From assembly GCF_010731775.1 (NCBI RefSeq), contig NZ_AP022590.1, positions 682,001 through 746,000 of the forward strand: 64,000 nucleotides of DNA, in the 5' to 3' direction. Positions within the stretch are counted from its first letter, which is position 1, and each line of letters opens with the position of its first letter. The notes beneath the pieces are model-generated. The model made no database searches, was not told where the DNA came from, and worked only from the letters and a program-made list of their open reading frames with translations. Source of the stretch: Mycobacterium mantenii (GTDB taxonomy: Bacteria; Actinomycetota; Actinomycetes; Mycobacteriales; Mycobacteriaceae). A program made the translations under genes and the position numbers. This document shows, piece by piece, positions 1-64,000 of this stretch.

Positions 1-1
1 C

Positions 2-301
2 GCCGCCCGGCACGAGGTGCTGGCCATCGAGGTGCTTGACCCGCGCGACGTCGAGCTGCCCGACATCGGCGACGTAGTGCTGCAGGACGCCGAGTCCGGC
101 GTCACCCGCGAGTTCACCATCGACGCGCAGCTGCGTGATGATTTCGCCAAGGCCGCCGCGGCGCACCGCGCCGATGTGGCGCGCACCATCCGCAGTTGCG
201 GGGCCCCGATCCTGACGCTGCGCACCGACCGGGACTGGATCGCCGACATCGTGCGGTTCGTCGAATCCCGCCGGCGCGGCGCATTGGCAGGGCGGCAGTG
301 A
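2..301 (+). CDS. DUF58 family protein, C-terminal fragment (Rv1480-like)
   Basis: This is the 3' end of a gene that begins before the window; the frame is open from base 2 to TGA at 299-301. The roughly 99 visible residues resemble the end of the DUF58 proteins encoded beside MoxR ATPases. It overlaps the next gene by GTGA, with the downstream GTG at 298, which suggests translational coupling in a moxR-DUF58-VWA operon. In other bacteria such sets act on protein complex assembly or the cell envelope, but the mycobacterial role is unknown. The family call rests on remembered similarity to Rv1480 and on gene order. Confidence 0.8.
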
Positions 302-1305
302 CACTGCCGCTCCTCGGCCCAATGTCGTTGTCGGGCTTCGAACATTCGTGGTTCTTCCTGTTCCTGCTCGTGGTGTTCGGGCTGGCCGCGCTCTACATCC
401 TGATGCAGCTGGCGCGGCAGCGACGCATGCTGCGATTCGCCAACATGGAGCTGCTGGAAAGCGTCGCCCCGAAACGGCCTTCGACCTGGCGCCACGTTCC
501 GGCAATCCTGCTCGTCGCGTCGCTGGTGCTGTTCACCATCGCGATGGCGGGCCCGACCAACGACGTGCGCATTCCCCGCAACCGCGCGGTGGTGATGCTG
601 GTCATCGATGTCTCGCAGTCCATGCGCGCCACCGACGTGCAGCCCAACCGGATGGCGGCCGCGCAAGAGGCCGCCAAGCAGTTCGCCAACGAACTGACGC
701 CGGGCATCAACCTCGGGCTGATCGCTTACGCGGGGACCGCGACGGTGTTGGTCTCGCCGACCACCAACCGGGAATCGACCAAGACCGCGCTGGACAAGCT
801 GCAGTTCGCCGACCGCACCGCCACCGGGGAGGGCATTTTCACCGCCCTGCAGGCCATCGCGACGGTGGGCGCCGTGATCGGGGGCGGCGACAAGCCGCCG
901 CCGGCGCGCATCGTGTTGTTCTCCGATGGCAAGGAGACGATGCCGACCAACCCGGACAACCCGAAGGGCGCCTTCACCGCCGCGCGCACCGCGAAGGACC
1001 AGGGCGTGCCGATCTCGACCATCTCTTTCGGCACGCCGTACGGCTTCGTCGAGATCAACGATCAGCGCCAGCCGGTGCCCGTCGACGACGAGACGCTGAA
1101 GAAGGTGGCCCAGCTTTCCGGCGGGAACGCCTACAACGCGGCGTCATTGCAGGAACTGAAATCCGTGTACGCGACGCTGCAGCAGCAGATCGGCTACGAG
1201 ACGATCAAGGGCGACGCCAGCGTGGGCTGGGTGCGGCTGGGTGCGGTGGTGTTGGCGCTGGCGGCGCTGGCCGCGTTGCTGATCAACCGCCGCCTACCGA
1301 CCTGA
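298..1305 (+). CDS. VWA-domain membrane protein (Rv1481-like)
   Basis: A 335-residue protein starting at GTG 298, which overlaps the upstream stop. It has an N-terminal hydrophobic helix (about residues 17-38), a second helix (about 68-86), then a von Willebrand factor A domain with the metal-ion site DVSQS near residue 105 and a later SDGKE. A third helix near the C terminus ends in a short basic tail. It closely matches Rv1481 as I know it, including the [20 protein letters not shown] stretch. The VWA domain should face outside or be membrane associated and bind divalent metal. Its partner is probably the MoxR ATPase encoded upstream of the window. An in-frame start at 196 would add residues absent from the family. 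Confidence 0.9.
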
Positions 1306-1379
1306 CCGGGCGCATCCCGCCAGCCCCCTCCGGCTTCTCCCGCCCGCCCCCTCCGGCTTCTCCCGCCCGCCCCCTCCCC

Positions 1380-1437
1380 GCGAGCGTAAGCACACTGCGA
1401 TTTTCGACCCAGATTTTCGCAGTGTGCTTACGCTCGC
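1380..1437. repeat. palindromic element, copy 1 (20-bp perfect stem)
   Basis: The arms 1380-1399 and 1418-1437 are perfect reverse complements of 20 bp, built around cgagcgtaagcacactgcg, with an 18-base AT-richer loop. The stop codon of the minus-strand DUF559 gene (1428-1430) lies inside the right arm. A degenerate relative lies at about 2305-2360, just upstream of the same gene. It may act as a bidirectional terminator between convergent genes, but there is no clear T-run. Just before it, 1314-1377 contains direct repeats of cctccggcttctcccgcccg. Confidence 0.75.
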
Positions 1438-2288
1438 GCAGCGCGTGCGTCGTGAACCCGGCGGATGATGTCGTCGGGATGGTCTTCCGCGATGACCCGG
1501 ACGACGATCCACCCGTGGCGCTCCAGCATCTCGAGCCGGCGGATGTCCTTGACGTACTGATAGCGACTGGCTCGATGCTGATCGCCGTCGTACTCGACGG
1601 CAACCTTGATGTCCTCCCAGCCCATGTCCAAATAGGCCTCGGCCCAACCCCATTCGTTGCGCACGACAATCTGCGTCTGCGGGCGGGGAAAGCCGGCCCG
1701 CAGTAGTAGCAGGCGCAGCCATGTTTCCTTGGGCGACTGAGCCCCACCGTCGACCAGTTCGAGAGCGGCACGAGCGGCCTTCATGCCTCGCCGTCCGCGG
1801 TACCGGTCGGCCAAAGACTCGACGTCGGCCATTTTCAGATCGGTCGCTTGCGCAAGGGCGTCGACCGCAGCGACCGCGGCACTCGGCCGGCATCTCCTGG
1901 CCAAGTCGAGCGCCGTGCGGGCCGGCGTCGTGACTCGCATGCCGTCGACGATGGTGATCTCGTCGGCCTCGATCCGCTCTTCCCAGACTTGCACGCCCGC
2001 GGCGGGGCAGCGGTTGGTGTCGATGATCGCGGCGGGCAATGCCGGGTCGATCCACTTCGAGCCGTGCAGCGCTGAGGCGGAAAGCCCGGCGAGTATGCCG
2101 CGCCGCCGAGACCGCAGCCAGCATGCCTTCGCCCGCAGCACGGCATTCAGCTCGGCATCTCTACGCACGTACACATCTTTGTGCAGCGCTGTGTACCGGC
2201 TGCGCAGCTCATGGGGAGTCAATGCGCCGACAGCCAGGGCCTCGCTGCCCAGAAAAGGGCCTGTCATGGGCGAAGTGTGCTCAGCCAC
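1428..2288 (-). CDS. DUF559 domain protein, possible AbiEi-like antitoxin/endonuclease-fold protein
   Basis: A 286-residue protein read from GTG 2288, with GGAG about 11-13 bases upstream; ATG 2267 is the alternative start. The N-terminal half contains SRRRGILAGLSASALHGSKWI and a TPARTALDLARR motif, as in AbiEi/transcriptional-regulator-like proteins. The C-terminal part (about 190-280) contains VEYDGDQHR and WIVVRVIAED, the core of DUF559, a domain with a very-short-patch-repair endonuclease-like fold. It sits convergent to the VWA gene and divergent from fabG1. It is bounded by two related palindromic elements, so it may be a transferable cargo gene. No partner toxin is visible. Function is unproven. 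Confidence 0.75.
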   Translation of the reverse strand: MAEHTSPMTGPFLGSEALAVGALTPHELRSRYTALHKDVYVRRDAELNAVLRAKACWLRSRRRGILAGLSASALHGSKWIDPALPAAIIDTNRCPAAGVQVWEERIEADEITIVDGMRVTTPARTALDLARRCRPSAAVAAVDALAQATDLKMADVESLADRYRGRRGMKAARAALELVDGGAQSPKETWLRLLLLRAGFPRPQTQIVVRNEWGWAEAYLDMGWEDIKVAVEYDGDQHRASRYQYVKDIRRLEMLERHGWIVVRVIAEDHPDDIIRRVHDARAARA

Positions 2289-2304
2289 ACCGACAAAATC
2301 TCCG

Positions 2305-2360
2305 CGAGCGTAAGCCCACTGTGGAAATCCGGTCCGAAAATCGCAGCCCGCTTACGCTCG
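2305..2360. repeat. palindromic element, copy 2 (degenerate)
   Basis: cgagcgtaag (2305-2314) pairs with cttacgctcg (2351-2360), and the inner stem is imperfect. The outer 10 bp are identical to the element at 1380-1437, and the inner parts are recognisably related. It lies between the start of the DUF559 gene and the fabG1 promoter region, so the DUF559 gene is flanked by two copies. Confidence 0.65.
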
Positions 2361-2384
2361 TGGTGCGAAATGGGGGAGGTGTCC

Positions 2385-3184
<800 letters not shown>

Positions 3185-3201
3185 GTTCAACCACGACTTG
3201 A

Positions 3202-4023
<822 letters not shown>

Positions 4024-4029
4024 ACGGCA

Positions 4030-5070
4030 ATGGAATTCGATGCCGTCCTGCTGCTGTCCTTCGGCGGGCCGGAGGGCCCCGAACAGGTTCGGCCGTTCTT
4101 GGAGAACGTCACCCGGGGCCGTAACGTGCCGCCGGAACGTCTCGACGAGGTCGCCGAGCACTACCTGCATTTCGGCGGGGTGTCACCGATCAACGGCATC
4201 AACCGTGCGTTGATAGCACAGCTGGAAGCCGAGCTGCATGATCGCGGCCTGGGCGTGCCGGTCTATTTCGGCAACCGCAACTGGGGGCCATACGTCGAAG
4301 ACACCGTAGCGACGATGCGGGACAACGGAATTCGTCGGGCCGCGGTATTCACCACGTCGGCCTGGAGCGGCTATTCCAGCTGCACGCAGTACGTCGAGGA
4401 CATCGCCCGGGCCCGCGCGGCGGCCGGGCCGGATGCGCCCGAATTGGTCAAGCTGCGGCCCTATTTCGACCACCCGCGGTTCGTGCAGATCTTCGCCGAC
4501 ACCATCGGGGCGGCATCGGGTGCGCTGACGGCCGAACAGCAGGCCGGTGCGCGGCTGGTGTTCACTGCGCATTCCATTCCGGTGGCCGCCGACGAGCGCC
4601 TGGGCCCGCGGCTGTACAGCCGCCAAGTCGCCTACGCCGCAAGCCTTGTGGCGGCTGCCGCCGGATACTCCGAGTACGACCTGGCGTGGCAGTCCCGGTC
4701 GGGACCGCCCCAGGTGCCGTGGCTGGAACCCGACGTCGCCGACCACCTGGCCACCCTGGCGGAGGCCGGCACCACGGCCGTCATCGTCTGCCCGATCGGG
4801 TTCGTCGCCGACCACATCGAGGTGGTGTGGGATCTGGACAATGAGTTGGCGGCCCAGGCCGAGGCGGCCGGCATCACCATGGTGCGGGCCTCGACGCCCA
4901 ACGCCCACCTGCGTTTTGCGCAGATGGCCGCGGACCTGATCGACGAACTGCGCTACGACCGGACGCCCGAGCGGGTCGCCGGGTCAGACCCGGTGCCCGG
5001 TTGCCTGGCCAGCGTCAACGGCGCGCCGTGCCGCCCGCCGCATTGCGCGGCCGGCCGCCACCAGGATTAG
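4030..5070 (+). CDS. hemH: Ferrochelatase (HemH/CpfC)
   Basis: A 346-residue iron chelatase that inserts Fe2+ into a porphyrin. In Actinobacteria the substrate is thought to be coproporphyrin III (CpfC), giving coproheme. Visible family motifs include [14 protein letters not shown] at the N terminus, [12 protein letters not shown], and FTAHSIP with its catalytic His. The C-terminal tail [16 protein letters not shown] supplies three closely spaced cysteines, as expected for the [2Fe-2S] cluster reported for mycobacterial ferrochelatases. The gene lies 6 bases after inhA, the same order as in M. tuberculosis (inhA-hemZ). Confidence 0.95.
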
Positions 5071-6017
5071 TCGCCCCACGCCGAATGCAGGATCGCGGTC
5101 ACGGCCGCCATCCGCGCCGAACGCACAACGGCGGTCAGCGGTCGCAGCGCGTCGCTGGCGATGCGAGCCTCCGAGGATGACTGCGTGCCGAGCGGTTCCA
5201 GTCCGGCGGCGACGGGCGCGGTGAAACGCTCCGGCGAGTCGGATCGACTCAGCCCCGCGCTGACCGCGATGATGGCGTCGACGTGCGCGGCGTTTTCCAG
5301 CACCCGCAGCGCGCGCGTCGGCGCATGGTCGGGAATACGGTGTTGCCGTGCGGATTCCAGTAGTTGCTCGACCAGTCCACGCGGATCGTCGACGTCGGCC
5401 GCCGCGGCACCCAGCCCGATGGCGCCCAGCGCGTCGGCGGCCGAGCGCACCGCCGACCGCAGCGTGTATTCGGCGTCGCCGAGCTCGTAATGGTCCAGCT
5501 CCGGAGCGCCGGGCAGCGAGTACACCGTCCACGTCAGCGCGCACAACTCCGCCAGCCGTGTCTCGTAGTCCTCGGGCGCGTCCTCGTCATCCTCGTAGGA
5601 GAATTCGGGCACCAGGCCGACGGCGGTGCCCGGGTTGCGGGGGTTGGCGATGATGACCGCCTCGCCGGCGGCCAGGGCGTCCCGCCCGAACTGCGTTCCG
5701 GGCGCCAGCCCGCGCACGTCGCCCGGCACCGGCAAAACCACGCTGATCGTCCCGCGCATCAACCCGGCACCGGCGGACGTCGGCGCCGGCCGGCCGATCG
5801 CGGCACGCATTGTCTGCAGCAGCGTGACCGTTCCGGCGTCGTGCACGTCGGGCCAGGGCAGCCCGGTGTGGCCCGCGGCGACGGCATCATACGCGGTCAC
5901 CGATTGCTTTGGCGCCCAAACGGATAACGCGTCCAGGACGTCGTCGGGCGCGGCCTTTCCGGCGAGCCAGGCATTGGCCCACAGGGACAGCGAAACACTG
6001 GGACACCACACGATCAC
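5067..6017 (-). CDS. conserved hypothetical protein (Rv1486c-like)
   Basis: About 316 residues from GTG 6017; a second GTG at 6011 is possible, and the frame stays open to ATG 6074, which would overlap the divergent NfeD gene. The protein begins [20 protein letters not shown] and is rich in Ala, Asp and Leu. It has an acidic stretch [15 protein letters not shown] and no recognised catalytic motif or clear membrane segment. It is conserved beside hemH in mycobacteria. It overlaps the hemH stop by 4 bases tail to tail. I do not know its function. Confidence 0.8.
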
Positions 6018-6068
6018 GCAGTGTAGTTGTTTCGCCCGGCAAAGGCGGATCACGCGTATTCTTGCCGC

Positions 6069-6506
6069 ATGCACGCCGCGGTGCTTTGGCTAATATTCGC
6101 GCTGGTGCTGGCCGGTGCGGAGGCACTCACCGGCCATTTGTTTTTGGTGATGCTCGGTGGCGGCGCCCTGGCCGCGGCGCTCACCAGTTGGCTGACCGAC
6201 TTTCCGGTGTGGACGAACGGGGCGGTGTTCCTGGTCGTCTCGGTGCTGCTGCTGGTGCTGGTTCGCCCGCCGCTGAAGCGCCGGCTGACGCCGATCGCGG
6301 CGCCGCGCCTGGGCATCGAGGCGCTGCAGGGCAAAACCGCGCTGGTGCTCGAACGGGTCGCGCGTGACGAGGGTCAGGTCAAACTCGACGGCCAGGTGTG
6401 GTCCGCGCGCCCGCTCAACGACGCCGATGTCTACGAACCCGGCGAGCCGGTCACCGTCATGCAGATCGACGGCGCGACCGCCGTGGTCTTCAAGAGCAGT
6501 CTTTAG
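6069..6506 (+). CDS. NfeD-like membrane protein (Rv1487-like)
   Basis: A 145-residue protein starting at ATG 6069. Two or three hydrophobic segments fill residues 3-75 ([47 protein letters not shown]). They are followed by a beta-rich OB-fold C-terminal domain ([29 protein letters not shown]), which is typical of short NfeD proteins. NfeD and SPFH/stomatin-like proteins are usually encoded together, as here with the next gene 44 bases downstream, and are thought to organise membrane microdomains or protein quality control. Confidence 0.85.
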
Positions 6507-6550
6507 CGGCGAGACGAAGCTGCCAAGGACTGGGATAGAGAGGAATTCCG

Positions 6551-7687
6551 ATGCAAGGTGCGGTTGCTGGTTTGGTGCTGCTGGCCGTCTTGGTGATCTT
6601 CGCCATCGTCGTGGTGGCGAAGTCGGTGGCGCTGATCCCTCAGGCAGAGGCCGCGGTGATCGAACGGCTGGGACGATACAGTCGCACGGTCAGCGGGCAA
6701 CTGACGTTGTTGGTGCCCTTCATCGATCGTGTCCGCGCCAGGGTGGACCTGCGTGAGCGGGTGGTGTCGTTCCCGCCGCAACCGGTGATCACCGAGGACA
6801 ACTTGACCCTCAACATCGACACCGTGGTCTACTTCCAGGTCACCGTTCCCCAGGCGGCCGTCTACGAGATCAGCAACTACATCGTGGGCGTCGAGCAGCT
6901 CACCACCACCACGCTGCGCAACGTCGTCGGCGGCATGACCCTGGAGCAGACGCTGACCTCGCGCGACATGATCAACGGCCAGTTGCGCGGCGTGCTCGAC
7001 GAGGCGACCAACCGCTGGGGCTTGCGGGTCGCGCGGGTGGAGTTGCGCAGCATCGATCCGCCGCCCTCGATCCAGGCCTCGATGGAAAAGCAGATGAAGG
7101 CGGACCGGGAAAAGCGCGCGATGATCCTGACCGCCGAAGGCACCCGCCAAGCGGCGATCATGCAGGCGGAGGGACAAAAGGCTGCGCAGATCCTCGCGGC
7201 CGAAGGCGCCAAACAGGCGGCGATCCTGACTGCCGAAGCCGACCGCCAGTCGCGGGTACTGCGCGCCCAGGGTGAGCGAGCAGCCGCCTACCTGCGGGCG
7301 CAGGGGCAGGCCAAGGCCATTGAAAAGACGTTCGCCGCGATCAAGGCCGGCCGTCCCACTCCGGAAATGCTGGCCTACCAGTACTTGCAGACACTGCCCG
7401 AGATGGCGCGTGGCGACGCGAACAAGGTGTGGGTGGTGCCCAGCGATTTCAGCGCCGCGTTGCAAGGGTTCACGCGGCTGCTGGGCGCGCCCGGCGAGGA
7501 CGGCGTGTTCCGGTTCGAGCCGTCTCCGGTTGACGATGCGCCCAGGCATGCCACCGACGGTGACGACGCCGAGGTCGCGGATTGGTTCTCCACCGAAACA
7601 GATCCCTCGGTCGCCCGGGCGGTGGCCAAAGCCGAGGCCATCGCCGGCAAGCCGGCGGATGGCTCGACCGGGGAGCTGACTCCCTAG
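6551..7687 (+). CDS. SPFH/band 7 membrane protein (stomatin/QmcA-like, Rv1488-like)
   Basis: A 378-residue protein with one N-terminal transmembrane helix (about 4-24), then a band 7/SPFH domain (about 25-190, with LIPQAEAAVIERLGRY and ERVVSFPPQPVITEDNL). A long Ala/Glu/Gln-rich helix follows (about 190-275, repeats of AEGxRQAAI and AEGxKxAQIL), as in stomatin homologues that oligomerise. A good Shine-Dalgarno (gagagg) precedes the ATG. With the NfeD gene it forms the standard NfeD-SPFH pair. Confidence 0.92.
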   Translation: MQGAVAGLVLLAVLVIFAIVVVAKSVALIPQAEAAVIERLGRYSRTVSGQLTLLVPFIDRVRARVDLRERVVSFPPQPVITEDNLTLNIDTVVYFQVTVPQAAVYEISNYIVGVEQLTTTTLRNVVGGMTLEQTLTSRDMINGQLRGVLDEATNRWGLRVARVELRSIDPPPSIQASMEKQMKADREKRAMILTAEGTRQAAIMQAEGQKAAQILAAEGAKQAAILTAEADRQSRVLRAQGERAAAYLRAQGQAKAIEKTFAAIKAGRPTPEMLAYQYLQTLPEMARGDANKVWVVPSDFSAALQGFTRLLGAPGEDGVFRFEPSPVDDAPRHATDGDDAEVADWFSTETDPSVARAVAKAEAIAGKPADGSTGELTP

Positions 7688-7696
7688 GATTGCGGA

Positions 7697-8053
7697 ATGA
7701 GTGTGTTGACTTCCCCGAAGACGTACACGGCGCTCGCCGCGTTCCACGCCGTCGACGCGGTGTTGTGCGGCGTTCAGGTGGCTCCCATCAAGAAGGTGCT
7801 CGATGACGTGGGGCTGCCGGAGAACGTCCGGCCCGCGCTGCCGGCGGTGAAAGCGGCCGCCGCGGTCGGCTTGTTGTCGGTCTATCGTTTTCCCGCCCTG
7901 GCCCGGGTGACGACGGCGATGCTCACGTTGTACTTCGTGTTGGCGGTCGGTGCGCATGTCCGGGTGCGCGACAAAGTCATCAACGGCCTTCCGGCGGCAC
8001 TGTTCTTGGCGCTGGTCGCCGGGATGACGATCAAGGGACCCGACGAGAACTAG
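7697..8053 (+). CDS. DoxX-like small membrane protein (Rv1489-like)
   Basis: A 118-residue protein with about four hydrophobic segments: around residues 10-25, 47-65, 68-88 and 95-113. Its composition and size match the DoxX-like family. It begins 9 bases after the SPFH gene, so is probably in the same transcript. It overlaps the end of the convergent oxidoreductase gene by 4 bases. The biochemical role of this subgroup is not known. Confidence 0.8.
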   Translation: MSVLTSPKTYTALAAFHAVDAVLCGVQVAPIKKVLDDVGLPENVRPALPAVKAAAAVGLLSVYRFPALARVTTAMLTLYFVLAVGAHVRVRDKVINGLPAALFLALVAGMTIKGPDEN

Positions 8054-8526
8054 TCGAGGCGCAACTCGACCAGCGGCAGCGGGGTATCGGTCTCGGTGAT
8101 CGGGACGCCGAGCGTCTCCTCGAGCACCGGCCGCATCTTGTCCCAGGCTTTGCGATGACGGCTCAGGTAGGCGGCCAGCGCACGGTCGGCCTCCTGTTGG
8201 TCGAGGACCCGCGCCGTGGCACGCCGGGGCGCGTGGCTGCCCGCGTAGACGCGCACCCGCGGGTTGGCCTCAATGTTGCGGAACCACTGCGCCTTTCGGC
8301 CGAAGCCCGACGCGACGACGTAGGTGCCCGGCGAAGGGTGATCGAGAACTTCCAGCACCACATAGCGCGGTTCACCGGATTTGCGGCCGATGTGCTCGAG
8401 CATCAGGAGCCGCGAGCCGAACAGCGCGCCGGCGCGGGCCTTATAGATCCAGATCGGTGCGCGCATCAGGCGTCGCGACCGCAGCACGCGTGCGCTGGTA
8501 TTGACGAAAAAGGTTGTGTTGGACAC
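8050..8526 (-). CDS. deazaflavin (F420)-dependent nitroreductase-family oxidoreductase (DUF385/Ddn-like)
   Basis: 158 residues from GTG 8526, chosen because GGAGG lies about 5 bases upstream and the start falls just after the upstream TetR stop (8544). Family features are RLLMLEHIGRKSGEPRYVVLEVL near residues 40-62, then GTYVVASGFGRKAQWFRNIEANP. These are typical of the split-beta-barrel F420H2-dependent reductases abundant in mycobacteria. The substrate is unknown. It forms a two-gene unit with the TetR gene and is therefore probably repressed by it. Confidence 0.88.
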   Translation of the reverse strand: MSNTTFFVNTSARVLRSRRLMRAPIWIYKARAGALFGSRLLMLEHIGRKSGEPRYVVLEVLDHPSPGTYVVASGFGRKAQWFRNIEANPRVRVYAGSHAPRRATARVLDQQEADRALAAYLSRHRKAWDKMRPVLEETLGVPITETDTPLPLVELRLD

Positions 8527-8543
8527 CTTTACCTCCATTTCTT

Positions 8544-9161
8544 TCACCGGCCGATAAGCCCGTCGCGATAGATCGAGAACACTTCGCCGGCCCACCGCCG
8601 CATTCCCTCATCCGAGAGCGGATCCACTCCGAGCACCTCGGTCAGGCGGGGCCGCAGCGTCAGCACCGCGAGGTCGTTGACAAGCAAAAACGCCGCCCGC
8701 ACCGCTGCATCCATGCCGGGGCCGGCGGTGCCGGCCGCGACCATAGCGTCGAGAGTGGTTTGGCTGAGGCGGAATAGTGTGTCGAACAGTGCCGACCCGG
8801 CTTTCCGTCCGTTGATCAGCAGCCGGCTCAGGTATGCCGGGATCGGCGAGTCGGGTGGCAGGTAGGCGGCCAGGCCGTCGAGGAGGCTCGGCATTGCAGT
8901 GGGCTCGAGTCCGACCACCGCGGTCTGCTCGGTCATCCTCGTCAGCAGCGCTTCGAAGGTGGTGACGACGTGATTGTCGACGATCTCGACGAGCCCGTCT
9001 TTCGAGCCGTAATGCCTGATGAGCAGGGCCGGTGAAACGCCGGCCGCGTTCGCGATGTCGCGCAGGGTGACCGCGTCGGGGCCGCGCTCGGCGAACAGTC
9101 GCAGCGCTTCGTCGCGGATCCGCGCCCGGGCCGTGCGGTCGTCCGGCGGTGGTGAATGCAC
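8544..9161 (-). CDS. TetR family transcriptional regulator
   Basis: 205 residues from GTG 9161. The N-terminal helix-turn-helix spans about residues 10-60 (RIRDEALRLFAERGPDAVTLRDIANAAGVSPALLIRHYGSKDGL). The C-terminal ligand-binding domain is all-helical and undefined. It is transcribed just ahead of the F420-type oxidoreductase, separated by 17 bases. The short palindrome immediately upstream of its start (9162-9177) is a likely autoregulatory operator. The ligand is unknown. Confidence 0.92.
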   Translation of the reverse strand: MHSPPPDDRTARARIRDEALRLFAERGPDAVTLRDIANAAGVSPALLIRHYGSKDGLVEIVDNHVVTTFEALLTRMTEQTAVVGLEPTAMPSLLDGLAAYLPPDSPIPAYLSRLLINGRKAGSALFDTLFRLSQTTLDAMVAAGTAGPGMDAAVRAAFLLVNDLAVLTLRPRLTEVLGVDPLSDEGMRRWAGEVFSIYRDGLIGR

Positions 9162-9187
9162 GTTTACAATTATAAACAGATGTTTAC
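9162..9187. promoter_or_regulatory. probable TetR operator
   Basis: gtttacaattataaac (9162-9177) is a near-perfect palindrome abutting the TetR gene start, followed by a further GTTTAC half-site at 9182-9187. Placement over the start region fits autorepression. This is an AT-rich island in GC-rich DNA, so part of it may also be the promoter. Confidence 0.55.
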
Positions 9188-9239
9188 AAGCGGCGGCAGG
9201 GTCCCGGTCGACGGGCGATGATCACCGGTCGCCCCGACC

Positions 9240-9593
9240 TCAGGAGTGCGGCGGGGGCGGCAGCGGCGGCACGAAGTCACGCGGGGGTCCCGGCGGCCCG
9301 GGCGGCGGAGCAAATCCGAATCCACCCGGCATGGGTCCGGCCATCGGGGGAGGCGGGGGCCCGTGGAACGACGCGCCCATCATCGGCGGCGGGCCGGGCG
9401 GCGGGGGCGGGGGCGGCCCGACGCTGACGATCCAGGCGAAGGCGATCGCCGCGACGGTGCCGACCGCGCCGAGCAGCGCACCCGCCACCCCGGCGCCGAT
9501 CACCACGCCGGTGGAGTGACGGCGCCGTTCGGGTGCCTGGTAGGTCACCGGCGGCTCGGGTGGGTTGGTGTTGATTTCGTCGTTCGTGGTCAT
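9240..9593 (-). CDS. proline-rich single-pass membrane protein
   Basis: 117 residues: a short charged N-terminal cytoplasmic part (about 1-27, with ERRRHS), one transmembrane helix (about 28-56, GVVIGAGVAGALLGAVGTVAAIAFAWIV), then an extracytoplasmic tail made almost only of Pro, Gly, Met and Phe (PPPPPPPGPPPMM and similar). No catalytic motif is present. It is divergently oriented from the response regulator gene. A second proline/glycine-rich exported protein lies on the other side of the same two-component pair. Function unknown. Confidence 0.65.
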   Translation of the reverse strand: MTTNDEINTNPPEPPVTYQAPERRRHSTGVVIGAGVAGALLGAVGTVAAIAFAWIVSVGPPPPPPPGPPPMMGASFHGPPPPPMAGPMPGGFGFAPPPGPPGPPRDFVPPLPPPPHS

Positions 9594-9695
9594 GTTTCGG
9601 ACGCTAGGAGCCGGAGCTGAAGTGGGCCTTAAGAAATCGGCCGGCCCTCGACGGGCTTCAGGTTCATCTCAGAACCGGTGCCGACAATAGGGGGT

Positions 9696-10430
9696 ATGAC
9701 GGATTCGCGGCATGCCGACGGTTGTTCGCCCGCGCGCCGGTCCGATCAGTTCAGCATCGGCACGCCGCGGGTACTGGTCGTTGAAGACTCCGAGACCATC
9801 CGTGAGATGGTCAGCGAAGCGCTCGCCGATGCCGGCTATCACACCGATGCCCGCTGCGACGGCGACGGCCTGGAAGAGGTTCTCGACGGGATGCGGCCCG
9901 ACCTGGTGGTGCTCGACGTGATGCTGCCCGGACGCGACGGGTTCGCGCTCATCGACGTCATCCGCGAATGGGGTGACATCGGGATCGTCCTGATCACCGC
10001 CCGCGACGGGCTGCCGGATCGGCTGCGCGGACTTGACGGCGGGGCCGACGATTACGTCATCAAGCCGTTCGAGTTGGCCGAACTGATGTCGCGGGTCGGC
10101 GCGCTGCTGCGCCGTCGCGGACGGCTGTCCCAGGTGATTCAGGTGGGCGACGTCACGCTGGACCTCGGCGCGGGCGTGGCCGCGCGCGGCGGCCACCGGC
10201 TGGACCTGACCGCAACCGAGCTGCGCGTGCTGGCTTTTCTGGTGGAGCAGCGCGGCCGGATCGTCAGCGCGGGCCAGATCCTCAACGGCGTGTGGGGTTA
10301 CGACGCGTACGACCCCAACCTGGTGCAGGTTCATGTCAGCGGGCTGCGGCGCAAGCTCGAGGCGCACGGGCCGCGGATCCTGCACACCGCGCGGGGCATC
10401 GGCTACCGCCTGCAAGCCGAGCGGTCATGA
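9696..10430 (+). CDS. OmpR/PhoB-family response regulator
   Basis: 244 residues from ATG 9696 (aggggg just upstream); an in-frame ATG at 9678 is less likely. The receiver domain contains VLVVEDSE, the phosphoacceptor Asp in VVLDVMLPG, and the conserved Lys in DDYVIKPF. The C-terminal winged helix ends in VHVSGLRRKLEAHGPRILHTARGIGYRL. The stop overlaps the kinase ATG (tcATGA), the usual coupled arrangement. The regulated genes are unknown; the neighbouring proline-rich exported proteins are candidates. Confidence 0.93.
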   Translation: MTDSRHADGCSPARRSDQFSIGTPRVLVVEDSETIREMVSEALADAGYHTDARCDGDGLEEVLDGMRPDLVVLDVMLPGRDGFALIDVIREWGDIGIVLITARDGLPDRLRGLDGGADDYVIKPFELAELMSRVGALLRRRGRLSQVIQVGDVTLDLGAGVAARGGHRLDLTATELRVLAFLVEQRGRIVSAGQILNGVWGYDAYDPNLVQVHVSGLRRKLEAHGPRILHTARGIGYRLQAERS

Positions 10431-11888
10431 CGGCCGCGTCGTCCACGCCGACGCCGTCGCTGCAGCGGCGCGTGACGCTGGTGGTGCTGGCGCTGCTCGC
10501 CGTTCTGCTGGTGGTGCTCGGCGTCACCATCGATATCACCATGGGCGTTCTCGCCCAACGCAATCTGCACGACCGGCTGCTGGCCGCGACATCGCGCGCG
10601 GACGCGCTGAGCGCCGCGCACACCTCACCCGATCTGCTCGCCGCCGAGCTCAACGGCGGCGGGATCCGGGCGCTCGTCGTCACCGCCGACGGCACCGCCT
10701 ACGGTGACCGCGGGATCAGTCCTGAGCTGAGCGACGGGGCGGTCGATCCGCCACCCCGCCCTATCCGCCACCCCGCCGTATCCGCCACCGCCACCCGCGC
10801 CGTATCCGCCACCGCCGTACGCACTTCCGCCGCCGCCCGGTCCTCCGCCGGACGCCACCGCGACGGCCGTCGTGCACCCGCTGCCGAATGGCAGCCGGGT
10901 GATCCTGGTCGCCGACACCACGCAAACCACACAGGTCGCTCATCAGCTGCGCGGCTTGATGATCGGAGCTGGCCTGGTGACCCTGCTGCTCGCGGCGCTG
11001 CTGCTGATCGCGGTCAGCCGGGCGGCGCTGCGGCCGCTGGATCGGCTTACCGCCCTGGCCAACGCCATCACCACCGGCGACCGCGGGCGGCGTCTGCGCC
11101 CGGACCGCACCGACACCGAACTCGGCTGTGCCGCAAGGGCTTTCGACGGCATGCTGGACGCGCTGGAATTGTCCGAGCAGCGGGCACGCCACGCCGCCGA
11201 CGCCGCGCAGCGCGCGGAGACGGCAACCCGGCGATTTCTCGTCGACGCCGCCCACGAGTTGCGCACCCCGATCGCCGGCATTCAGGTCGCCGCCGAGCAG
11301 CTCGCGCACGGCGCCTCCGAACACCAAGACGACGGGCAATACCGCCGGGCGAGCCTGTTGCTCTCCGACGCCAGCCGCGCCGGGCGGCTCGTCTCCGACA
11401 TGTTGGACCTGAGCCGCATCGACGCGGGGCTCGCGCTCGAGCTGCACGACGTCGACGTGGCCGCCGTGCTCGACTGCGAAGCCGACCGGGCGGCCATGCT
11501 GGCGCCGCAGGTCAGCGTCAGCCGCACCGGTTTGGCCACGCTGCACCTGAATGCCGACGCGACCCGGCTGGCGCAGATCGTGTCGAACCTGCTCGACAAC
11601 GCCCGCCGGTACACACCGGCCGGGGGAGCCATCACCGTCGACCTTCGCGCGCCCGAGGGTGTCGCGGAAATCACCCTCACCGACACCGGCCCGGGCATCC
11701 CGGATGACCAGCGGGACAACGTCTTCGAGCGACTGGTGCGCCTGGACCCCGGCCGTGCCCGCGACCACGGCGGCGCCGGGTTGGGCCTGGCGATCGCGCG
11801 GGCGCTGGCGCGTGCCCACGGCGGCGACCTGGCGTGCCTGCCGCATCGGGGCGGCGCTCGATTCCGGCTCACGCTGCCGCGAACATGA
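10427..11888 (+). pseudogene. sensor histidine kinase, frameshifted in a proline-coding repeat
   Basis: The N-terminal part (ATG 10427, transmembrane helix, start of the extracytoplasmic loop to ...SDGAVDPPP) is in one frame. The rest (proline loop, second transmembrane helix, HAMP, kinase) is in another that opens upstream of GTG 10872. The kinase part is complete: H-box AAHELRTPIAG, N-box QIVSNLLDNARRYTP, G-boxes DTGPGIPDD and GAGLGLAIA. The switch falls in tandem repeats of ccgccac-c(n)-gcc-tat at about 10748-10820. Two units are 17 bases long where in-frame units are 15 or 24, giving a net shift. It could be a true null, a phase-variable switch or a C-run sequencing error. The open 471-codon frame 10292-11707 is only the unshifted read-through. 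Confidence 0.75.
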
Positions 11889-11890
11889 AA

Positions 11891-11929
11891 CCGAGCGGCG
11901 GCCACCCGGGTGAGGCGGCCACCGCTCGG
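11891..11929. terminator. probable bidirectional terminator hairpin
   Basis: ccgagcgg (11891-11898) pairs with ccgctcgg (11922-11929), and the stem extends inward with ggcc pairing. It lies just after the kinase stop and before the end of the convergent proline-rich gene. No strong T-run follows, which is common in mycobacteria. Confidence 0.55.
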
Positions 11930-11949
11930 CACGCTAACGCACGGCCGGA

Positions 11950-12213
11950 TCAGAATCCCGGCGGTGGCGGCGGACGGAACGGTCCACCCGGACCGCCCGG
12001 CGGCGGCGGTGCAAGCGGTCCACCCGGCGGAGGGGGCGGCCCGCCTGGCCCGCCTGGCCCGCCTGGTCCACCCGGCCCCGGTCCCCAGGGTTGTCCCGGC
12101 CACGGCGGCGGGGGCGGCGGATCCGCGCTCGCCACCGCGGCACCGATCCCGGCCGCGGCCACCCCGAGGGTTCCCGCGATCAACGAACCAGCGATCACTT
12201 GCCTGATCTTCAC
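11950..12213 (-). CDS. secreted proline/glycine-rich protein
   Basis: 87 residues from GTG 12213; ATG 12225 is the alternative, with gagagg directly upstream. A clear signal peptide (VKIRQVIAGSLIAGTLGVAAAGIGAAVASA) is followed by a predicted cleavage before DPPPPPPWPG. The mature part is low complexity, with GGPGGPGGPG and PPPPPGG runs. No enzyme motif is present. It lies convergent to the two-component kinase. Because the repeats also keep other frames open, the coding call rests mainly on the signal peptide and codon phase. Confidence 0.6.
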   Translation of the reverse strand: MKIRQVIAGSLIAGTLGVAAAGIGAAVASADPPPPPPWPGQPWGPGPGGPGGPGGPGGPPPPPGGPLAPPPPGGPGGPFRPPPPPGF

Positions 12214-12405
12214 TGGGCAATCCATCCTCTCTGTTGACGGTTCCTTCACCCGGCAGGCGCGAAATCGACCTTCTCGCACCGCATTTACCGGTCCCTGCCC
12301 CCCTCGTGGCCGACTCGGAGGCGATGCCGCGACGGTAGACAGGCAGCCTGAAGCCGACCTGAAGATGAAAGGAACCTGCGCCTCGGGGCGCTCAGTGATC
12401 GCGCG

Positions 12406-13401
12406 TCAGCGCGGGGAAGACGGCGCGGTCACGGCCGTCAGGCGCCACTTGTCCAGCCAGGGCCGCACCAACTCGGCGACGGAGAACTTGGCCCGCGCCG
12501 CGCACCCGGCTTTGGGGATGACGGGGTCACCGCCGCGGATGAGGATGCCGACGGCGCTGACGGTGCCGTCCTTTTCGTACAGATACACCGGGCCGCCCGA
12601 ATCGCCGCACTGGCCGCTCGCCAAGAACACGACTTTGCTGCCCGTGATCCTCACGATCTGCCCGCAGGAGTCCGCGCCGGAGCCCATGCCGAATTTGCAC
12701 AACTGCTGACCAATCTGCAGGTTGGTGGCGACACCGGTGACCGGCAGCGTCGAGGCGACCGCGGGGGACTGGGGAATGTTGTCGCCGTCCAGCGTGATCA
12801 GGCCGATGTCGTGCTGTTCGTTGTGCACACCTTCGCTGACCGTCTGGCTGAACGTGCCCAGCGTCGCGTAGGGAAGGACGCCGCCGAGGTTCATCGTCAC
12901 CTTGCTGGGTCCCCCGGGGCGGTTGCAATGCCCTGCGGTGAGGATCGCGGTCTTGCCGGCGCTGGTGTGCACCAAAAACCCTGCGGTGCAACCCATTCCA
13001 CCCGAGCCGTCGGCGTAGTCGACGTAGATCCCGGCGCCCGGACCCACGGCGCTGGCGGCGGGCAGATCGATCGGCACCAGGACGGGCTGCGGCGGTGCCG
13101 GCTGCTGCGCCGGTGCGGAGGCGGTCCTGGGAAACAGGCAGACGGCCGCCACGAGGGCGGCGATGCTGCACACCACGGCAACGACGAGCAACGAGGTGTG
13201 AATTTTGGCCCGCTGTGGCGGCACGTCCGTTGCGGCGGAGGCGCTCTTCTCGGGCTTAGGGCGCCGCTCGCCGCGGCCGGGTACGAAACCCATCACCGCA
13301 ATCACCGCCAACGCCAGGGCGCTCAGCGGCAGCGCGACGGTCCGGGCCGGCGAGTACGAGGCCCCCCAGCTCGCCACCTCCACCGCATACATCCTGACCA
13401 T
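12406..13401 (-). CDS. membrane-anchored trypsin-like serine protease
   Basis: 331 residues. Two hydrophobic segments lie at about 21-40 and 69-92, then a proline-rich linker and an S1-type protease domain. The catalytic triad is visible by count: His158 in LTAGHC, Asp198 in EQHDIGLI and Ser268 in GQCGDSGGPVY. Paired cysteines around residues 138/159 and 235/246/265 suggest disulphides and an extracytoplasmic location. The start is uncertain (ATG 13401 or 13392, or a later start before the second helix). It is encoded alone, and its substrate is unknown. Confidence 0.88.
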   Translation of the reverse strand: MVRMYAVEVASWGASYSPARTVALPLSALALAVIAVMGFVPGRGERRPKPEKSASAATDVPPQRAKIHTSLLVVAVVCSIAALVAAVCLFPRTASAPAQQPAPPQPVLVPIDLPAASAVGPGAGIYVDYADGSGGMGCTAGFLVHTSAGKTAILTAGHCNRPGGPSKVTMNLGGVLPYATLGTFSQTVSEGVHNEQHDIGLITLDGDNIPQSPAVASTLPVTGVATNLQIGQQLCKFGMGSGADSCGQIVRITGSKVVFLASGQCGDSGGPVYLYEKDGTVSAVGILIRGGDPVIPKAGCAARAKFSVAELVRPWLDKWRLTAVTAPSSPR

Positions 13402-13449
13402 TAGATCGATCTTTGGCGCGCCGCGCGGCGGTCTGACCGAAGTTGGTGA

Positions 13450-14217
13450 TCAGCTGATGGTGGCCGGCTCCGGGGAGGGCTCGCCGTCAAGGGGGCGGCG
13501 AGCACGGCGATGGTGCCGTCGAAAGTGGCGAATCTCGACGATCAGCCCGGTTAGCCCCAGCGCGCTCGTGACGCCCGACACCAGATACAGCAGTGCGCTG
13601 ACGTGACCCGCCAGCGCGTCGCCGAGAACCACCACGGCGGTGGTGCCGGGCAGCAACCCGGCCAGCGTTGCCACCGCGTAGGGCAGCACCCGCACGCTCG
13701 ACGCGCCCGCCGCGTAGTTGAGCACCGAGAACGGCACCGCGGGAATCAGCCGCAGCGACACGATGGCCAGCCACCCGCGTTGCCGCAGGCGCTCTTCCAC
13801 CGTGTCGATCGACCGGTGGCGCACCAGGCGGTTCAGCCGCCACCCGGCCGCGCGCACCAGCAGCATGGCGATCATCGCGCTCGCGGTGCTGGCCACCACC
13901 GCGATGGCGACGCCCAGCAGCGGACCGAACAGCAGCCCGGCCGCCAGGGTGAACGCCGTGCGCGGAAAGGGCACCACCGTCGCGACGATGTGAGCGATCA
14001 AGAACGCCAGCGGAAACCACGGCCCGACGGACTGCGCCCAGTCGCGCATCTGCACCGGCGAGGGCAGCGGGAGCAACGATGCCAGCACCAACAGCGCTGT
14101 GATGCCCACCACTGTCCAGACGATCCGCGACCGCGACACGCCTCGGGCGGCGACGCCGATCGCGCCGCCGAGATCGCGAAGCGTTTCGGTGATTTTGCTG
14201 GTGGCGGAACCCGTCAC
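13450..14217 (-). CDS. TVP38/TMEM64 (VTT domain) family membrane protein (Rv1491c-like)
   Basis: 255 residues with about five or six hydrophobic helices. The VTT/SNARE-associated domain signature is present: FPRTAFTLAAGLLFGPLLG and SLRLIPAVPFSVLNYAAGAS, separated by the RWLxRLxxH-type linker. Bacterial homologues (DedA/TVP38) are proposed lipid scramblases or transporters. The C terminus is basic and Pro-rich. It is divergent from mutA, in the same order as in M. tuberculosis. Confidence 0.88.
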   Translation of the reverse strand: MTGSATSKITETLRDLGGAIGVAARGVSRSRIVWTVVGITALLVLASLLPLPSPVQMRDWAQSVGPWFPLAFLIAHIVATVVPFPRTAFTLAAGLLFGPLLGVAIAVVASTASAMIAMLLVRAAGWRLNRLVRHRSIDTVEERLRQRGWLAIVSLRLIPAVPFSVLNYAAGASSVRVLPYAVATLAGLLPGTTAVVVLGDALAGHVSALLYLVSGVTSALGLTGLIVEIRHFRRHHRRARRPLDGEPSPEPATIS

Positions 14218-14399
14218 GGCTTCCTAGGGTACGGGGCGCGGATGAATAAGGCGTTTCCCGAGGCTGGCGTTTCATCGTGGATCGCACACGACTGGCCGCA
14301 CCTGGCGGTTTTTGGCGACCAGCGGTCATCAATTAGCCTCAGTAGCTAAGTGGTATCCCCAGAGCTGTAGCCCCAAATGCTGGGAAAAGGGAGCAATCG

Positions 14400-16277
14400 G
14401 TGTCCATTGATGTACCCGAACGCGCAGACCTAGAACAGGTTCGCGGGCGTTGGCGCAGTGCGGTCGCCGGTGTGCTGGCGAAAAGCACCCGGAAGGACCC
14501 CGAGCAGTTGGGGGACGCGCCCGAGCGGCTGCTGGAAACCCCGACGTATGACGGGATCGCGATCCGCGCGCTCTACACCGCACTCGACGAAGTGCCGGAA
14601 CCGCCGCTGCCCGGCGAGTGGCCCTATGTTCGCGGCGGCGACGCGCTGCGCGACGTCCAGTCCGGCTGGAAGGTCGCCGAGGCCTTCCCGGCCACCCCCG
14701 TGCCCGGCGTCGCGGCAAAAGACGTCAACTCCGCGGTGCTGGACGCGCTCAACAATGGGGCCAGCGCCCTGGTCCTGCGGATCGGGGAATCGGGCGTGGC
14801 GCCCGACCAGCTGGAAGAGGCGCTCGAGGGCGTCTATCTGAGCATGGCGCCGCTGATCCTCGAAGCCGGCGCCGACTACCCGGCGGCCAGCGACGTGGTG
14901 CTGGGGATGGCCGAGGGGGTGGAACCCGACCAGCGCGCCACCGTGTCGATCGACCTGAGCGGCGACCCGCTGAGCGCGGCGCTGAGTGAGCGGCCCGCGC
15001 CGAACGTCCAGGACGTGATCGCGGTGGCCAAGCGGGCCGCCGGAAACACCGGCGTGCGCGCGATCACCGTCGACGGGCCCGCCTTCCACAACCTCGGTGC
15101 CAACGCGACGTGGGAGCTCGCGGCCAGCGTCGCGGCCGCGGTGAGTTACCTGCGGGTGCTCACCGAATCGGGGTTGTCGATCGGTGAGGCGTTGCGGCAG
15201 ATCAGCTTCCGGTTCGCCGCCGATGACGACCAGTTCATGACGATCGCCAAGTTCCGCGCGGCGCGCAACCTGTGGGCGCGGGTCGCCGAGGTTGTCGGCG
15301 AGCCGGATGGCGGTGCGGCCGTCATCCACGCCGAGACCTCGCTGCCGATGATGACCCAGCGCGACCCGTGGGTGAACATGCTGCGCTGCACCCTGGCCGC
15401 CTTCGGCGCCGGGGTCGGTGGCGCCGACTCCCTGCTGGTCTTCCCGTTCGACGTCGCGATCGACGGCGGATTCCCGGACATAGCAACGAGTTTCGCTCGC
15501 CGCATCGCGCGCAACACGCAGCTGCTGCTGCTCGAGGAGTCGCATGTGGGTCGCGTCCTGGACCCGGCCGGTGGTTCGTGGTTCGTGGAGGACCTGACCG
15601 GCCGCCTGGCCGAGCAGGCTTGGGAGCAGTTCCAGGCCATCGAGGCGCACGGCGGATTCACCGAGGCCCGCGACTTCATCGCCGGCCAGATCGCCGAGGT
15701 GGCCGCCCGCCGTCGTGACGACATCGCGCACCGCCGGACGGCGATCACCGGTGTCAACGAATTCCCGAACCTCACCGAAGCGCCGCTGCCGCAAAGCGAC
15801 TCGGCGTATTCGCCGCTCGCCGCCGGAAACCTGGTGCGTTACGCCGCGGAGTTCGAGGCGTTGCGGGACCGCTCGGACGCCTACCTGGCCCGCACCGGAT
15901 CGCGCCCGCAGGTGCTGTTGCTGCCGCTGGGCCCGTTGGCCGAGAACAACATTCGCGCAACGTTCGCCTCGAACCTGCTGGCCTCCGGTGGCATCGAGGC
16001 GATCAACCCCGGGACGATCGACGCCGACGGTGTCGCGTCGGCGGTGACGGACGCGGGGTCGCCGACCGTGGCGGTCATCTGCGGCACCGACAAGCGATAC
16101 CAGGACGAGGCCTCGGGCGTCGTGCAGGCCGCGCAGCGCGCCGGCATATCACGCGTCTATCTGGCCGGGCCGGAAAAGGCCGTGGCCGACGCCGAGCACC
16201 AACCGGACCAATTCCTGACCGCGAAAATCAATGCGGTCCAAGCTCTGTCGGATCTGCTCACGAGGCTGGGGGCGTAG
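14400..16277 (+). CDS. mutA: MutA, methylmalonyl-CoA mutase small (beta) subunit
   Basis: 625 residues from GTG 14400, preceded by aaaaggga. It has the mutase TIM-barrel region and a degenerate C-terminal cobalamin-like domain. The DxHxxG cobalamin-binding motif of MutB is absent, as expected for the non-catalytic subunit. It pairs with MutB to interconvert (R)-methylmalonyl-CoA and succinyl-CoA, and so controls the methylmalonyl-CoA supply for methyl-branched lipids. No B12 riboswitch consensus is seen in the 182-base upstream gap. mutB follows after 6 bases. Confidence 0.96.
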   Translation: MSIDVPERADLEQVRGRWRSAVAGVLAKSTRKDPEQLGDAPERLLETPTYDGIAIRALYTALDEVPEPPLPGEWPYVRGGDALRDVQSGWKVAEAFPATPVPGVAAKDVNSAVLDALNNGASALVLRIGESGVAPDQLEEALEGVYLSMAPLILEAGADYPAASDVVLGMAEGVEPDQRATVSIDLSGDPLSAALSERPAPNVQDVIAVAKRAAGNTGVRAITVDGPAFHNLGANATWELAASVAAAVSYLRVLTESGLSIGEALRQISFRFAADDDQFMTIAKFRAARNLWARVAEVVGEPDGGAAVIHAETSLPMMTQRDPWVNMLRCTLAAFGAGVGGADSLLVFPFDVAIDGGFPDIATSFARRIARNTQLLLLEESHVGRVLDPAGGSWFVEDLTGRLAEQAWEQFQAIEAHGGFTEARDFIAGQIAEVAARRRDDIAHRRTAITGVNEFPNLTEAPLPQSDSAYSPLAAGNLVRYAAEFEALRDRSDAYLARTGSRPQVLLLPLGPLAENNIRATFASNLLASGGIEAINPGTIDADGVASAVTDAGSPTVAVICGTDKRYQDEASGVVQAAQRAGISRVYLAGPEKAVADAEHQPDQFLTAKINAVQALSDLLTRLGA

Positions 16278-16283
16278 TTACTG

Positions 16284-18554
<2,271 letters not shown>

Positions 18555-18561
18555 TGATCGC

Positions 18562-18622
18562 CGCGACACTGCAACTACCGACGGTGTTACTCGGGAAATG
18601 CGTCGCCAGTTGCAGTCTCGCG
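18562..18622. repeat. inverted repeat between mutB and meaB
   Basis: cgcgacactgcaact (18562-18576) and agttgcagtctcgcg (18608-18622) are reverse complements with one mismatch, separated by 31 bases. It lies in the short mutB-meaB gap, where M. tuberculosis has the mazEF4 genes. It may be a terminator or a mycobacterial interspersed palindromic element. Confidence 0.6.
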
Positions 18623-18633
18623 GTGTGGGAAAG

Positions 18634-19605
18634 ATGAACCCGGAACAATTGGCCGAGGCGATCCGCAACGGTGATCGCACGGCGCTGCCGCGGGCCATCA
18701 CGCTGCTGGAGTCCACCCGCGCCGACCATCACGAGAAGGCGCAGCGGCTGCTGTTGGAGTTGACGCCGGATTCGGGTAAGGCGCATCGCGTCGGCATCAC
18801 CGGGATCCCCGGGGTGGGAAAGTCCACCAGCATCGAGGCCCTCGGCATGCATCTGATCGAACTGGGCCATCGGGTGGCGGTGTTGGCCGTCGACCCGTCG
18901 TCCACCCGCACCGGCGGCTCGATCCTCGGTGACAAGACCCGGATGTCGCGCCTGGCTATGCATCCGGATGCATACATTCGGCCGTCGCCCACGTCGGGCA
19001 CCCTGGGCGGGGTGGCCAAGGCCACCCGCGAAACGGCGGTGCTGCTGGAGGCGGCCGGCTTCGACGTGATCCTGATCGAGACCGTGGGGGTCGGTCAGTC
19101 CGAGGTGACGGTGGCCAACATGGTCGACACCTTCGTACTGCTGACGCTGGCGCGCGGCGGAGATCAGTTGCAGGGCATCAAAAAGGGTGTGCTGGAGCTG
19201 GCCGACATCGTCGTGGTGAACAAGGCCGACGGGGATCACGTCGCCGAGGCCCGGTCGGCCGCGCGTGAGCTGTCCGGGGCGATCAGGTTGATACATCCGC
19301 GTGAAACGCTGTGGCGGCCGCCCGTCCTCACCATGAGCGCGGCCGAGGGGACCGGCCTCAAGGAATTGTGGGACACCATCGAACGTCACCGGCAGGTGCT
19401 CAGCGAGGCGGGGGAGTTCGAGGCGCGCCGCCGGGCCCAGTTGGTCGACTGGACCTGGCAGATGGTGCGCGACACGGTGCTGGACCGGCTGATGTCCAGC
19501 CCCGCGGTGCGCAAGATCCGTGCTGACGTGGAGCGAAAGGTCAAGGCGGGGGAGCTAACTCCCGCGCTGGCGGCCCAGCAAATATTGACGGCCGCGTCAG
19601 GCTAA
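18634..19605 (+). CDS. meaB: MeaB/ArgK GTPase, methylmalonyl-CoA mutase chaperone
   Basis: 323 residues from ATG 18634 (gggaaag just upstream). A G3E-type P-loop GTPase: Walker A GIPGVGKST, a switch region DPSSTRTGGSILGDKTRM, DVILIETVGVGQSE, and the base-specificity motif NKAD. MeaB protects and reloads the mutase cofactor. It follows mutAB as in M. tuberculosis (Rv1496) but without intervening mazEF4 genes. Confidence 0.95.
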   Translation: MNPEQLAEAIRNGDRTALPRAITLLESTRADHHEKAQRLLLELTPDSGKAHRVGITGIPGVGKSTSIEALGMHLIELGHRVAVLAVDPSSTRTGGSILGDKTRMSRLAMHPDAYIRPSPTSGTLGGVAKATRETAVLLEAAGFDVILIETVGVGQSEVTVANMVDTFVLLTLARGGDQLQGIKKGVLELADIVVVNKADGDHVAEARSAARELSGAIRLIHPRETLWRPPVLTMSAAEGTGLKELWDTIERHRQVLSEAGEFEARRRAQLVDWTWQMVRDTVLDRLMSSPAVRKIRADVERKVKAGELTPALAAQQILTAASG

Positions 19606-19667
19606 CGGATAGGTAAATAATCGGGATTCCGCTCCTGCCGGTTGTGAAATCGAAGTAAATTCAAAGT

Positions 19668-20954
19668 GTGACGGTGGATACCCGAGTCGATCGACGCGCG
19701 GTCCGTGTCCACGATGACCCTGACGCAGGTCATCGTGTGTCCGGCGCGGCGGACTCACACTTCGGTTGCGTCGTTCGTAGTTTCGCCAGCATGTTCCCGG
19801 CCCGCCGGTTCGGTGGTGGGGCGCTGGCCGTGTATCTCGACGGCCAGCCCGTTGTCGACGTCTGGACGGGTTGGTCAGATCGGGGTGGCCATACGCCGTG
19901 GTCGGCCGACAGCGCGACGATGGTGTTCTCGGCAACGAAAGGGATGGCCGCCACAGTCATTCACCGGCTCGCCGATCGGGGGCTGATCGACTACGACGCC
20001 CCCGTCGCCGAGTACTGGCCGGCGTTCGCGGCCAACGGCAAGGCCGACATGACCGTGCGCGACGTCATGCGGCATGCTGCCGGCCTGTCGGGCCTGCGGG
20101 GCGCCACCAAGGACGAACTGCTCGATCACGTTGTGATGGAGGAGAAGCTGGCCGCGGCGGCTCCCGGGCGGCTGCTGGGCAAGTCGGCGTATCACGCGCT
20201 GACTTTCGGCTGGCTGATGTCGGGCATCGGCCGGGCCGTGACCGGCAAAGGCATGGGCACGCTGATCCGCGAGGAGCTCGCCGAGCCGTTGGGCACCGAT
20301 GGGTTGTATTTGGGACGCCCGCCGGCCGGGGCGCCGACGCGTGTCGCCCAGATCGTCGCCCCGCAGAACATCGTGAGCAATTCGCTCGTCAACTGCGTGA
20401 CGCGCAAGGTCGTCAACGAGCTCTCCGGCGGATTCCGGTCCATGTACTTCCCGGGCATGATCGCCGCGGTTCAGGGCGACACCCCATTGCTGGACGCCGA
20501 GATCCCAGCGGCCAACGGGGTGACGACGGCCCGCGGCCTGGCACGGATGTACGGCGCCATCGCCAACGGCGGCGAGGTCGACGGCACCCGGTTCCTGTCC
20601 CGCGAGCTGGTCGCCGGCCTGACCGGCCGACGCAGCCTGCGCCCGGACCGAAACCTGTTCGTGCCGTTGGCGTTCCATCTGGGCTACCACAGCCTGCCCA
20701 TCGGCAACGTGATGCCCGGCTTCGGCCATGTCGGGCTCGGTGGTTCGCTCGGCTGGACCGACCCGGCGAGCGGGGTCGCCTTCTCGCTGGTGCACAACCG
20801 GCTGCTGACACCATTCGTGATGACCGATCACGCGGCGTTCGTCGGCATCTATGCGCTGATTCGCAAGGCCGCCGAGAAGGCACGCGAACGCGGCTTTCAA
20901 CCGGTCACCGAATACGGGGCACCGTTCTACGAGCCGGGGGCCGTCGCCGGCTAG
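19668..20954 (+). CDS. lipL: LipL, beta-lactamase-family esterase/lipase
   Basis: 428 residues from GTG 19668, close to the length of M. tuberculosis LipL (Rv1497). The serine-hydrolase nucleophile is in SATKGMAA (SxxK motif), with a YHALTFGWL Tyr motif and a late GHVGLGGSLGW (HxG-type) region, all typical of class C beta-lactamase-like esterases. No signal peptide is obvious. It is followed by a strong terminator, which separates the conserved backbone from the GPL locus. Confidence 0.93.
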   Translation: MTVDTRVDRRAVRVHDDPDAGHRVSGAADSHFGCVVRSFASMFPARRFGGGALAVYLDGQPVVDVWTGWSDRGGHTPWSADSATMVFSATKGMAATVIHRLADRGLIDYDAPVAEYWPAFAANGKADMTVRDVMRHAAGLSGLRGATKDELLDHVVMEEKLAAAAPGRLLGKSAYHALTFGWLMSGIGRAVTGKGMGTLIREELAEPLGTDGLYLGRPPAGAPTRVAQIVAPQNIVSNSLVNCVTRKVVNELSGGFRSMYFPGMIAAVQGDTPLLDAEIPAANGVTTARGLARMYGAIANGGEVDGTRFLSRELVAGLTGRRSLRPDRNLFVPLAFHLGYHSLPIGNVMPGFGHVGLGGSLGWTDPASGVAFSLVHNRLLTPFVMTDHAAFVGIYALIRKAAEKARERGFQPVTEYGAPFYEPGAVAG

Positions 20955-20973
20955 CCACCTTCGTCGTCGGCCG

Positions 20974-20993
20974 CACCCCCGCGGGGGTGTTTT
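20974..20993 (+). terminator. intrinsic terminator after lipL
   Basis: The inverted repeat caccccc-gc-gggggtg (20974-20989) is followed by tttt (20990-20993), 20 bases after the lipL stop. This is a classical GC stem plus T-run. Confidence 0.75.
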
Positions 20994-21175
20994 GTGGACG
21001 ATGTACTCTGACCCGATGTTTGCCCCGTCGAATTCCGTGCATGCTCGCGGCGTTGCCGGAGAAAGCACGGTCGGTGATCGGCGCGTTGGGGGCGCGCTGA
21101 TGGCCGGACGGCGATATCGGCATCCAGGAGAACGGCAAACTCAGGTCGCCTGGTCGAACGCATCGGAACCCCCAC

Positions 21176-22348
21176 ATGAGTGCGAACCCCGAAGTTTCCG
21201 GCCGCGATGCCACCGCCGGCCGCCGGCCACAGTGGCGAGGTGCGGCAAGTCCGAGGCTCGCGCAGGTATTCGACCCGCGACATAATGCGCTGAACGTTTG
21301 GCGCTTGGTGCTGGCGTCGGGCGTCATCCTGGAACACTCCTGGCCGCTGACCGGCCGCAAGCTGCATACTCCGGTCGACCAGTTGCTCACACAGGGGTGG
21401 GTGGACGGGTTCTTCGTCATCTCGGGCTTCCTCATCACGTCGAGCTGGGTGCGCAACCCGCGCCTCCGCGAGTACTTCGTCGCCCGTGGCCTTCGGATCT
21501 TTCCGGGCCTGTGGGTCTGCCTGGTGGTGGTCGCGTTCGTCATCGCCCCAATCGGCGTGCTGATCCAAAAAGGTTCTGCCGTGCGGCTATTGCTGTCTCC
21601 CGCGCCGATTACCTATGTACTGAACAACGCCGTATTGAACGTGTACCACGCCGGCATCGATGGAACGCCGAAGAATGTCCCCTTCCCGGGCGTGTGGGAC
21701 GGGGTGCTGTGGACGCTCATCTTCGAATTGTTCTGCTACATCGCCGTCGCCATTGCCGGCATAGCCGGCCTCTTCAATCGCCGGTGGCCCGCTCCTGTGG
21801 TGTTCACACTCTTTCTTGTCGCCGCGGTGCTGGTCTCCTACCCGGTCGACGCGGTGCCGACGTTCCCGCAGATGGTGACGCGGTTCGCGCTGGTGTTCGC
21901 TGCGGGTGCAGTGCTGCACGAGTTTCGGGACAAAATTCCCGCTCGATGGTCACTCGTGGCCTTGAGCGCCGTCATCGTCGTGGCGGCCGGCCTGCTGGTG
22001 CCCAACTACCGGATACTGGCCGCGCTTCCGCTGGCTTACGCCGTCGTCGTTTCGGGCGCGCTGATCCACAACGAGCGCTTGCGGTTGCGCACCGACCTTT
22101 CCTATGGCGTCTACATCTACGCGTGGCCGATGCAGCAGTTGCTGGTGATCTGCGGGCTCGCCTTCTTGCATCCGCTGGCGTTCGCGTTCGTCGCCGCCGC
22201 CGCGACCCTCCCGCTGGCCGCACTCAGCTGGTTCCTGGTGGAAAAGCGTGCGCTGTCGCTCAAATCGCGCTTCAAGCGCAAAGCGCGCGGATGGGGTGCC
22301 GCGGATATCGGGGAACAACCCGCCGCGGACGCCGTCTCGGCCGAATGA
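21176..22348 (+). CDS. acyltransferase 3 (OafA-type) membrane O-acyltransferase
   Basis: 390 residues. An acyltransferase-3 fold with about ten hydrophobic helices: DPRHNALNVWRLVLASGVILEHSWPL contains the conserved His, then GFFVISGFLITSSW and RGLRIFPGLWVC. At the start of the GPL locus it fits the O-acetyltransferase role known for Atf proteins acting on GPL deoxytalose in M. smegmatis and M. abscessus. That role is inferred from family and position. The C-terminal tail is basic and cytoplasmic. Confidence 0.85.
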   Translation: MSANPEVSGRDATAGRRPQWRGAASPRLAQVFDPRHNALNVWRLVLASGVILEHSWPLTGRKLHTPVDQLLTQGWVDGFFVISGFLITSSWVRNPRLREYFVARGLRIFPGLWVCLVVVAFVIAPIGVLIQKGSAVRLLLSPAPITYVLNNAVLNVYHAGIDGTPKNVPFPGVWDGVLWTLIFELFCYIAVAIAGIAGLFNRRWPAPVVFTLFLVAAVLVSYPVDAVPTFPQMVTRFALVFAAGAVLHEFRDKIPARWSLVALSAVIVVAAGLLVPNYRILAALPLAYAVVVSGALIHNERLRLRTDLSYGVYIYAWPMQQLLVICGLAFLHPLAFAFVAAAATLPLAALSWFLVEKRALSLKSRFKRKARGWGAADIGEQPAADAVSAE

Positions 22349-22620
22349 GCGCCTGACGAGTTCTTGGGCTGCGTTTGCACTGCGGTGCCCGGCTCGTGTG
22401 ATTCGCCGCTGATCTAAGAATCCCGGCGCCGAACCCGGGAAAAGCGCCGCCTATTCGGCGTCTTTGGCGCACTGATTTACGTGGCCGAAGACGCTTCGTG
22501 ACCGGTCGCGTGGTGGCCAAAGGGGAGTAATTGAACACCGCGCGAGAAATTGCAAAGTCATGCATAATGACCAGATCCCGGGGGCCTGACAGACGCGAAC
22601 TGAAAGGTATGGGTTTCGCG

Positions 22621-23652
22621 ATGACGCCTGCCCCCACGACCAAGTCCGCCGATAGCGTCGCCACTGGCGGCGATTTTCCGGCGCCTGCCGCCCGCTCCCG
22701 ATGCGAAGTTCGCCCCGTCGCGCTGTTCGTGATGGGCATGGCACGGTCGGGGACATCGGCGCTCACCCGGGTCCTGTCGCTCTGCGGGAGCACCCTGCCG
22801 GCCGGGATGTGCGGCGCCGACGGGAACAACCCGCGCGGCTATTGGGAGCCGCGCGCGGCGATCATGCTCAACGAGACGATTTTGCGACGCCACGACAGCA
22901 ATTGGTACGACCCGACTATGCGCCTGCAGGAAGAGTGTGCGTTCGGCGCCGGGGAGAAGGCCGCCTGCATCGCGGAGATCGGCGCTTACCTGGGCACGCT
23001 GCCGGCCGCGCCGCTGGTGGTCATCAAGGAACCGCGGATCACCGCGCTGTCCGAACTGTGGTTCGAGGCGGCGCGCCAGGTCGGCTTCGACGTCGCCGCA
23101 GTGATTGCGGTGCGCCACCCGCAAGAGGTGATCGCCTCGGCGGCCAAGTACGTGCAGACCTCACCGGAGCTCTCGAGCGCCCTATGGCTCAAATACAACC
23201 TGCTCGCCGAGCGGCACACCCGCGGCATACCGCGGGTATTCGTCGACTACGCGAACCTGCTCGACGACTGGCACCGCGAGATGAAGCGCATTGCGACGAC
23301 GCTCGAAATCGATCTGGACACCGCCGAAGAGGGTGCAATCGAGGAGTTTCTCACTCCGGATCTTCGTCGCCAGAGATCCTGCGGCCCGGTGGCAGATCAT
23401 TTCGGCACGGACTGGATCTCCGCGGTCTACGAAGCGCTGCGCGGGGCCGCCCAGGACGACCCTTTGAACGCATCGACACTGGATCGGGTGTTCGAGTCGT
23501 ATCAGGCCAGCGAGCGGGATTTCCGGTTGGCCTTCACGGAATTCCACAGTCGAACCAACAGCGTGGTTCGCCGGGTGTTCAGGCCGTTCCTCGTGAAGCC
23601 GATCCTGGAGATCGCCGCGATGGTGCACAGGCGCAGGGGAGCCTGGGCCTAG
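22621..23652 (+). CDS. sulfotransferase-family protein 1
   Basis: 343 residues from ATG 22621. This start was chosen because the paralogue at 24081 has the same leader (gaaaggtrtggrttcgcg then ATG) and aligns from this point. The PAPS 5'-phosphosulfate loop is MARSGTSALTRVLSLCGSTL near residue 38, and the 3'-phosphate-type motif is RHPQEVIASAAK. A GYWEPRAAIMLNETILRRH block is shared by all three paralogues in the window. It may sulfate a GPL sugar or lipid hydroxyl; the substrate is unknown. Earlier in-frame starts from 22531 are not supported. Confidence 0.8.
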   Translation: MTPAPTTKSADSVATGGDFPAPAARSRCEVRPVALFVMGMARSGTSALTRVLSLCGSTLPAGMCGADGNNPRGYWEPRAAIMLNETILRRHDSNWYDPTMRLQEECAFGAGEKAACIAEIGAYLGTLPAAPLVVIKEPRITALSELWFEAARQVGFDVAAVIAVRHPQEVIASAAKYVQTSPELSSALWLKYNLLAERHTRGIPRVFVDYANLLDDWHREMKRIATTLEIDLDTAEEGAIEEFLTPDLRRQRSCGPVADHFGTDWISAVYEALRGAAQDDPLNASTLDRVFESYQASERDFRLAFTEFHSRTNSVVRRVFRPFLVKPILEIAAMVHRRRGAWA

Positions 23653-24080
23653 ACGCCGTTTCGCGCTGGTCAGCGACGTCCTCTCCGTGAAACGTTGGCC
23701 TGGAGTGAGATATGCACCCCCGCGGCGTCCATCCAAACATTAAGTAAGCGAAACAAATTCGTAAAATCTGTGTGCTGATCCATCGGGTCCGGTTATAGTT
23801 CTGACGGGCACAATATCCGATGAAACCGGGGGCGAAGTTGGCGGTCGCAAGTCAGACCTGACTCCGCATGGGGAGTTCGGTTCAAGTATCTCCTCTTTCG
23901 CCAAAGATGTTGAGAGCGCTGAGATTCAGCCTCGGACTTCGCAGCGTACGTGAAGACGCTGGCTCCGGTGGATTGCTGCCCTCCCGTCGAGAGGCCTTGC
24001 AGCAAACCGGAACGGCATAGACAACAACCGAATTCCGGAAGTCGGCCAGGCGCACGACGAGTGAAAGGTGTGGATTCGCG
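23653..24080. other. intergenic region between sulfotransferase genes
   Basis: A 428-base gap without a convincing gene. It is AT-richer around 23740-23810, with TATAGT at 23794-23799 as a possible -10 box and no good -35. The last 20 bases form the shared leader of the next gene. Confidence 0.4.
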
Positions 24081-25079
24081 ATGAAATTGGCCCGCACGAG
24101 CAAACCAACCGAAGACACCGCCAGCTCCGTCGGCACTCGCCCGGTCGTGCTGTTCGTGCTGGGGCCGCAACGGTCCGGGACTTCGGCGCTCACCCGGGTT
24201 CTCTCGCTATCCGGAGGCACCCTCCCGGCTGGGCTGCTGGGCGCCGACGCGAACAATCCGCTCGGTTATTGGGAGCCGCGGGCAGCCATCTCGCTCAACG
24301 AAACGATCCTGCGCCGGCTCGGAACCAATTGGTACGACCCGTCATTGCGCTTTTTGGACAATGGTGCAGTCGCTCGCGACGAGAGCGAGGCGTGCACCGC
24401 GAAGATCGCCGCGTATTTGTCCAGTCTGCCTGCGGCGCCGCTCGTGGTGATCAAGGAGCCCAGGATCACCACGCTGTCTGACCTGTGGTTCAAAGCGGCA
24501 CGTCAGGCTGGATTCGACGTCGCGTCGGTCATCGCGGTACGCCATCCGCAAGAGGTCATTTCGTCGATCGTGAAGTCCTGGCACGTCTCTCCCGCGCTCG
24601 CGAGTGCGTTGTGGTTGAAATGCAACATCCTCGCAGAACGAAACACTCGCGACGTGCCGCGCGTCTTCGTCGACTACGCGAACCTCCTCGATGACTGGCG
24701 TCGCGAAATGAAGCGAATTTCCACCGAGCTGCCGATCGAACTGGACACCCAGGACGAGGACGCCGTCGAAGCGTTCCTTACTCCCGGTCTGCATCGGCAG
24801 CGGCACTGCGGGCCGGTGACGGATCTCTTTGGCGCGGATTGGATCTCCCTGGTCTACGATGGGCTGCGCGAGGCAGCCCAGGACGACCCTCTCGACATTT
24901 CAACGCTGGACCGCGTTTTCGCGTCCTACCGCGCGAGTGAGCGGGATTTCCGCAAGGCTTTCGAGGACTTTCACGGTTTATCGAACAGCGTGCTCTTCCG
25001 CATCTTCCGGCCCGTCGTCGCTCGGCCGGTGATGGAGGCCATCGCAATGGCGCATCGGCACAAGGGGACTTGGGCCTAG
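24081..25079 (+). CDS. sulfotransferase-family protein 2
   Basis: 332 residues, closely related to the protein encoded at 22621 over its whole length: PQRSGTSALTRVLSLSGGTLP, GYWEPRAAISLNETILRRLG, RHPQEVISSIVK, VFVDYANLLDDWRREMKRI. The product is a tandem duplicate, including its leader gaaaggtgtggattcgcg before the ATG. Divergence in the substrate-facing segments suggests a different acceptor. No signal peptide or transmembrane helix is seen, so it should act in the cytoplasm. Confidence 0.8.
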   Translation: MKLARTSKPTEDTASSVGTRPVVLFVLGPQRSGTSALTRVLSLSGGTLPAGLLGADANNPLGYWEPRAAISLNETILRRLGTNWYDPSLRFLDNGAVARDESEACTAKIAAYLSSLPAAPLVVIKEPRITTLSDLWFKAARQAGFDVASVIAVRHPQEVISSIVKSWHVSPALASALWLKCNILAERNTRDVPRVFVDYANLLDDWRREMKRISTELPIELDTQDEDAVEAFLTPGLHRQRHCGPVTDLFGADWISLVYDGLREAAQDDPLDISTLDRVFASYRASERDFRKAFEDFHGLSNSVLFRIFRPVVARPVMEAIAMAHRHKGTWA

Positions 25080-25247
25080 TTCGCCGCGGGCCGCGGTCGC
25101 GCACGTCGTGCGGGTTCCGCGCGCCGGTCGAGCCGCTTCGCAGAATTCTCTGATGCCGCGGGAAGTCCCCGATATGATCGACCGGACCGCGCGGCGATGC
25201 GTGCCGGTCGCTTAAATCCGGAGTACACGAAAGAAAGGCGTCGATTC

Positions 25248-26324
25248 TTGTCAGCGTCCGTGCTCATCAGTGGTGGGGCAGGATTCATCGGGTCGGCGCT
25301 CTCACACCGTCTCGTCGAGAACGGCTACGACGTCGCCGTCATGGACGTCTTGCATCCGCAGGTGCACGGCGGGAATCGGCCGCTCGAGCTGCCGCCGGCC
25401 GTGCGGCTTTTCACCGGCGACGTCACGCATGCACCCGATTGGGACGCGGTGTTGCGGCTGTTCCGCCCTTCCCAGGTCGTGCATCTGGCGGCCGAGACCG
25501 GAACCGCACAATCGCTCTCCGAGGCGACCCGCCACGGTTCGGTGAACGTGGTGGGAACCACCCAGCTTCTCGACGCCTTGAGCCGCTCGGGAATCGTGCC
25601 CGAACAACTGGTCCTGGCGTCGTCCAGGGCGGTGTACGGCGAGGGCGCGTGGCAGTCCGGCGCGCAGGTTTTCTATCCGAAACCCCGCAGCCACGCGCAG
25701 CTCGTGGCGGGCGTGTGGGATCCGCAGGGACCGGCGGGCGGGCAGGCGGTGCCGCTGCCCAGCCGCGCCGACCGGACAGAGCCCCGGCCCACCAACGTCT
25801 ACGCGGCGACCAAGCTCGCCCAGGAGCACCTGCTGGGCGCCTGGACGGCGGCGCACGACACCAACCTCAGCGTGCTGCGACTGCAGAATGTCTACGGCCC
25901 CGGCCAGTCCCTGACCAACTCGTATACCGGGATCGTCGCGCTGTTCGCGCGGTTGGCGCGTCAGGGGCTTGCGCTGGAGGTCTACGAGGACGGCCGGATC
26001 GTGCGCGACTTCGTCTACATCGACGCCGTCGTCGACGCGCTGTTCGCGGCCATCCAGCGGCCCGCAACCCAGCCGCGCTGCCTGGACATCGGGTCCGGAA
26101 ACGCCACCACCATCCATGAGCTGGCCAACAAGATCGCCGCGATGTGTGACGCGCCCGAACCCGTCGTCGTCCCGAAATTCCGCGACGGCGACGTTCGCGC
26201 AGCGAGTTGCGACATCGAGCCGGCGCAAACCGAGCTCGGCTGGCATCCGAATTCCACGCTCGACGACGGTCTGGGCGCCCTACTCGAGTGGATCGGCGGG
26301 CAGGCCGAAGTGTCGGCCCGGTGA
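25248..26324 (+). CDS. NAD-dependent sugar epimerase/dehydratase
   Basis: 358 residues from TTG 25248, preceded by gaaaggcgtcgattc, the same leader type as its neighbours; an in-frame ATG at 25197 is less likely. Extended SDR: the Rossmann motif is GGAGFIG, with VLASSRAVYGEG, YAATK (Tyr and Lys catalytic), VLRLQNVYGPGQS and RDFVYIDAVVDAL. It is probably involved in making a nucleotide-activated deoxyhexose such as 6-deoxytalose or rhamnose for GPL. The exact reaction cannot be read from the sequence. Confidence 0.85.
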   Translation: MSASVLISGGAGFIGSALSHRLVENGYDVAVMDVLHPQVHGGNRPLELPPAVRLFTGDVTHAPDWDAVLRLFRPSQVVHLAAETGTAQSLSEATRHGSVNVVGTTQLLDALSRSGIVPEQLVLASSRAVYGEGAWQSGAQVFYPKPRSHAQLVAGVWDPQGPAGGQAVPLPSRADRTEPRPTNVYAATKLAQEHLLGAWTAAHDTNLSVLRLQNVYGPGQSLTNSYTGIVALFARLARQGLALEVYEDGRIVRDFVYIDAVVDALFAAIQRPATQPRCLDIGSGNATTIHELANKIAAMCDAPEPVVVPKFRDGDVRAASCDIEPAQTELGWHPNSTLDDGLGALLEWIGGQAEVSAR

Positions 26325-26522
26325 ACGACGCGGGCCGTCCCGTCGTTGAACACGTCGTACGCCGTTGAAGCGTGGGGTCCCGCGAATTCGTTGGTAAAGA
26401 TAACGCCCCGTTAAGCCTATGATGGGTGGCACTACTCGGGTAGGGCACGTATGAGGCACCGGTAGGAGCGGGGGGCACGCCAAGGAGGCCGGTCAGGCGA
26501 GTTAGTGGGACAAATGCGCGAC

Positions 26523-26559
26523 GCATTGATGTCCCCGACGCTGTCGGGGACATCAATGC
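26523..26559 (+). promoter_or_regulatory. 17-bp perfect hairpin in the leader of a methyltransferase gene
   Basis: gcattgatgtccccgac (26523-26539) pairs perfectly with gtcggggacatcaatgc (26543-26559) around a 3-base loop. It ends 28 bases before the TTG start of the downstream methyltransferase, ahead of its Shine-Dalgarno. There is no T-run. It could attenuate transcription, protect mRNA or be a protein-binding palindrome. Confidence 0.6.
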
Positions 26560-26587
26560 CAGTACTTCTCTGAACTAAGGGGCAGCT

Positions 26588-27415
26588 TTGACCGTCACCG
26601 ATCGTGACATGCGATCACCATTTCTGGACACCCGATCCGCGTACCTCGAGTTACTACGACGCAACCTCACCCAATACGGCAGCGACGAGCTGATACCGGT
26701 TGGCTTGTACCGCCTGGGCCGTCCACTTTTCAAAACCCGCAACCTGATGCTTGTGCGCAAGCGTCCATTCAACAAAAACGCGCGTGACCTCGGCCTGGAC
26801 TGGCCGGCGGATGCCTTGACGATGATCGGCATGCAGCGGCTGACCAGCTTGCAGCAGTGCGTGGAGACGATCCTGAAAGACGACGTCCCGGGTGATCTCG
26901 TCGAGTGCGGCGTGTGGCGGGGAGGGGCGTCCATCTTGATGCGCGCCGTGCTGTCCGCGTACGGCGACAAGACGCGGTCGGTGTGGCTGTGCGATTCGTT
27001 CGAAGGGGTGCCGCCACCGGATGCCGCGAACTACCAGGCGGACAAGGGCATCAACTTGCATCGTGCCGCCGGTGTTCTGGCAATTCCTCAGGCGCAAGTG
27101 AAAGCGAATTTCGAGCGGTATGGATTGCTCGACGATCAGGTTCGCTTTGTGCCCGGTTGGTTCAAGGACACCCTGCAGGACGCCCCGATCGAACGCATTT
27201 CCGTGCTGCGGCTGGACGGCGATCTCTACGAATCGACGATTCAGGCGCTCGATGCGCTCTATCCGCGGCTGTCGTCCGGCGGCTTTTGCATTGTCGACGA
27301 CTATCACGCCATCGATGCATGTCGTCGGGCGGTGACGGACTACCGTACGCAACATGGGGTGACCGCAGAGATCCAGGAGATCGACGGCACCGGCGTGCTG
27401 TGGCGCAAGCCGTGA
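26588..27415 (+). CDS. TylF/MycF-type sugar O-methyltransferase 1
   Basis: 275 residues from TTG 26588, preceded by aaggggcagc. The paralogue at 30592 has the same leader and start codon. Macrocin-O-methyltransferase (TylF) family: GDLVECGVWRGGASILMRAVL is the SAM-binding region, LCDSFEGVPPPD and the metal-binding FCIVDDYHAIDACRRAV are characteristic. It is expected to methylate a deoxyhexose hydroxyl of GPL (rhamnose or fucose O-methylation is carried out by such enzymes in MAC and M. smegmatis). The regiospecificity is unknown. Confidence 0.88.
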   Translation: MTVTDRDMRSPFLDTRSAYLELLRRNLTQYGSDELIPVGLYRLGRPLFKTRNLMLVRKRPFNKNARDLGLDWPADALTMIGMQRLTSLQQCVETILKDDVPGDLVECGVWRGGASILMRAVLSAYGDKTRSVWLCDSFEGVPPPDAANYQADKGINLHRAAGVLAIPQAQVKANFERYGLLDDQVRFVPGWFKDTLQDAPIERISVLRLDGDLYESTIQALDALYPRLSSGGFCIVDDYHAIDACRRAVTDYRTQHGVTAEIQEIDGTGVLWRKP

Positions 27416-27535
27416 GGCGCACCCGCCTCTAGTTATGCAGTCGCGCAAACCGGTGCTGTGGAGATGCGTCGATATTTACAGTGATATCGGTGGTTCACCA
27501 CCATGGAAGGCGCAACCGAAGGGCATGGATTCGCG

Positions 27536-28813
27536 ATGAAATGTGTGCTGGCCAGCTATGGAACGCGCGGTGATATCGAGCCTTCCCTGGTTGTCGCACG
27601 CGAACTGCAACGCCGGGGCCATGACATGGTCATGGCCGTCCCGCCCGACTCGGTCAGCTTCACCGAGGCCGCCGGGCTGACGGCGGTGCCGTACGGGCTG
27701 GAATCGCAGGCCTGGCTCGACGTGTACCGCGACTTCTGGACGGCATTCTTCCGCGGGTTCTGGAAGATCCAGGAGATGCGCGGCATGTGGCGCGAGATGT
27801 GGGATCTCAGCGACCAGTGCTGGGCGCAGATGAACACCACGCTGCTGTCGCTGGCCGATGGAGCCGACCTGGTGTTCGCCGGCCAGAGCTACCAGGAGCC
27901 GGCCGCCAACGTCGCCGAGTACTACGACCTTCCGTTGGCCACCCTGCATCACGTTCCCATGCGGCCCAACGGCCAGGTCGTTTCGATCCTGCCAGCGCCA
28001 CTGGCCCGCTCGGCGATGACGGGGTTCGACTGGTTCTGTTGGCGCCTGAATAAGAAGGTCGAAGACAGCCAGCGCCGAGAATTGGGGCTGCCGAAGGCGA
28101 CGGGACCGTCACCGCGGCGGATCGCCGACCGCGGCTCGCTGGAAATTCAGGCCTACGACGAGGTTTGCTTTCCGGGTCTGGCGGCCGAGTGGGCGAGATG
28201 GGATGGCTTGCGGCCCTTTGTCGGCACGCTGACGATGGAGCTGACCACGGAAGCCGACGACGAAGTGATGTGGTGGATTCGCAGCGGAACACCGCCGATC
28301 TGCTTCGGTTTCGGCAGTATGCCGGTCGAATCTCCGGCCGAAACAGTCGAGATGATCAGCACGGCCTCCGCGCAGCTGGGCGAGCGGGCGTTGATTGCCG
28401 CCGGCCGCAGCGACTTCAGCGGCGTCCCCCTTGCCGATCACGTCAAGGTGGTGGGTCCGGTGAACTACGCGGCCATATTTCCCGTCTGCCGCGCGGTGGT
28501 TCACCACGGTGGCTCGGGCACCACGGCCGCGAGCCTGCGCGCCGGAGTTCCCACGCTGATCTTGTCGATGGACGCTAATCAGACAATCTGGGGTGCCCAG
28601 CTCAAACGGCTGAAAGTCGGTACCACACGGCGGTTTTCGGCAACCGACCGCGAATCACTGGTATCGGACCTGCGCCGGATCCTGGCCCCGGATTACGCTC
28701 AGCGCGCCCGCGAGATCGCGGCCCGGATGACCAAGCCGGCCGACAGCGTGGTCAAAGCAGCCGATGTCGTGGAGAACTTCGTCAACTCGCGCAGTCATAC
28801 CCGATCCAGCTAG
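27536..28813 (+). CDS. GPL glycosyltransferase, UGT/GT1 family (paralogue 1)
   Basis: 425 residues from ATG 27536; the 11 codons before it in the longer frame are leader sequence. GT-B fold: the N-terminal MKCVLASYGTRGDIEPSLVVARELQRRGH acceptor domain and the C-terminal donor motif VVHHGGSGTTAASLRAGVPTLILSM. It is of the Rv1524/Rv1526c/GtfA/GtfB/RtfA group, which transfers 6-deoxytalose or rhamnose to the GPL peptide core or extends it. It is one of four paralogues in the window. Assignment to a particular sugar is not possible by reading alone. Confidence 0.9.
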   Translation: MKCVLASYGTRGDIEPSLVVARELQRRGHDMVMAVPPDSVSFTEAAGLTAVPYGLESQAWLDVYRDFWTAFFRGFWKIQEMRGMWREMWDLSDQCWAQMNTTLLSLADGADLVFAGQSYQEPAANVAEYYDLPLATLHHVPMRPNGQVVSILPAPLARSAMTGFDWFCWRLNKKVEDSQRRELGLPKATGPSPRRIADRGSLEIQAYDEVCFPGLAAEWARWDGLRPFVGTLTMELTTEADDEVMWWIRSGTPPICFGFGSMPVESPAETVEMISTASAQLGERALIAAGRSDFSGVPLADHVKVVGPVNYAAIFPVCRAVVHHGGSGTTAASLRAGVPTLILSMDANQTIWGAQLKRLKVGTTRRFSATDRESLVSDLRRILAPDYAQRAREIAARMTKPADSVVKAADVVENFVNSRSHTRSS

Positions 28814-29207
28814 GTTCGCTATAACCATTGCGCAGGGAAAATAGCCGATTTAGTTATCGAATAGGGCATGCCGGCCGAGTTGCCGCTTTCGCAGACACGA
28901 TTTCGATCGTCTGGCAGACTCACGTAAGATCAGCGACGACGCCTTGGAGTACAGCTATACCGAACCAGGGTTGTCATACTTATACGGTCGGGGGGAGGGC
29001 CGGTGAGGTTGGCTTTGTCGCCGCTGATAACACCGATGCACTCTTACGGGCAAGTTTGGCCTCGGGCTGCCAAATCCGTTGCGAAACAACTACAGAAGAT
29101 GTCTCTGAGCAGATTGCAGCGCCAACGGCGAGCCGCGGATCACCGAGCGGAAACGCCGCGGCCAACGTTGTCGACGCCGTCGGAGATTGATTAAGGTAAC
29201 ACTCGCG
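28814..29207. other. intergenic region between two glycosyltransferase genes
   Basis: A 394-base gap, AT-richer than the flanking genes near 28814-28990. No ORF with mycobacterial codon bias or recognisable product was found. It probably carries the promoter of the downstream gene, but no convincing -35/-10 pair is visible. The gap ends in the short leader actcgcg before the ATG. Confidence 0.4.
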
Positions 29208-30497
29208 ATGAAATTTGCTGTGGCAAGCTATGGAACGCGTGGGGATATCGAACCTTGCCTCACCATCGGTCGTGAACTGATGCGCAGGGGTCATTCGGTA
29301 CGCATGGCCGTTCCGCCCAATCTCGTCGAACTGGCCGAGTCGGCCGGCCTTCCGGCGATCGGCTATGGCCCAGACATGCACGACTTTTGGAGCGACGAAT
29401 TCATCCGGGACTTCTGGAAAAATTTCCGCAAGGGACCGATCAGCTTGATGCGCGAAGCCTGGGAACCGGTGCTGCGGAACTGGCAGGAAATGAGCGCGGC
29501 ACTGATGTCGGTGGGCGCGGGTGCCGATTTGCTGTTCACCGGCCAGCTTTACCAGGACTTGGCCATCAACGTCGCGGACTATTACGACATTCCGATGGCC
29601 ACGCTGCATTACATCCCGATGCGCCCCAACGGCGAGCTGCTGCCCAGAGTGCCCGCGCCCCTGGTCCGCACCGGAATGTCGATATACGACTGGATGTGCT
29701 GGCGGATGAACAAGAAGGCCGAGGATCGGCAGCGCCGTGAGCTCGGCCTAGCGACCGCCACGGTTGCCTCACCGCGACGGATCGCCGAACGTGGCTCGCT
29801 GGAAATCCAGGCGTATGACGACGTGTGCTTCCCCGGTCTTGCTGACGAATGGAAGAAGAAGTGGGGCAGCCAGCGGCCGTTCGTGGGTTCCCTGACCATG
29901 GAACTGACCACGGACTGCGACGACGAGGTCTTGGCGTGGATCGCCCAGGGAACGCCGCCGATCTGTTTCGGTTTCGGCAGCATGCCGGTCGCCGAAACCC
30001 CCGCCGACACGGTCCGGATGATCGGCGCCGCCTGCGCGGAGTTGGGGGAGCGGGCGTTGATCTGCTCGGGCTGGAGCGACTTCACCGACGTCCCCCAGTT
30101 GGAACACGTCAAGGTCGTCGGCGTGGTCAACTACACGAAGATCTTCCCCTCCTGCCGTGCCGTCGTGCATCACGGCGGATCGGGCACCACGGCGGCAGGC
30201 CTGCGCGCCGGCGTTCCCACGCTGATCCTCTGGACGGCGGGCGATCAGCCGATGTGGGGGTCTCACGTCAAACACCTCAAGGTGGGCACGTCCCGGCGGT
30301 TCGCGGCCTCGACGCCCGAAACGCTGGTGTCGGATCTGCGGAAGATCCTCGCGCCGGAGTACCTCACTCGTGCGCGTGAGCTTTCCACCAGGATGAGCAA
30401 ACCCGCCGAGAGCGCGGGTCACGCAGTCGATTTGCTGGAGGAGTTCGCCCGCGCGGGGCGATGCGTTCCCGGTTTTCCAGCAGAGCGCAGTCGCTGA
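29208..30497 (+). CDS. GPL glycosyltransferase, UGT/GT1 family (paralogue 2)
   Basis: 429 residues from ATG 29208 (leader taaggtaacactcgcg). Very similar to the protein at 27536: MKFAVASYGTRGDIEPCLTIGREL, ICFGFGSMPV, KVVGVVNYTKIFPSCRAVVHHGGSGTTAAGLRAGVPTLILW. It is a donor-binding GT-B enzyme, probably a rhamnosyl- or deoxytalosyltransferase. It is paired with the downstream methyltransferase, the mirror image of the MT-GT pair at 26588-28813. Confidence 0.9.
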   Translation: MKFAVASYGTRGDIEPCLTIGRELMRRGHSVRMAVPPNLVELAESAGLPAIGYGPDMHDFWSDEFIRDFWKNFRKGPISLMREAWEPVLRNWQEMSAALMSVGAGADLLFTGQLYQDLAINVADYYDIPMATLHYIPMRPNGELLPRVPAPLVRTGMSIYDWMCWRMNKKAEDRQRRELGLATATVASPRRIAERGSLEIQAYDDVCFPGLADEWKKKWGSQRPFVGSLTMELTTDCDDEVLAWIAQGTPPICFGFGSMPVAETPADTVRMIGAACAELGERALICSGWSDFTDVPQLEHVKVVGVVNYTKIFPSCRAVVHHGGSGTTAAGLRAGVPTLILWTAGDQPMWGSHVKHLKVGTSRRFAASTPETLVSDLRKILAPEYLTRARELSTRMSKPAESAGHAVDLLEEFARAGRCVPGFPAERSR

Positions 30498-30591
30498 GCC
30501 GGGGACGGATACACTGCGAAACGCTTTGACGGCGTCGATGGGAGTCTAGGCTCTCTAGCGGTACCACTGAGATGCGGAGTTAGGGGCAGTT

Positions 30592-31398
30592 TTGGCCGTG
30601 ACCGATCACGACACGCGGTTTGCATACCTCGACCTGCTCCGGCGCGACCTCACCAGGTATGGCAGCGACGAGCTGGTGCCGGTGGGGTTGTACCGGCTGG
30701 GCCGTCCCCTCTTCAATACCCGCAACCTGATGCTCGTGCGGAAACGTCCGTTCAACAGGCAAGCTCGCGATCTCGGTCTGGACTGGCCGGCGGACGCCCT
30801 GACGATGATCGGCATGCAGCGGTTGACCAGTTTGCAGAACTGCGTGGAAAAGGTTCTGGAAGAGGACGTCCCCGGCGACCTGGTCGAGTGCGGTGTGTGG
30901 CGCGGTGGCGCCTCGATCCTGATGCGCGCCGTGCTGGCGGCCCACGGGGACGAGAAGCGGGCCGTGTGGCTGTGCGATTCCTTCGCCGGCGTGCCGCCCC
31001 CGGACACCGTCAATTACAAGGCGGACAAAGGGATTAGGCTGCACCGCCACGCGCGCATCCTGGGCGTGCCGCAGGAACATGTCAAGGCGAATTTCGAGCG
31101 CTACGGGTTGCTCGACGATCAGGTTCGTTTCCTCCCGGGGTGGTTCAAGGACACCCTGCAGGACGCCCCGATCGATCACATCTCGGTGTTGCGGCTGGAC
31201 GGCGACCTTTATGAATCGACGATCCAGGCGCTCGACGCGCTCTACCCGCGGCTGTCACCCGGAGGGTTTTGCATCGTCGACGACTACCACGCGATCAAGG
31301 CGTGCGCGCAGGCCGTGACCGACTACCGCACACAACACGGCGTGACCGACGAGATCATCGAGATCGACGGCACCGGCGTGCTGTGGCGCAAGTCGTGA
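30592..31398 (+). CDS. TylF/MycF-type sugar O-methyltransferase 2
   Basis: 268 residues from TTG 30592 (leader taggggcagt). Closely similar to the protein at 26588 over the whole length: GSDELVPVGLYRLGRPLFNTRNLMLVRKRPFN, DLVECGVWRGGASILMRAVL, CIVDDYHAIKACAQAV. It is a SAM- and metal-dependent enzyme expected to methylate another hydroxyl of the same sugar, or the same hydroxyl on another sugar. The duplication includes about 45 bases around the start. Confidence 0.88.
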   Translation: MAVTDHDTRFAYLDLLRRDLTRYGSDELVPVGLYRLGRPLFNTRNLMLVRKRPFNRQARDLGLDWPADALTMIGMQRLTSLQNCVEKVLEEDVPGDLVECGVWRGGASILMRAVLAAHGDEKRAVWLCDSFAGVPPPDTVNYKADKGIRLHRHARILGVPQEHVKANFERYGLLDDQVRFLPGWFKDTLQDAPIDHISVLRLDGDLYESTIQALDALYPRLSPGGFCIVDDYHAIKACAQAVTDYRTQHGVTDEIIEIDGTGVLWRKS

Positions 31399-31510
31399 GA
31401 TAGCTGAAACCCTAAGTGTCCGAAATGGTTTGCCCTCCTGGGAGGGATGGTCGAAACACGATCACGGCGCAACCATCGCGTTCTCCGCGGACGCTGTGTG
31501 CGCCGATGTT

Positions 31511-32314
31511 ATGGTTGCCGCCGTGGCAACAGGGCTGACAACAGGCACTCGCCTCAGGATGTGGTGGGTGCGCACCGAATACTGGCTCGCGCGCACGCTG
31601 CTGCCGGACGTCTACGCCAACGACGCGCTGATCACGTTCAACAACTTTCACGGCTTCCTTGATGATCCCGATTTCCAGCGCGCCTACCAGCGGGGTGCCA
31701 AATCTTTGGGCAACGAGGATTGGTACCAGTGGCAGTGGCGCGTGCACGTCGGGCTGTGGGCTGCCGCGAGTGCCAGCCAGCTGGAGGGTGATTTCGTCGA
31801 GTGCGGTGTGAGTTACGGCTTTTTGAGCAGCGCCATCATGGAGTACCTGGACTGGGATCGCTTGGGCAAGACGTTCTACCTGCTCGACACGTTCGCCGGA
31901 ATCGACCCGCGGTTCGTTACCGAGAACGAACGCAAGGCCGGCGCGCTGGAGACGAGCGAGGGGCACCTGCGCAACGGGATGTACGCCAACGGCGTTGACA
32001 GCGTCCGCGCCAATTTCGCGCAGTGGCAGAACAAGCGCATCATCGTAGGCGCGGTGCCGGAAACGCTCGAGCAGGTGGAGGCGCCGTCGGTGGCATACCT
32101 GCACATCGACATGAACTGCGCTCCTCCCGAAGTCGCTGCGCTGCGCTTCTTTTGGCCGCGCCTGACACCTGGGGCATTTGTGCTGCTGGACGACTATGCG
32201 AATCGGGGACGTGGCGAGCAACTCGCCGCCATGGACGAGGTCGCCCGCGAGCTGGGCGTGAAGATCTGCTCGCTGCCCACCGGGCAGGGCCTGCTGATCA
32301 AACCGGCGCGCTGA
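31511..32314 (+). CDS. TylF-related class I methyltransferase 3
   Basis: 267 residues from ATG 31511; other starts (31430, GTG 31523) are possible. It is more distant from the two TylF paralogues but keeps the same plan: GDFVECGVSYGFLSSAIMEYLDW, YLLDTFAGIDPRFV, VAYLHIDMNCAPPEVAALRFFWPRLTPGAFVLLDDYANRGR. Probably another GPL deoxyhexose O-methyltransferase. It is the last gene of the plus-strand run and converges on the next glycosyltransferase. Confidence 0.82.
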   Translation: MVAAVATGLTTGTRLRMWWVRTEYWLARTLLPDVYANDALITFNNFHGFLDDPDFQRAYQRGAKSLGNEDWYQWQWRVHVGLWAAASASQLEGDFVECGVSYGFLSSAIMEYLDWDRLGKTFYLLDTFAGIDPRFVTENERKAGALETSEGHLRNGMYANGVDSVRANFAQWQNKRIIVGAVPETLEQVEAPSVAYLHIDMNCAPPEVAALRFFWPRLTPGAFVLLDDYANRGRGEQLAAMDEVARELGVKICSLPTGQGLLIKPAR

Positions 32315-32341
32315 TAGCCGCCGGCGACACGTAAACCCGCC

Positions 32342-33598
32342 TCAGTCAGCCACTTTGCGCCGGACTGCGGTTTCCAACAGGTCGGCGGTGCGCTCGATGG
32401 CTGCGGCGGGTTTGGTCATCCGAGCGGCGAACTCCCGGGCTTGGATGGCGTATTCCGGGGCGAGGATCTGGCGCAGGTCCGCGACCAGAGTTTTCTCGGA
32501 GGTGGCCGAAAAACGCCGGGCCGTACCCAATTTCAGCCGTTTGATCGCAGCGGCCCAATACGGTTGATCGGCCGAGCTCCACAGGGCCAGGGTCGGGATT
32601 CCCGCGCGCAGGCTTGCCGCCGTGGTGCCCGAACCACCGTGGTGAACGATCACCCGGCAGGCGGGAAAGATCGCCGCGTAGTTCACCACACCGACCGCTT
32701 TGACGTGGTCGAAACTCGGCACGTCGCTGAAGTCGGTGCCGCCGAAGCAAATTAGCGCCCGCTCGCCCAACTGTGCGCAGGCCGCGCCGATCATGTTGAC
32801 CGTGTCGGCCGCAGATTCGAGCGCGATGCTGCCCGATCCGAAGCAAATCGGCGGTGTTCCCGAGGCGATCCACGATGCGACGTCCTCATCGGCGTTCGTC
32901 GGCAACTCCATGGTCAGCGCCCCGACGAACGGGCGCCGGTCACCCCAGCGAGCCCATTCGGCCGCCAGTCCGGGAAAGAAGATCTCGTCGTACGCCTGGA
33001 TTTCCAGCGATCGGCGTTCGGCGATTCGTCGCTGCGAGCGATGCGTTGCCTTCGGCAGGCCGAGTTCACCGCGCTGTGCGTTGTCGACGTCCTTCGTCGC
33101 GCGCCAAAACAGCCATTCGATCGTCGTCATCGTGGAGCGCATCAGCGGCGCAGGCACACTCGGCACGAGCCGGCCGTTGGCGCGCATGGGGAAGTGATGC
33201 AGCGAGGCCAGAGGAATGCCGTAATACTCGGCGACGTTGGCCGCGGCCTGCTCGAAATTCAGGCCCGTGGAAAGCAGGTCGGCGTCGTCCGCCAGCGACT
33301 TCAAGGTGGCGCTCACGTCGCCCCAGTACTTGATCAGGGGATCCCAAACTTTGAGCACCAGCCCGACCGGATTGCGGAAGAAGTCCGTCCACATGTTGCG
33401 AAGGAATTCCTCGTGCAAGAACTCCTGGACTTTCGGCCCGTACGGAACGGCAGTCAGCCCGGCTGACTCGACGAAGCCGACGAGTTCGGGCGGGACGGCC
33501 ATGCGAACTTCATGCCCCCGGCGCAGCAGTTCGAGGCCAACGGCAGCAGACGGTTCGATGTCGCCGCGAGTTCCGTAACTCGCCAGGGCAAACTTCAT
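32342..33598 (-). CDS. GPL glycosyltransferase, UGT/GT1 family (paralogue 3)
   Basis: 418 residues from ATG 33598. Family marks: MKFALASYGTRGDIEPSAAVGLELLRRGH, ICFGSGSIALES (other copies have GFGSMPV), VIVHHGGSGTTAASLRAGIPTLALWSSADQPYW. It is in the opposite orientation to paralogues 1 and 2. In MAC, GPL rhamnosyl- and 6-deoxytalosyltransferases of this type (GtfA, RtfA, GtfB) build the common core and first branch sugar. Exact assignment needs comparison with characterised strains. Confidence 0.88.
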   Translation of the reverse strand: MKFALASYGTRGDIEPSAAVGLELLRRGHEVRMAVPPELVGFVESAGLTAVPYGPKVQEFLHEEFLRNMWTDFFRNPVGLVLKVWDPLIKYWGDVSATLKSLADDADLLSTGLNFEQAAANVAEYYGIPLASLHHFPMRANGRLVPSVPAPLMRSTMTTIEWLFWRATKDVDNAQRGELGLPKATHRSQRRIAERRSLEIQAYDEIFFPGLAAEWARWGDRRPFVGALTMELPTNADEDVASWIASGTPPICFGSGSIALESAADTVNMIGAACAQLGERALICFGGTDFSDVPSFDHVKAVGVVNYAAIFPACRVIVHHGGSGTTAASLRAGIPTLALWSSADQPYWAAAIKRLKLGTARRFSATSEKTLVADLRQILAPEYAIQAREFAARMTKPAAAIERTADLLETAVRRKVAD

Positions 33599-33713
33599 CA
33601 GGGTCCTAACCTACAGTCGCCGAGCGTTGGCGACGTCAAGGATATCGACCCTTATCGCCGGCCCTGGCCGCGGCACGGGGCCGATGCGCACAACGGCGCG
33701 GCGCCGGATGCCG

Positions 33714-34391
33714 CTAAGAGGCCAACTCGATGAGGCCCAATCGTTTTGACACCTCGACCGCCCCCACCAAGCCGGGCGCGGCACATATCTCCAGCCAGGC
33801 TTGACGCATACCGGGGTTGAAGTCGATGTCATCGAACAGCACCCACCCTCCCGGCGCCATTCGCGGCTTGAGGATCTGCCATTGCCGCGTCACGAAATCA
33901 TGGGTGTGGATGCCGTCCACCAGGGCCACGTCGATCGGGGCGGGAATGTCGTCCACGTGGTCTTCGAAGGCACCCCGGGTCAGCGTGTAGCGGTCGGTGA
34001 CGGAACTGATGTTTCGTTCCGCGATGTCGGCCCAGGCCGGGTTGATCTCGAACGAATACATCCGGCCCCGCCGAAGCGCCGAGGACAAGTACATCCCGGA
34101 CACCCCGAACGCCGATCCGAACTCCACCACGACCCCGGGGTCGTGCCACCCCACCAGGTAGGCGTACAGGTCGCCCTGCCACGACGCGGCCCGGACCTGT
34201 TTGGGTTTCCGGGTGGCACCCGGCTGGCCGTAGGCCTCAGCCAAGGGCAGGGCACCAATCTTGTTTGTTGACAGCGCCGATGATTCGATCTCGGCTTTGC
34301 GCGCCGCGGGTGGTAATCGTCGGGGGAGGTCCGCGATGCGGCCGCCGCGTTTGACCCAATTGATTTTCAACGCTTTTCGTAGCGGCATCAC
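33714..34391 (-). CDS. class I SAM-dependent methyltransferase
   Basis: 225 residues from GTG 34391, whose GTGA overlaps the stop of the pyruvyltransferase gene; ATG 34388 is next. The methyltransferase core is GVVVEFGSAFGVSGMYLSSAL (motif I), MYSFEINPAWADIAERN, IDVALVDGIHTHDFV and GGWVLFDDIDF. This is of the type found for O-methylation of cell-surface glycans. It is the third gene of the minus-strand operon GT2-pyruvyltransferase-MT. Confidence 0.82.
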   Translation of the reverse strand: MMPLRKALKINWVKRGGRIADLPRRLPPAARKAEIESSALSTNKIGALPLAEAYGQPGATRKPKQVRAASWQGDLYAYLVGWHDPGVVVEFGSAFGVSGMYLSSALRRGRMYSFEINPAWADIAERNISSVTDRYTLTRGAFEDHVDDIPAPIDVALVDGIHTHDFVTRQWQILKPRMAPGGWVLFDDIDFNPGMRQAWLEICAAPGLVGAVEVSKRLGLIELAS

Positions 34392-35437
34392 GACGCGAGA
34401 CCCAACTCCGCTGCGAGAGCGCCGTACTCGTTGTGAAGGCGTTGTTTCAGGCCCGCGACCGCGGCGCGCTTCCTGCGTCGGATGTCCGATGAGTTCGCGA
34501 TCGCGTCGAGTACCCGGTCGACCACGGCGGCGCTACTGACTTCATCGGTTCGAATCAGTGACCGTTCATCATCGATAGCGAGCGCGAAGTCCCGGCACTT
34601 CGGTTGATACTCAAGCGAAACGACAGGTGTATCGGACAGAGACGCCAAAACGCTCGCGTGAAGTCGCGTGACGATGGCCGCAGAACAGCGGGCCAGTTCT
34701 CTCGCGGCAGCACCGGCGTCGGTCGGGACCACCAGCTGTGCGCCCGGAATATCTCGCAGCGCCAGTTCGGTCCAGCGTCTGTCTTCCGGATTCATCAGTA
34801 TCCCGACGAGGCGGTAGCCGTGCGATGACAGGTGCTTGGCGGCGACGGCTATCTCGTCCGCCAGCTGCACCGGGTCGTGTCCCCAAAGGTCGTCGCCGAA
34901 GCCGAGATTCACTCCGATCAGGCCGTCTTCGGGAGTGACGTCGGGTCGGGGGAGAAGCAGCGCCGGGTCGCCGGATACCTCGACGTTCAGCCCGATATCG
35001 CACAACAGCTCAGCGCTTCGCGGCCCCCGCACGGACACGGTACGGAATTTGGAGAGTATCGGCGCCCAGCGCTGGAGCTCGTTTTTGCCCGAGCCGCTAT
35101 TGCGTCCGCCGAAGACCGGATCTTCGACGCCAACACCGATCGCGTAGCTCCCCTTGTCTTTGGTGAGCGCCAAACCGCGATTGACCAGCAGCCGCCACTG
35201 GCTCCGTCCGACGAGCGTGCCGCCACCCACGACTTGCCGGCTGCGCCGCAGCGATCGGTTCAAACCCATTGCGGCCGTTGCGGTTGCATACATCAACTGG
35301 TGCGGAAGGCGCGGTAGATCGAGGAAGGTCGCCCCGACCAGCTGGCCCCGAACCGCGTCATAGATCGCGTCGTCGCCGAGATTGCCCAGCCCGTGCCAGC
35401 CGAGGTAAGCGACCGTCGGATCTTTGGTGGCGGTCAT
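34388..35437 (-). CDS. polysaccharide pyruvyl transferase family protein
   Basis: 349 residues from ATG 35437, 2 bases after the upstream GT2 stop. It has the PF04230 features YLGWHGLGNLGDDAIYDAV at the N terminus, a CDIGLNVEVSGDPALLL segment and IVTRLHASVLASLSDTPVVSLEYQPKC at the C terminus. It would transfer pyruvate from phosphoenolpyruvate to a sugar, forming a ketal. Pyruvylated hexose is known in some MAC serotypes (8 and 21). Whether this gene serves GPL or another glycolipid here is unknown. Confidence 0.85.
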   Translation of the reverse strand: MTATKDPTVAYLGWHGLGNLGDDAIYDAVRGQLVGATFLDLPRLPHQLMYATATAAMGLNRSLRRSRQVVGGGTLVGRSQWRLLVNRGLALTKDKGSYAIGVGVEDPVFGGRNSGSGKNELQRWAPILSKFRTVSVRGPRSAELLCDIGLNVEVSGDPALLLPRPDVTPEDGLIGVNLGFGDDLWGHDPVQLADEIAVAAKHLSSHGYRLVGILMNPEDRRWTELALRDIPGAQLVVPTDAGAAARELARCSAAIVTRLHASVLASLSDTPVVSLEYQPKCRDFALAIDDERSLIRTDEVSSAAVVDRVLDAIANSSDIRRRKRAAVAGLKQRLHNEYGALAAELGLAS

Positions 35438-35439
35438 CG

Positions 35440-36504
35440 TCAGGCGCTCAGCCGCTCGTCATCTCCGCGTCCCGCGCCGGTTTCGGTGGCAGCGGCACGG
35501 CCGGTGAGCTTGCGTCGCAACTTCTTGAGGCGGCCGCCGGGCGTTTTGGTCCAGCGGTTCTGCAGGGCCAGCGTGGCGATCCGCGGGTACTCGGCGGTGG
35601 TTTGCACCAGGAGTGCTTGGCCTTCGGGATCTGGAACCTGTTTGGCGATCGCGCGGAGCACCCAGTTGGCGTTTTTGGCCACGATCTCTTCGCGCAGTGG
35701 GTCGCCGGAGACGACCTCGAGCATGGCGTCCAAAGTCGCCGCGTGCGCGAGACCTTGCGTCCGCCAGAATGTTGCGGGGTCGGTGACGGACTTGTACCAC
35801 ATGCCGCGCGGGTGGCGACGGTAGACGGCCATGGTCTCCGGCAGCATGGCGATTTCGCCTTCGGCGGCGTGACGGACGTGCAGGTACCAGTCCAGGGGCA
35901 TGACGTCGGTCGGAATGTCGTCGTAGCGGGGGAGGCGGCGGTACATCACCGAATTGGTCTGGATGAAGTTGCGGGAGAGCAACGTCTCGAGGCTGAGGTC
36001 GCCGGCCCGAAAAGGCGGCGGAAATTTCGGCATGAACACCTCTTCGAACTTGCGGTACATGGCGTGCACAAGCTTCTCGTCCTCGGCGCGGTCGTCAGTC
36101 CAGACGACCTGAACCGGATGGAAACACACTGCCGTGTCCGGGTTCTGGTCGAGTAACGCCACTTGTTTGCTTAGTTTCAGCGGGTCGACCCAGTAGTCGT
36201 CCCCCTCGCACAGCGCGATGTATTCACCACGTGCGGCCGATAGGGCGCCGGTCAGGTTCGCGTTGAGGCCGAGGTTGGTGGACCGCAGGATCGGCCGGAA
36301 CAGGTGCGGGTGGCGGTCGGCGTAGCCCTGGATTATGTGTGGTGTGGCGTCGGTCGAGGCGTCGTCGGCAACGATGACCTCCACCGGAAATTCGGTCTGC
36401 TGGGCGAGGAAGCTGTCCAATGCGTCGCGGACGTAGGCCTGCTGGTTGTGGGTGGTCGACACCACGCTGACCCTGGGCCGGCCGGTTGTTTGCCGTGCGG
36501 TCAC
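35440..36504 (-). CDS. family 2 glycosyltransferase
   Basis: 354 residues from GTG 36504, chosen because gagagg lies just upstream and the GT2 domain starts at once (RPRVSVVSTTHNQQAYVRDAL). A longer frame to 36573 is not supported. The GT-A motifs are VIVADDASTDATP, NLGLNANLTGAL, CEGDDYWVDPLKL (DxD-like) and MPLDWYLHVRH. It is the first gene of a tightly packed operon with the pyruvyltransferase and a methyltransferase, which suggests these three modify one sugar residue. Confidence 0.88.
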   Translation of the reverse strand: MTARQTTGRPRVSVVSTTHNQQAYVRDALDSFLAQQTEFPVEVIVADDASTDATPHIIQGYADRHPHLFRPILRSTNLGLNANLTGALSAARGEYIALCEGDDYWVDPLKLSKQVALLDQNPDTAVCFHPVQVVWTDDRAEDEKLVHAMYRKFEEVFMPKFPPPFRAGDLSLETLLSRNFIQTNSVMYRRLPRYDDIPTDVMPLDWYLHVRHAAEGEIAMLPETMAVYRRHPRGMWYKSVTDPATFWRTQGLAHAATLDAMLEVVSGDPLREEIVAKNANWVLRAIAKQVPDPEGQALLVQTTAEYPRIATLALQNRWTKTPGGRLKKLRRKLTGRAAATETGAGRGDDERLSA

Positions 36505-36833
36505 TGGGAGCCTCTCTGTTGCGCGGCGGCTGCGCCGCGGTCGAACGGCACCCTGCCGTTGAGCAGCGAACAAAATATTTGCGAAACGATGCCGTTCCCA
36601 CAGCGGTTACGTACCGGGCGACCCAGGGGGATGCGACGAGGTACGTTACTGACGCTTTGGTCAATTATAGCCATGGCGGAATCTGACCGCACATCGAGCA
36701 AGCGTTGAGGTGCGCCGGGTTTGAAGTGCAGGGGAACCAGCAATTGAGGTGAGCGTACTTCGGCTTCCGTAATGCGTTGTGAAATCTGGATTACCGTTTG
36801 TAAAGACTGTCTTCGGCAACCAGTCCGCGCAGC
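36505..36833. other. intergenic region upstream of the GT2 operon
   Basis: A 329-base gap between two minus-strand glycosyltransferase genes. It contains an AT-rich patch (aacaaaatatttgcgaaac, 36569-36587) that may belong to the promoter of the GT2-pyruvyltransferase-MT operon. No gene was found. Confidence 0.35.
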
Positions 36834-38072
36834 TTACCCGGCGAACTTCTCCAAGAGGTTGGCGGCGTTCTCAACGCTTTCGGCAGGTCTGGTCATTCGC
36901 GCTGAGATCGCGCGGGCGCGGGTGGCGTATTCCGGAGTGAGGATCTGTGCCAGGTCGGCGATCAGCGATTCCTGGGTCGTCTCCGAAAAGGGCCGGGCCA
37001 GGCCAACTTTCAATCGTTGGATCTGGCCGGCCCAGATCTTTTGATCGCTCAAACTCCAGAGGCTCAACGTGGGGACGCCGGCGCGCAGGCCGGCGGCCGT
37101 GGTGCCCGCGCCGCTGTGGTGCACAACCGCACGGCAGGCGGGAAAGACCGTTGCGTAATTCACCGGGCCCACCACCTTGACGTGGTCGAACTGTGCGGCA
37201 GCGCTGAAGTCGGTTTTGCCCGAGCACACCAGCGCCCGCTCGCCCAGCTGCGTGCAAGCCTTTGCGATCATGTTGATCGTGTCGGCCGGAGACGCTACCG
37301 CCGTGCTGCCGAAGCCGAAACAGATCGGGGGCGTTCCAGCCGCGATCCACGACGAGACGTCGTCGTCGGCGTCCGTCGTCAACTCCATCGTCAGCGTCCC
37401 GACAAACGGCCGTTGGCCATTCCAATCCGCCCATTCGTGGGCCAGCCCCGGGAAACACACCTCGTCGTAGGCTTGGATCTCGAGTGCGCCGCGGGCTGCC
37501 ATCCGTTGGGGCGCAGGTCCTTTCGCCTGCGGCAGGCCGAATTCACGGCGCTGTGAGTCTTCGGCCTTCTTGGTCACCCGCCACTGCGTCCAATCCAGTG
37601 CCGTCATTGCCGTGCGCACCAGCGGCGCCGGCAGATTGGGCGAGAGTTGGCCGTTGGGTCGCATCGGGAAGTAATGCATCGTGGCCAACGGGACGTTGAG
37701 GTATTCGGCCACGTTCGCCGCGACCCCCGGGAAACCCGGGCCGGTAAACACCAGGTGGGCGCCGTCGCAGAGCGATGTCAGGGTTGCACTCATCTCCGCC
37801 CAGGACTCGGCCAGCAAATCTTGGGCTTTCCGCCACCGCCTTCTGACCTCCGGGAAGTCCCAGAACTTGCCGAGGAAGTCGGTGTCCCAAAAGCCGTCCT
37901 GCTGATCCGGCCCGTACGCGACCGCGGACAGTCCGGCCGACTCGACGAGGGGCACCAGGTTGGGCGGGACGGCCATGCGCACGTCATGCCCCCGGCGCTG
38001 CAGTTCGCGGCCGATCGCGGTGCAGGGTTCGGCATCGCCGCGAGTTCCATAGCTGGCTAGGGCGAACTTCAC
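36834..38072 (-). CDS. gtfB: GPL glycosyltransferase, UGT/GT1 family (paralogue 4; gtfB position)
   Basis: 412 residues from GTG 38072, preceded by gaaaggactcgtc, a variant of the leader seen on other genes here. The motifs are those of paralogues 1-3: MKFALASYGTRGDAEP, ICFGFGSTAVASP, RAVVHHSGAGTTAAGLRAGVPTLSLWS. In this copy HHGGSGTT has become HHSGAGTT. It is the last such gene before the variable cassette that ends at drrC. In MAC, serotype cassettes are described as the gtfB-drrC interval, so this is the best gtfB candidate, the rhamnosyltransferase acting on alaninol. The symbol rests on position, not on a comparison. Confidence 0.7.
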   Translation of the reverse strand: MKFALASYGTRGDAEPCTAIGRELQRRGHDVRMAVPPNLVPLVESAGLSAVAYGPDQQDGFWDTDFLGKFWDFPEVRRRWRKAQDLLAESWAEMSATLTSLCDGAHLVFTGPGFPGVAANVAEYLNVPLATMHYFPMRPNGQLSPNLPAPLVRTAMTALDWTQWRVTKKAEDSQRREFGLPQAKGPAPQRMAARGALEIQAYDEVCFPGLAHEWADWNGQRPFVGTLTMELTTDADDDVSSWIAAGTPPICFGFGSTAVASPADTINMIAKACTQLGERALVCSGKTDFSAAAQFDHVKVVGPVNYATVFPACRAVVHHSGAGTTAAGLRAGVPTLSLWSLSDQKIWAGQIQRLKVGLARPFSETTQESLIADLAQILTPEYATRARAISARMTRPAESVENAANLLEKFAG

Positions 38073-38657
38073 GACGAGTCCTTTCCGTGATCACTGCGTA
38101 GGCGATGGCGGAGACGGTATCTCTACTCGAGTATCTCTACTCGAGTATTTCTAATTCGTCAGCTGGTTCGTGGCGTTTTCGGGTGTATAAGTCGCGTACT
38201 ACGGAGGGATGAGTCGCGCGCCGTGGGTTAAGGACCGCGGTGCGGATACTGGCCCAACGTGATTTTTCTTGACACCGGCCAAGTCACTTGATGCAACTAC
38301 TCCATACTGAATCCGAGAATCCGGGCGAGCACTGCGCACCTTGGCGCGCAACGACGTCGCGCATCGTGGCCGCCCCGGACAAGACGCGAATGCGATGCCA
38401 CTCGCCGCCGGTTCACGCCACGGCGGCGGTGGTTATTGTCAACCTCGTGAACTAGCTCGCGATACCGGGGAAAAAGCATTCTGCGCGCCTACCGACAGCG
38501 GTCTATTCAGCCTTTGCAGAACGTCCCTCGGCAGAAATTTGGCCGGCTAACCCGCGACAGAGCACCCACGTCGGCGGCACGCGACCAAGTCGGTGCCCCG
38601 ACTGGACAGAACCCCCATGCCCTGCCCGCGGTCCGACCCGCTCAAGAGCGCAGCGTG
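38073..38657. other. boundary intergenic region of the serotype cassette
   Basis: A 585-base gap with no supportable gene. It contains the 14-bp tandem repeat (38117-38158) and an AT-rich stretch around 38255-38305 with TTGACA at 38269. It separates the gtfB-like gene from the large acyltransferase gene and is a likely recombination boundary. Confidence 0.45.
38117..38158. repeat. 14-bp tandem repeat, three copies
   Basis: gtatctctactcga occurs at 38117-38130 and 38131-38144, with a diverged third copy at 38145-38158. Each junction contains the palindrome ctcgag. It lies about 45-85 bases upstream of the gtfB-like start, on the promoter side. Confidence 0.8.
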
Positions 38658-40889
38658 TCAGCCAAGGGCAAGTGTGCGGTCGGCCAGCGCACCCATGGCC
38701 GGCGCCATGAGCCGGGCGTATTCGGGCGTCAGATGGAATTCGTCCTCGTATACAAGAGTGTTGCCCACAATGGGCGGGCAACGGTTGGCAGCGCAGAACA
38801 ATTCGGTGACTTCGGCGTATTGCCCACCGCCGGCTATGGAGGCGGTGCTCTCAGCTGCGATCCCAGTTTGATTAACCGCCGTCGACCTTGCCGACGAGCA
38901 AGCCGTCGCGTCGTCGAGGTGGACGGACAGGCAGTCGGGCACCTTCGAGTGCAGATCCGGGGTTGGCCCGACCACCAACACGTCCGCGCCGGTTTCCCGC
39001 AGCTGCTCCACCAGGCGCTTCAAGCTGTCCGTCCACGCCGGGCCGTAGGGCGGAGAACCCGTGCCGCCGTGGCGCAACATACCTAGCACCACCAGCCGCG
39101 GATGCTCGCTCCGCAACCGGGCGATGATACGACTACGCCACTGCTCGCACTCGGTGTAGTTTCGTTGACCGAAAATCTGGATGGGCAGGTCCAGCATGGG
39201 GCAGGCGCCCTTGGTCAGGACCTCCAGCCGCCAGTGCCGCTCCGAGGCGACCTGCTGGAACGCCGGACTCCAACTGTAGGCATTCGAGTCGCCGACCAGG
39301 GCCACCGTGGTCTTCGAAGCAGTGTCGCCCGTCGCACACTCAGGCTGGTCGACTTCTAACAGGTTGCGAAGGCAGTTCTCTAAGCCGGCCGGTGCTTTTT
39401 CGTGTGTTGCGCCTACGAGCGACGGATCGAGGTTTGACGGCACGGCCCTCAGGTTGACGGATGCCGACACGGCAGCCTGAACTTGCGCAAAAACCTGCTG
39501 AACCGCTGCGTCATAGGGCTCAATGTTTCGACCTGTGGGTGGAGGCCCTGCGGTCAGCCGCAGGGCCGGGGCCGCCGGGCCGTGGCCGACCGGGGTCGGA
39601 ATGACCATCAGCAACACCACGCCCACACAGACCGCCACCGCGGTGGCGACACCGCCCAGCGCAAGACTGCGGCCGGCCGACTGGCGGAACGAAGCGGCGT
39701 ACCGGAACGGATTCTCGATGAGGCGCAGTGTGAGCACAGCCAGCCCCAAGGAGACGAGAACCGCTGCCAGGCCATCTATCGGGCCCAACGGACGGCCCAG
39801 CAACGGCGTTGCGAGCAACAGCACCGGCCAGTGCCACAGATACCACGAATACGACAACCGGCCGATCGCTCGCATCGGTCGCAACGCCAGGACGCGGCCG
39901 CATCCTCGAGAAGCTGCGGCACAGCCGGCGCCGATCACCAACGTGGTGCCGAGCACTGGCAGCAGCGCGGCGCTACCCGGATAGGGCGTGGTCCCGTCTA
40001 ATTGGTTGCAGGCGAACAAGATTAAGGCTAGGCCCACCCATCCCACGATCACGGCTGGGAATGCCGGTAGTCGCCGCCATCTCGCGGTCGTGAGGGCCAC
40101 CAGACCGCCCATGGCCAACTCCCACGCCCGGGTGTGCAACGAAAAGAACGCCACAGGAGGCGCCGTCTGGGTAGTAACCCACGACATGGCAAACGATACG
40201 GCGGCGACGAGGGCAAGAGTCACCACGTACGGAGTTACCGAGGACGCGGCGTGTGCGGCCCCGGCGCGCTGGCGCGAACGCCGGATGAGCCAGGCCGTAC
40301 CGATAATCAACGCTGGCCAAAGGATGTAGAACTGCTCCTCGACGCCCAGAGACCAGTAATGCTGGAAGGGCGAGAGCGACAGGTTACTTATGTGAAAGTA
40401 GTCGATACCTTGCAGCGCGAATCGATAGTTGCCGACATAGAGCGCGCTCGCAATGCCGTCACGGATAACGTCCTTGACCTCTAGCGGGGATAACAGCACA
40501 GCCGAGGCAATCGCAGTAACGACGCCGACCGTGGCCGACGCCGGCAGTAGCCGGCGGGCCCGCGCCCCATAGAAGCGGAGCAGTCGGACGGTCCCGGCGG
40601 TGCTCGCCTCGCGCCAGAGCATCCCGGTAATCAAGAAGCCCGAGATGACGAAGAACACGTCCACACCGACGAACCCGCCGCCGACTCCAGGCGCACTGCA
40701 ATGAAAGAGGACAACGGCCAACACCGCAACAGCACGTAAGCCCTCGATGTCTGGGCGAAATCCCTTCTGCGGGCGTTGATCACCAGCCGCGGCATCGCCA
40801 GCAACCGACCCCGACTCGATTGCGGGAGATTGTGTGGCGGCGGTCAGTGGTGGAGCTTGCTCATAGGTGTCGTCGTCTGTGGAGGCCAT
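38658..40889 (-). CDS. acyltransferase 3 - SGNH fusion, surface glycan O-acyltransferase
   Basis: 743 residues from ATG 40889 (gaaggg upstream); a start at 40925 is possible. The N-terminal half is an OafA-like acyltransferase with about ten helices: RPDIEGLRAVAVLAVVLFHCSAPG, GVDVFFVISGFLITGM, YWSLGVEEQFYILWP. The C-terminal, probably extracytoplasmic, SGNH domain has TTVALVGDSNAYSW (nucleophile Ser) and EDEFHLTPEYARLM (His). Such fusions O-acetylate cell-surface glycans. It is the first gene of the serotype cassette but is transcribed away from the sugar genes. Confidence 0.88.
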   Translation of the reverse strand: MASTDDDTYEQAPPLTAATQSPAIESGSVAGDAAAGDQRPQKGFRPDIEGLRAVAVLAVVLFHCSAPGVGGGFVGVDVFFVISGFLITGMLWREASTAGTVRLLRFYGARARRLLPASATVGVVTAIASAVLLSPLEVKDVIRDGIASALYVGNYRFALQGIDYFHISNLSLSPFQHYWSLGVEEQFYILWPALIIGTAWLIRRSRQRAGAAHAASSVTPYVVTLALVAAVSFAMSWVTTQTAPPVAFFSLHTRAWELAMGGLVALTTARWRRLPAFPAVIVGWVGLALILFACNQLDGTTPYPGSAALLPVLGTTLVIGAGCAAASRGCGRVLALRPMRAIGRLSYSWYLWHWPVLLLATPLLGRPLGPIDGLAAVLVSLGLAVLTLRLIENPFRYAASFRQSAGRSLALGGVATAVAVCVGVVLLMVIPTPVGHGPAAPALRLTAGPPPTGRNIEPYDAAVQQVFAQVQAAVSASVNLRAVPSNLDPSLVGATHEKAPAGLENCLRNLLEVDQPECATGDTASKTTVALVGDSNAYSWSPAFQQVASERHWRLEVLTKGACPMLDLPIQIFGQRNYTECEQWRSRIIARLRSEHPRLVVLGMLRHGGTGSPPYGPAWTDSLKRLVEQLRETGADVLVVGPTPDLHSKVPDCLSVHLDDATACSSARSTAVNQTGIAAESTASIAGGGQYAEVTELFCAANRCPPIVGNTLVYEDEFHLTPEYARLMAPAMGALADRTLALG

Positions 40890-41316
40890 GCTCACCCTTC
40901 TGGTCGTCTGCGTATTGTGCCCCAAGGGGAGTCGACAGCCGTCCGTTATCGTTTACTGGCACTCGTGGGCGCGTCTGGGGTGTCCAGGCCGCTTACCAGC
41001 AGCAGTACAGCGACAGCACCGAATGGCCCAATGTGTCCGGGATGGCGAGCGAACCCGCGTACGTGCGCGAGCCGGGCGCCGGTCAACCCGTGCGATCTCG
41101 GTCTCTGCTTTCAACGCGTAGAAAAAGAATCGCTTGTACGTCGACGATGTGCAGGCTGCGCTCTCGCATCCACCATGCGCAGGACCCGTTGAACCAAAAG
41201 CCGGAGATCGCACCACTTGGCCTGTAGGGTGAGCCCGTGGTTAGTGCAATGCGGCCGCTCGGATGAGACGTATTGCGTCTATCTACCAGTAGGCGATCGT
41301 TTTGGGAGGCTAGATA
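40890..41316. other. intergenic region at the left edge of the low-GC block
   Basis: A 427-base divergent gap between the acyltransferase and the first plus-strand cassette gene. No supportable gene. Base composition drops sharply toward 41300. A Shine-Dalgarno gggagg lies at 41304-41309. Confidence 0.4.
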
Positions 41317-42018
41317 GTGTTTCAACTTGCTCGACGGGTAGTTAATAAAGACAAAATCGAACTTATAGATCGAGCATTCACGTCCCTTCGCATCGAATCA
41401 TTCGCGGATTTGGGAGCTGTTTGGAGAGTGGAGGGTGCATATACGTTCCATGCGCTCGACAAGCATCAGATAAAGGACGCGGCACTGGTTGACCTGAATG
41501 TGACACCGACTGTCAGCGCGCGAGCGAAGTCATATCCGCAACTGCGTTTGATCAGCGGTAATTTCGGCGATCAAGCGGTCGCCGACAAAGTCGGTGATGT
41601 GGATGCCGTTTTTCTGTTTGACGTACTGCTGCACCAGGTTTCGCCCGACTGGGACGCCGTCCTGGAGATGTACGCCGAAAAGGCGAACTCATTATTGATT
41701 TACAACCAACAATGGACAGGCTCTAGAAAGACAGTCAGATTGTTGGATTTGGGTGAGAAAGAATATTTTCGTAATGTTCCTCATAGCCGCCGTGTCGAGG
41801 AGTACGCCAACCTCTTCCAAAAAATCGATGAGATGCACCCGGAAATGGATAGGACATGGCGTGACTTCCCAGGTATCTGGCAATGGGGTATTACCGACGC
41901 CGAGCTCGAGTCAAAGGCTGCGCAGCTTGGCTTTAAGCTGAAGTACAAAAAGAATTGCGGCAGGTTCGACAGGCTTCAAAATTTTGAGAACCACGCTTTC
42001 ATTTTTTCGCGTAGATAG
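41317..42018 (+). CDS. class I SAM-dependent methyltransferase, low-GC cassette gene
   Basis: 233 residues from GTG 41317 with gggagg at good spacing. It has a degenerate methyltransferase core: SFADLGAVWRVEGAYTFHAL, AALVDLNVTP, LISGNFGD and VDAVFLFDVLLHQVSPDWDAVLEMYAE. The gene is distinctly AT-rich for a mycobacterium (23 of the 60 bases 41341-41400 are G or C) and uses aaa, att and tta codons freely, suggesting transfer. It might O-methylate rhamnose in the serotype oligosaccharide. This is inference. Confidence 0.75.
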   Translation: MFQLARRVVNKDKIELIDRAFTSLRIESFADLGAVWRVEGAYTFHALDKHQIKDAALVDLNVTPTVSARAKSYPQLRLISGNFGDQAVADKVGDVDAVFLFDVLLHQVSPDWDAVLEMYAEKANSLLIYNQQWTGSRKTVRLLDLGEKEYFRNVPHSRRVEEYANLFQKIDEMHPEMDRTWRDFPGIWQWGITDAELESKAAQLGFKLKYKKNCGRFDRLQNFENHAFIFSRR

Positions 42019-42279
42019 CGGACGGAAGTGGATTTGCGGAACCCCCTTATTTCGAAGCTTATTTCTTGAGCTCGCGGTATCACGGCACAAGTCGGTCGCT
42101 TTGCGGGAGGACGTAGCGCAAATGATTTCGCCTCAACGCTGTGGGGCAAAAGCGGGCGAACTGCAAAGGCGAACGTTGGGCAGCTTATGCAGTCTAGGCT
42201 GCACCCCTGACGGGTGCCCCCGCGCAACACTTGCTCCCGCTTCTGCCCGCGGATTGGACGCACTCCTCCCAGGTCGCCC

Positions 42280-42693
42280 ATGATCAGCGCTCACGACTGC
42301 AAATTGATCGACCTACCCAAGATCCACGATCCGCGCGGAAACCTCACCTTCATCGAATCGAGCAGCCATCTGCCGTTCGAGATAGAGAGAGCTTTCTGGA
42401 TCTACGACGTCCCAGGCGGTTCGCTCCGAGGGGGGCACGCTTATCGAACTGGTCAAGAGCTGATCGTTGCGCTCTCTGGGAGTTTTGAAGTCATGCTGGA
42501 CGATGGATCTCATCAAGTTCGGTATACCTTGAATCGCTCCTACCACGCGTTGTTGGTACCAAATCTCATCTGGCGAGAAATGATCAACTTCTCAACAAAT
42601 TCGGTGGCACTCGTCCTTGCCTCTGTTCCCTACGAGCCCGGGGATTACGTGCGGGATTACGAAGACTTTCTGCGACTCCGGAACACCCAATGA
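42280..42693 (+). CDS. FdtA/WxcM-like sugar 3,4-ketoisomerase, copy 1
   Basis: 137 residues from ATG 42280. Single cupin domain of the dTDP-6-deoxy-hex-4-ulose isomerase family: RGNLTFIESSSHLPFEIERAFWIYDVPGGSLRGGHAYRTGQELIVALSGSFEVMLDDG. Family members convert the 4-keto sugar to the 3-keto sugar ahead of 3-amination. The active-site HxH is HAY here (His53, Tyr55), whereas the next gene has HAH, so this copy may be impaired or specialised. It overlaps the next gene by ATGA. Confidence 0.85.
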   Translation: MISAHDCKLIDLPKIHDPRGNLTFIESSSHLPFEIERAFWIYDVPGGSLRGGHAYRTGQELIVALSGSFEVMLDDGSHQVRYTLNRSYHALLVPNLIWREMINFSTNSVALVLASVPYEPGDYVRDYEDFLRLRNTQ

Positions 42694-43124
42694 GCCGCGT
42701 TGACGAATGCAAGCTGGTAGATCTTGAAAGGATCGAAAGTTCCAGCGGCAACCTCTCGCCCCTCTATGGTGGGGTCCACGTGCCTTTCGCGATCAAACGC
42801 GTTTACTACCTGTACGACGTCCCCGGCGGAGCCGAGCGTGGGGGTCACGCGCATCGAGAGCTGCAACAGCTCATCGTTGCGGCCTCGGGTTCGTTTGCGG
42901 TCACCCTTGATGACGGCGAGAACCAGCGAACGGTTTCGCTCGACCGTTCGTATTATGGCCTCTACCTACCAAGCATGATTTGGAGAGAGATCACCGGGTT
43001 CTGCACCGGAGCGATATGTCTGGTGTTCGCCTCGCTTCCTTACGACGAAGGCGACTACATCCGCGACTACGAAGACTTTTTGTCCGCCGCCCGTAGTCCG
43101 GGGAACGGGAGGGACGTCGGTTGA
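42690..43124 (+). CDS. FdtA/WxcM-like sugar 3,4-ketoisomerase, copy 2
   Basis: 144 residues from ATG 42690, overlapping the preceding stop. Same cupin family with an intact HAH (His53, His55) in ERGGHAHRELQQLIVAASGSFAVTLDDG, and YLPSMIWREITGFCTGAICLVFASLPYDEGDYIRDYEDF at the C terminus. The expected reaction is dTDP-4-keto-6-deoxyglucose to a dTDP-3-keto-6-deoxyhexose (FdtA gives the galacto form, QdtA the gluco form). The product should feed the PLP aminotransferase encoded next. Confidence 0.88.
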   Translation: MSRVDECKLVDLERIESSSGNLSPLYGGVHVPFAIKRVYYLYDVPGGAERGGHAHRELQQLIVAASGSFAVTLDDGENQRTVSLDRSYYGLYLPSMIWREITGFCTGAICLVFASLPYDEGDYIRDYEDFLSAARSPGNGRDVG

Positions 43125-43168
43125 GCGGCGCATCGAATGTGCCTCGAATGTTCAAGCAAGGAAACCCC

Positions 43169-44293
43169 ATGACTAACGCTCCTGCTGCCGTGCCCTTTCT
43201 CGATGTTCGCGCGGCGACGCGCGAGCTCGAAGCGCCATTGCTGGAAGCTGTGGACCGCGTCGTGCGCAGCGGCTGGTACGTACTCGGCGATGAGACAAGT
43301 GCTTTTGAACACGAGTTCGCCGCCTTCACCGGCGCCCAACATGCGGTTGGGGTTGGCAATGGCTTGGACGCTATTACCCTTGCCCTACAAGCGCTCGGAA
43401 TTGGCGCCGGCGATGAAGTCATCGTTCCGGCACACACTTTTGTCGCGACATGGATCGCGGTGGCGCGCACCGGCGCGCGTCCGATAGGCGTGGAGCCGGT
43501 TGTTGGCCAATGGAACATTGATCCGGCTCGGGTAGCGGACGCGATTACTTCCCGTACTCGTGCGCTTGTCCCGGTGCACCTCTTTGGCCAGCCGGCAGAC
43601 CTCTCAGAGCTGCTGGAAGCGGCGAAGAAACACGGGCTGGCGGTAGTAGAGGATGCGGCACAGGCGCATGGGGCACGCTATGGTGGTCGGCGCATCGGCG
43701 CTCACAGCAATGCAGTGGCCTGGAGTTTCTACCCCGGCAAAAACCTTGGGGCCCTTGGTGATGGGGGTGCGGTGACCACCGACGATGCAACAATCGCTGC
43801 TCGTGTTAGGTCACTCGGCAACTATGGCAGCAGCCAAAAATATGTACACGACCTTCTGGGGGCAAACTCGCGACTCGACGAGATTCAGTCCGCGACGCTG
43901 CGCATCAAATTGCAGCATCTCGATAGATGGAATGCTCGCCGTCAAGCGATCGCAGCGCGTTACAGCGACGAGCTCGCCGATGTCCCCGGCCTCCGTTTGC
44001 CCGAAGTCGGCCCCGACCGGGAGCACGTCTGGCATCTCTACGTCGTCGACCATGCATCTCGTGATGAATTGCAAAAGCATCTGGCTGCCAGAGGGATTCA
44101 GACTTTGGTCCATTATCCGATCCCGCCGCACAGATCGGGTGCGTTTGCTCAACTAGAACTTGGAGAGGGGGCCTTTCCCATCACGGAAGAAGCGGCGCGG
44201 ACTCACCTCAGCCTCCCTATAGGTCCTCATCTATCGGACGAGGATGTTTCCCGCGTGGTCGACGCCTGCAGATCGTTTTCGTCTTCAGTCTGA
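43169..44293 (+). CDS. DegT/DnrJ/EryC1-type 3-aminotransferase (FdtB/QdtB-like)
   Basis: 374 residues from ATG 43169 (aagga upstream, and family proteins begin at VPFLDVRA); a TTG at 43121 overlapping the previous stop is the alternative. The PLP Lys is Lys191 in WSFYPGKNLGALGDGGAV, with VVEDAAQAHGARYGGRRIG holding the PLP-contacting Asp. With the ketoisomerase upstream, the logical product is dTDP-3-amino-3,6-dideoxy-hexose (Fuc3N or Qui3N type), the sugar later N-acylated. Confidence 0.92.
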   Translation: MTNAPAAVPFLDVRAATRELEAPLLEAVDRVVRSGWYVLGDETSAFEHEFAAFTGAQHAVGVGNGLDAITLALQALGIGAGDEVIVPAHTFVATWIAVARTGARPIGVEPVVGQWNIDPARVADAITSRTRALVPVHLFGQPADLSELLEAAKKHGLAVVEDAAQAHGARYGGRRIGAHSNAVAWSFYPGKNLGALGDGGAVTTDDATIAARVRSLGNYGSSQKYVHDLLGANSRLDEIQSATLRIKLQHLDRWNARRQAIAARYSDELADVPGLRLPEVGPDREHVWHLYVVDHASRDELQKHLAARGIQTLVHYPIPPHRSGAFAQLELGEGAFPITEEAARTHLSLPIGPHLSDEDVSRVVDACRSFSSSV

Positions 44294-44636
44294 CAAAGAC
44301 AAGGCGCTTTGATCTCGCACTTTACGCGTAATGCATTGCGGGCGTGACGTTCCGGTCGCTCCTAAACGAAGGCCCTCTCTTGCGTTTGTATCTGACGCTC
44401 GCGTAACATAATTCACCGATGAGCATGCGTCGACCCACTGCTTCATGCCGTGCCGCACTGTCTCATTCGTCTTGTTGGGCGGGTTTGAAGTTCGATCAAA
44501 TCCACGCGGCCACACTTGCGCACGTCCCACCGTTTTGCGCTGTGCCGTTCGTTCTGCGCGAAATACCTTTTGAAGCGTTCCACGGTCGGTCTCGCATCAT
44601 AGCCTCGCATGCGATTTCGCTTGCACGGACGTACTC
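44294..44636. other. intergenic region before sulfotransferase 3
   Basis: A 343-base gap with no supportable gene. CATAAT at 44407-44412 is a possible -10 box. The break in the otherwise compact cassette suggests that the next gene is a separate insertion. Confidence 0.4.
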
Positions 44637-45665
44637 GTGACCATCCCTGTTATGCCGACTGGGACCGCGCGCCGACCGGTCGCTCTCTTCGTTCTGGGCA
44701 TGCCTCGGTCTGGAACGTCGGCGCTCACGCGGGTTCTCTCGCTGTGCGGCGGTGCGCTGCCGGGGCAGCTCGAGTTAGCCGACTCCTTCAATCCGCGTGG
44801 CTATTGGGAGCCGCGCGAAACCCATCATCTCAACGGCCGCATGCTGCGTCGCCACTACAGCACTGACGCTGACCCGTCACTGCGTCTGCAGGAAGAGGGC
44901 GCACTCGATGTCGAAGAGAAGACTGCCTTCATCGAGGAAGTCAAGGCGTTTCTCACCACGCTGCCGTACTCGTCGCTCGTGGTCATCAAAGACCTCTACA
45001 TAACTGCATTGTCAGAGATGTGGTTCGACGCAGCGCGTCAGACAGGATTCGACATCGCGGCCGTGATCGCCTTACGGCATCCCCAAGAGGTCATCGCCTC
45101 GGTTGCGGCGAGCCGTAGAGTTTCGCCTGAGCTTCCGAATGCACTTCCGAGCGCCATGTGGCTCAAGTACAACCTGCTGGCCGAGAGGAACACGCGTGGA
45201 ATGCCGCGCGTGTTTGTCGAGTACGCCAATCTCCTCCAGGACTGGCGTCGCGAAGTAAAACGCATTTCCGCCGCACTTAAAATCAACCTCGCTAACCGGG
45301 ATGAGTGCGCAGTGGACAACTTTCTCACGAAAAATCTCCATCGCAATCGAGCCTACGGCCCAGTAGCCGAGCCATTCGGCACAGACTGGGTGTCCACTGT
45401 GTATGAAGTGACGCAATCGGCCGCACGGGACGAGCCCTGGAAAGAGTCTGCACTAGATCGTGTCTACGATGCGTATCGCGCGAGCGAACATGCTTTCCGG
45501 ACGGCATTCAACGATTTCAGCGAGGATTTCCGGGACCATATGCCCCCTCCTAACGCCGTACTGCTCCGACTCTTGCCGCGTCGTAACGTGATCATCGAGC
45601 TGCGGCGTCGCCGCGGTGTTCGCGGGGTGAGTGTCGAAGTACGCCGTCGCGGCAGTGTTCGCTGA
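44637..45665 (+). CDS. sulfotransferase-family protein 3
   Basis: 342 residues from GTG 44637. Homologous to the two paralogues at 22621 and 24081: MPRSGTSALTRVLSLCGGALP, FNPRGYWEPRETHHLNGRMLRRH, RHPQEVIASVAASR, VFVEYANLLQDWRREVKRI. The C terminus differs, ending in an Arg-rich tail (RRNVIIELRRRRGVRGVSVEVRRRG). It lies inside the serotype cassette, so may act on the variable oligosaccharide. Donor use of PAPS is family knowledge; the acceptor is unknown. Confidence 0.8.
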   Translation: MTIPVMPTGTARRPVALFVLGMPRSGTSALTRVLSLCGGALPGQLELADSFNPRGYWEPRETHHLNGRMLRRHYSTDADPSLRLQEEGALDVEEKTAFIEEVKAFLTTLPYSSLVVIKDLYITALSEMWFDAARQTGFDIAAVIALRHPQEVIASVAASRRVSPELPNALPSAMWLKYNLLAERNTRGMPRVFVEYANLLQDWRREVKRISAALKINLANRDECAVDNFLTKNLHRNRAYGPVAEPFGTDWVSTVYEVTQSAARDEPWKESALDRVYDAYRASEHAFRTAFNDFSEDFRDHMPPPNAVLLRLLPRRNVIIELRRRRGVRGVSVEVRRRGSVR

Positions 45666-45877
45666 CAGCCGGTACATCGTCTCACGAGGCGGCAACACCG
45701 TTCGCGCCTCGGCGAGGACGGCTCTGGAAGGCGTTGTGACACGGTGAGGCTGCGATCGGGGTCGATTAGACAACGCGGCCCGGCGGTGATGAGTGCATCG
45801 GCCGGATTCTTCGAGAAGCGCCGCTTGATTTGACATGATGGACCACGCGGGGGATCAACATAGCCGGCCTTTCCAGC

Positions 45878-46882
45878 GTGAAGACGCTATACGATGCCAA
45901 CGACCCAACGAGCCCGGCTCTCGCTGAGCCCAAGGGCAACAGCCTGATTGGAATCGATGAGGACGGGATTCAACCGATGACCCGCGAGTACACCCAGGCC
46001 GCACAGGCCCTTATCGAGGATCAGGCCCGTTTCGCGCGCGGCAGTATTGAGCGCGCGAGCGCCGAGTTCGGCCCCGTGTGGGACGCCGCCTTCGAGCAGC
46101 TCTTAGCTCACGTCTACCCCGACCCTGCCGCGATGGGCGATGCGGTCAAGGGTTACGCAGCCTTCGCGGTGGACTCAATGCGCCGCCAACGTCGCTTCGA
46201 AAAGGAGCGCGAATACCCTGCCAAGACTTTCGCCGAAGCTGCGCAGGAGGTTTACCTGAACGACGAATACATGCAGACGCAATACCTGCCGGGACTCCTG
46301 CTGTCTCACTACCTGTGGTCCCATCACTATCTGCAATTACAGTACTTTCATCGGTTCTTCTTGCCATCGATGGCTAAGCAGGCCCACCCGCGTTTCGCCG
46401 AGGTCGGCATCGGCACCGGCGTATACTCGCGCATCGCCTTGCAGACGGTGCCGGCCGCGGAAGGCTTTGGCTACGATTTGAGCCCGGTCTCGGTGCGCTT
46501 CACCCGCGCTCACCTCGAGGCCTTTGGGCTGCTAGGTCGCTACAACACGAACTTGCGCGACGTCATCGAGCATCCGCCAGAAGACCAACTGGGCCACGTG
46601 ATCTGTGTGGAGGTGCTCGAACACCTCGAAGACCCTGTGGCCCTGATGCGAGCCCTGAAAAACATGACTAACTCCGACGGCAAGCTCTTCATCACGGCCG
46701 CGCTCAATGCGGCCAATGCCGACCACATCTACCTCTACAGAAATGCCGAGGAGGTACTGGTTCAGGCCGCAGACGCAGGCCTCCACGTGGAGCACTACTA
46801 CTTCGCCAACGCCTACCCAGCCCCGAATCGGGGTGTGCCCGTGCCGGGCGCGATGGCCATGGTGTGTACTCCGGAGCGCTGA
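45878..46882 (+). CDS. class I SAM-dependent methyltransferase, candidate acyl-chain or sugar O-methyltransferase
   Basis: 334 residues from GTG 45878. A long helical N-terminal region (about 1-165) precedes the methyltransferase core: FAEVGIGTGVYSRIALQTV (motif I), GYDLSPVSVRF, GHVICVEVLEHLEDPVALMRAL. The next gene starts 6 bases after its stop (ATG 46888), so it is coupled to the acyl-sugar genes. If the cassette makes a 4'-methoxy acyl group, this is the best candidate for that methylation. That is inference. Confidence 0.82.
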   Translation: MKTLYDANDPTSPALAEPKGNSLIGIDEDGIQPMTREYTQAAQALIEDQARFARGSIERASAEFGPVWDAAFEQLLAHVYPDPAAMGDAVKGYAAFAVDSMRRQRRFEKEREYPAKTFAEAAQEVYLNDEYMQTQYLPGLLLSHYLWSHHYLQLQYFHRFFLPSMAKQAHPRFAEVGIGTGVYSRIALQTVPAAEGFGYDLSPVSVRFTRAHLEAFGLLGRYNTNLRDVIEHPPEDQLGHVICVEVLEHLEDPVALMRALKNMTNSDGKLFITAALNAANADHIYLYRNAEEVLVQAADAGLHVEHYYFANAYPAPNRGVPVPGAMAMVCTPER

Positions 46883-46887
46883 GCCCC

Positions 46888-47466
46888 ATGGCCGATGTCA
46901 TCCTTGAGGGCGAGTTCGTCACCCTGCGGCCATTATCCGTGGACGATGCATCGCTCACACTTGCGTGGCGTCAAAGTGCGCGCGCGGCCAACTTGAATGC
47001 CGCTCCGCAGTGCCTGGAGCAACAAGCGAAATGGATCTCCACGCGACCAGACTCGGAATATAACTTCGTCATTGAGCTAAAAGATGGTCGTCCCGTAGGT
47101 ATGGTCTCACTAACCGGCATCGACATCACTCACGGGCGTGCTGAGCCCGGACGCTTCTTGATCGGGGATGAAGAGGCAGTCCGCGGGGTGCCGGTAGCGG
47201 TCGAGGCTATGAAGCTCGTCTACGAGTTGGCCTTCGTCAAGCTGGGGTTACAACGAGTACATGGGTCCGTCGCGTCCGACAACGTGCTCATGATCAAGTG
47301 GCAGAAATTCATGGGTATGACCGAAGAGGGACGGTTGCGAAATCACTATTTCATTAATGGCAAGTTCCAGGACGCGGTAATTTTCGGTTTGCTGGCCGAG
47401 GAGTACCGAGTAAGAGCGAAACCCAAGATGGACGTCTTTATCAAGGCGGCGAGGAAGACGAACTGA
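46888..47466 (+). CDS. GNAT-family N-acyltransferase (candidate amino-sugar acylase)
   Basis: 192 residues from ATG 46888. GNAT fold of the RimJ/PseH type: LEGEFVTLRPLSVDDASLTLAWRQS at the N terminus, then FVIELKDGRPVGMVSLTGIDITHGRAEPGRFLIG, AFVKLGLQRVHGSVASDNVLMIKWQKFMGM. Similar enzymes acylate nucleotide-linked amino sugars. In this context it should transfer the short acyl chain from ACP or CoA to the 3-amino group of the dideoxyhexose. The alternative is simple N-acetylation. Confidence 0.8.
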   Translation: MADVILEGEFVTLRPLSVDDASLTLAWRQSARAANLNAAPQCLEQQAKWISTRPDSEYNFVIELKDGRPVGMVSLTGIDITHGRAEPGRFLIGDEEAVRGVPVAVEAMKLVYELAFVKLGLQRVHGSVASDNVLMIKWQKFMGMTEEGRLRNHYFINGKFQDAVIFGLLAEEYRVRAKPKMDVFIKAARKTN

Positions 47467-47567
47467 GTTGCACTTGGTAGCGCCTTCCTGGAAGTCCTCG
47501 CTCCGGGCCCCGGCTGGGCAGTGTGGGCAGTTCACCGGTAAGAACATGAGATCCATGGAGTCCAAGT

Positions 47568-47864
47568 ATGAGCAAGCAAGACGCAGTCGAAAGCATCATC
47601 TTTCAGGCCCTGCAAACGCTGAACAAGGAGCGTGCCCCCGACGAGCAGATCGACATCGGCCCTGACACGCCCCTCTTCGGTCCCGATGCGCTCTTGAATT
47701 CACTGGAGTTGGTGTCGGTCATGGTCGATATCGAGACCCTGTCCGCCGATGAGTTCAGCCAGCCCGTGAGTCTGACCGACGATAAGGCTATGGAGCGCGA
47801 TCCGGTTCCTTTTGTCAGCGTATCGACCCTGACTGCCTACATGCTCGAACTGCTGGGCGATTGA
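47568..47864 (+). CDS. acyl carrier protein-like protein 1
   Basis: 98 residues from ATG 47568 (ggagtccaag upstream). Acidic and helical, with DTPLFGPDALLNSLELVSVMVDIE; Ser45 is in the position of the phosphopantetheine-bearing serine. The canonical DSL is NSL, so the usual Asp is replaced. It is followed 9 bases later by a ketoreductase-type SDR, which fits a discrete ACP of a short-chain acyl pathway. Confidence 0.82.
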   Translation: MSKQDAVESIIFQALQTLNKERAPDEQIDIGPDTPLFGPDALLNSLELVSVMVDIETLSADEFSQPVSLTDDKAMERDPVPFVSVSTLTAYMLELLGD

Positions 47865-47873
47865 GCAACGACG

Positions 47874-48590
47874 ATGTCAGTGCGGTACGACGACAAGGTG
47901 GTGCTGGTGACTGGCGCACGCCGGGGCCTAGGCGCGGTGATTGCCGATCACTTCGAGCAGCGGGGGGCCCAGGTAGTGGGCTTCAGTCGTCATGTCGATG
48001 ACGTGCCTAGGTCGGACCGCCGCTTCGACGTGGCGGTGGACGTAGGCGATCCGGGTTCAGTCAGCGGTGGTTTCGAACAAATCCGCAAACGCTTCGGCAA
48101 GCTGGATATCTGCGTCAACAACGCCGCTGTGCTGACTTCGCAGTACGCGATGATATTGCCGGCCGCTTCAGCCAGAGCGATGGTGGACACCAACCTCGTA
48201 GGTGCGTTCCTGGTTTCGCGCGAGGCTGCGAAGCTCATGCGCAAAGGTAAATGGGGCCGCATCGTCGGCGTCAGCTCGATGGCTGTGAGCCTCGAGCCCA
48301 TGGGCGACTCGGTCTATGCTGCGACTAAGGCTGCAATCACCACCCTCGCCAACGTCATGGCGAAGGAACTGGCCACAACGAACATCACTTGCAACACGAT
48401 GGGCATCACGGCCTTCGAAACTGACATGTTGAGGCAGCTGCCTCGCGATAAGGTCGATGCCGTGATCGCCGCTCTGCCGCTTGCGCGCATGGCCACACGT
48501 CAAGATGTGGCGCATGTGCTCGATTTCTTCTGCGGACCCGGCAGCGAGTGCATCACCGCACAAACGGTGTACTTGGGCGGGGTGCATTGA
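47874..48590 (+). CDS. FabG-like short-chain dehydrogenase/reductase
   Basis: 238 residues from ATG 47874. Classical SDR: VLVTGARRGLG, CVNNAAV, VSSMAVSLEPMGDSVYAATKAAI with Ser, Tyr and Lys, and a C-terminal TAQTVYLGGVH. It probably reduces a 3-ketoacyl-ACP to the 3-hydroxyacyl form on one of the discrete ACPs. It lies between ACP 1 and the MBL-fold hydrolase. Confidence 0.88.
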   Translation: MSVRYDDKVVLVTGARRGLGAVIADHFEQRGAQVVGFSRHVDDVPRSDRRFDVAVDVGDPGSVSGGFEQIRKRFGKLDICVNNAAVLTSQYAMILPAASARAMVDTNLVGAFLVSREAAKLMRKGKWGRIVGVSSMAVSLEPMGDSVYAATKAAITTLANVMAKELATTNITCNTMGITAFETDMLRQLPRDKVDAVIAALPLARMATRQDVAHVLDFFCGPGSECITAQTVYLGGVH

Positions 48591-48591
48591 G

Positions 48592-48669
48592 ATGGTTGCG
48601 TCGCGCTCGAACACGATTGACGGGGAGCATGTCGAATGGCTGCGCCGAGGCAGCATGACAGAGAAATGA
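48592..48669 (+). CDS. possible 25-residue leader peptide/small ORF
   Basis: ATG 48592 begins 1 base after the SDR stop and reads 25 codons to TGA 48667-48669. That stop overlaps the ATG (48666) of the MBL-fold gene as ATGA. Its peptide is MVASRSNTIDGEHVEWLRRG plus five more residues, without recognised homology. It would allow ribosomes to pass from the SDR to the MBL gene. It could be a chance frame. Confidence 0.3.
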   Translation: MVASRSNTIDGEHVEWLRRGSMTEK

Positions 48670-49325
48670 CCATTGATACCGACACCCTGCGTGTTGTCGC
48701 GAATCAGGGCTTTCCTTCCAATACCTACCTCTTGGCTTCGGGAACCCCAGGTCACTGCGTGGTCGTCGACCCCGGCCTGGATTCTGCTTCGTTGAAGCAG
48801 ATGCTGAATGATGCCGGCTGGGTCCCCGAGGCCGTGTTGTGCACCCACGGTCACTTCGACCACGTGGGCGGAGCGGCTGAGTTGCAATCGCACCATCACA
48901 TCCCTGTATATCTGCACGCGGCCGATGTGAAAGCGGCCAAGATGTCCAACTTCTTGATGGCTGCCTTCAAGGTCGAACAGCGCATCAAGCTGCCGGAATT
49001 TCAGCTGTTGGAGGGCGAGGATTCACGTCTGGAGTGCGCGGGGCGATCTTTCCTGTTTCACTCAGCGCCAGGTCATACGCCGGGCAGCGCCGTGATCGAA
49101 GTGGACGGATTTTTGTTCTCGGGAGACTCGCTCTATGCCAAACGTGTCGGTCTGTCTCAATTGCCCGGCGAAGACTCGCCGACGCTTCGCCGCTCGCTGC
49201 GCCGCCTGTTCAGCCGCGTGGGAGGCGAGGTACTCGTACTACCGGGGCACGGAGGCAGCGCCACGCTGAAAAACATTCGCGAAAACAACCATCCGCTGCG
49301 TGAGTTCATGGCGGAGCCCGATTGA
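48666..49325 (+). CDS. MBL-fold metallohydrolase (glyoxalase II/thioesterase-like)
   Basis: 219 residues from ATG 48666. The metal-binding HxHxDH is present as CTHGHFDHVGG (His61, His63, Asp65, His66), with FHSAPGHTPGSAV, FSGDSLYAK and LPGHGG completing the site. Glyoxalase II-like members hydrolyse thioesters, so here it may release or proofread acyl-ACP intermediates of the cassette. Its position between the SDR and KAS III genes supports a role in the acyl pathway. Confidence 0.87.
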   Translation: MTIDTDTLRVVANQGFPSNTYLLASGTPGHCVVVDPGLDSASLKQMLNDAGWVPEAVLCTHGHFDHVGGAAELQSHHHIPVYLHAADVKAAKMSNFLMAAFKVEQRIKLPEFQLLEGEDSRLECAGRSFLFHSAPGHTPGSAVIEVDGFLFSGDSLYAKRVGLSQLPGEDSPTLRRSLRRLFSRVGGEVLVLPGHGGSATLKNIRENNHPLREFMAEPD

Positions 49326-49386
49326 TCCGCTCCGTATGCCGACGTAGCGCAGGCCTGTCATTGAGAGGGTTGCAAGCTCTTACGCC

Positions 49387-50427
49387 ATGATCGACGTGTC
49401 AACTTCAGCCGTGTCCCTGCCCGCCGTGTCCATCATCGGCGTGGGCCATCACCTGCCTGCGCGAGTGGTCGCTAACGACGAACTGTGCCAGAAGCTGGAC
49501 CCGGCACAAGCCGTCACACCCGCCTGGATCGAAGAAAAAACGGGCATCCGTCAGCGCCGTATTGCCGCCCCGGACGATACCGCCTGGAGCTTCGCGGTGG
49601 AGGCTGCCAAGCGCGCGATGGCTATGGCGCAAATCACCGCTGAGCAGCTCGATATCATCATTTGCTGCACCTTTTCCGGTGACTACATCTACCCTCCGGT
49701 CTCAGCCAAAGTGCAGCAACAGCTAGAGGCCGAGCATGCACAAATCTACGATGTGCAAGCCAACTGCTCGGGCTTTGTTACCGGGTTGACCGCAGCGTCT
49801 GACCGCATCAGGGTGGACGACACCTTGCGCTACGCGCTCGTCATCGGCGTCGAAATGCTCAGCCGCTACATCGACGGCAGCGACGTCAACACCGCGATAT
49901 ACCTCAGTGACGGCGCCGGTGCAGCTGTACTAAGCCGAGTGGCGGAGGGCGGTATTCGCCACTCCGCTTTCCATACCGACAGCTCTAATTTCGATGCAGT
50001 GCGCCAGCGCGGCGGGGGCTCGATGTTTCCCACGAACGGCCGCCCGTTCGATCGCACGGTGGACTTGATGGAGATGAACGGTATCGCCACGTGGAAGCAG
50101 GCCATCACACATCTTCCGCCCACTATTCGGAAGGCGATCGCTAAGTCAAGTTACGAAGTCAGCGACATTGACTTCGTAATCTTTCACCAGGCCAACCTGC
50201 GGTTGATCGAATACCTCGTGAAAAAAATGGGATTCGGCTTGGAGAAGACATATGCCAACGTAGCCGAAGTGGGCAACACCGGCTCAGCATCGCTCGCCAT
50301 CGCATTGAGTGAAGCAGTAACGAAAGGCAAGATGCGGCGAGGCCAGCGCGTGGTGTTGGCAGGCGTGGGCGCAGGGTTCAACTTCGCAGCGAGCGTATGG
50401 GATTGGACTCTGGAGATGCCACAGTGA
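49387..50427 (+). CDS. KAS III (FabH-like) ketoacyl-ACP synthase
   Basis: 346 residues from ATG 49387. The thiolase-fold catalytic triad is complete: Cys127 in VQANCSGF, His267 in FHQANLRL and Asn297 in VGNTGSAS. Such enzymes condense an acyl starter with (methyl)malonyl-ACP. Here it could join a C2 or C3 starter to a C3 extender to give the branched short chain. It is not the mycobacterial FabH of mycolate synthesis, judging by context and divergent sequence. Confidence 0.92.
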   Translation: MIDVSTSAVSLPAVSIIGVGHHLPARVVANDELCQKLDPAQAVTPAWIEEKTGIRQRRIAAPDDTAWSFAVEAAKRAMAMAQITAEQLDIIICCTFSGDYIYPPVSAKVQQQLEAEHAQIYDVQANCSGFVTGLTAASDRIRVDDTLRYALVIGVEMLSRYIDGSDVNTAIYLSDGAGAAVLSRVAEGGIRHSAFHTDSSNFDAVRQRGGGSMFPTNGRPFDRTVDLMEMNGIATWKQAITHLPPTIRKAIAKSSYEVSDIDFVIFHQANLRLIEYLVKKMGFGLEKTYANVAEVGNTGSASLAIALSEAVTKGKMRRGQRVVLAGVGAGFNFAASVWDWTLEMPQ

Positions 50428-50512
50428 AGTGGACTGAGCGCTTGGCCGCCGCCGTGTTGAACTGCGTCCGTTCTTTGGGTTCGGGCGATGTGATCATCGA
50501 CCGAGGATTGCC

Positions 50513-51715
50513 ATGACCGTGTTCACTGATTTTGATGACGTCAAGGAAGGCGATACTGCCTCCCTTGTCAAAACCATCACCGAGGCCGACATCCTCAGGT
50601 TTGTTGAGCTAACGGGTGACAATAACCCGCTGCACGTTGACGCCGAGTACGCGAATCACACGCCGTTCAAAGAGATCGTCGTCCACGGCATGCTGGGCGC
50701 TTCGTTCATCTCGACCGTTATCGGCACCAAGCTCCCGGGTCCCGGTGCGCTGTGGGTATCGCAGTCATTCGACTTCAACTTGCCAGTGCGCCTGGCCGAC
50801 ACGCTTACGGTGGCCTGCACCGTAGTACGCAAGCACGCACGTGACCGCTTGCTAGAGCTGCAAATGCAGATCACCAACCAACATGGCCAGACTGTCTTAC
50901 AAGGTCAGGGCAAAGTCAAGCTGCTTGAAGCGCCCAAAGCCACGGTTGTAGCGCCTAAGTCCGCGCTCAAGGTAGCCATCGTCACTGGCGGGGCTGGGGG
51001 CATTGGCAGTGCGATTTGCAAACACCTCGGCGCCGGCGGGTACTCGGTCGTCGTCAATTATTTAAATAACCGCAATCGCGCGGATGCGCTGGTACGTCAG
51101 TTGAACGCAATCGAACCTGCAAAGACACGCGCCCTAGCAGTACAGGCGGATGTCTCGACCGTAGAGGGGTGTGCGCGCTTAAAAGATGCTGCGAGAGAGC
51201 AATTCGGCGGCGTGAGTGCGTTGATCAACGCCGCCTCGCCGCGCATCATCGCCAAACCGCTAACTGAAATGTGCTGGGCCGATATGCAAGAGCACCTTGA
51301 TGTACAAGTCAAGAGCGCCTTCCTAGCGATCCAAGCCGTGACGCCGCCCATGGTGGCCAACGGGGGAGGGCGCATTGTCTGCATAACATCGGAATCGATC
51401 GACGGCACACCGGTCAGTGGCTGGACAGCCTATGCCACCGGCAAGGGCGCGCTTGCGACGATGGCGCGCTACCTTGCGGCGGAATTTGGCCCGAAGGGTA
51501 TAACAGTCAACTGTGTGTCGCCGGGCATGACAGATACCCGGTTCATCAGCGGCATCTCTGAAAAGCAGCAATTGATGACCGCGCGCCTAAAACCCTTGCG
51601 CCGCTTGGGTACACCGGGCGACATCGCGGGAGCAGTTGCTTTCTTGTTGTCTGACCAGGCTTCTTACATCACCGGCCAAAGCCTGAGGGTGAACGGCGGG
51701 GGAACGATGTCGTGA
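50513..51715 (+). CDS. MaoC-like hydratase - SDR ketoreductase fusion
   Basis: 400 residues from ATG 50513. Residues about 1-140 are a hot-dog MaoC domain with the hydratase dyad in DNNPLHVDAEYA and a HGML helix. Residues about 155-400 are an SDR with VAIVTGGAGGIG, an INAASP variant of the NAG motif, ITSESIDGTPVSGWTAYATGK (Ser, Tyr, Lys) and SYITGQSLRVNGGGTMS. One chain could both reduce and (de)hydrate acyl thioesters. It overlaps the FkbH gene by GTGA. Confidence 0.9.
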   Translation: MTVFTDFDDVKEGDTASLVKTITEADILRFVELTGDNNPLHVDAEYANHTPFKEIVVHGMLGASFISTVIGTKLPGPGALWVSQSFDFNLPVRLADTLTVACTVVRKHARDRLLELQMQITNQHGQTVLQGQGKVKLLEAPKATVVAPKSALKVAIVTGGAGGIGSAICKHLGAGGYSVVVNYLNNRNRADALVRQLNAIEPAKTRALAVQADVSTVEGCARLKDAAREQFGGVSALINAASPRIIAKPLTEMCWADMQEHLDVQVKSAFLAIQAVTPPMVANGGGRIVCITSESIDGTPVSGWTAYATGKGALATMARYLAAEFGPKGITVNCVSPGMTDTRFISGISEKQQLMTARLKPLRRLGTPGDIAGAVAFLLSDQASYITGQSLRVNGGGTMS

Positions 51716-53487
51716 GTGACGCGCATGCCGAAGCCTTGGAGATCCTGCGCAACTCCAACGCACCAATGACCGACGTGCTGAAGGCGTTGTCCACGCTTGA
51801 TAAAGCAGAACACAAAGGCCGTACGATCAAGCTCGGAATCGCCGCCAATATTTCGGTAGACCTGCTGGGTAATTATCTCCGCCGCCATGCCTACCTCGAG
51901 GACGTGCGGCTTGAGGTCATCAACGGTTCTTACGATGACCTGCTAAATGACGTGGCGGATTTTGTCGCGCAGGACGTTGACCAGCTACTGATAATCCCTT
52001 TCTTCGATAATCTTTACGCCGCGTGGGAATCTCAACTTGACGCGCTCGCCGCCGATGAGCGGCAGGCAAGGATGCAGACGTGGCTGTCGAAGCTCCAGCT
52101 TGCATTAGGTCAAGCAGCATCGGTGGGCCGATTGACGCTCGCTGGTGCTCACCTATGGAACCACATGCCGTATGGAGCCGCAGCTGACCTGCTGCTCGAA
52201 TTCAACGGCGCAATGAAGGCGCTGGCGGACGCGCACGCAAACGCACAGTTTCTCGACACCGTGGGGATTGTGAGTTATTTGGGCGAGAAGGTCGCATTAG
52301 ATGCGCGCTTCTACTACGCGGGCAAGGCCCCGTACACGCCAACCTTCTTTGATGAGTTCGCGCGCCGCTTTGCACTCGCCACACGCGGCTTCGGTTCATA
52401 CTTCTACAAGGTGCTGGCACTGGACTGTGACAACACGCTTTGGGGCGGTATCGTCGGCGAAGACGGCCTGAACGGAATCGCGCTCGATCCATACGACTAT
52501 CCAGGCAATGTCTACTGGACTGTGCAGCAGCAACTTCGCCAGCTCGAATCCCGAGGCATCTTGCTCTGCCTGTGCACCAAGAACAACGTTGAAGACGCCG
52601 ACGAGGTGTTTGCGAAGCACCCTAACGCAGTCCTGAAGGATGAGCACTTTGCTGCCAAAAAAGTGAATTGGGACCCGAAGGTCGCGAGCCTGCGAGCCCT
52701 TGCCGAAGAGCTGAACCTTGGCCAGGAGAGCTTCATCTTCGTCGACGACTCCGATTTCGAATTAGAAGCTGTGCGCACGCAGTTGCCGCAAGTCAAGGTG
52801 TTTCAAGTGCCGAAGAAGCTGAGCGACTACCCCGCGATGCTGCGGGACATAGCCTCGCTCTGCTTGGCCGGCGGGTTGAGCGCCGAGAGCAAGAGTAGAA
52901 CCCAGCAATATAAACAGCTCGCCTTGGCGGCTACCGGGCAGGAAACCTTTGCGAGTCAAGAGGATTACCTACGATCGCTCGACCTGAAGGTGCATATCTA
53001 CCGCGACGCGCGCGAGCAGATCGCCCGCATCGCTGAGCTGACGCAGAAGTCCAACCAGTTCAATCTGACGACGCGCCGTTATACGCCAGGCGAAATTGTG
53101 ACGCTGATGGACCGCCCGGACAGCACGGTGTACTCGTTCGACGTCCGTGATCGGTTTGGAGACTGTGGCATAACGGGCGTGATCGTCGTGGACTTCGCAG
53201 CCGAGCACGCGATTATCGACGCCTTCTTGATGAGCTGCCGCGTGATAGGGCGCGGCGTTGAGTTTGCTGTATGGCCCGCAGTACTGGACGATATACGAGA
53301 GCGCGGCAATCACGGGTTGACGGCCAGGTACCTGCCCTCCGCAAAAAACGCGCAAGTGGCGGACTTTTTTGACCGGCTCGGCCTCTCAAAAGTGGAAGAA
53401 TCCGACGACGGTGCGCGCCGTTACGAAGCCCAGCTGGACAGCGTCCGGCTGGCAGATAGCGATTGGGTGAAGTTGATCAATGGTTGA
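51712..53487 (+). CDS. FkbH-type HAD-IIIC protein, probable starter-unit loading enzyme
   Basis: 591 residues from GTG 51712, which overlaps the previous stop. An N-terminal domain of about 230 residues precedes the HAD phosphatase core, with its nucleophile near residue 238 in LALDCDNTLWGGIVGEDG and a second motif FVDDSDFELEAVR. A C-terminal GNAT-like part includes DRFGDCGITGVIVVDF. FkbH proteins convert 1,3-bisphosphoglycerate to glyceryl-ACP, and relatives provide lactyl starters. Such a unit would give the oxygen at C4 of the acyl chain. The ACP gene overlaps its 3' end. Confidence 0.9.
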   Translation: MSDAHAEALEILRNSNAPMTDVLKALSTLDKAEHKGRTIKLGIAANISVDLLGNYLRRHAYLEDVRLEVINGSYDDLLNDVADFVAQDVDQLLIIPFFDNLYAAWESQLDALAADERQARMQTWLSKLQLALGQAASVGRLTLAGAHLWNHMPYGAAADLLLEFNGAMKALADAHANAQFLDTVGIVSYLGEKVALDARFYYAGKAPYTPTFFDEFARRFALATRGFGSYFYKVLALDCDNTLWGGIVGEDGLNGIALDPYDYPGNVYWTVQQQLRQLESRGILLCLCTKNNVEDADEVFAKHPNAVLKDEHFAAKKVNWDPKVASLRALAEELNLGQESFIFVDDSDFELEAVRTQLPQVKVFQVPKKLSDYPAMLRDIASLCLAGGLSAESKSRTQQYKQLALAATGQETFASQEDYLRSLDLKVHIYRDAREQIARIAELTQKSNQFNLTTRRYTPGEIVTLMDRPDSTVYSFDVRDRFGDCGITGVIVVDFAAEHAIIDAFLMSCRVIGRGVEFAVWPAVLDDIRERGNHGLTARYLPSAKNAQVADFFDRLGLSKVEESDDGARRYEAQLDSVRLADSDWVKLING

Positions 53488-53713
53488 CCCGACAAAGATC
53501 AAGGAAGTGATGGCCGCGGTTTTGGAGGTAGATCCGTCCACGATCAGCGAGGACGCCAGTATGGACAGCATTGAGAGCTGGAACTCGCTGCGCCAGATGA
53601 GCTTGGTGCTCGCGCTCGAAGAAGAGTTCGGGGTGTCCTTTCCGGATGAAGATGCAGCCAACGCCACCTCGTTCAAGCTCCTGTCGCTGGTGCTGCAAGA
53701 GCAGGTCGCCTGA
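53480..53713 (+). CDS. acyl carrier protein-like protein 2
   Basis: 77 residues from ATG 53480, overlapping the FkbH stop by 8 bases. Typical small ACP: SMDSIESWNSLRQMSLVLALEEEFGVSFPDEDA. Ser36 is the expected phosphopantetheine site, and the usual WDSL is WNSL. Direct overlap with the fkbH-like gene makes it the probable acceptor of the glyceryl or lactyl unit. Confidence 0.88.
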   Translation: MVDPTKIKEVMAAVLEVDPSTISEDASMDSIESWNSLRQMSLVLALEEEFGVSFPDEDAANATSFKLLSLVLQEQVA

Positions 53714-53752
53714 GTGCGAAAGCCCCTCTAAAGATCCATCGTGGAGGTCGGC

Positions 53753-55090
53753 ATGGACTGGCTCATCGAGCGCTTCGCCAGCGCACGCAATAAAACCGCT
53801 TTTATCCACCACGGAACGCCGTTCAGCTATGGCCAGATGGTGGACCGAATCTCCGTGCTGGAGTCCCAGCTTCAGAAGGCCGGTGTCGGCTACCACGACA
53901 CCGTGGTGGTATTGGCTGACTACGCGCCAGAGGTCGTGTGCATGCTGCTGGCATTAGCGCGGCTCCGAGCCACCGTTGTGCCCATGACTCGCGGCTCGGT
54001 GATCGAAGAGAGTGAGGTTCTGGGCATTTCGGGCTGTACCCGACGGATCGCCTTCGCGCCGGACGGCATCACCTGGGAGATGGAGACGCATTCCGTGGAG
54101 GTCATCAATCCGCTGATGTCTGAGTTCCGCCAGACGGAAAGCCCAGGCTTGGTGCTGTTCTCATCCGGATCTACCGGCAAGCCTAAAGGCATGCTATACG
54201 ACTTCTGGCGCGTCACGGACAGGTTCAAGATGCAGCGCGTGCCGGTGGTGGCCGTACCATTTCTTCTACTTGACCACTTTGGCGGCATTAACACCATTCT
54301 CGCCATCACCAGCAGCCTGGGCACAGTAGTCACCACCGAGGACCGTCTCTTGCCGACCATTTGTGCGGCAATCGAGAAGTACAAAGTCGACTTGCTGCCT
54401 ACCACGCCGTCTTTTCTGACCATGCTGGCCGCGACCGACTTGCCGGCGCGTTACGACTTGAGTTCATTGAAACGGATCACCTATGGCACAGAGACCATGC
54501 CTCAGGCGACGCTTGATCGCATCCGTGAGCGTTTCCCGAATGCGGAGTTGCAACAAACCTACGGGCTGTCGGAGGTGGGTGTGCTGCGCTCTCAGTCACG
54601 CCCCGATGGCTCGCTTTGGTTAAGGATCGGTGGCCAGGGCTTCGAGACGCAAGTGCGCGACGGCATTCTGTGGATCCGCTCGGAGTTCCGAATGTTGGGA
54701 TACCTGAACGCGCCCTCGGGCTTCGACGATGAGGGGTGGTTCAACACACAGGACCGCGTGGAAGTCGATGGCGAATGGTTTAAAATCTTGGGTCGCGTCA
54801 CCGACCTTATAAATGTGGCGGGGCAAAAGGTCTACCCGGCCGAGGTAGAAGACGTCATCCTGCAATTGCCCAACGTGACCGATGTGGTGGTGAAGGGGGA
54901 GAAACACACGCTGCTGGGCCAGATCGTGGTGGCGCATGTTGCGCTGAGCGAGCCCGAACCGTTGCCTGAGCTGCGAGCCAGGATCCGTCTGGCATGCCTG
55001 TCTAAGCTCACGGACTATAAGGTGCCGGCCAAGGTGGTGTTGATGGAGGCCGAAATGTATTCGGCAAGGTTTAAGAAAGTGCGCCAGTAA
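53753..55090 (+). CDS. AMP-dependent acyl-CoA/acyl-ACP synthetase
   Basis: 445 residues from ATG 53753 (GGAGGT 4 bases upstream); GTG 53741 is possible. ANL adenylating enzyme: P-loop LVLFSSGSTGKPKGM, TYGTET, QQTYGLSEVG, WFNTQDRVEVDGEWFKILGRVTDLINVAGQKVYPAEVE, and a C-terminal SARFKKVRQ with the candidate catalytic Lys. It is somewhat shorter than typical acyl-CoA ligases. It would activate a short carboxylic acid for an ACP or CoA in the same pathway. It is the last plus-strand cassette gene. Confidence 0.9.
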   Translation: MDWLIERFASARNKTAFIHHGTPFSYGQMVDRISVLESQLQKAGVGYHDTVVVLADYAPEVVCMLLALARLRATVVPMTRGSVIEESEVLGISGCTRRIAFAPDGITWEMETHSVEVINPLMSEFRQTESPGLVLFSSGSTGKPKGMLYDFWRVTDRFKMQRVPVVAVPFLLLDHFGGINTILAITSSLGTVVTTEDRLLPTICAAIEKYKVDLLPTTPSFLTMLAATDLPARYDLSSLKRITYGTETMPQATLDRIRERFPNAELQQTYGLSEVGVLRSQSRPDGSLWLRIGGQGFETQVRDGILWIRSEFRMLGYLNAPSGFDDEGWFNTQDRVEVDGEWFKILGRVTDLINVAGQKVYPAEVEDVILQLPNVTDVVVKGEKHTLLGQIVVAHVALSEPEPLPELRARIRLACLSKLTDYKVPAKVVLMEAEMYSARFKKVRQ

Positions 55091-55102
55091 GCGACAAATA
55101 TT

Positions 55103-56086
55103 CTACGGCTGAGATCCGACCGGATTTAGGTTGGCGCGCAAACGCCAGGCCCGGGCGAATTCGCGGAACGGCGCGAGCATCAACGTTTTTATGCGCGAGC
55201 GTCGGTCCGGCCCGTAGAGCACGACTTCCAGGAATCGCAGCACCCATACGGGCGACCACCACACCGCTGCGATGAAGCGAATGACTGCTGGCGATGCGGG
55301 ATCCACGATCACCCATGTGAGGAGACGCAGGCGGTCTAGCCACCAGGTTCTTGCTGCGAAGGCTTCTCCGGTAAACGGTGTGTGCTCCCGTACCGAAAGT
55401 TCCTGCGGGACAAAACAAGCTGTCGACCTGAGTAGCAAACGTAACCAGAGATCAAGGTCGGAGAGATGGGCGATGTCATCGCGGATCCCGCCCGCATCGA
55501 TTGCCAATTGGCGCCGAAACATCACATTGGTCGGCTCTCCGATCCAATTGGTGCCTAAGCCTTGCAGCGTCATCTGCAAGACCAGCGAGGAGCCGCGGTT
55601 ATGCTCTTCGAGCTTTCGAAAGCGGGTATGCAGCGTGCCACATTGACGTAGCCAGACGAGGTCGTCAGTCAGTACACGTCGAGGCGCGAAAACCAGTCCG
55701 ACAGTCGGATCGTCGAAATAGGCGACGAGTGTCCGCAGTGCTCCCGGAAGCAAGTAGTCATCGCCGTGTACGTATTGGATGTAGCTGCCGCGCGCGAGTT
55801 CTAATAGTTTGACGTGGTTTCTATGGGCGCCGAGGTTCGATTCGTTCCGTATCAGCCGGTCTCCCGGTCTCAGCATTTTTTCGGCAATGGCGACGCTGTC
55901 GTCCGGGGAATTGTCGTCGACGATGATGAGTTCGTACTTCGCATCCTGATCCAGGATACTGCGTAAACAACGCTCGATGGTCGCACCGTTGTTGTACATC
56001 GGCACGCACACCGAAATAAGCGGCGTCGCCGACGAATCCTCGGCGTGAAAGTTCACCGATAGTGCAGTCGACACATCGTCAGGCAA
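55103..56086 (-). CDS. family 2 glycosyltransferase, serotype cassette 1
   Basis: 327 residues from TTG 56086, favoured by gaaggga about 10 bases upstream. GTG 56074 also fits, and the frame stays open to 56218. GT-A core: [70 protein letters not shown] hydrophobic C-terminal segment ([19 protein letters not shown]) may bind the membrane. It is paralogous to the GT at 56488. Probably a rhamnosyl- or acylamino-hexosyltransferase of the serotype oligosaccharide. Confidence 0.87.
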
Positions 56087-56487
56087 TGTGGTGACATCCC
56101 TTCCCAGACGTAGACGTTCTTGCAGGGTGTTTCTTCTGGAAGAAGTTCGCTGACAACCTGTGTCGAGTCTCCACGCCGCGGCGCCGGCACGGCATGCACG
56201 TCCGCTGAACGCAGACACTCAGCCATCGCGTCTCGTGGAACGGCCGAGCCGGTTCTCCTTGACAGAATTCGTCGATCTCTGATGGTCCCAGGCGGCGCCG
56301 AGCGCATCGACCTACTGCCGCCAACCATCATCAGGACAGGCACGCGGTGAGCGTACACCGGTGCTTGCAGCCGTCGTCGACTATTCAGTACGGCGGTTCC
56401 AGCTTTCGACGATTCCCTGAACAGGCGAGCAGCACATGTCGCTTGGAGCGTGGCGGGTCCGCGATCGTGCTCATCCAGTACGGTGGC
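56087..56487. other. intergenic region between cassette glycosyltransferases
   Basis: A 401-base gap with no supportable gene. Two short imperfect direct repeats (attcagtacggcggttcc at 56390 and atccagtacggtggctca at 56472) are about 80 bases apart. They may be scars of recombination after duplication of the flanking GT2 genes. Confidence 0.35.
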
Positions 56488-57441
56488 TCACCTCGGTACA
56501 GGCCGCAGCTCGGCACGAAACCGTCTCGCCCGCACGAACTCGCTAACGGGTGCCGCTAGCAAGGTCTTCAGGCGCGAGGTTCGCTGGGGCCCGAACACCG
56601 TCACCTTGAAGAGCAGCCCCAGCCACACAAGTAACCACCACGGCGTCGCAGCGGCGCGGACGCCAAAGGTAGACGCCGGATCCACAATCATCCAAGTGAG
56701 AATGCGTAGCTGGTCGAGCCAGTGCCGTTGAGCCTTGGTGATATTCGACGACTCGGTGCTACCGGTGTGATGCCTTACCGAGAGTTCCTGTGGCACAAAG
56801 CAAACCGCTCCCCGCAGCATGAGCCGCAGCCAGAAGTCCAAGTCGACCGTTTGATAGACGTCGTCCCGCAGGCCTCCCGCCTGCAGTGCCAGGCAGCGCC
56901 GGAACATCACGCAGCTGGGTTCACCGATCAAATTCGCGCTCGCGCCCCACAAGGCCACGATCTGTAGCACCAACGACGATCCGCGGTTGTGTTCGCGGAG
57001 CTTGGCAAAGTAGACATGGAGTTTGCTCGGGGCCCGCCGTCGCTCACTCCAGGGGAGGTCGTCGGTTTGCACCTGCCGGGGCGCGAAGGCCAGCGCCACC
57101 TCGCGATCCTCGAAACAGTGGGCGAGCGTCCGCAGGGCTCCCGGAAGCAACCAGTCATCGCCGTGCAGGAATTGGATATAGTCGCCACGGGCGACTTCCA
57201 GGCATTTGTTGTGGTTTCCGTTCAGACCCAGCCGAGACTCGTTGCGTATCAGTCGATCTCCCGCGCGGACCAATTTATCGGCAATGGCTGCGCCATCGTC
57301 GGTCGACTGGTCGTCGACGATGACGATCTCGAACTCGACGCCGTCCTGATCCAGGATGCTGCGCAGGCAACGCTCGATCGTCGCGCTGTTGTTGTACATC
57401 GGGACACACACCGAGACCAGTGGTGTGGCCGGCTGGGTCAC
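56488..57441 (-). CDS. family 2 glycosyltransferase, serotype cassette 2
   Basis: 317 residues from GTG 57441, whose GTGA overlaps the drrC stop, so it is coupled to drrABC. Motifs: [67 protein letters not shown]. Highly similar to the GT at 55103, so a duplicated pair with probably different acceptors. A long frame extending to 58020 is only antisense read-through of drrC. Confidence 0.9.
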
Positions 57442-58229
57442 GCGTTGGCCTCGGCTGCCAATCGGTAGCCGCGAACGGCGACCGGGATGAACACCGCGAG
57501 TAGCCCGACCGCCCAGATCAACGTGATCACTAGAGGCGCCGCGATCGGGCCGCCGTGGGCGAGGGACCGCATGGTCTCGATGGGTGGCGAGATCGGTTGC
57601 ATGCGGATCAAGGGCTGAGCCCAAGCCGGAAACAGCTTGAGGGGTGTGGCACCGGGATTCACGAACGCCAGCGCGAAGGTAACGCCCAAAACCCAGGTCA
57701 TCGCAGTCCGGCCGTTGTTGCGGATGGCCATCGCCATCACCAGGGCGGTGAAACCGGTCACCACGATCGACGGGATCAAAACGAAAAGCAGTGCCGCGGG
57801 CCAGCCCTGCATGAAGCGCAGCCCCATTGCCAGCCCGAGCACAGTGATCAGGATGGTGCCGATGAATGCGCGCACTACCTCTGCCATAACCCAACCGGTG
57901 ACCGCGCTCGCCCGGTGGATCGGCAGCACCCACATCCGACTGAGGACGCGCGACTCGCGATCCATGGTGATGCCCACCGAGTTGCCCAGGGATCCGAAGA
58001 GCGCCGATATCACCGCGCACATGGGGACTATGCCGTAAACGGCGTCCGCACCGGTGACCTTGTGCACCTGCTCGCCCAGCACGATTTTGTAGATGACCAG
58101 CAGGAAGACGGGTAACAGCAGCGATCCCAGCAGCACCGCTTGGTCACGCCGCCACCGCAGCAGGAGTCGGCCGGCCTGCACCCAGCTTTGGGTCAGCAGG
58201 GAACCCTGTGGCTCGAGGCGATGCGACAC
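57438..58229 (-). CDS. drrC: DrrC-like ABC-2 transporter permease
   Basis: 263 residues from GTG 58229, whose first base is shared with the drrB stop. Six hydrophobic helices typical of ABC-2 permeases: [42 protein letters not shown], then [16 protein letters not shown] and so on. It marks the right end of the MAC serotype cassette (the gtfB-drrC interval). With DrrA and DrrB it may export GPL or another complex lipid. The substrate is not shown by sequence. Confidence 0.9.
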
Positions 58230-58969
58230 TAGCCGCGCCTCTGCATCCGCAACGTTATCGCGCCGAAGACCAGCACCATTCCCAGACACCAGGCCAGGGT
58301 GGCCGCCAGATTGCTGAGGATCACGTGGCCGGTGGCCAGGCCGCGCAGGGTTTCGGCGAACTGTGAGACCGGCTGGTTGCGGACGTAGGGGCGCAACCAC
58401 TCCGGGAAGGTCTTTTCGGGGGCGATGCCGGTGGACAGCATGAACAGCAGCAACTGGGGGACGAACAAGAGGTGGCTGGCCCCTTGGACACTATTGGCGC
58501 GCGATCCCAGCGCGTCGGCACCCAGGCCCACGGCAAGGCACAGCAGCAAGGAAATTACCAAAAAGGCCGCCGCGTAACCGAGTCCGCCGGTGATCCGAAA
58601 ACCGAAGGCGTAGCCGGCAATCAGCGCCACCACCAGGGAGAGCACGGCGCGCATCTGGGTGGCCACCGTGCGGGCGGTCACCGTGGCTGCCGCGGCGACG
58701 GGAAGCGTCCGCATCCGCTCGCCGAACCCGGACACGTGGTCACGCGCCGCGCGGTCCGCGGTGAGCAACCCGACGAAGATCATCGACTGGGCGACCACCG
58801 CGGGTACGAAATACTGGGTATAACTGATGCGGCCGGTGTCGACCAGGCCGTGCAGCGCCACACTGAACCCCGCCAAATATGCTGCCGGCGAGAGGATTTC
58901 GAAAATCATCTCACCGTCGCGGGCCGCCGACATCAGCGAACGCTCGGTGAGGGCGGTCAAAGCGCTCAT
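58229..58969 (-). CDS. drrB: DrrB-like ABC-2 transporter permease
   Basis: 246 residues from ATG 58969, overlapping drrA by ATGA. Six hydrophobic segments; ABC-2 features include YTQYFVPAVVAQSMIFVGLLTADRAARDHVSGFGERMRTLPV and NSVQGASHLLFVPQLLLFMLSTGIAPEKTFPEWLRPYVRNQP. It is homologous to the daunorubicin/PDIM DrrB permeases and pairs with DrrC in a heteromeric exporter. Confidence 0.92.
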   Translation of the reverse strand: MSALTALTERSLMSAARDGEMIFEILSPAAYLAGFSVALHGLVDTGRISYTQYFVPAVVAQSMIFVGLLTADRAARDHVSGFGERMRTLPVAAAATVTARTVATQMRAVLSLVVALIAGYAFGFRITGGLGYAAAFLVISLLLCLAVGLGADALGSRANSVQGASHLLFVPQLLLFMLSTGIAPEKTFPEWLRPYVRNQPVSQFAETLRGLATGHVILSNLAATLAWCLGMVLVFGAITLRMQRRG

Positions 58970-59913
58970 GACCGCGAGACGGTCCGCTCGGTCAGGTGCA
59001 GGAAAGCTTCGTCGAGCGACGGCTTGCGCAGCGAAATGTCGGCCAGTTCGAGGCCCAGCGCGTCGACCCGTCGGAACACGTCGACCAGCGTGGCGACCCC
59101 GTCGGGCGCGAACACCGACACCGAATTCGTATCGCCGTCGATGTCCACCCCGTCGAGCCCGTTCAACGCCGCCGCAACCTGAGGCAGGTCGGCGGGGTTG
59201 GCCGGGGTCACCTGGCAGTAGCTGGTACCCACCGCACGCTTGAGCTCCTCGGCGGTGCCGCTGGCGATCACCTGCCCGTGATCGATGACGACGATCGAGT
59301 CGCTGAGCACGTCGGCCTCTTCCAGGTACTGCGTGGTCAGCAGCACGGTGATGCCTTGCGCGGCAAGCGAACTCACCAGGGCCCAGACGTCGCGGCGGCT
59401 GCGTGGGTCCAGCCCGGTGGTCGGCTCGTCGAGGAAAAGCACCTGCGGCGGTACCACCAGGGCACTAGCCAGGTCGACGCGCCGGAACATGCCTCCGGAA
59501 TAGGTCGACAGCCGCCGATCGGCGGCGGCGACGAGGTCGAACTGTTCGAGCAGCTCGTCGGCGCGTGCCTTCGCCCGCTTGCGATTCAGTCCGCGCAGCC
59601 TGCCGAACAAGACAAGGTTTTCCCGCCCCGTCAGCATCGGGTCCATCCCGGTGAACTGCCCGGCCATCCCGATGCTGGCACGCACCTCGGCGGGCTGGCG
59701 GAGGATGTCGTGTCCGGCGACGCTGGCGCGGCCCGAGGTGGGGCGGATCAGTGTGGACAGGATGTTGATCGTGGTGGTCTTGCCGGCGCCGTTGTGGCCC
59801 AGCACCCCGCACACGGTTCCGGCCGGAACCGAGAAGTCCACGCCATTGAGAGCGACCGTGTTTCGCCCGAATGTCTTTGTGAGGCCGACAACCTCAATCG
59901 CCAGTGGGCTCAC
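58966..59913 (-). CDS. drrA: DrrA-like ABC transporter ATP-binding protein
   Basis: 315 residues from ATG 59913. Walker A GHNGAGKTT, signature YSGGMFRRVDLA, Walker B VLFLDEPTTGLDPRSR, the switch His region LLTTQYLEEAD, and a DrrA-type C-terminal extension (about 235-315). It energises DrrB-DrrC. It is the first gene of the drrABC-GT2 transcript. Confidence 0.94.
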   Translation of the reverse strand: MSPLAIEVVGLTKTFGRNTVALNGVDFSVPAGTVCGVLGHNGAGKTTTINILSTLIRPTSGRASVAGHDILRQPAEVRASIGMAGQFTGMDPMLTGRENLVLFGRLRGLNRKRAKARADELLEQFDLVAAADRRLSTYSGGMFRRVDLASALVVPPQVLFLDEPTTGLDPRSRRDVWALVSSLAAQGITVLLTTQYLEEADVLSDSIVVIDHGQVIASGTAEELKRAVGTSYCQVTPANPADLPQVAAALNGLDGVDIDGDTNSVSVFAPDGVATLVDVFRRVDALGLELADISLRKPSLDEAFLHLTERTVSRS

Positions 59914-60106
59914 CCTAGGAGTATTTCATGAGGCGTAGCGGCCAGGTGGCGGTATAGGTGGATAGCGATATGGAGGATAGCGCAGGCCTTTCCTTATGGT
60001 CACCGTGAACTCCGCCGGCGCGGACCAATGCCATTTGCAGCGGGGGAGTTCGGAGTGTTCCAAGCAAAATCATTGGCGTCCAATCTTTCTCGCCGCGCTT
60101 CTTCGG

Positions 60107-60123
60107 GGCGGCCGCTGGCCGCC
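60107..60123 (-). terminator. possible terminator hairpin after the MmpL gene
   Basis: ggcggcc (60107-60113) and ggccgcc (60117-60123) form a 7-bp stem with a 3-base loop, 42-58 bases downstream of the minus-strand MmpL stop. There is no T-run. The rest of the 251-base gap 59914-60164 shows no gene. Confidence 0.4.
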
Positions 60124-60164
60124 ACGCTATCCGGGGCTTGAATCGACCAGCAGCACCTAGAGGT

Positions 60165-63071
60165 CTATCTGTGGATCGGGATCTCGGCCGTGGGGGCGTC
60201 CGCGTCGTCGTCGTGGTGGAGCAGGGTACGCACCGCCGGGCGCGTACCCACGGAGCGAAGTAGCAGGCTGGCCGGCCGCGGCCGCACCAATTGCGGCCAC
60301 CAGAACCAGCGTCCGAGCAGGGCGGCGATGGTGGGTGTCATGAACGAACGCACGATCAAGGTGTCGAAGATCAGGCCCAGACCGATGGTGGTACCCACCT
60401 GGCCGATGATGCGCAGGTCACTGAACACCATCGAGGCCATGGTGAATGCGAACACCAGGCCGGCATTCGTCACGACCTTTCCGGTACCGCCCATCGCGCG
60501 GATGATGCCCGTATTGATGCCGCCGGCCAGTTCCTCTTTCATTCGGGATACCAGCAGCAGGTTGTAGTCCGATCCGACCGCCAACAAGACGATCACGGAC
60601 ATGGGCAGCACCATCCAGTACAACTTGATGCCAAAGATGTACTGCCAGATCAGCACCGAGAGCCCGAACGAGGCGCCCAATGAAAGCGTCACCGTGCCGA
60701 TGATCACCAAGGCGGCGATAAAACTTCGGGTGAGGATGAGCATGATGATGAAAATCAGACACAGCGCACCAACGCCCGCGATGAAGAGGTCGTAGGTGGA
60801 GCCGTCCCGGAAGTCCTTGAATGTCGACGCGGTACCGGCCAGGAAGATGCGCGACGATTCCAGCGGCGTGTTCTTGAGCGCTTCTTCGGCCGCTCCCCGG
60901 ATCTTGGCGATGCGGTCGAGGCTTTCGGAGGTGGCGGGGTCGCCGCGGTGCGAGATGATGAAGCGAGCGGCCTTGCCGTCCGGCGACAGGAACTGGCTCA
61001 TCGCCTTCTTGAAGTCCGCGTTGTCGAAGATTTCGGGCGGCAGATAGAACGAGTCGTCATTCTTGGAGTCGTCGAACGCCTGCCCCATGGCGGTGGCGTC
61101 CTTGTCGTTGCTATCCATCTGGCCGATGATCCCGGACATGGTGCTGTGGTTCGTCAGCATCATGTTCCGCATGTCCTCGGACATCGCGATCATCGGCGGA
61201 TACTGCTCGAGCAGCTGGGGCATCAGCTTGTCCATGTGATCGAGATCTTGGAGCAGGGTCACCATCTTGTCGCTGAGCGTGTCGACACCGTCGAGGATTT
61301 CGAAGATCTGCCGCAGCGACCAGCAGATCGGGATGTCGTAGCAGTGCTTTTCCCAGTAGAAGTAGCTACGCAGTGGCCGGAAGAAATCCTCGAAATCGGC
61401 CATCTTGCCGTTCAACTCATAAAGAACGGCGGCCATTTCTTTGGTCTTCTGGATCGAATCGTGCGTGATTTCGGTGAGGCGCTTCTGCAGCGAGTAGAGG
61501 CGCTTCATGATCTCGATTTGCTTGGCCATCATGTCCGCTTGGACGAGCATGTCGTCCATGCGCGCCTTCATGTACTGGATGTCTTGATGCATGGTCGCCT
61601 GCTGCATGCTCAGCAGGAACGGGATCGAGGTGTGCTGGATCGGCGTTCCCTCGGGCCGCGTGATGCCCTGCACGCGAGAGATGCCGTGAACTCCGAAGAC
61701 TGCCTTGGCAAGTCGGTGCAGCACCAGGAAATCTGCCGAGTTCCGCATGTCGTGATCGGCTTCGATCATCAAAATCTCGGGCATCATGCGCGATTGGTTG
61801 AAGTGGCGGTCTGCGGCCGCGTAGCCGACGTTGGCGGGCACGTTGTCGGGCATGTAAAGGCGGTTGTTGTAGCTCGTCTCGTAGCCGGGCAAGGTCACCA
61901 GGCCGACCAGGGCGACTGCGATCGTCGCGCACAGAATGGGCGCGGGCCAGCGGGCGATCGCCGTGCCGATCCGGCGCCACCGACCGAATCCGATGGTGCG
62001 TTTCGGGTCGAACAACCCGAAGCCGCTTCCGATGGTCAGCACCGCCGGAACCAGCGTCAGGGCGATCAGCACAGAGATGAGCATGCCGACGGAGCAGGGC
62101 ATGCCCATGGTCTGGAAGATGGGCATACGGGTGAAGCTCAGGCACAGCATCGCGCCGGCGATGGTCAAACCGGAACCCAACACGACGGGAGCGACGCTGC
62201 GATAGGTGGTGAAGTACGCCGTGTGCCGGTCTTCGCCGGCCTGCCGCGCCTCTTGATAGCGACCGAAGAAGAAGATCGCATAGTCGGTGCCGGCTGCCAT
62301 CGCCAGGGCCACCAGCAGGTTGACGGCGAACGTCGACAATGCCATCCAATTGTTATTGGCGATAAAGGCGATGACGCCTCGCGCGGCAAAGACCTCGATC
62401 CCGACGGTGAGCAATAGCAGAATCACGGTGGTGATCGAGCGGTATACGAGGAGCAGCACGATGAAGATGATCAACGCGCCGATCATGGTCATTTTCAGAA
62501 TGGATCGGTCACCGGCGAGCTGCATATCGGAGAACAGCGCCGAGGGGCCGGTGACGTAGGCCTTGATCCCGGGGGGCGGTGGCGTGCGCGCGATGATGTC
62601 CCGGATTGACGCCACCGATTCCTGGCCCAGGGTGGTGCCTTGGTTGCCCGCCAGATTCAACTGCACATAGACGGCCTTGCCGTCCGGGCTCTGCGCGCCG
62701 GCCGCTGTGAGGCGATCGCCCCACAGGTCCTGCACATGCTCGATATGCTTTGTGTCGGCCTTTAATTCAGCAACAAGTTTGTCGTAGTAAGCGTGTGCCT
62801 GGTCGCCAAGCTGCTGCTGCCCCTCGAGGACCAGCATCGCGAAGCTGTCCGAATCGGATTCCTTGAAGTCGTGTCCCATGCGCTGCATGGCCTGAACCGC
62901 CGGCGCGTCCTGAGGGGCCAATGGCACCGAATGCTGTTGACCCACAACCTCAAGCCGTGGCACCCCGAACGTCACCAGCAGGGTCAGCGCCACCCAGCCG
63001 AGGATGATGAGCACCGAAAACCGGCGGATATTCCGCGCCAAGCGGGAAGGCTGGGTATGTTGCGTGGTCAT
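60165..63071 (-). CDS. MmpL-family RND lipid transporter (MmpL4-like, GPL locus)
   Basis: 968 residues from ATG 63071, with about twelve transmembrane helices in two halves. Each half carries the proton-relay motif: [21 protein letters not shown] in the first and [16 protein letters not shown] in the second. A large periplasmic loop rich in Met and Asp (about 415-745) includes a long coiled-coil region ([34 protein letters not shown]). In MAC and M. smegmatis two adjacent MmpL4-type proteins with MmpS4 are required for GPL export. The pairing with a second MmpL upstream fits. Confidence 0.93.
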
Positions 63072-63173
63072 GAGGCCCTCGGCAGGCAGGTGACGACGAC
63101 GCAGCTGACGCTATTGCCCTGTGTCACAGTGTTCCCCACGGTCGCTGTTCCCTCCTGAAGTGGCATGCCGCAC

Positions 63174-64000
63174 TTATTGCGGCTGCTTCAGGAGCAGTGA
63201 ACGCACCAACGGGCGGGGTCCGGTGGGCCGCAGCATCGTGCTGGCCGGGCGGGGGCGCACTCGCTGTGGCCACCAGAACCAACGTCCCAGCAACGCGGCG
63301 ACGGCCGGCGTCATGAACGCCCGCACGATCAACGTGTCGAACAGCAAGCCCAGGCCGATCGTCGTGCCCACCTGGCCGATGCTGCGCAGGTCGCTGACCA
63401 CCATCGAGGCCATGGTGAAGGCGAACACCAGACCGGCGTTCGTCACGACCTTTCCGGTGCCGCCCATCGCGCGGATGATGCCCGTGTGGAGCCCGGCCCC
63501 CAATTCCTCTCTCATGCGGGAGACCAGCAGCAAGTTGTAGTCAGAACCCACCGCCAACAGCACGATGACCGAAGTGGATAGCACCGTCCAGTGCAGCTGC
63601 ATGTGCAGCAAGTACTGCCACACCAGCACGGACAGCCCGAAGGACGCGCCGAGCGAAAGCAGAACGGTGCCAACGATGACCATCGCGGCGATAAAGCTCC
63701 GCGTCATGATCAGCATGATGATGAAAATGAGGCAGATTGCGGAGACGCCCGCGATCAAGAGGTCGAATTTGGATCCGTCCACCAGATCTTTGGTGATCGC
63801 CGCGGTGCCGGTCAGATAGATCTTGGCGTTTTCCAGGGGAGTGCCCTTGAGCGATTCCTCGGCAGCCGTCTTGATCTGTTCGACCCTGGAGAGGCCTTCG
63901 GGTGTCGCCGGGTCACCCCGTTGCGAGATGAGCAGACGGACGTCCCTTCCGTCCGGCGACATGAAGATCTTCTCGACACGCTTGAAGGATTCGGAGCCGT
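63174..64000 (-). CDS. second MmpL-family transporter, C-terminal part
   Basis: Partial: the frame is open to the window edge (last codons read [12 protein letters not shown] before the in-frame Met at 63962). About 275 residues are visible, closely similar to the C-terminal part of the neighbouring Mmp[91 protein letters not shown]. It is a tandem duplicate corresponding to the MmpL4a/MmpL4b pair of GPL loci. The 5' end, and presumably mmpS, lie beyond 64000. Confidence 0.93.

Follow-up and report, generated by a model that had tools for sequence, protein, structure and literature searches.

The window analysed here, the whole 64,000-nucleotide stretch of Mycobacterium mantenii DNA, contains a run of eight genes that probably encodes a horizontally acquired, discrete-enzyme mini-polyketide pathway. 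Judged from its genes and their neighbours, this pathway would supply the acyl group that N-acylates a 3-amino-3,6-dideoxyhexose in the strain's glycopeptidolipid (GPL). Eight complete plus-strand ORFs were found in 47568..55090, and all the gene types agree with the names given in an earlier sequence-only reading. The contiguous run with overlapping genes described there was confirmed: the MaoC-SDR and FkbH genes overlap by 4 bases and the FkbH and ACP2 genes by 8 bases, and the remaining intergenic gaps of the run are 9-85 bases. The methyltransferase at 45878 and the GNAT upstream of the run (ORF from 46864) are also real by Pfam. These genes are:

45878..46882, + strand, SAM methyltransferase MT2 (Methyltransf_23/12/11), proposed to methylate the acyl group
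46864..47466, + strand, GNAT N-acyltransferase (PF13302; PseH match below cut-off), proposed to transfer the acyl group to the amino sugar
47568..47864, + strand, ACP1 (no Pfam/NCBIfam match; conserved Ser45, helical model, weak ACP matches), proposed carrier of the extender unit and the extended chain
47874..48590, + strand, FabG-like SDR (PF00106 and PF13561; best NCBIfam match FabG, below cut-off), proposed beta-keto reductase
48636..49325, + strand, glyoxalase-II-like metallo-beta-lactamase-fold (MBL) hydrolase (PF00753), proposed thioesterase
49387..50427, + strand, KAS III ketosynthase without the CoA-stacking arginine (PF08541/PF08545)
50513..51715, + strand, fused MaoC dehydratase-SDR reductase (PF01575 and PF13561/PF00106), proposed to convert glyceryl-ACP to lactoyl-ACP
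51712..53487, + strand, FkbH-type glyceryl transferase/phosphatase (TIGR01686)
53480..53713, + strand, ACP2 (PF00550), proposed carrier of the starter unit
53741..55090, + strand, AMP-forming acyl-CoA/ACP ligase (PF00501/PF13193)

Seven of the eight run genes are backed by Pfam and NCBIfam. The FkbH protein reached 270.4 bits with the NCBIfam model TIGR01686 (cut-off 146.65), and contains the HAD DxDxT motif. The exception is ACP1, for which no Pfam or NCBIfam model matched at E 0.001. It was named an ACP because Ser45 is conserved in 39/39 alignment rows, the model is helical (pLDDT 86) and places Ser45 where helix II begins, and profile and structure searches gave weak matches to ACPs. The best profile match had an E of 0.057; in the structure search, 9 of the 10 best matches were carrier proteins or entries containing one (best E 0.12, none ≤0.001). 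The MT2 fold resembles C-, O-, and N-methyltransferases, so that MT2 may make either an O- or a C-methyl group. Its best structural match was Fur6, a C-methyltransferase; thus MT2 could supply a 2-methyl group.

Alignment analysis showed that the catalytic residues are conserved. The SDR Ser135, Tyr148, and Lys152 are found in 42/42 rows, and the ACP2 Ser36 in 60/60. With one M. rhizamassiliense gene fetched twice (L003 and L005) and counted in each case, the seven metal-site residues of the MBL hydrolase are found in 43-45 of 45 rows (the two other rows have gaps), the KAS III Cys127, His267, and Asn297 in 51/51, the MaoC-SDR Asp36 and His41 in 82/82, and both Asp residues of the FkbH DxDxT motif in 62/63, with Thr in 60. 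The position of E. coli FabH Arg151, which stacks against CoA, is non-Arg in 51/51 KAS III rows (50 distinct; one row has Lys). Arg occupies this position in all five FabHs of known structure that were aligned, and also in L104, a FabH-like protein of the same genome. Trp32 of FabH, another CoA-holding residue, is retained in 47/51 rows. The same residues served as the sequence check of a CoA-borne acetyl starter of the viosamine type. The absence of the CoA-stacking Arg throughout the KAS III family fits an ACP-borne starter, to which the enzyme appears to be adapted.

Loci were fetched with the MaoC-SDR as the query. Of 213, the best 80 were retained, and the counts thus describe the MaoC-SDR neighbourhood, not all FkbH or KAS III genes. 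In the contig scan a single-protein query gave no match, and an alignment was used as the query instead. The fused MaoC-SDR was found in 59 loci by frame length and 60 by match length. FkbH lies directly downstream of it in 59/60 loci, and ACP2 comes next in 58/60. The complete nine-gene set from GNAT to ligase is present in 35 fetched loci, with order and strand alike in 31 (by match positions); the gene run therefore exceeds chance. Forty-two well-flanked loci were scored for twelve genes. KAS III and the ligase co-occur, being both present in 33 loci and both absent from 9; GNAT is found in 29/42 and MT2 in 19/42. The nine KAS III-less loci contain, of the twelve scored genes, only MaoC-SDR, FkbH, and ACP2, and could rely on a ketosynthase encoded elsewhere. 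A search starting from KAS III among 396 genomes of the phylum (E 1e-90) returned only the window's own copy.

The MaoC-SDR had no clear role in the sequence-only reading. It was placed in starter formation because of its near-strict pairing with FkbH and ACP2, which persists in these nine loci and without a nearby KAS III. The cassette is thus proposed to combine a starter module (FkbH, ACP2, and MaoC-SDR) with an extension module (KAS III, ACP1, SDR, hydrolase, and ligase). Gene comparison indicates that it is conserved and mobile. A DegT homologue is near 9 of 11 minimal (KAS III-less) modules. Among five partly annotated minimal modules, one has a flippase and glycosyltransferases (L055), one a hexapeptide acyltransferase (L054), one a GNAT (L046), and one a glycosyltransferase (L047); around the locus L050, the nearest scanned genes encode a radical SAM protein and one without a family.

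The starter might instead stay glyceryl, with the MaoC-SDR working after KAS III in ketoreduction, then dehydration/hydration, and perhaps enoyl reduction, so that the same amino sugar would carry an acyl group that is polyhydroxylated, unsaturated, or reduced. The classical substrates of MaoC and FabG-like domains are beta-keto and beta-hydroxy acyl chains, and the MaoC-SDR gene sits between the KAS III and FkbH genes. Enoyl reduction is conceivable because the two SDRs both hit PF13561, whose description is enoyl-ACP reductase. This order of events is nevertheless unlikely, given the nine loci with MaoC-SDR, FkbH, and ACP2 but no KAS III. Moreover, a separate FabG-like SDR already accompanies KAS III in 31/33 loci at the identity cut-off. 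A related mycobacterium (G283, locus L097) has this island site occupied by a different FkbH, an ACP-like protein, a GNAT, and a MaoC...SDR fusion only distantly similar to that of the cassette, with no KAS III hit; its divergent FkbH is overlooked by the FkbH count at E 1e-30.

A different starter source was also considered, in which a starter or extender would come from ligase-activated free lactate or (methyl)malonate, leaving FkbH with another role. The ligase retains the adenylate-former motifs and is present in all 33 well-flanked KAS III loci. However, none of the nine minimal modules has a ligase gene, and since FkbH is paired with ACP2, it is the most straightforward source of the starter. 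The closest solved relatives of the ligase, the 4-chlorobenzoate and 4-coumarate CoA ligases, do not reveal its substrate. This explanation is improbable, and a starter loaded by FkbH is preferred.

The sugar genes beside the cassette, and the glycosyltransferase genes after it, are:

42214..42693, + strand, FdtA-type dTDP-4-keto-6-deoxyglucose 3,4-ketoisomerase, copy 1 (PF05523 FdtA, 169.9 bits)
42690..43124, + strand, FdtA-type 3,4-ketoisomerase, copy 2, in tandem (PF05523 FdtA, 170.2 bits)
43121..44293, + strand, DegT-family sugar aminotransferase (PF01041, 393.5 bits), FdtB-like by its position beside FdtA, with 3-amino-sugar formation as its presumed role
55103..56218, - strand, GT2 glycosyltransferase (PF00535), candidate for transfer of the acylated sugar
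56488..58020, - strand, second GT2 glycosyltransferase (PF00535 at residues 203-347); the listed frame is probably too long at the 5' end

The two FdtA genes and the DegT aminotransferase point to a 3-amino-3,6-dideoxyhexose. A viosamine/anthrose-type sugar had been suggested from the sequence; membership in those pathways was rejected because two FdtA 3,4-ketoisomerase genes precede the FdtB-like aminotransferase gene, and viosamine and anthrose serve as analogues only. The aminotransferase scored below the cut-off for all the NCBIfam equivalogs listed, so the 3-amino assignment rests on FdtA. FdtA occurs without the cassette in 6/9 same-genus genomes, and the sugar thus does not dictate the acyl group. 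The island is surrounded by GPL-type domains, including NRPS, MbtH, MmpL, ABC exporter, and glycosyl- and methyltransferases (the MmpL, ABC, and mutase labels are by Pfam); the NRPS presumably makes the GPL core. Copies of the first GT2 enzyme, 82% and 78% identical, lie at the same place in a second genome (G046) and M. rhizamassiliense. The window also encodes a pyruvyltransferase, for which the 40-kb stretch of G046 gave no counterpart.

These neighbours also bear on the idea that KAS III turns glyceryl- or lactoyl-ACP2 into a ring or a small free metabolite, in a tetronate-like manner, with the sugar genes as mere neighbours. The scan of 41 window proteins called no PKS, and the cassette is repeatedly accompanied by FdtA (27 of 42 well-flanked loci), FdtB (28), and GNAT (29). 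Such a product is therefore very improbable.

The island has a G+C content of 58.9%, compared with 68.4, 64.2, and 63.0% around it. In the phylogenetic tree, the mycobacterial KAS III falls among Burkholderiales and Gemmatimonadota, and a single Actinomycetes clade was rejected by the AU test (p 0.0045). The cassette was apparently acquired from another phylum, and also occurs in many unrelated bacteria.

The following route is proposed for an N-acylated 3-amino sugar. From family knowledge, FkbH would take 1,3-bisphosphoglycerate and load glyceryl onto ACP2. The MaoC half of the fused enzyme might dehydrate glyceryl-ACP2, a 3-hydroxyacyl thioester, to enol/pyruvoyl-ACP2, which the SDR half could reduce to lactoyl-ACP2. 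KAS III would then join lactoyl-ACP2 to malonyl- or, more likely, methylmalonyl-ACP1, and the separate SDR would reduce the beta-keto group. MT2 may methylate the product, probably at the lactoyl-derived hydroxyl. The acid might be released by the hydrolase and re-activated by the ligase, probably as a CoA thioester. GNAT would acylate the dTDP-3-amino sugar, the product of FdtA and the FdtB-like aminotransferase, and a GT2 enzyme would attach the acylated sugar to the glycan. The predicted acyl group is 2-methyl-3-hydroxy-4-methoxypentanoyl. Comparative genomics lends support to two earlier suggestions: that a short hydroxyacyl group is built on discrete ACPs by an FkbH starter, KAS III extension, and SDR reduction, and that GNAT places it on the amino sugar of a glycolipid at the cell surface.

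More tentatively, and at slightly less than even likelihood, FkbH, an ACP, and the fused MaoC-SDR might form a free-standing, widespread device that converts the glycolytic intermediate 1,3-bisphosphoglycerate to lactoyl-ACP. It would serve surface glycans in bacteria of 13 phyla, KAS III being present in 47 of the fetched loci and absent from 11. Alone it would give N-lactoyl-type sugars directly; combined with a KAS III module, in which the ketosynthase has lost CoA binding, it would give branched dihydroxy-acyl groups. A proteobacterium-like donor would have passed the full version to mycobacteria, where it would act as an exchangeable cassette for making antigens. If true, these proposals would explain gene by gene how a serotype-defining epitope is made. 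They would also connect FkbH chemistry, familiar from macrolides and tetronates, with the surface glycans of many phyla. A genomic rule for N-acyl groups would follow as well: lactoyl-type for the minimal module, extended for the full cassette, and methylated with MT2. The apparent suitability of KAS III for an ACP-borne starter becomes directly testable.

Several known systems are similar. The viosamine island of Pseudomonas syringae has a discrete ACP, the KAS III vioS, the reductase vioR, the acetyltransferase-type VioB, the methyltransferase vioM, and the aminotransferase vioA (PMC3927599). Its discrete ACP, KAS III, SDR reductase, N-acyltransferase, and aminotransferase are all present here as well. 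Its product is a 4-amino sugar with an N-(3-hydroxy-1-oxobutyl) group, and VioM methylates the sugar. In the seven-gene table of that source (PMC3927599) there is a single ACP, and FkbH, MaoC-SDR, the ligase, and the hydrolase are all missing, whereas the run here has these four.

In the tetromadurin glycerate-utilisation operon mad7/8/16-18, an FkbH-like protein, a free ACP, and a FabH-like protein act on glyceryl-ACP, and the FabH-like Mad16 is proposed to form the tetronate ring and release the PKS chain (PMC7489565). This trio is also present here, but here no PKS was called nearby, and MaoC-SDR and amino-sugar genes are found; a tetronate pathway is an unlikely identity for the cassette. 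The same source describes a methoxymalonyl-ACP pathway (mad11-15), in which an FkbH-like protein and a free ACP give glyceryl-ACP, two dehydrogenases oxidise the glyceryl group, and an O-methyltransferase follows (PMC7489565). The FkbH-like protein and free ACP of this pathway have counterparts here. It was rejected because no glyceryl-oxidising dehydrogenases were called in the run.

In the loading module of bryostatin, FkbH-type loading is followed by a dehydratase and a ketoreductase to give a D-lactoyl starter. These are domains of one large synthase with a macrolide product, whereas the enzymes here are free and would serve a sugar. A further similar system is mycobacterial. The GPL of M. 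intracellulare serotype 16 reportedly ends in 3-(2-methyl-3-hydroxy-4-methoxypentanoyl)amido-3,6-dideoxyhexose, which would equal the product predicted here. Its cluster is said to span 22.9 kb with 17 ORFs between gtfB and drrC, and reportedly encodes three glycosyltransferases, an acyltransferase, an aminotransferase, and a methyltransferase. The reported product and gene types fit the cassette and locus here, although the full glycan could be another, given the pyruvyltransferase in the window. The claim that the combination is richer than the known analogues holds against the viosamine gene table. Because the predicted product equals the reported epitope, however, the cluster and its product have probably been published before, for serotype 16. 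No paper on the cassette was found among the open-access papers listed, subscription journals being outside the search. The starter chemistry and the spread of the cassette look new.

The predicted acyl cassette of Mycobacterium mantenii consists of the following genes.

45878-46882, plus strand, methyltransferase (MT2)
46864-47466, plus strand, GNAT acyltransferase
47568-47864, plus strand, ACP1
47874-48590, plus strand, separate SDR
48636-49325, plus strand, MBL hydrolase
49387-50427, plus strand, KAS III
50513-51715, plus strand, fused MaoC-SDR
51712-53487, plus strand, FkbH
53480-53713, plus strand, ACP2
53741-55090, plus strand, AMP-ligase

The eight-gene run from ACP1 to the ligase, proposed in the sequence-only reading, was confirmed. 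All eight are complete ORFs, there are overlaps of 4 bases (MaoC-SDR/FkbH) and 8 bases (FkbH/ACP2), and Pfam and NCBIfam domain calls agree with the proposed types for seven genes. The exception is ACP1, which has no match in Pfam or NCBIfam. Its Ser45 is kept in 39/39 rows, the predicted structure is helical, and carrier-protein matches are weak (best E 0.057 and 0.12). Together, these features support ACP1 as a putative carrier protein.

The catalytic positions, which we assigned from family knowledge, are conserved among the relatives: Cys/His/Asn of KAS III (51/51 rows), Asp36/His41 of MaoC (82/82, 20 of them lone MaoC proteins), Ser/Tyr/Lys of the separate SDR (42/42), Tyr/Lys of the fused SDR half (62/62 rows reaching that region), Asp/Asp and Thr of FkbH (62/63 and 60/63), and the ACP2 serine (60/60). 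Since both SDRs match PF13561, described as enoyl-ACP reductase, enoyl reduction may be a further option. C-, O- and N-methyltransferases of natural-product pathways all resemble MT2. In the mycobacterial relative G046, the MaoC-SDR match (G046:C1:1593145-1594320, residues 1-392 of 400) contains one in-frame TGA, and this copy may end early.

A MaoC-SDR profile search of named genomes found 213 relatives; the best 80 of the 213 were retained, of which 60 were fused by match length. In 59 of these 60 loci, the next gene on that strand is FkbH, and ACP2 follows likewise in 58; locus L024 is an exception to both, and L028, whose contig ends, is an exception for ACP2. The complete nine-gene set, GNAT through ligase, occurs in 35 loci, with identical order and strand in 31. 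KAS III, FkbH, MaoC-SDR and ACP2 occur together in 47 loci from 10 phyla (35 of the 47 in Pseudomonadota), many of them metagenome bins. In the 42 well-flanked loci, under author-set identity cut-offs that miss distant copies, the counts were FkbH 42, ACP2 42, KAS III 33, ligase 33, SDR 31, ACP1 30, MBL 30, GNAT 29, FdtB 28, FdtA 27 and MT2 19.

Nine of these 42 loci contain only MaoC-SDR, FkbH and ACP2. Including the shorter-flanked L049 and L054, there are 11 such minimal loci (Bacteroidota 6, Omnitrophota 2, Elusimicrobiota 2, Nitrospirota 1). Protein search found a DegT homologue near nine of the 11, and none at L047 and L049. Five were annotated in part.

Neighbours of five minimal loci
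L046: GNAT directly upstream
L047: glycosyltransferase upstream
L050: radical SAM protein upstream; downstream protein without a family
L054: DegT, hexapeptide acyltransferase, methyltransferase
L055: flippase, several glycosyltransferases, DegT

Thus, MaoC-SDR pairs with FkbH even without a nearby ketosynthase gene. The simplest chemistry for a dehydratase-reductase fusion on the FkbH product would be a lactoyl route, in which glyceryl-ACP is converted to enol/pyruvoyl-ACP and then to lactoyl-ACP. The same dehydrate-then-reduce logic has reportedly been proposed for the bryostatin loading module.

The KAS III was compared with FabH enzymes. E. coli FabH holds the CoA adenine with Trp32 and Arg151. 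Arg occupies the latter position in five aligned solved FabHs, three of which are near-identical, and in a FabH-like protein encoded by the M. mantenii genome itself. Arg was found there in none of the 51 cassette rows (50 distinct), which have Val (30), Ala (15), Pro (2), and Ser, Ile, Glu and Lys (1 each). Trp32, retained in 47 of the 51, would on its own remain compatible with CoA. Lys replaces Arg36 in 49 rows, Arg249 is retained in 30, and each of the ACP-docking residues, Lys214 and Lys257, is conserved in 49. The pattern of these residues is consistent with, but does not prove, a KAS III supplied with its starter by ACP2 instead of CoA.

A quick KAS III tree groups the three mycobacterial proteins together, apart from the three Geodermatophilaceae; their group falls within a clade of 13 rows (SH-aLRT 99), of which nine are betaproteobacterial and one is from Gemmatimonadota. 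With five divergent rows (L039, L042, L045, L051 and L064) excluded, the AU test rejected a single clade of all six actinobacterial rows (p 0.0045). The G+C content of 45878-55090 is 58.9%, versus 68.4% (1-20000), 64.2% (20001-40900) and 63.0% (58229-64000). The tree placement and AU test, together with the G+C drop, indicate that the cassette was probably acquired horizontally.

Directly upstream of the cassette are a DegT aminotransferase and a tandem pair of FdtA-type ketoisomerases (42214-43124; PF05523, about 170 bits each). FdtA shifts the keto group to C3; therefore, a 3-amino-3,6-dideoxyhexose is the expected amino sugar. Among 396 same-genus genomes, FdtA is above cut-off in nine (two copies in eight of them), FkbH at E <= 1e-30 in nine, and cassette-type MaoC-SDR at E <= 1e-60 in three: M. 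mantenii, G242 (M. rhizamassiliense) and G046. The run with FdtA, FdtB and both GT2 genes is present in all three. This cassette is absent from the fetched stretches (7-20 kb each) of the six remaining FdtA genomes; thus, the sugar genes are also found in the absence of this acyl group. One of the six, G283, carries a non-orthologous acyl module at the same island site, between GT2 and FdtB/FdtA (G283:C1:5143000-5162900, 11042-16687). Its genes encode a divergent FkbH (227 bits vs cut-off 146.65) and a small protein that carries an ACP-like motif but matches no family. The other products are a GNAT, a member of the glyoxalase family, a methyltransferase and a 506-aa protein containing both MaoC and SDR domains; no KAS III match was found in this module. 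This module would be a second case linking MaoC-SDR to FkbH without a ketosynthase, and points the same way. Acyl cassettes seem to have been exchanged at this GPL-island site.

The window (G000:C1:682001-746000) lies in a single-contig genome of 6,185,541 bases. Around the cassette are EryCIII-type glycosyltransferases, TylF-type methyltransferases, a pyruvyltransferase, GT2 enzymes, an ABC exporter and MMPL proteins. Just past the window end, MbtH is encoded at 749362, and two frames of 3486 and 2563 aa contain condensation domains. We take this layout to be that of a glycopeptidolipid (GPL) locus, and infer that it makes GPL. An 8249-aa frame with condensation domains (G000:C1:768154-789738) directly follows the presumed GPL synthetases. 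The polysaccharide pyruvyltransferase (34388-35458) has no match in a 40-kb G046 stretch, and suggests a pyruvylated sugar in the glycan of this strain. There are also three related sulfotransferase-like proteins (22531-23652, 24021-25079 and 44637-45665), one inside the acyl/sugar island; that at 24021-25079 has no Pfam match itself, and matches the same G046 place as the other two. A methylmalonyl-CoA mutase pair with MeaB (14346-19605), the pair 30 kb upstream of the cassette, is a possible methylmalonyl-CoA source, perhaps by chance of position only.

Lactoyl and methylmalonyl units, with one ketoreduction and one O-methylation, would give 2-methyl-3-hydroxy-4-methoxypentanoyl. The hydrolase would release the acid and the ligase re-activate it for GNAT; alternatively, the ligase may load the extender. 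Fujiwara et al. (2008) reportedly described, in the GPL of M. intracellulare serotype 16, a 3-amino-3,6-dideoxyhexose with exactly this N-acyl group. The methylmalonyl extender is adopted because of that structure, and is not read from the sequence. If the match is right, the cluster and structure are already known, and the additions are the step assignment, the two-module logic (starter and extension), the altered KAS III and the wide distribution. The gene content that the serotype 16 GPL cluster is reported to have fits that of both G046 and the M. mantenii window.
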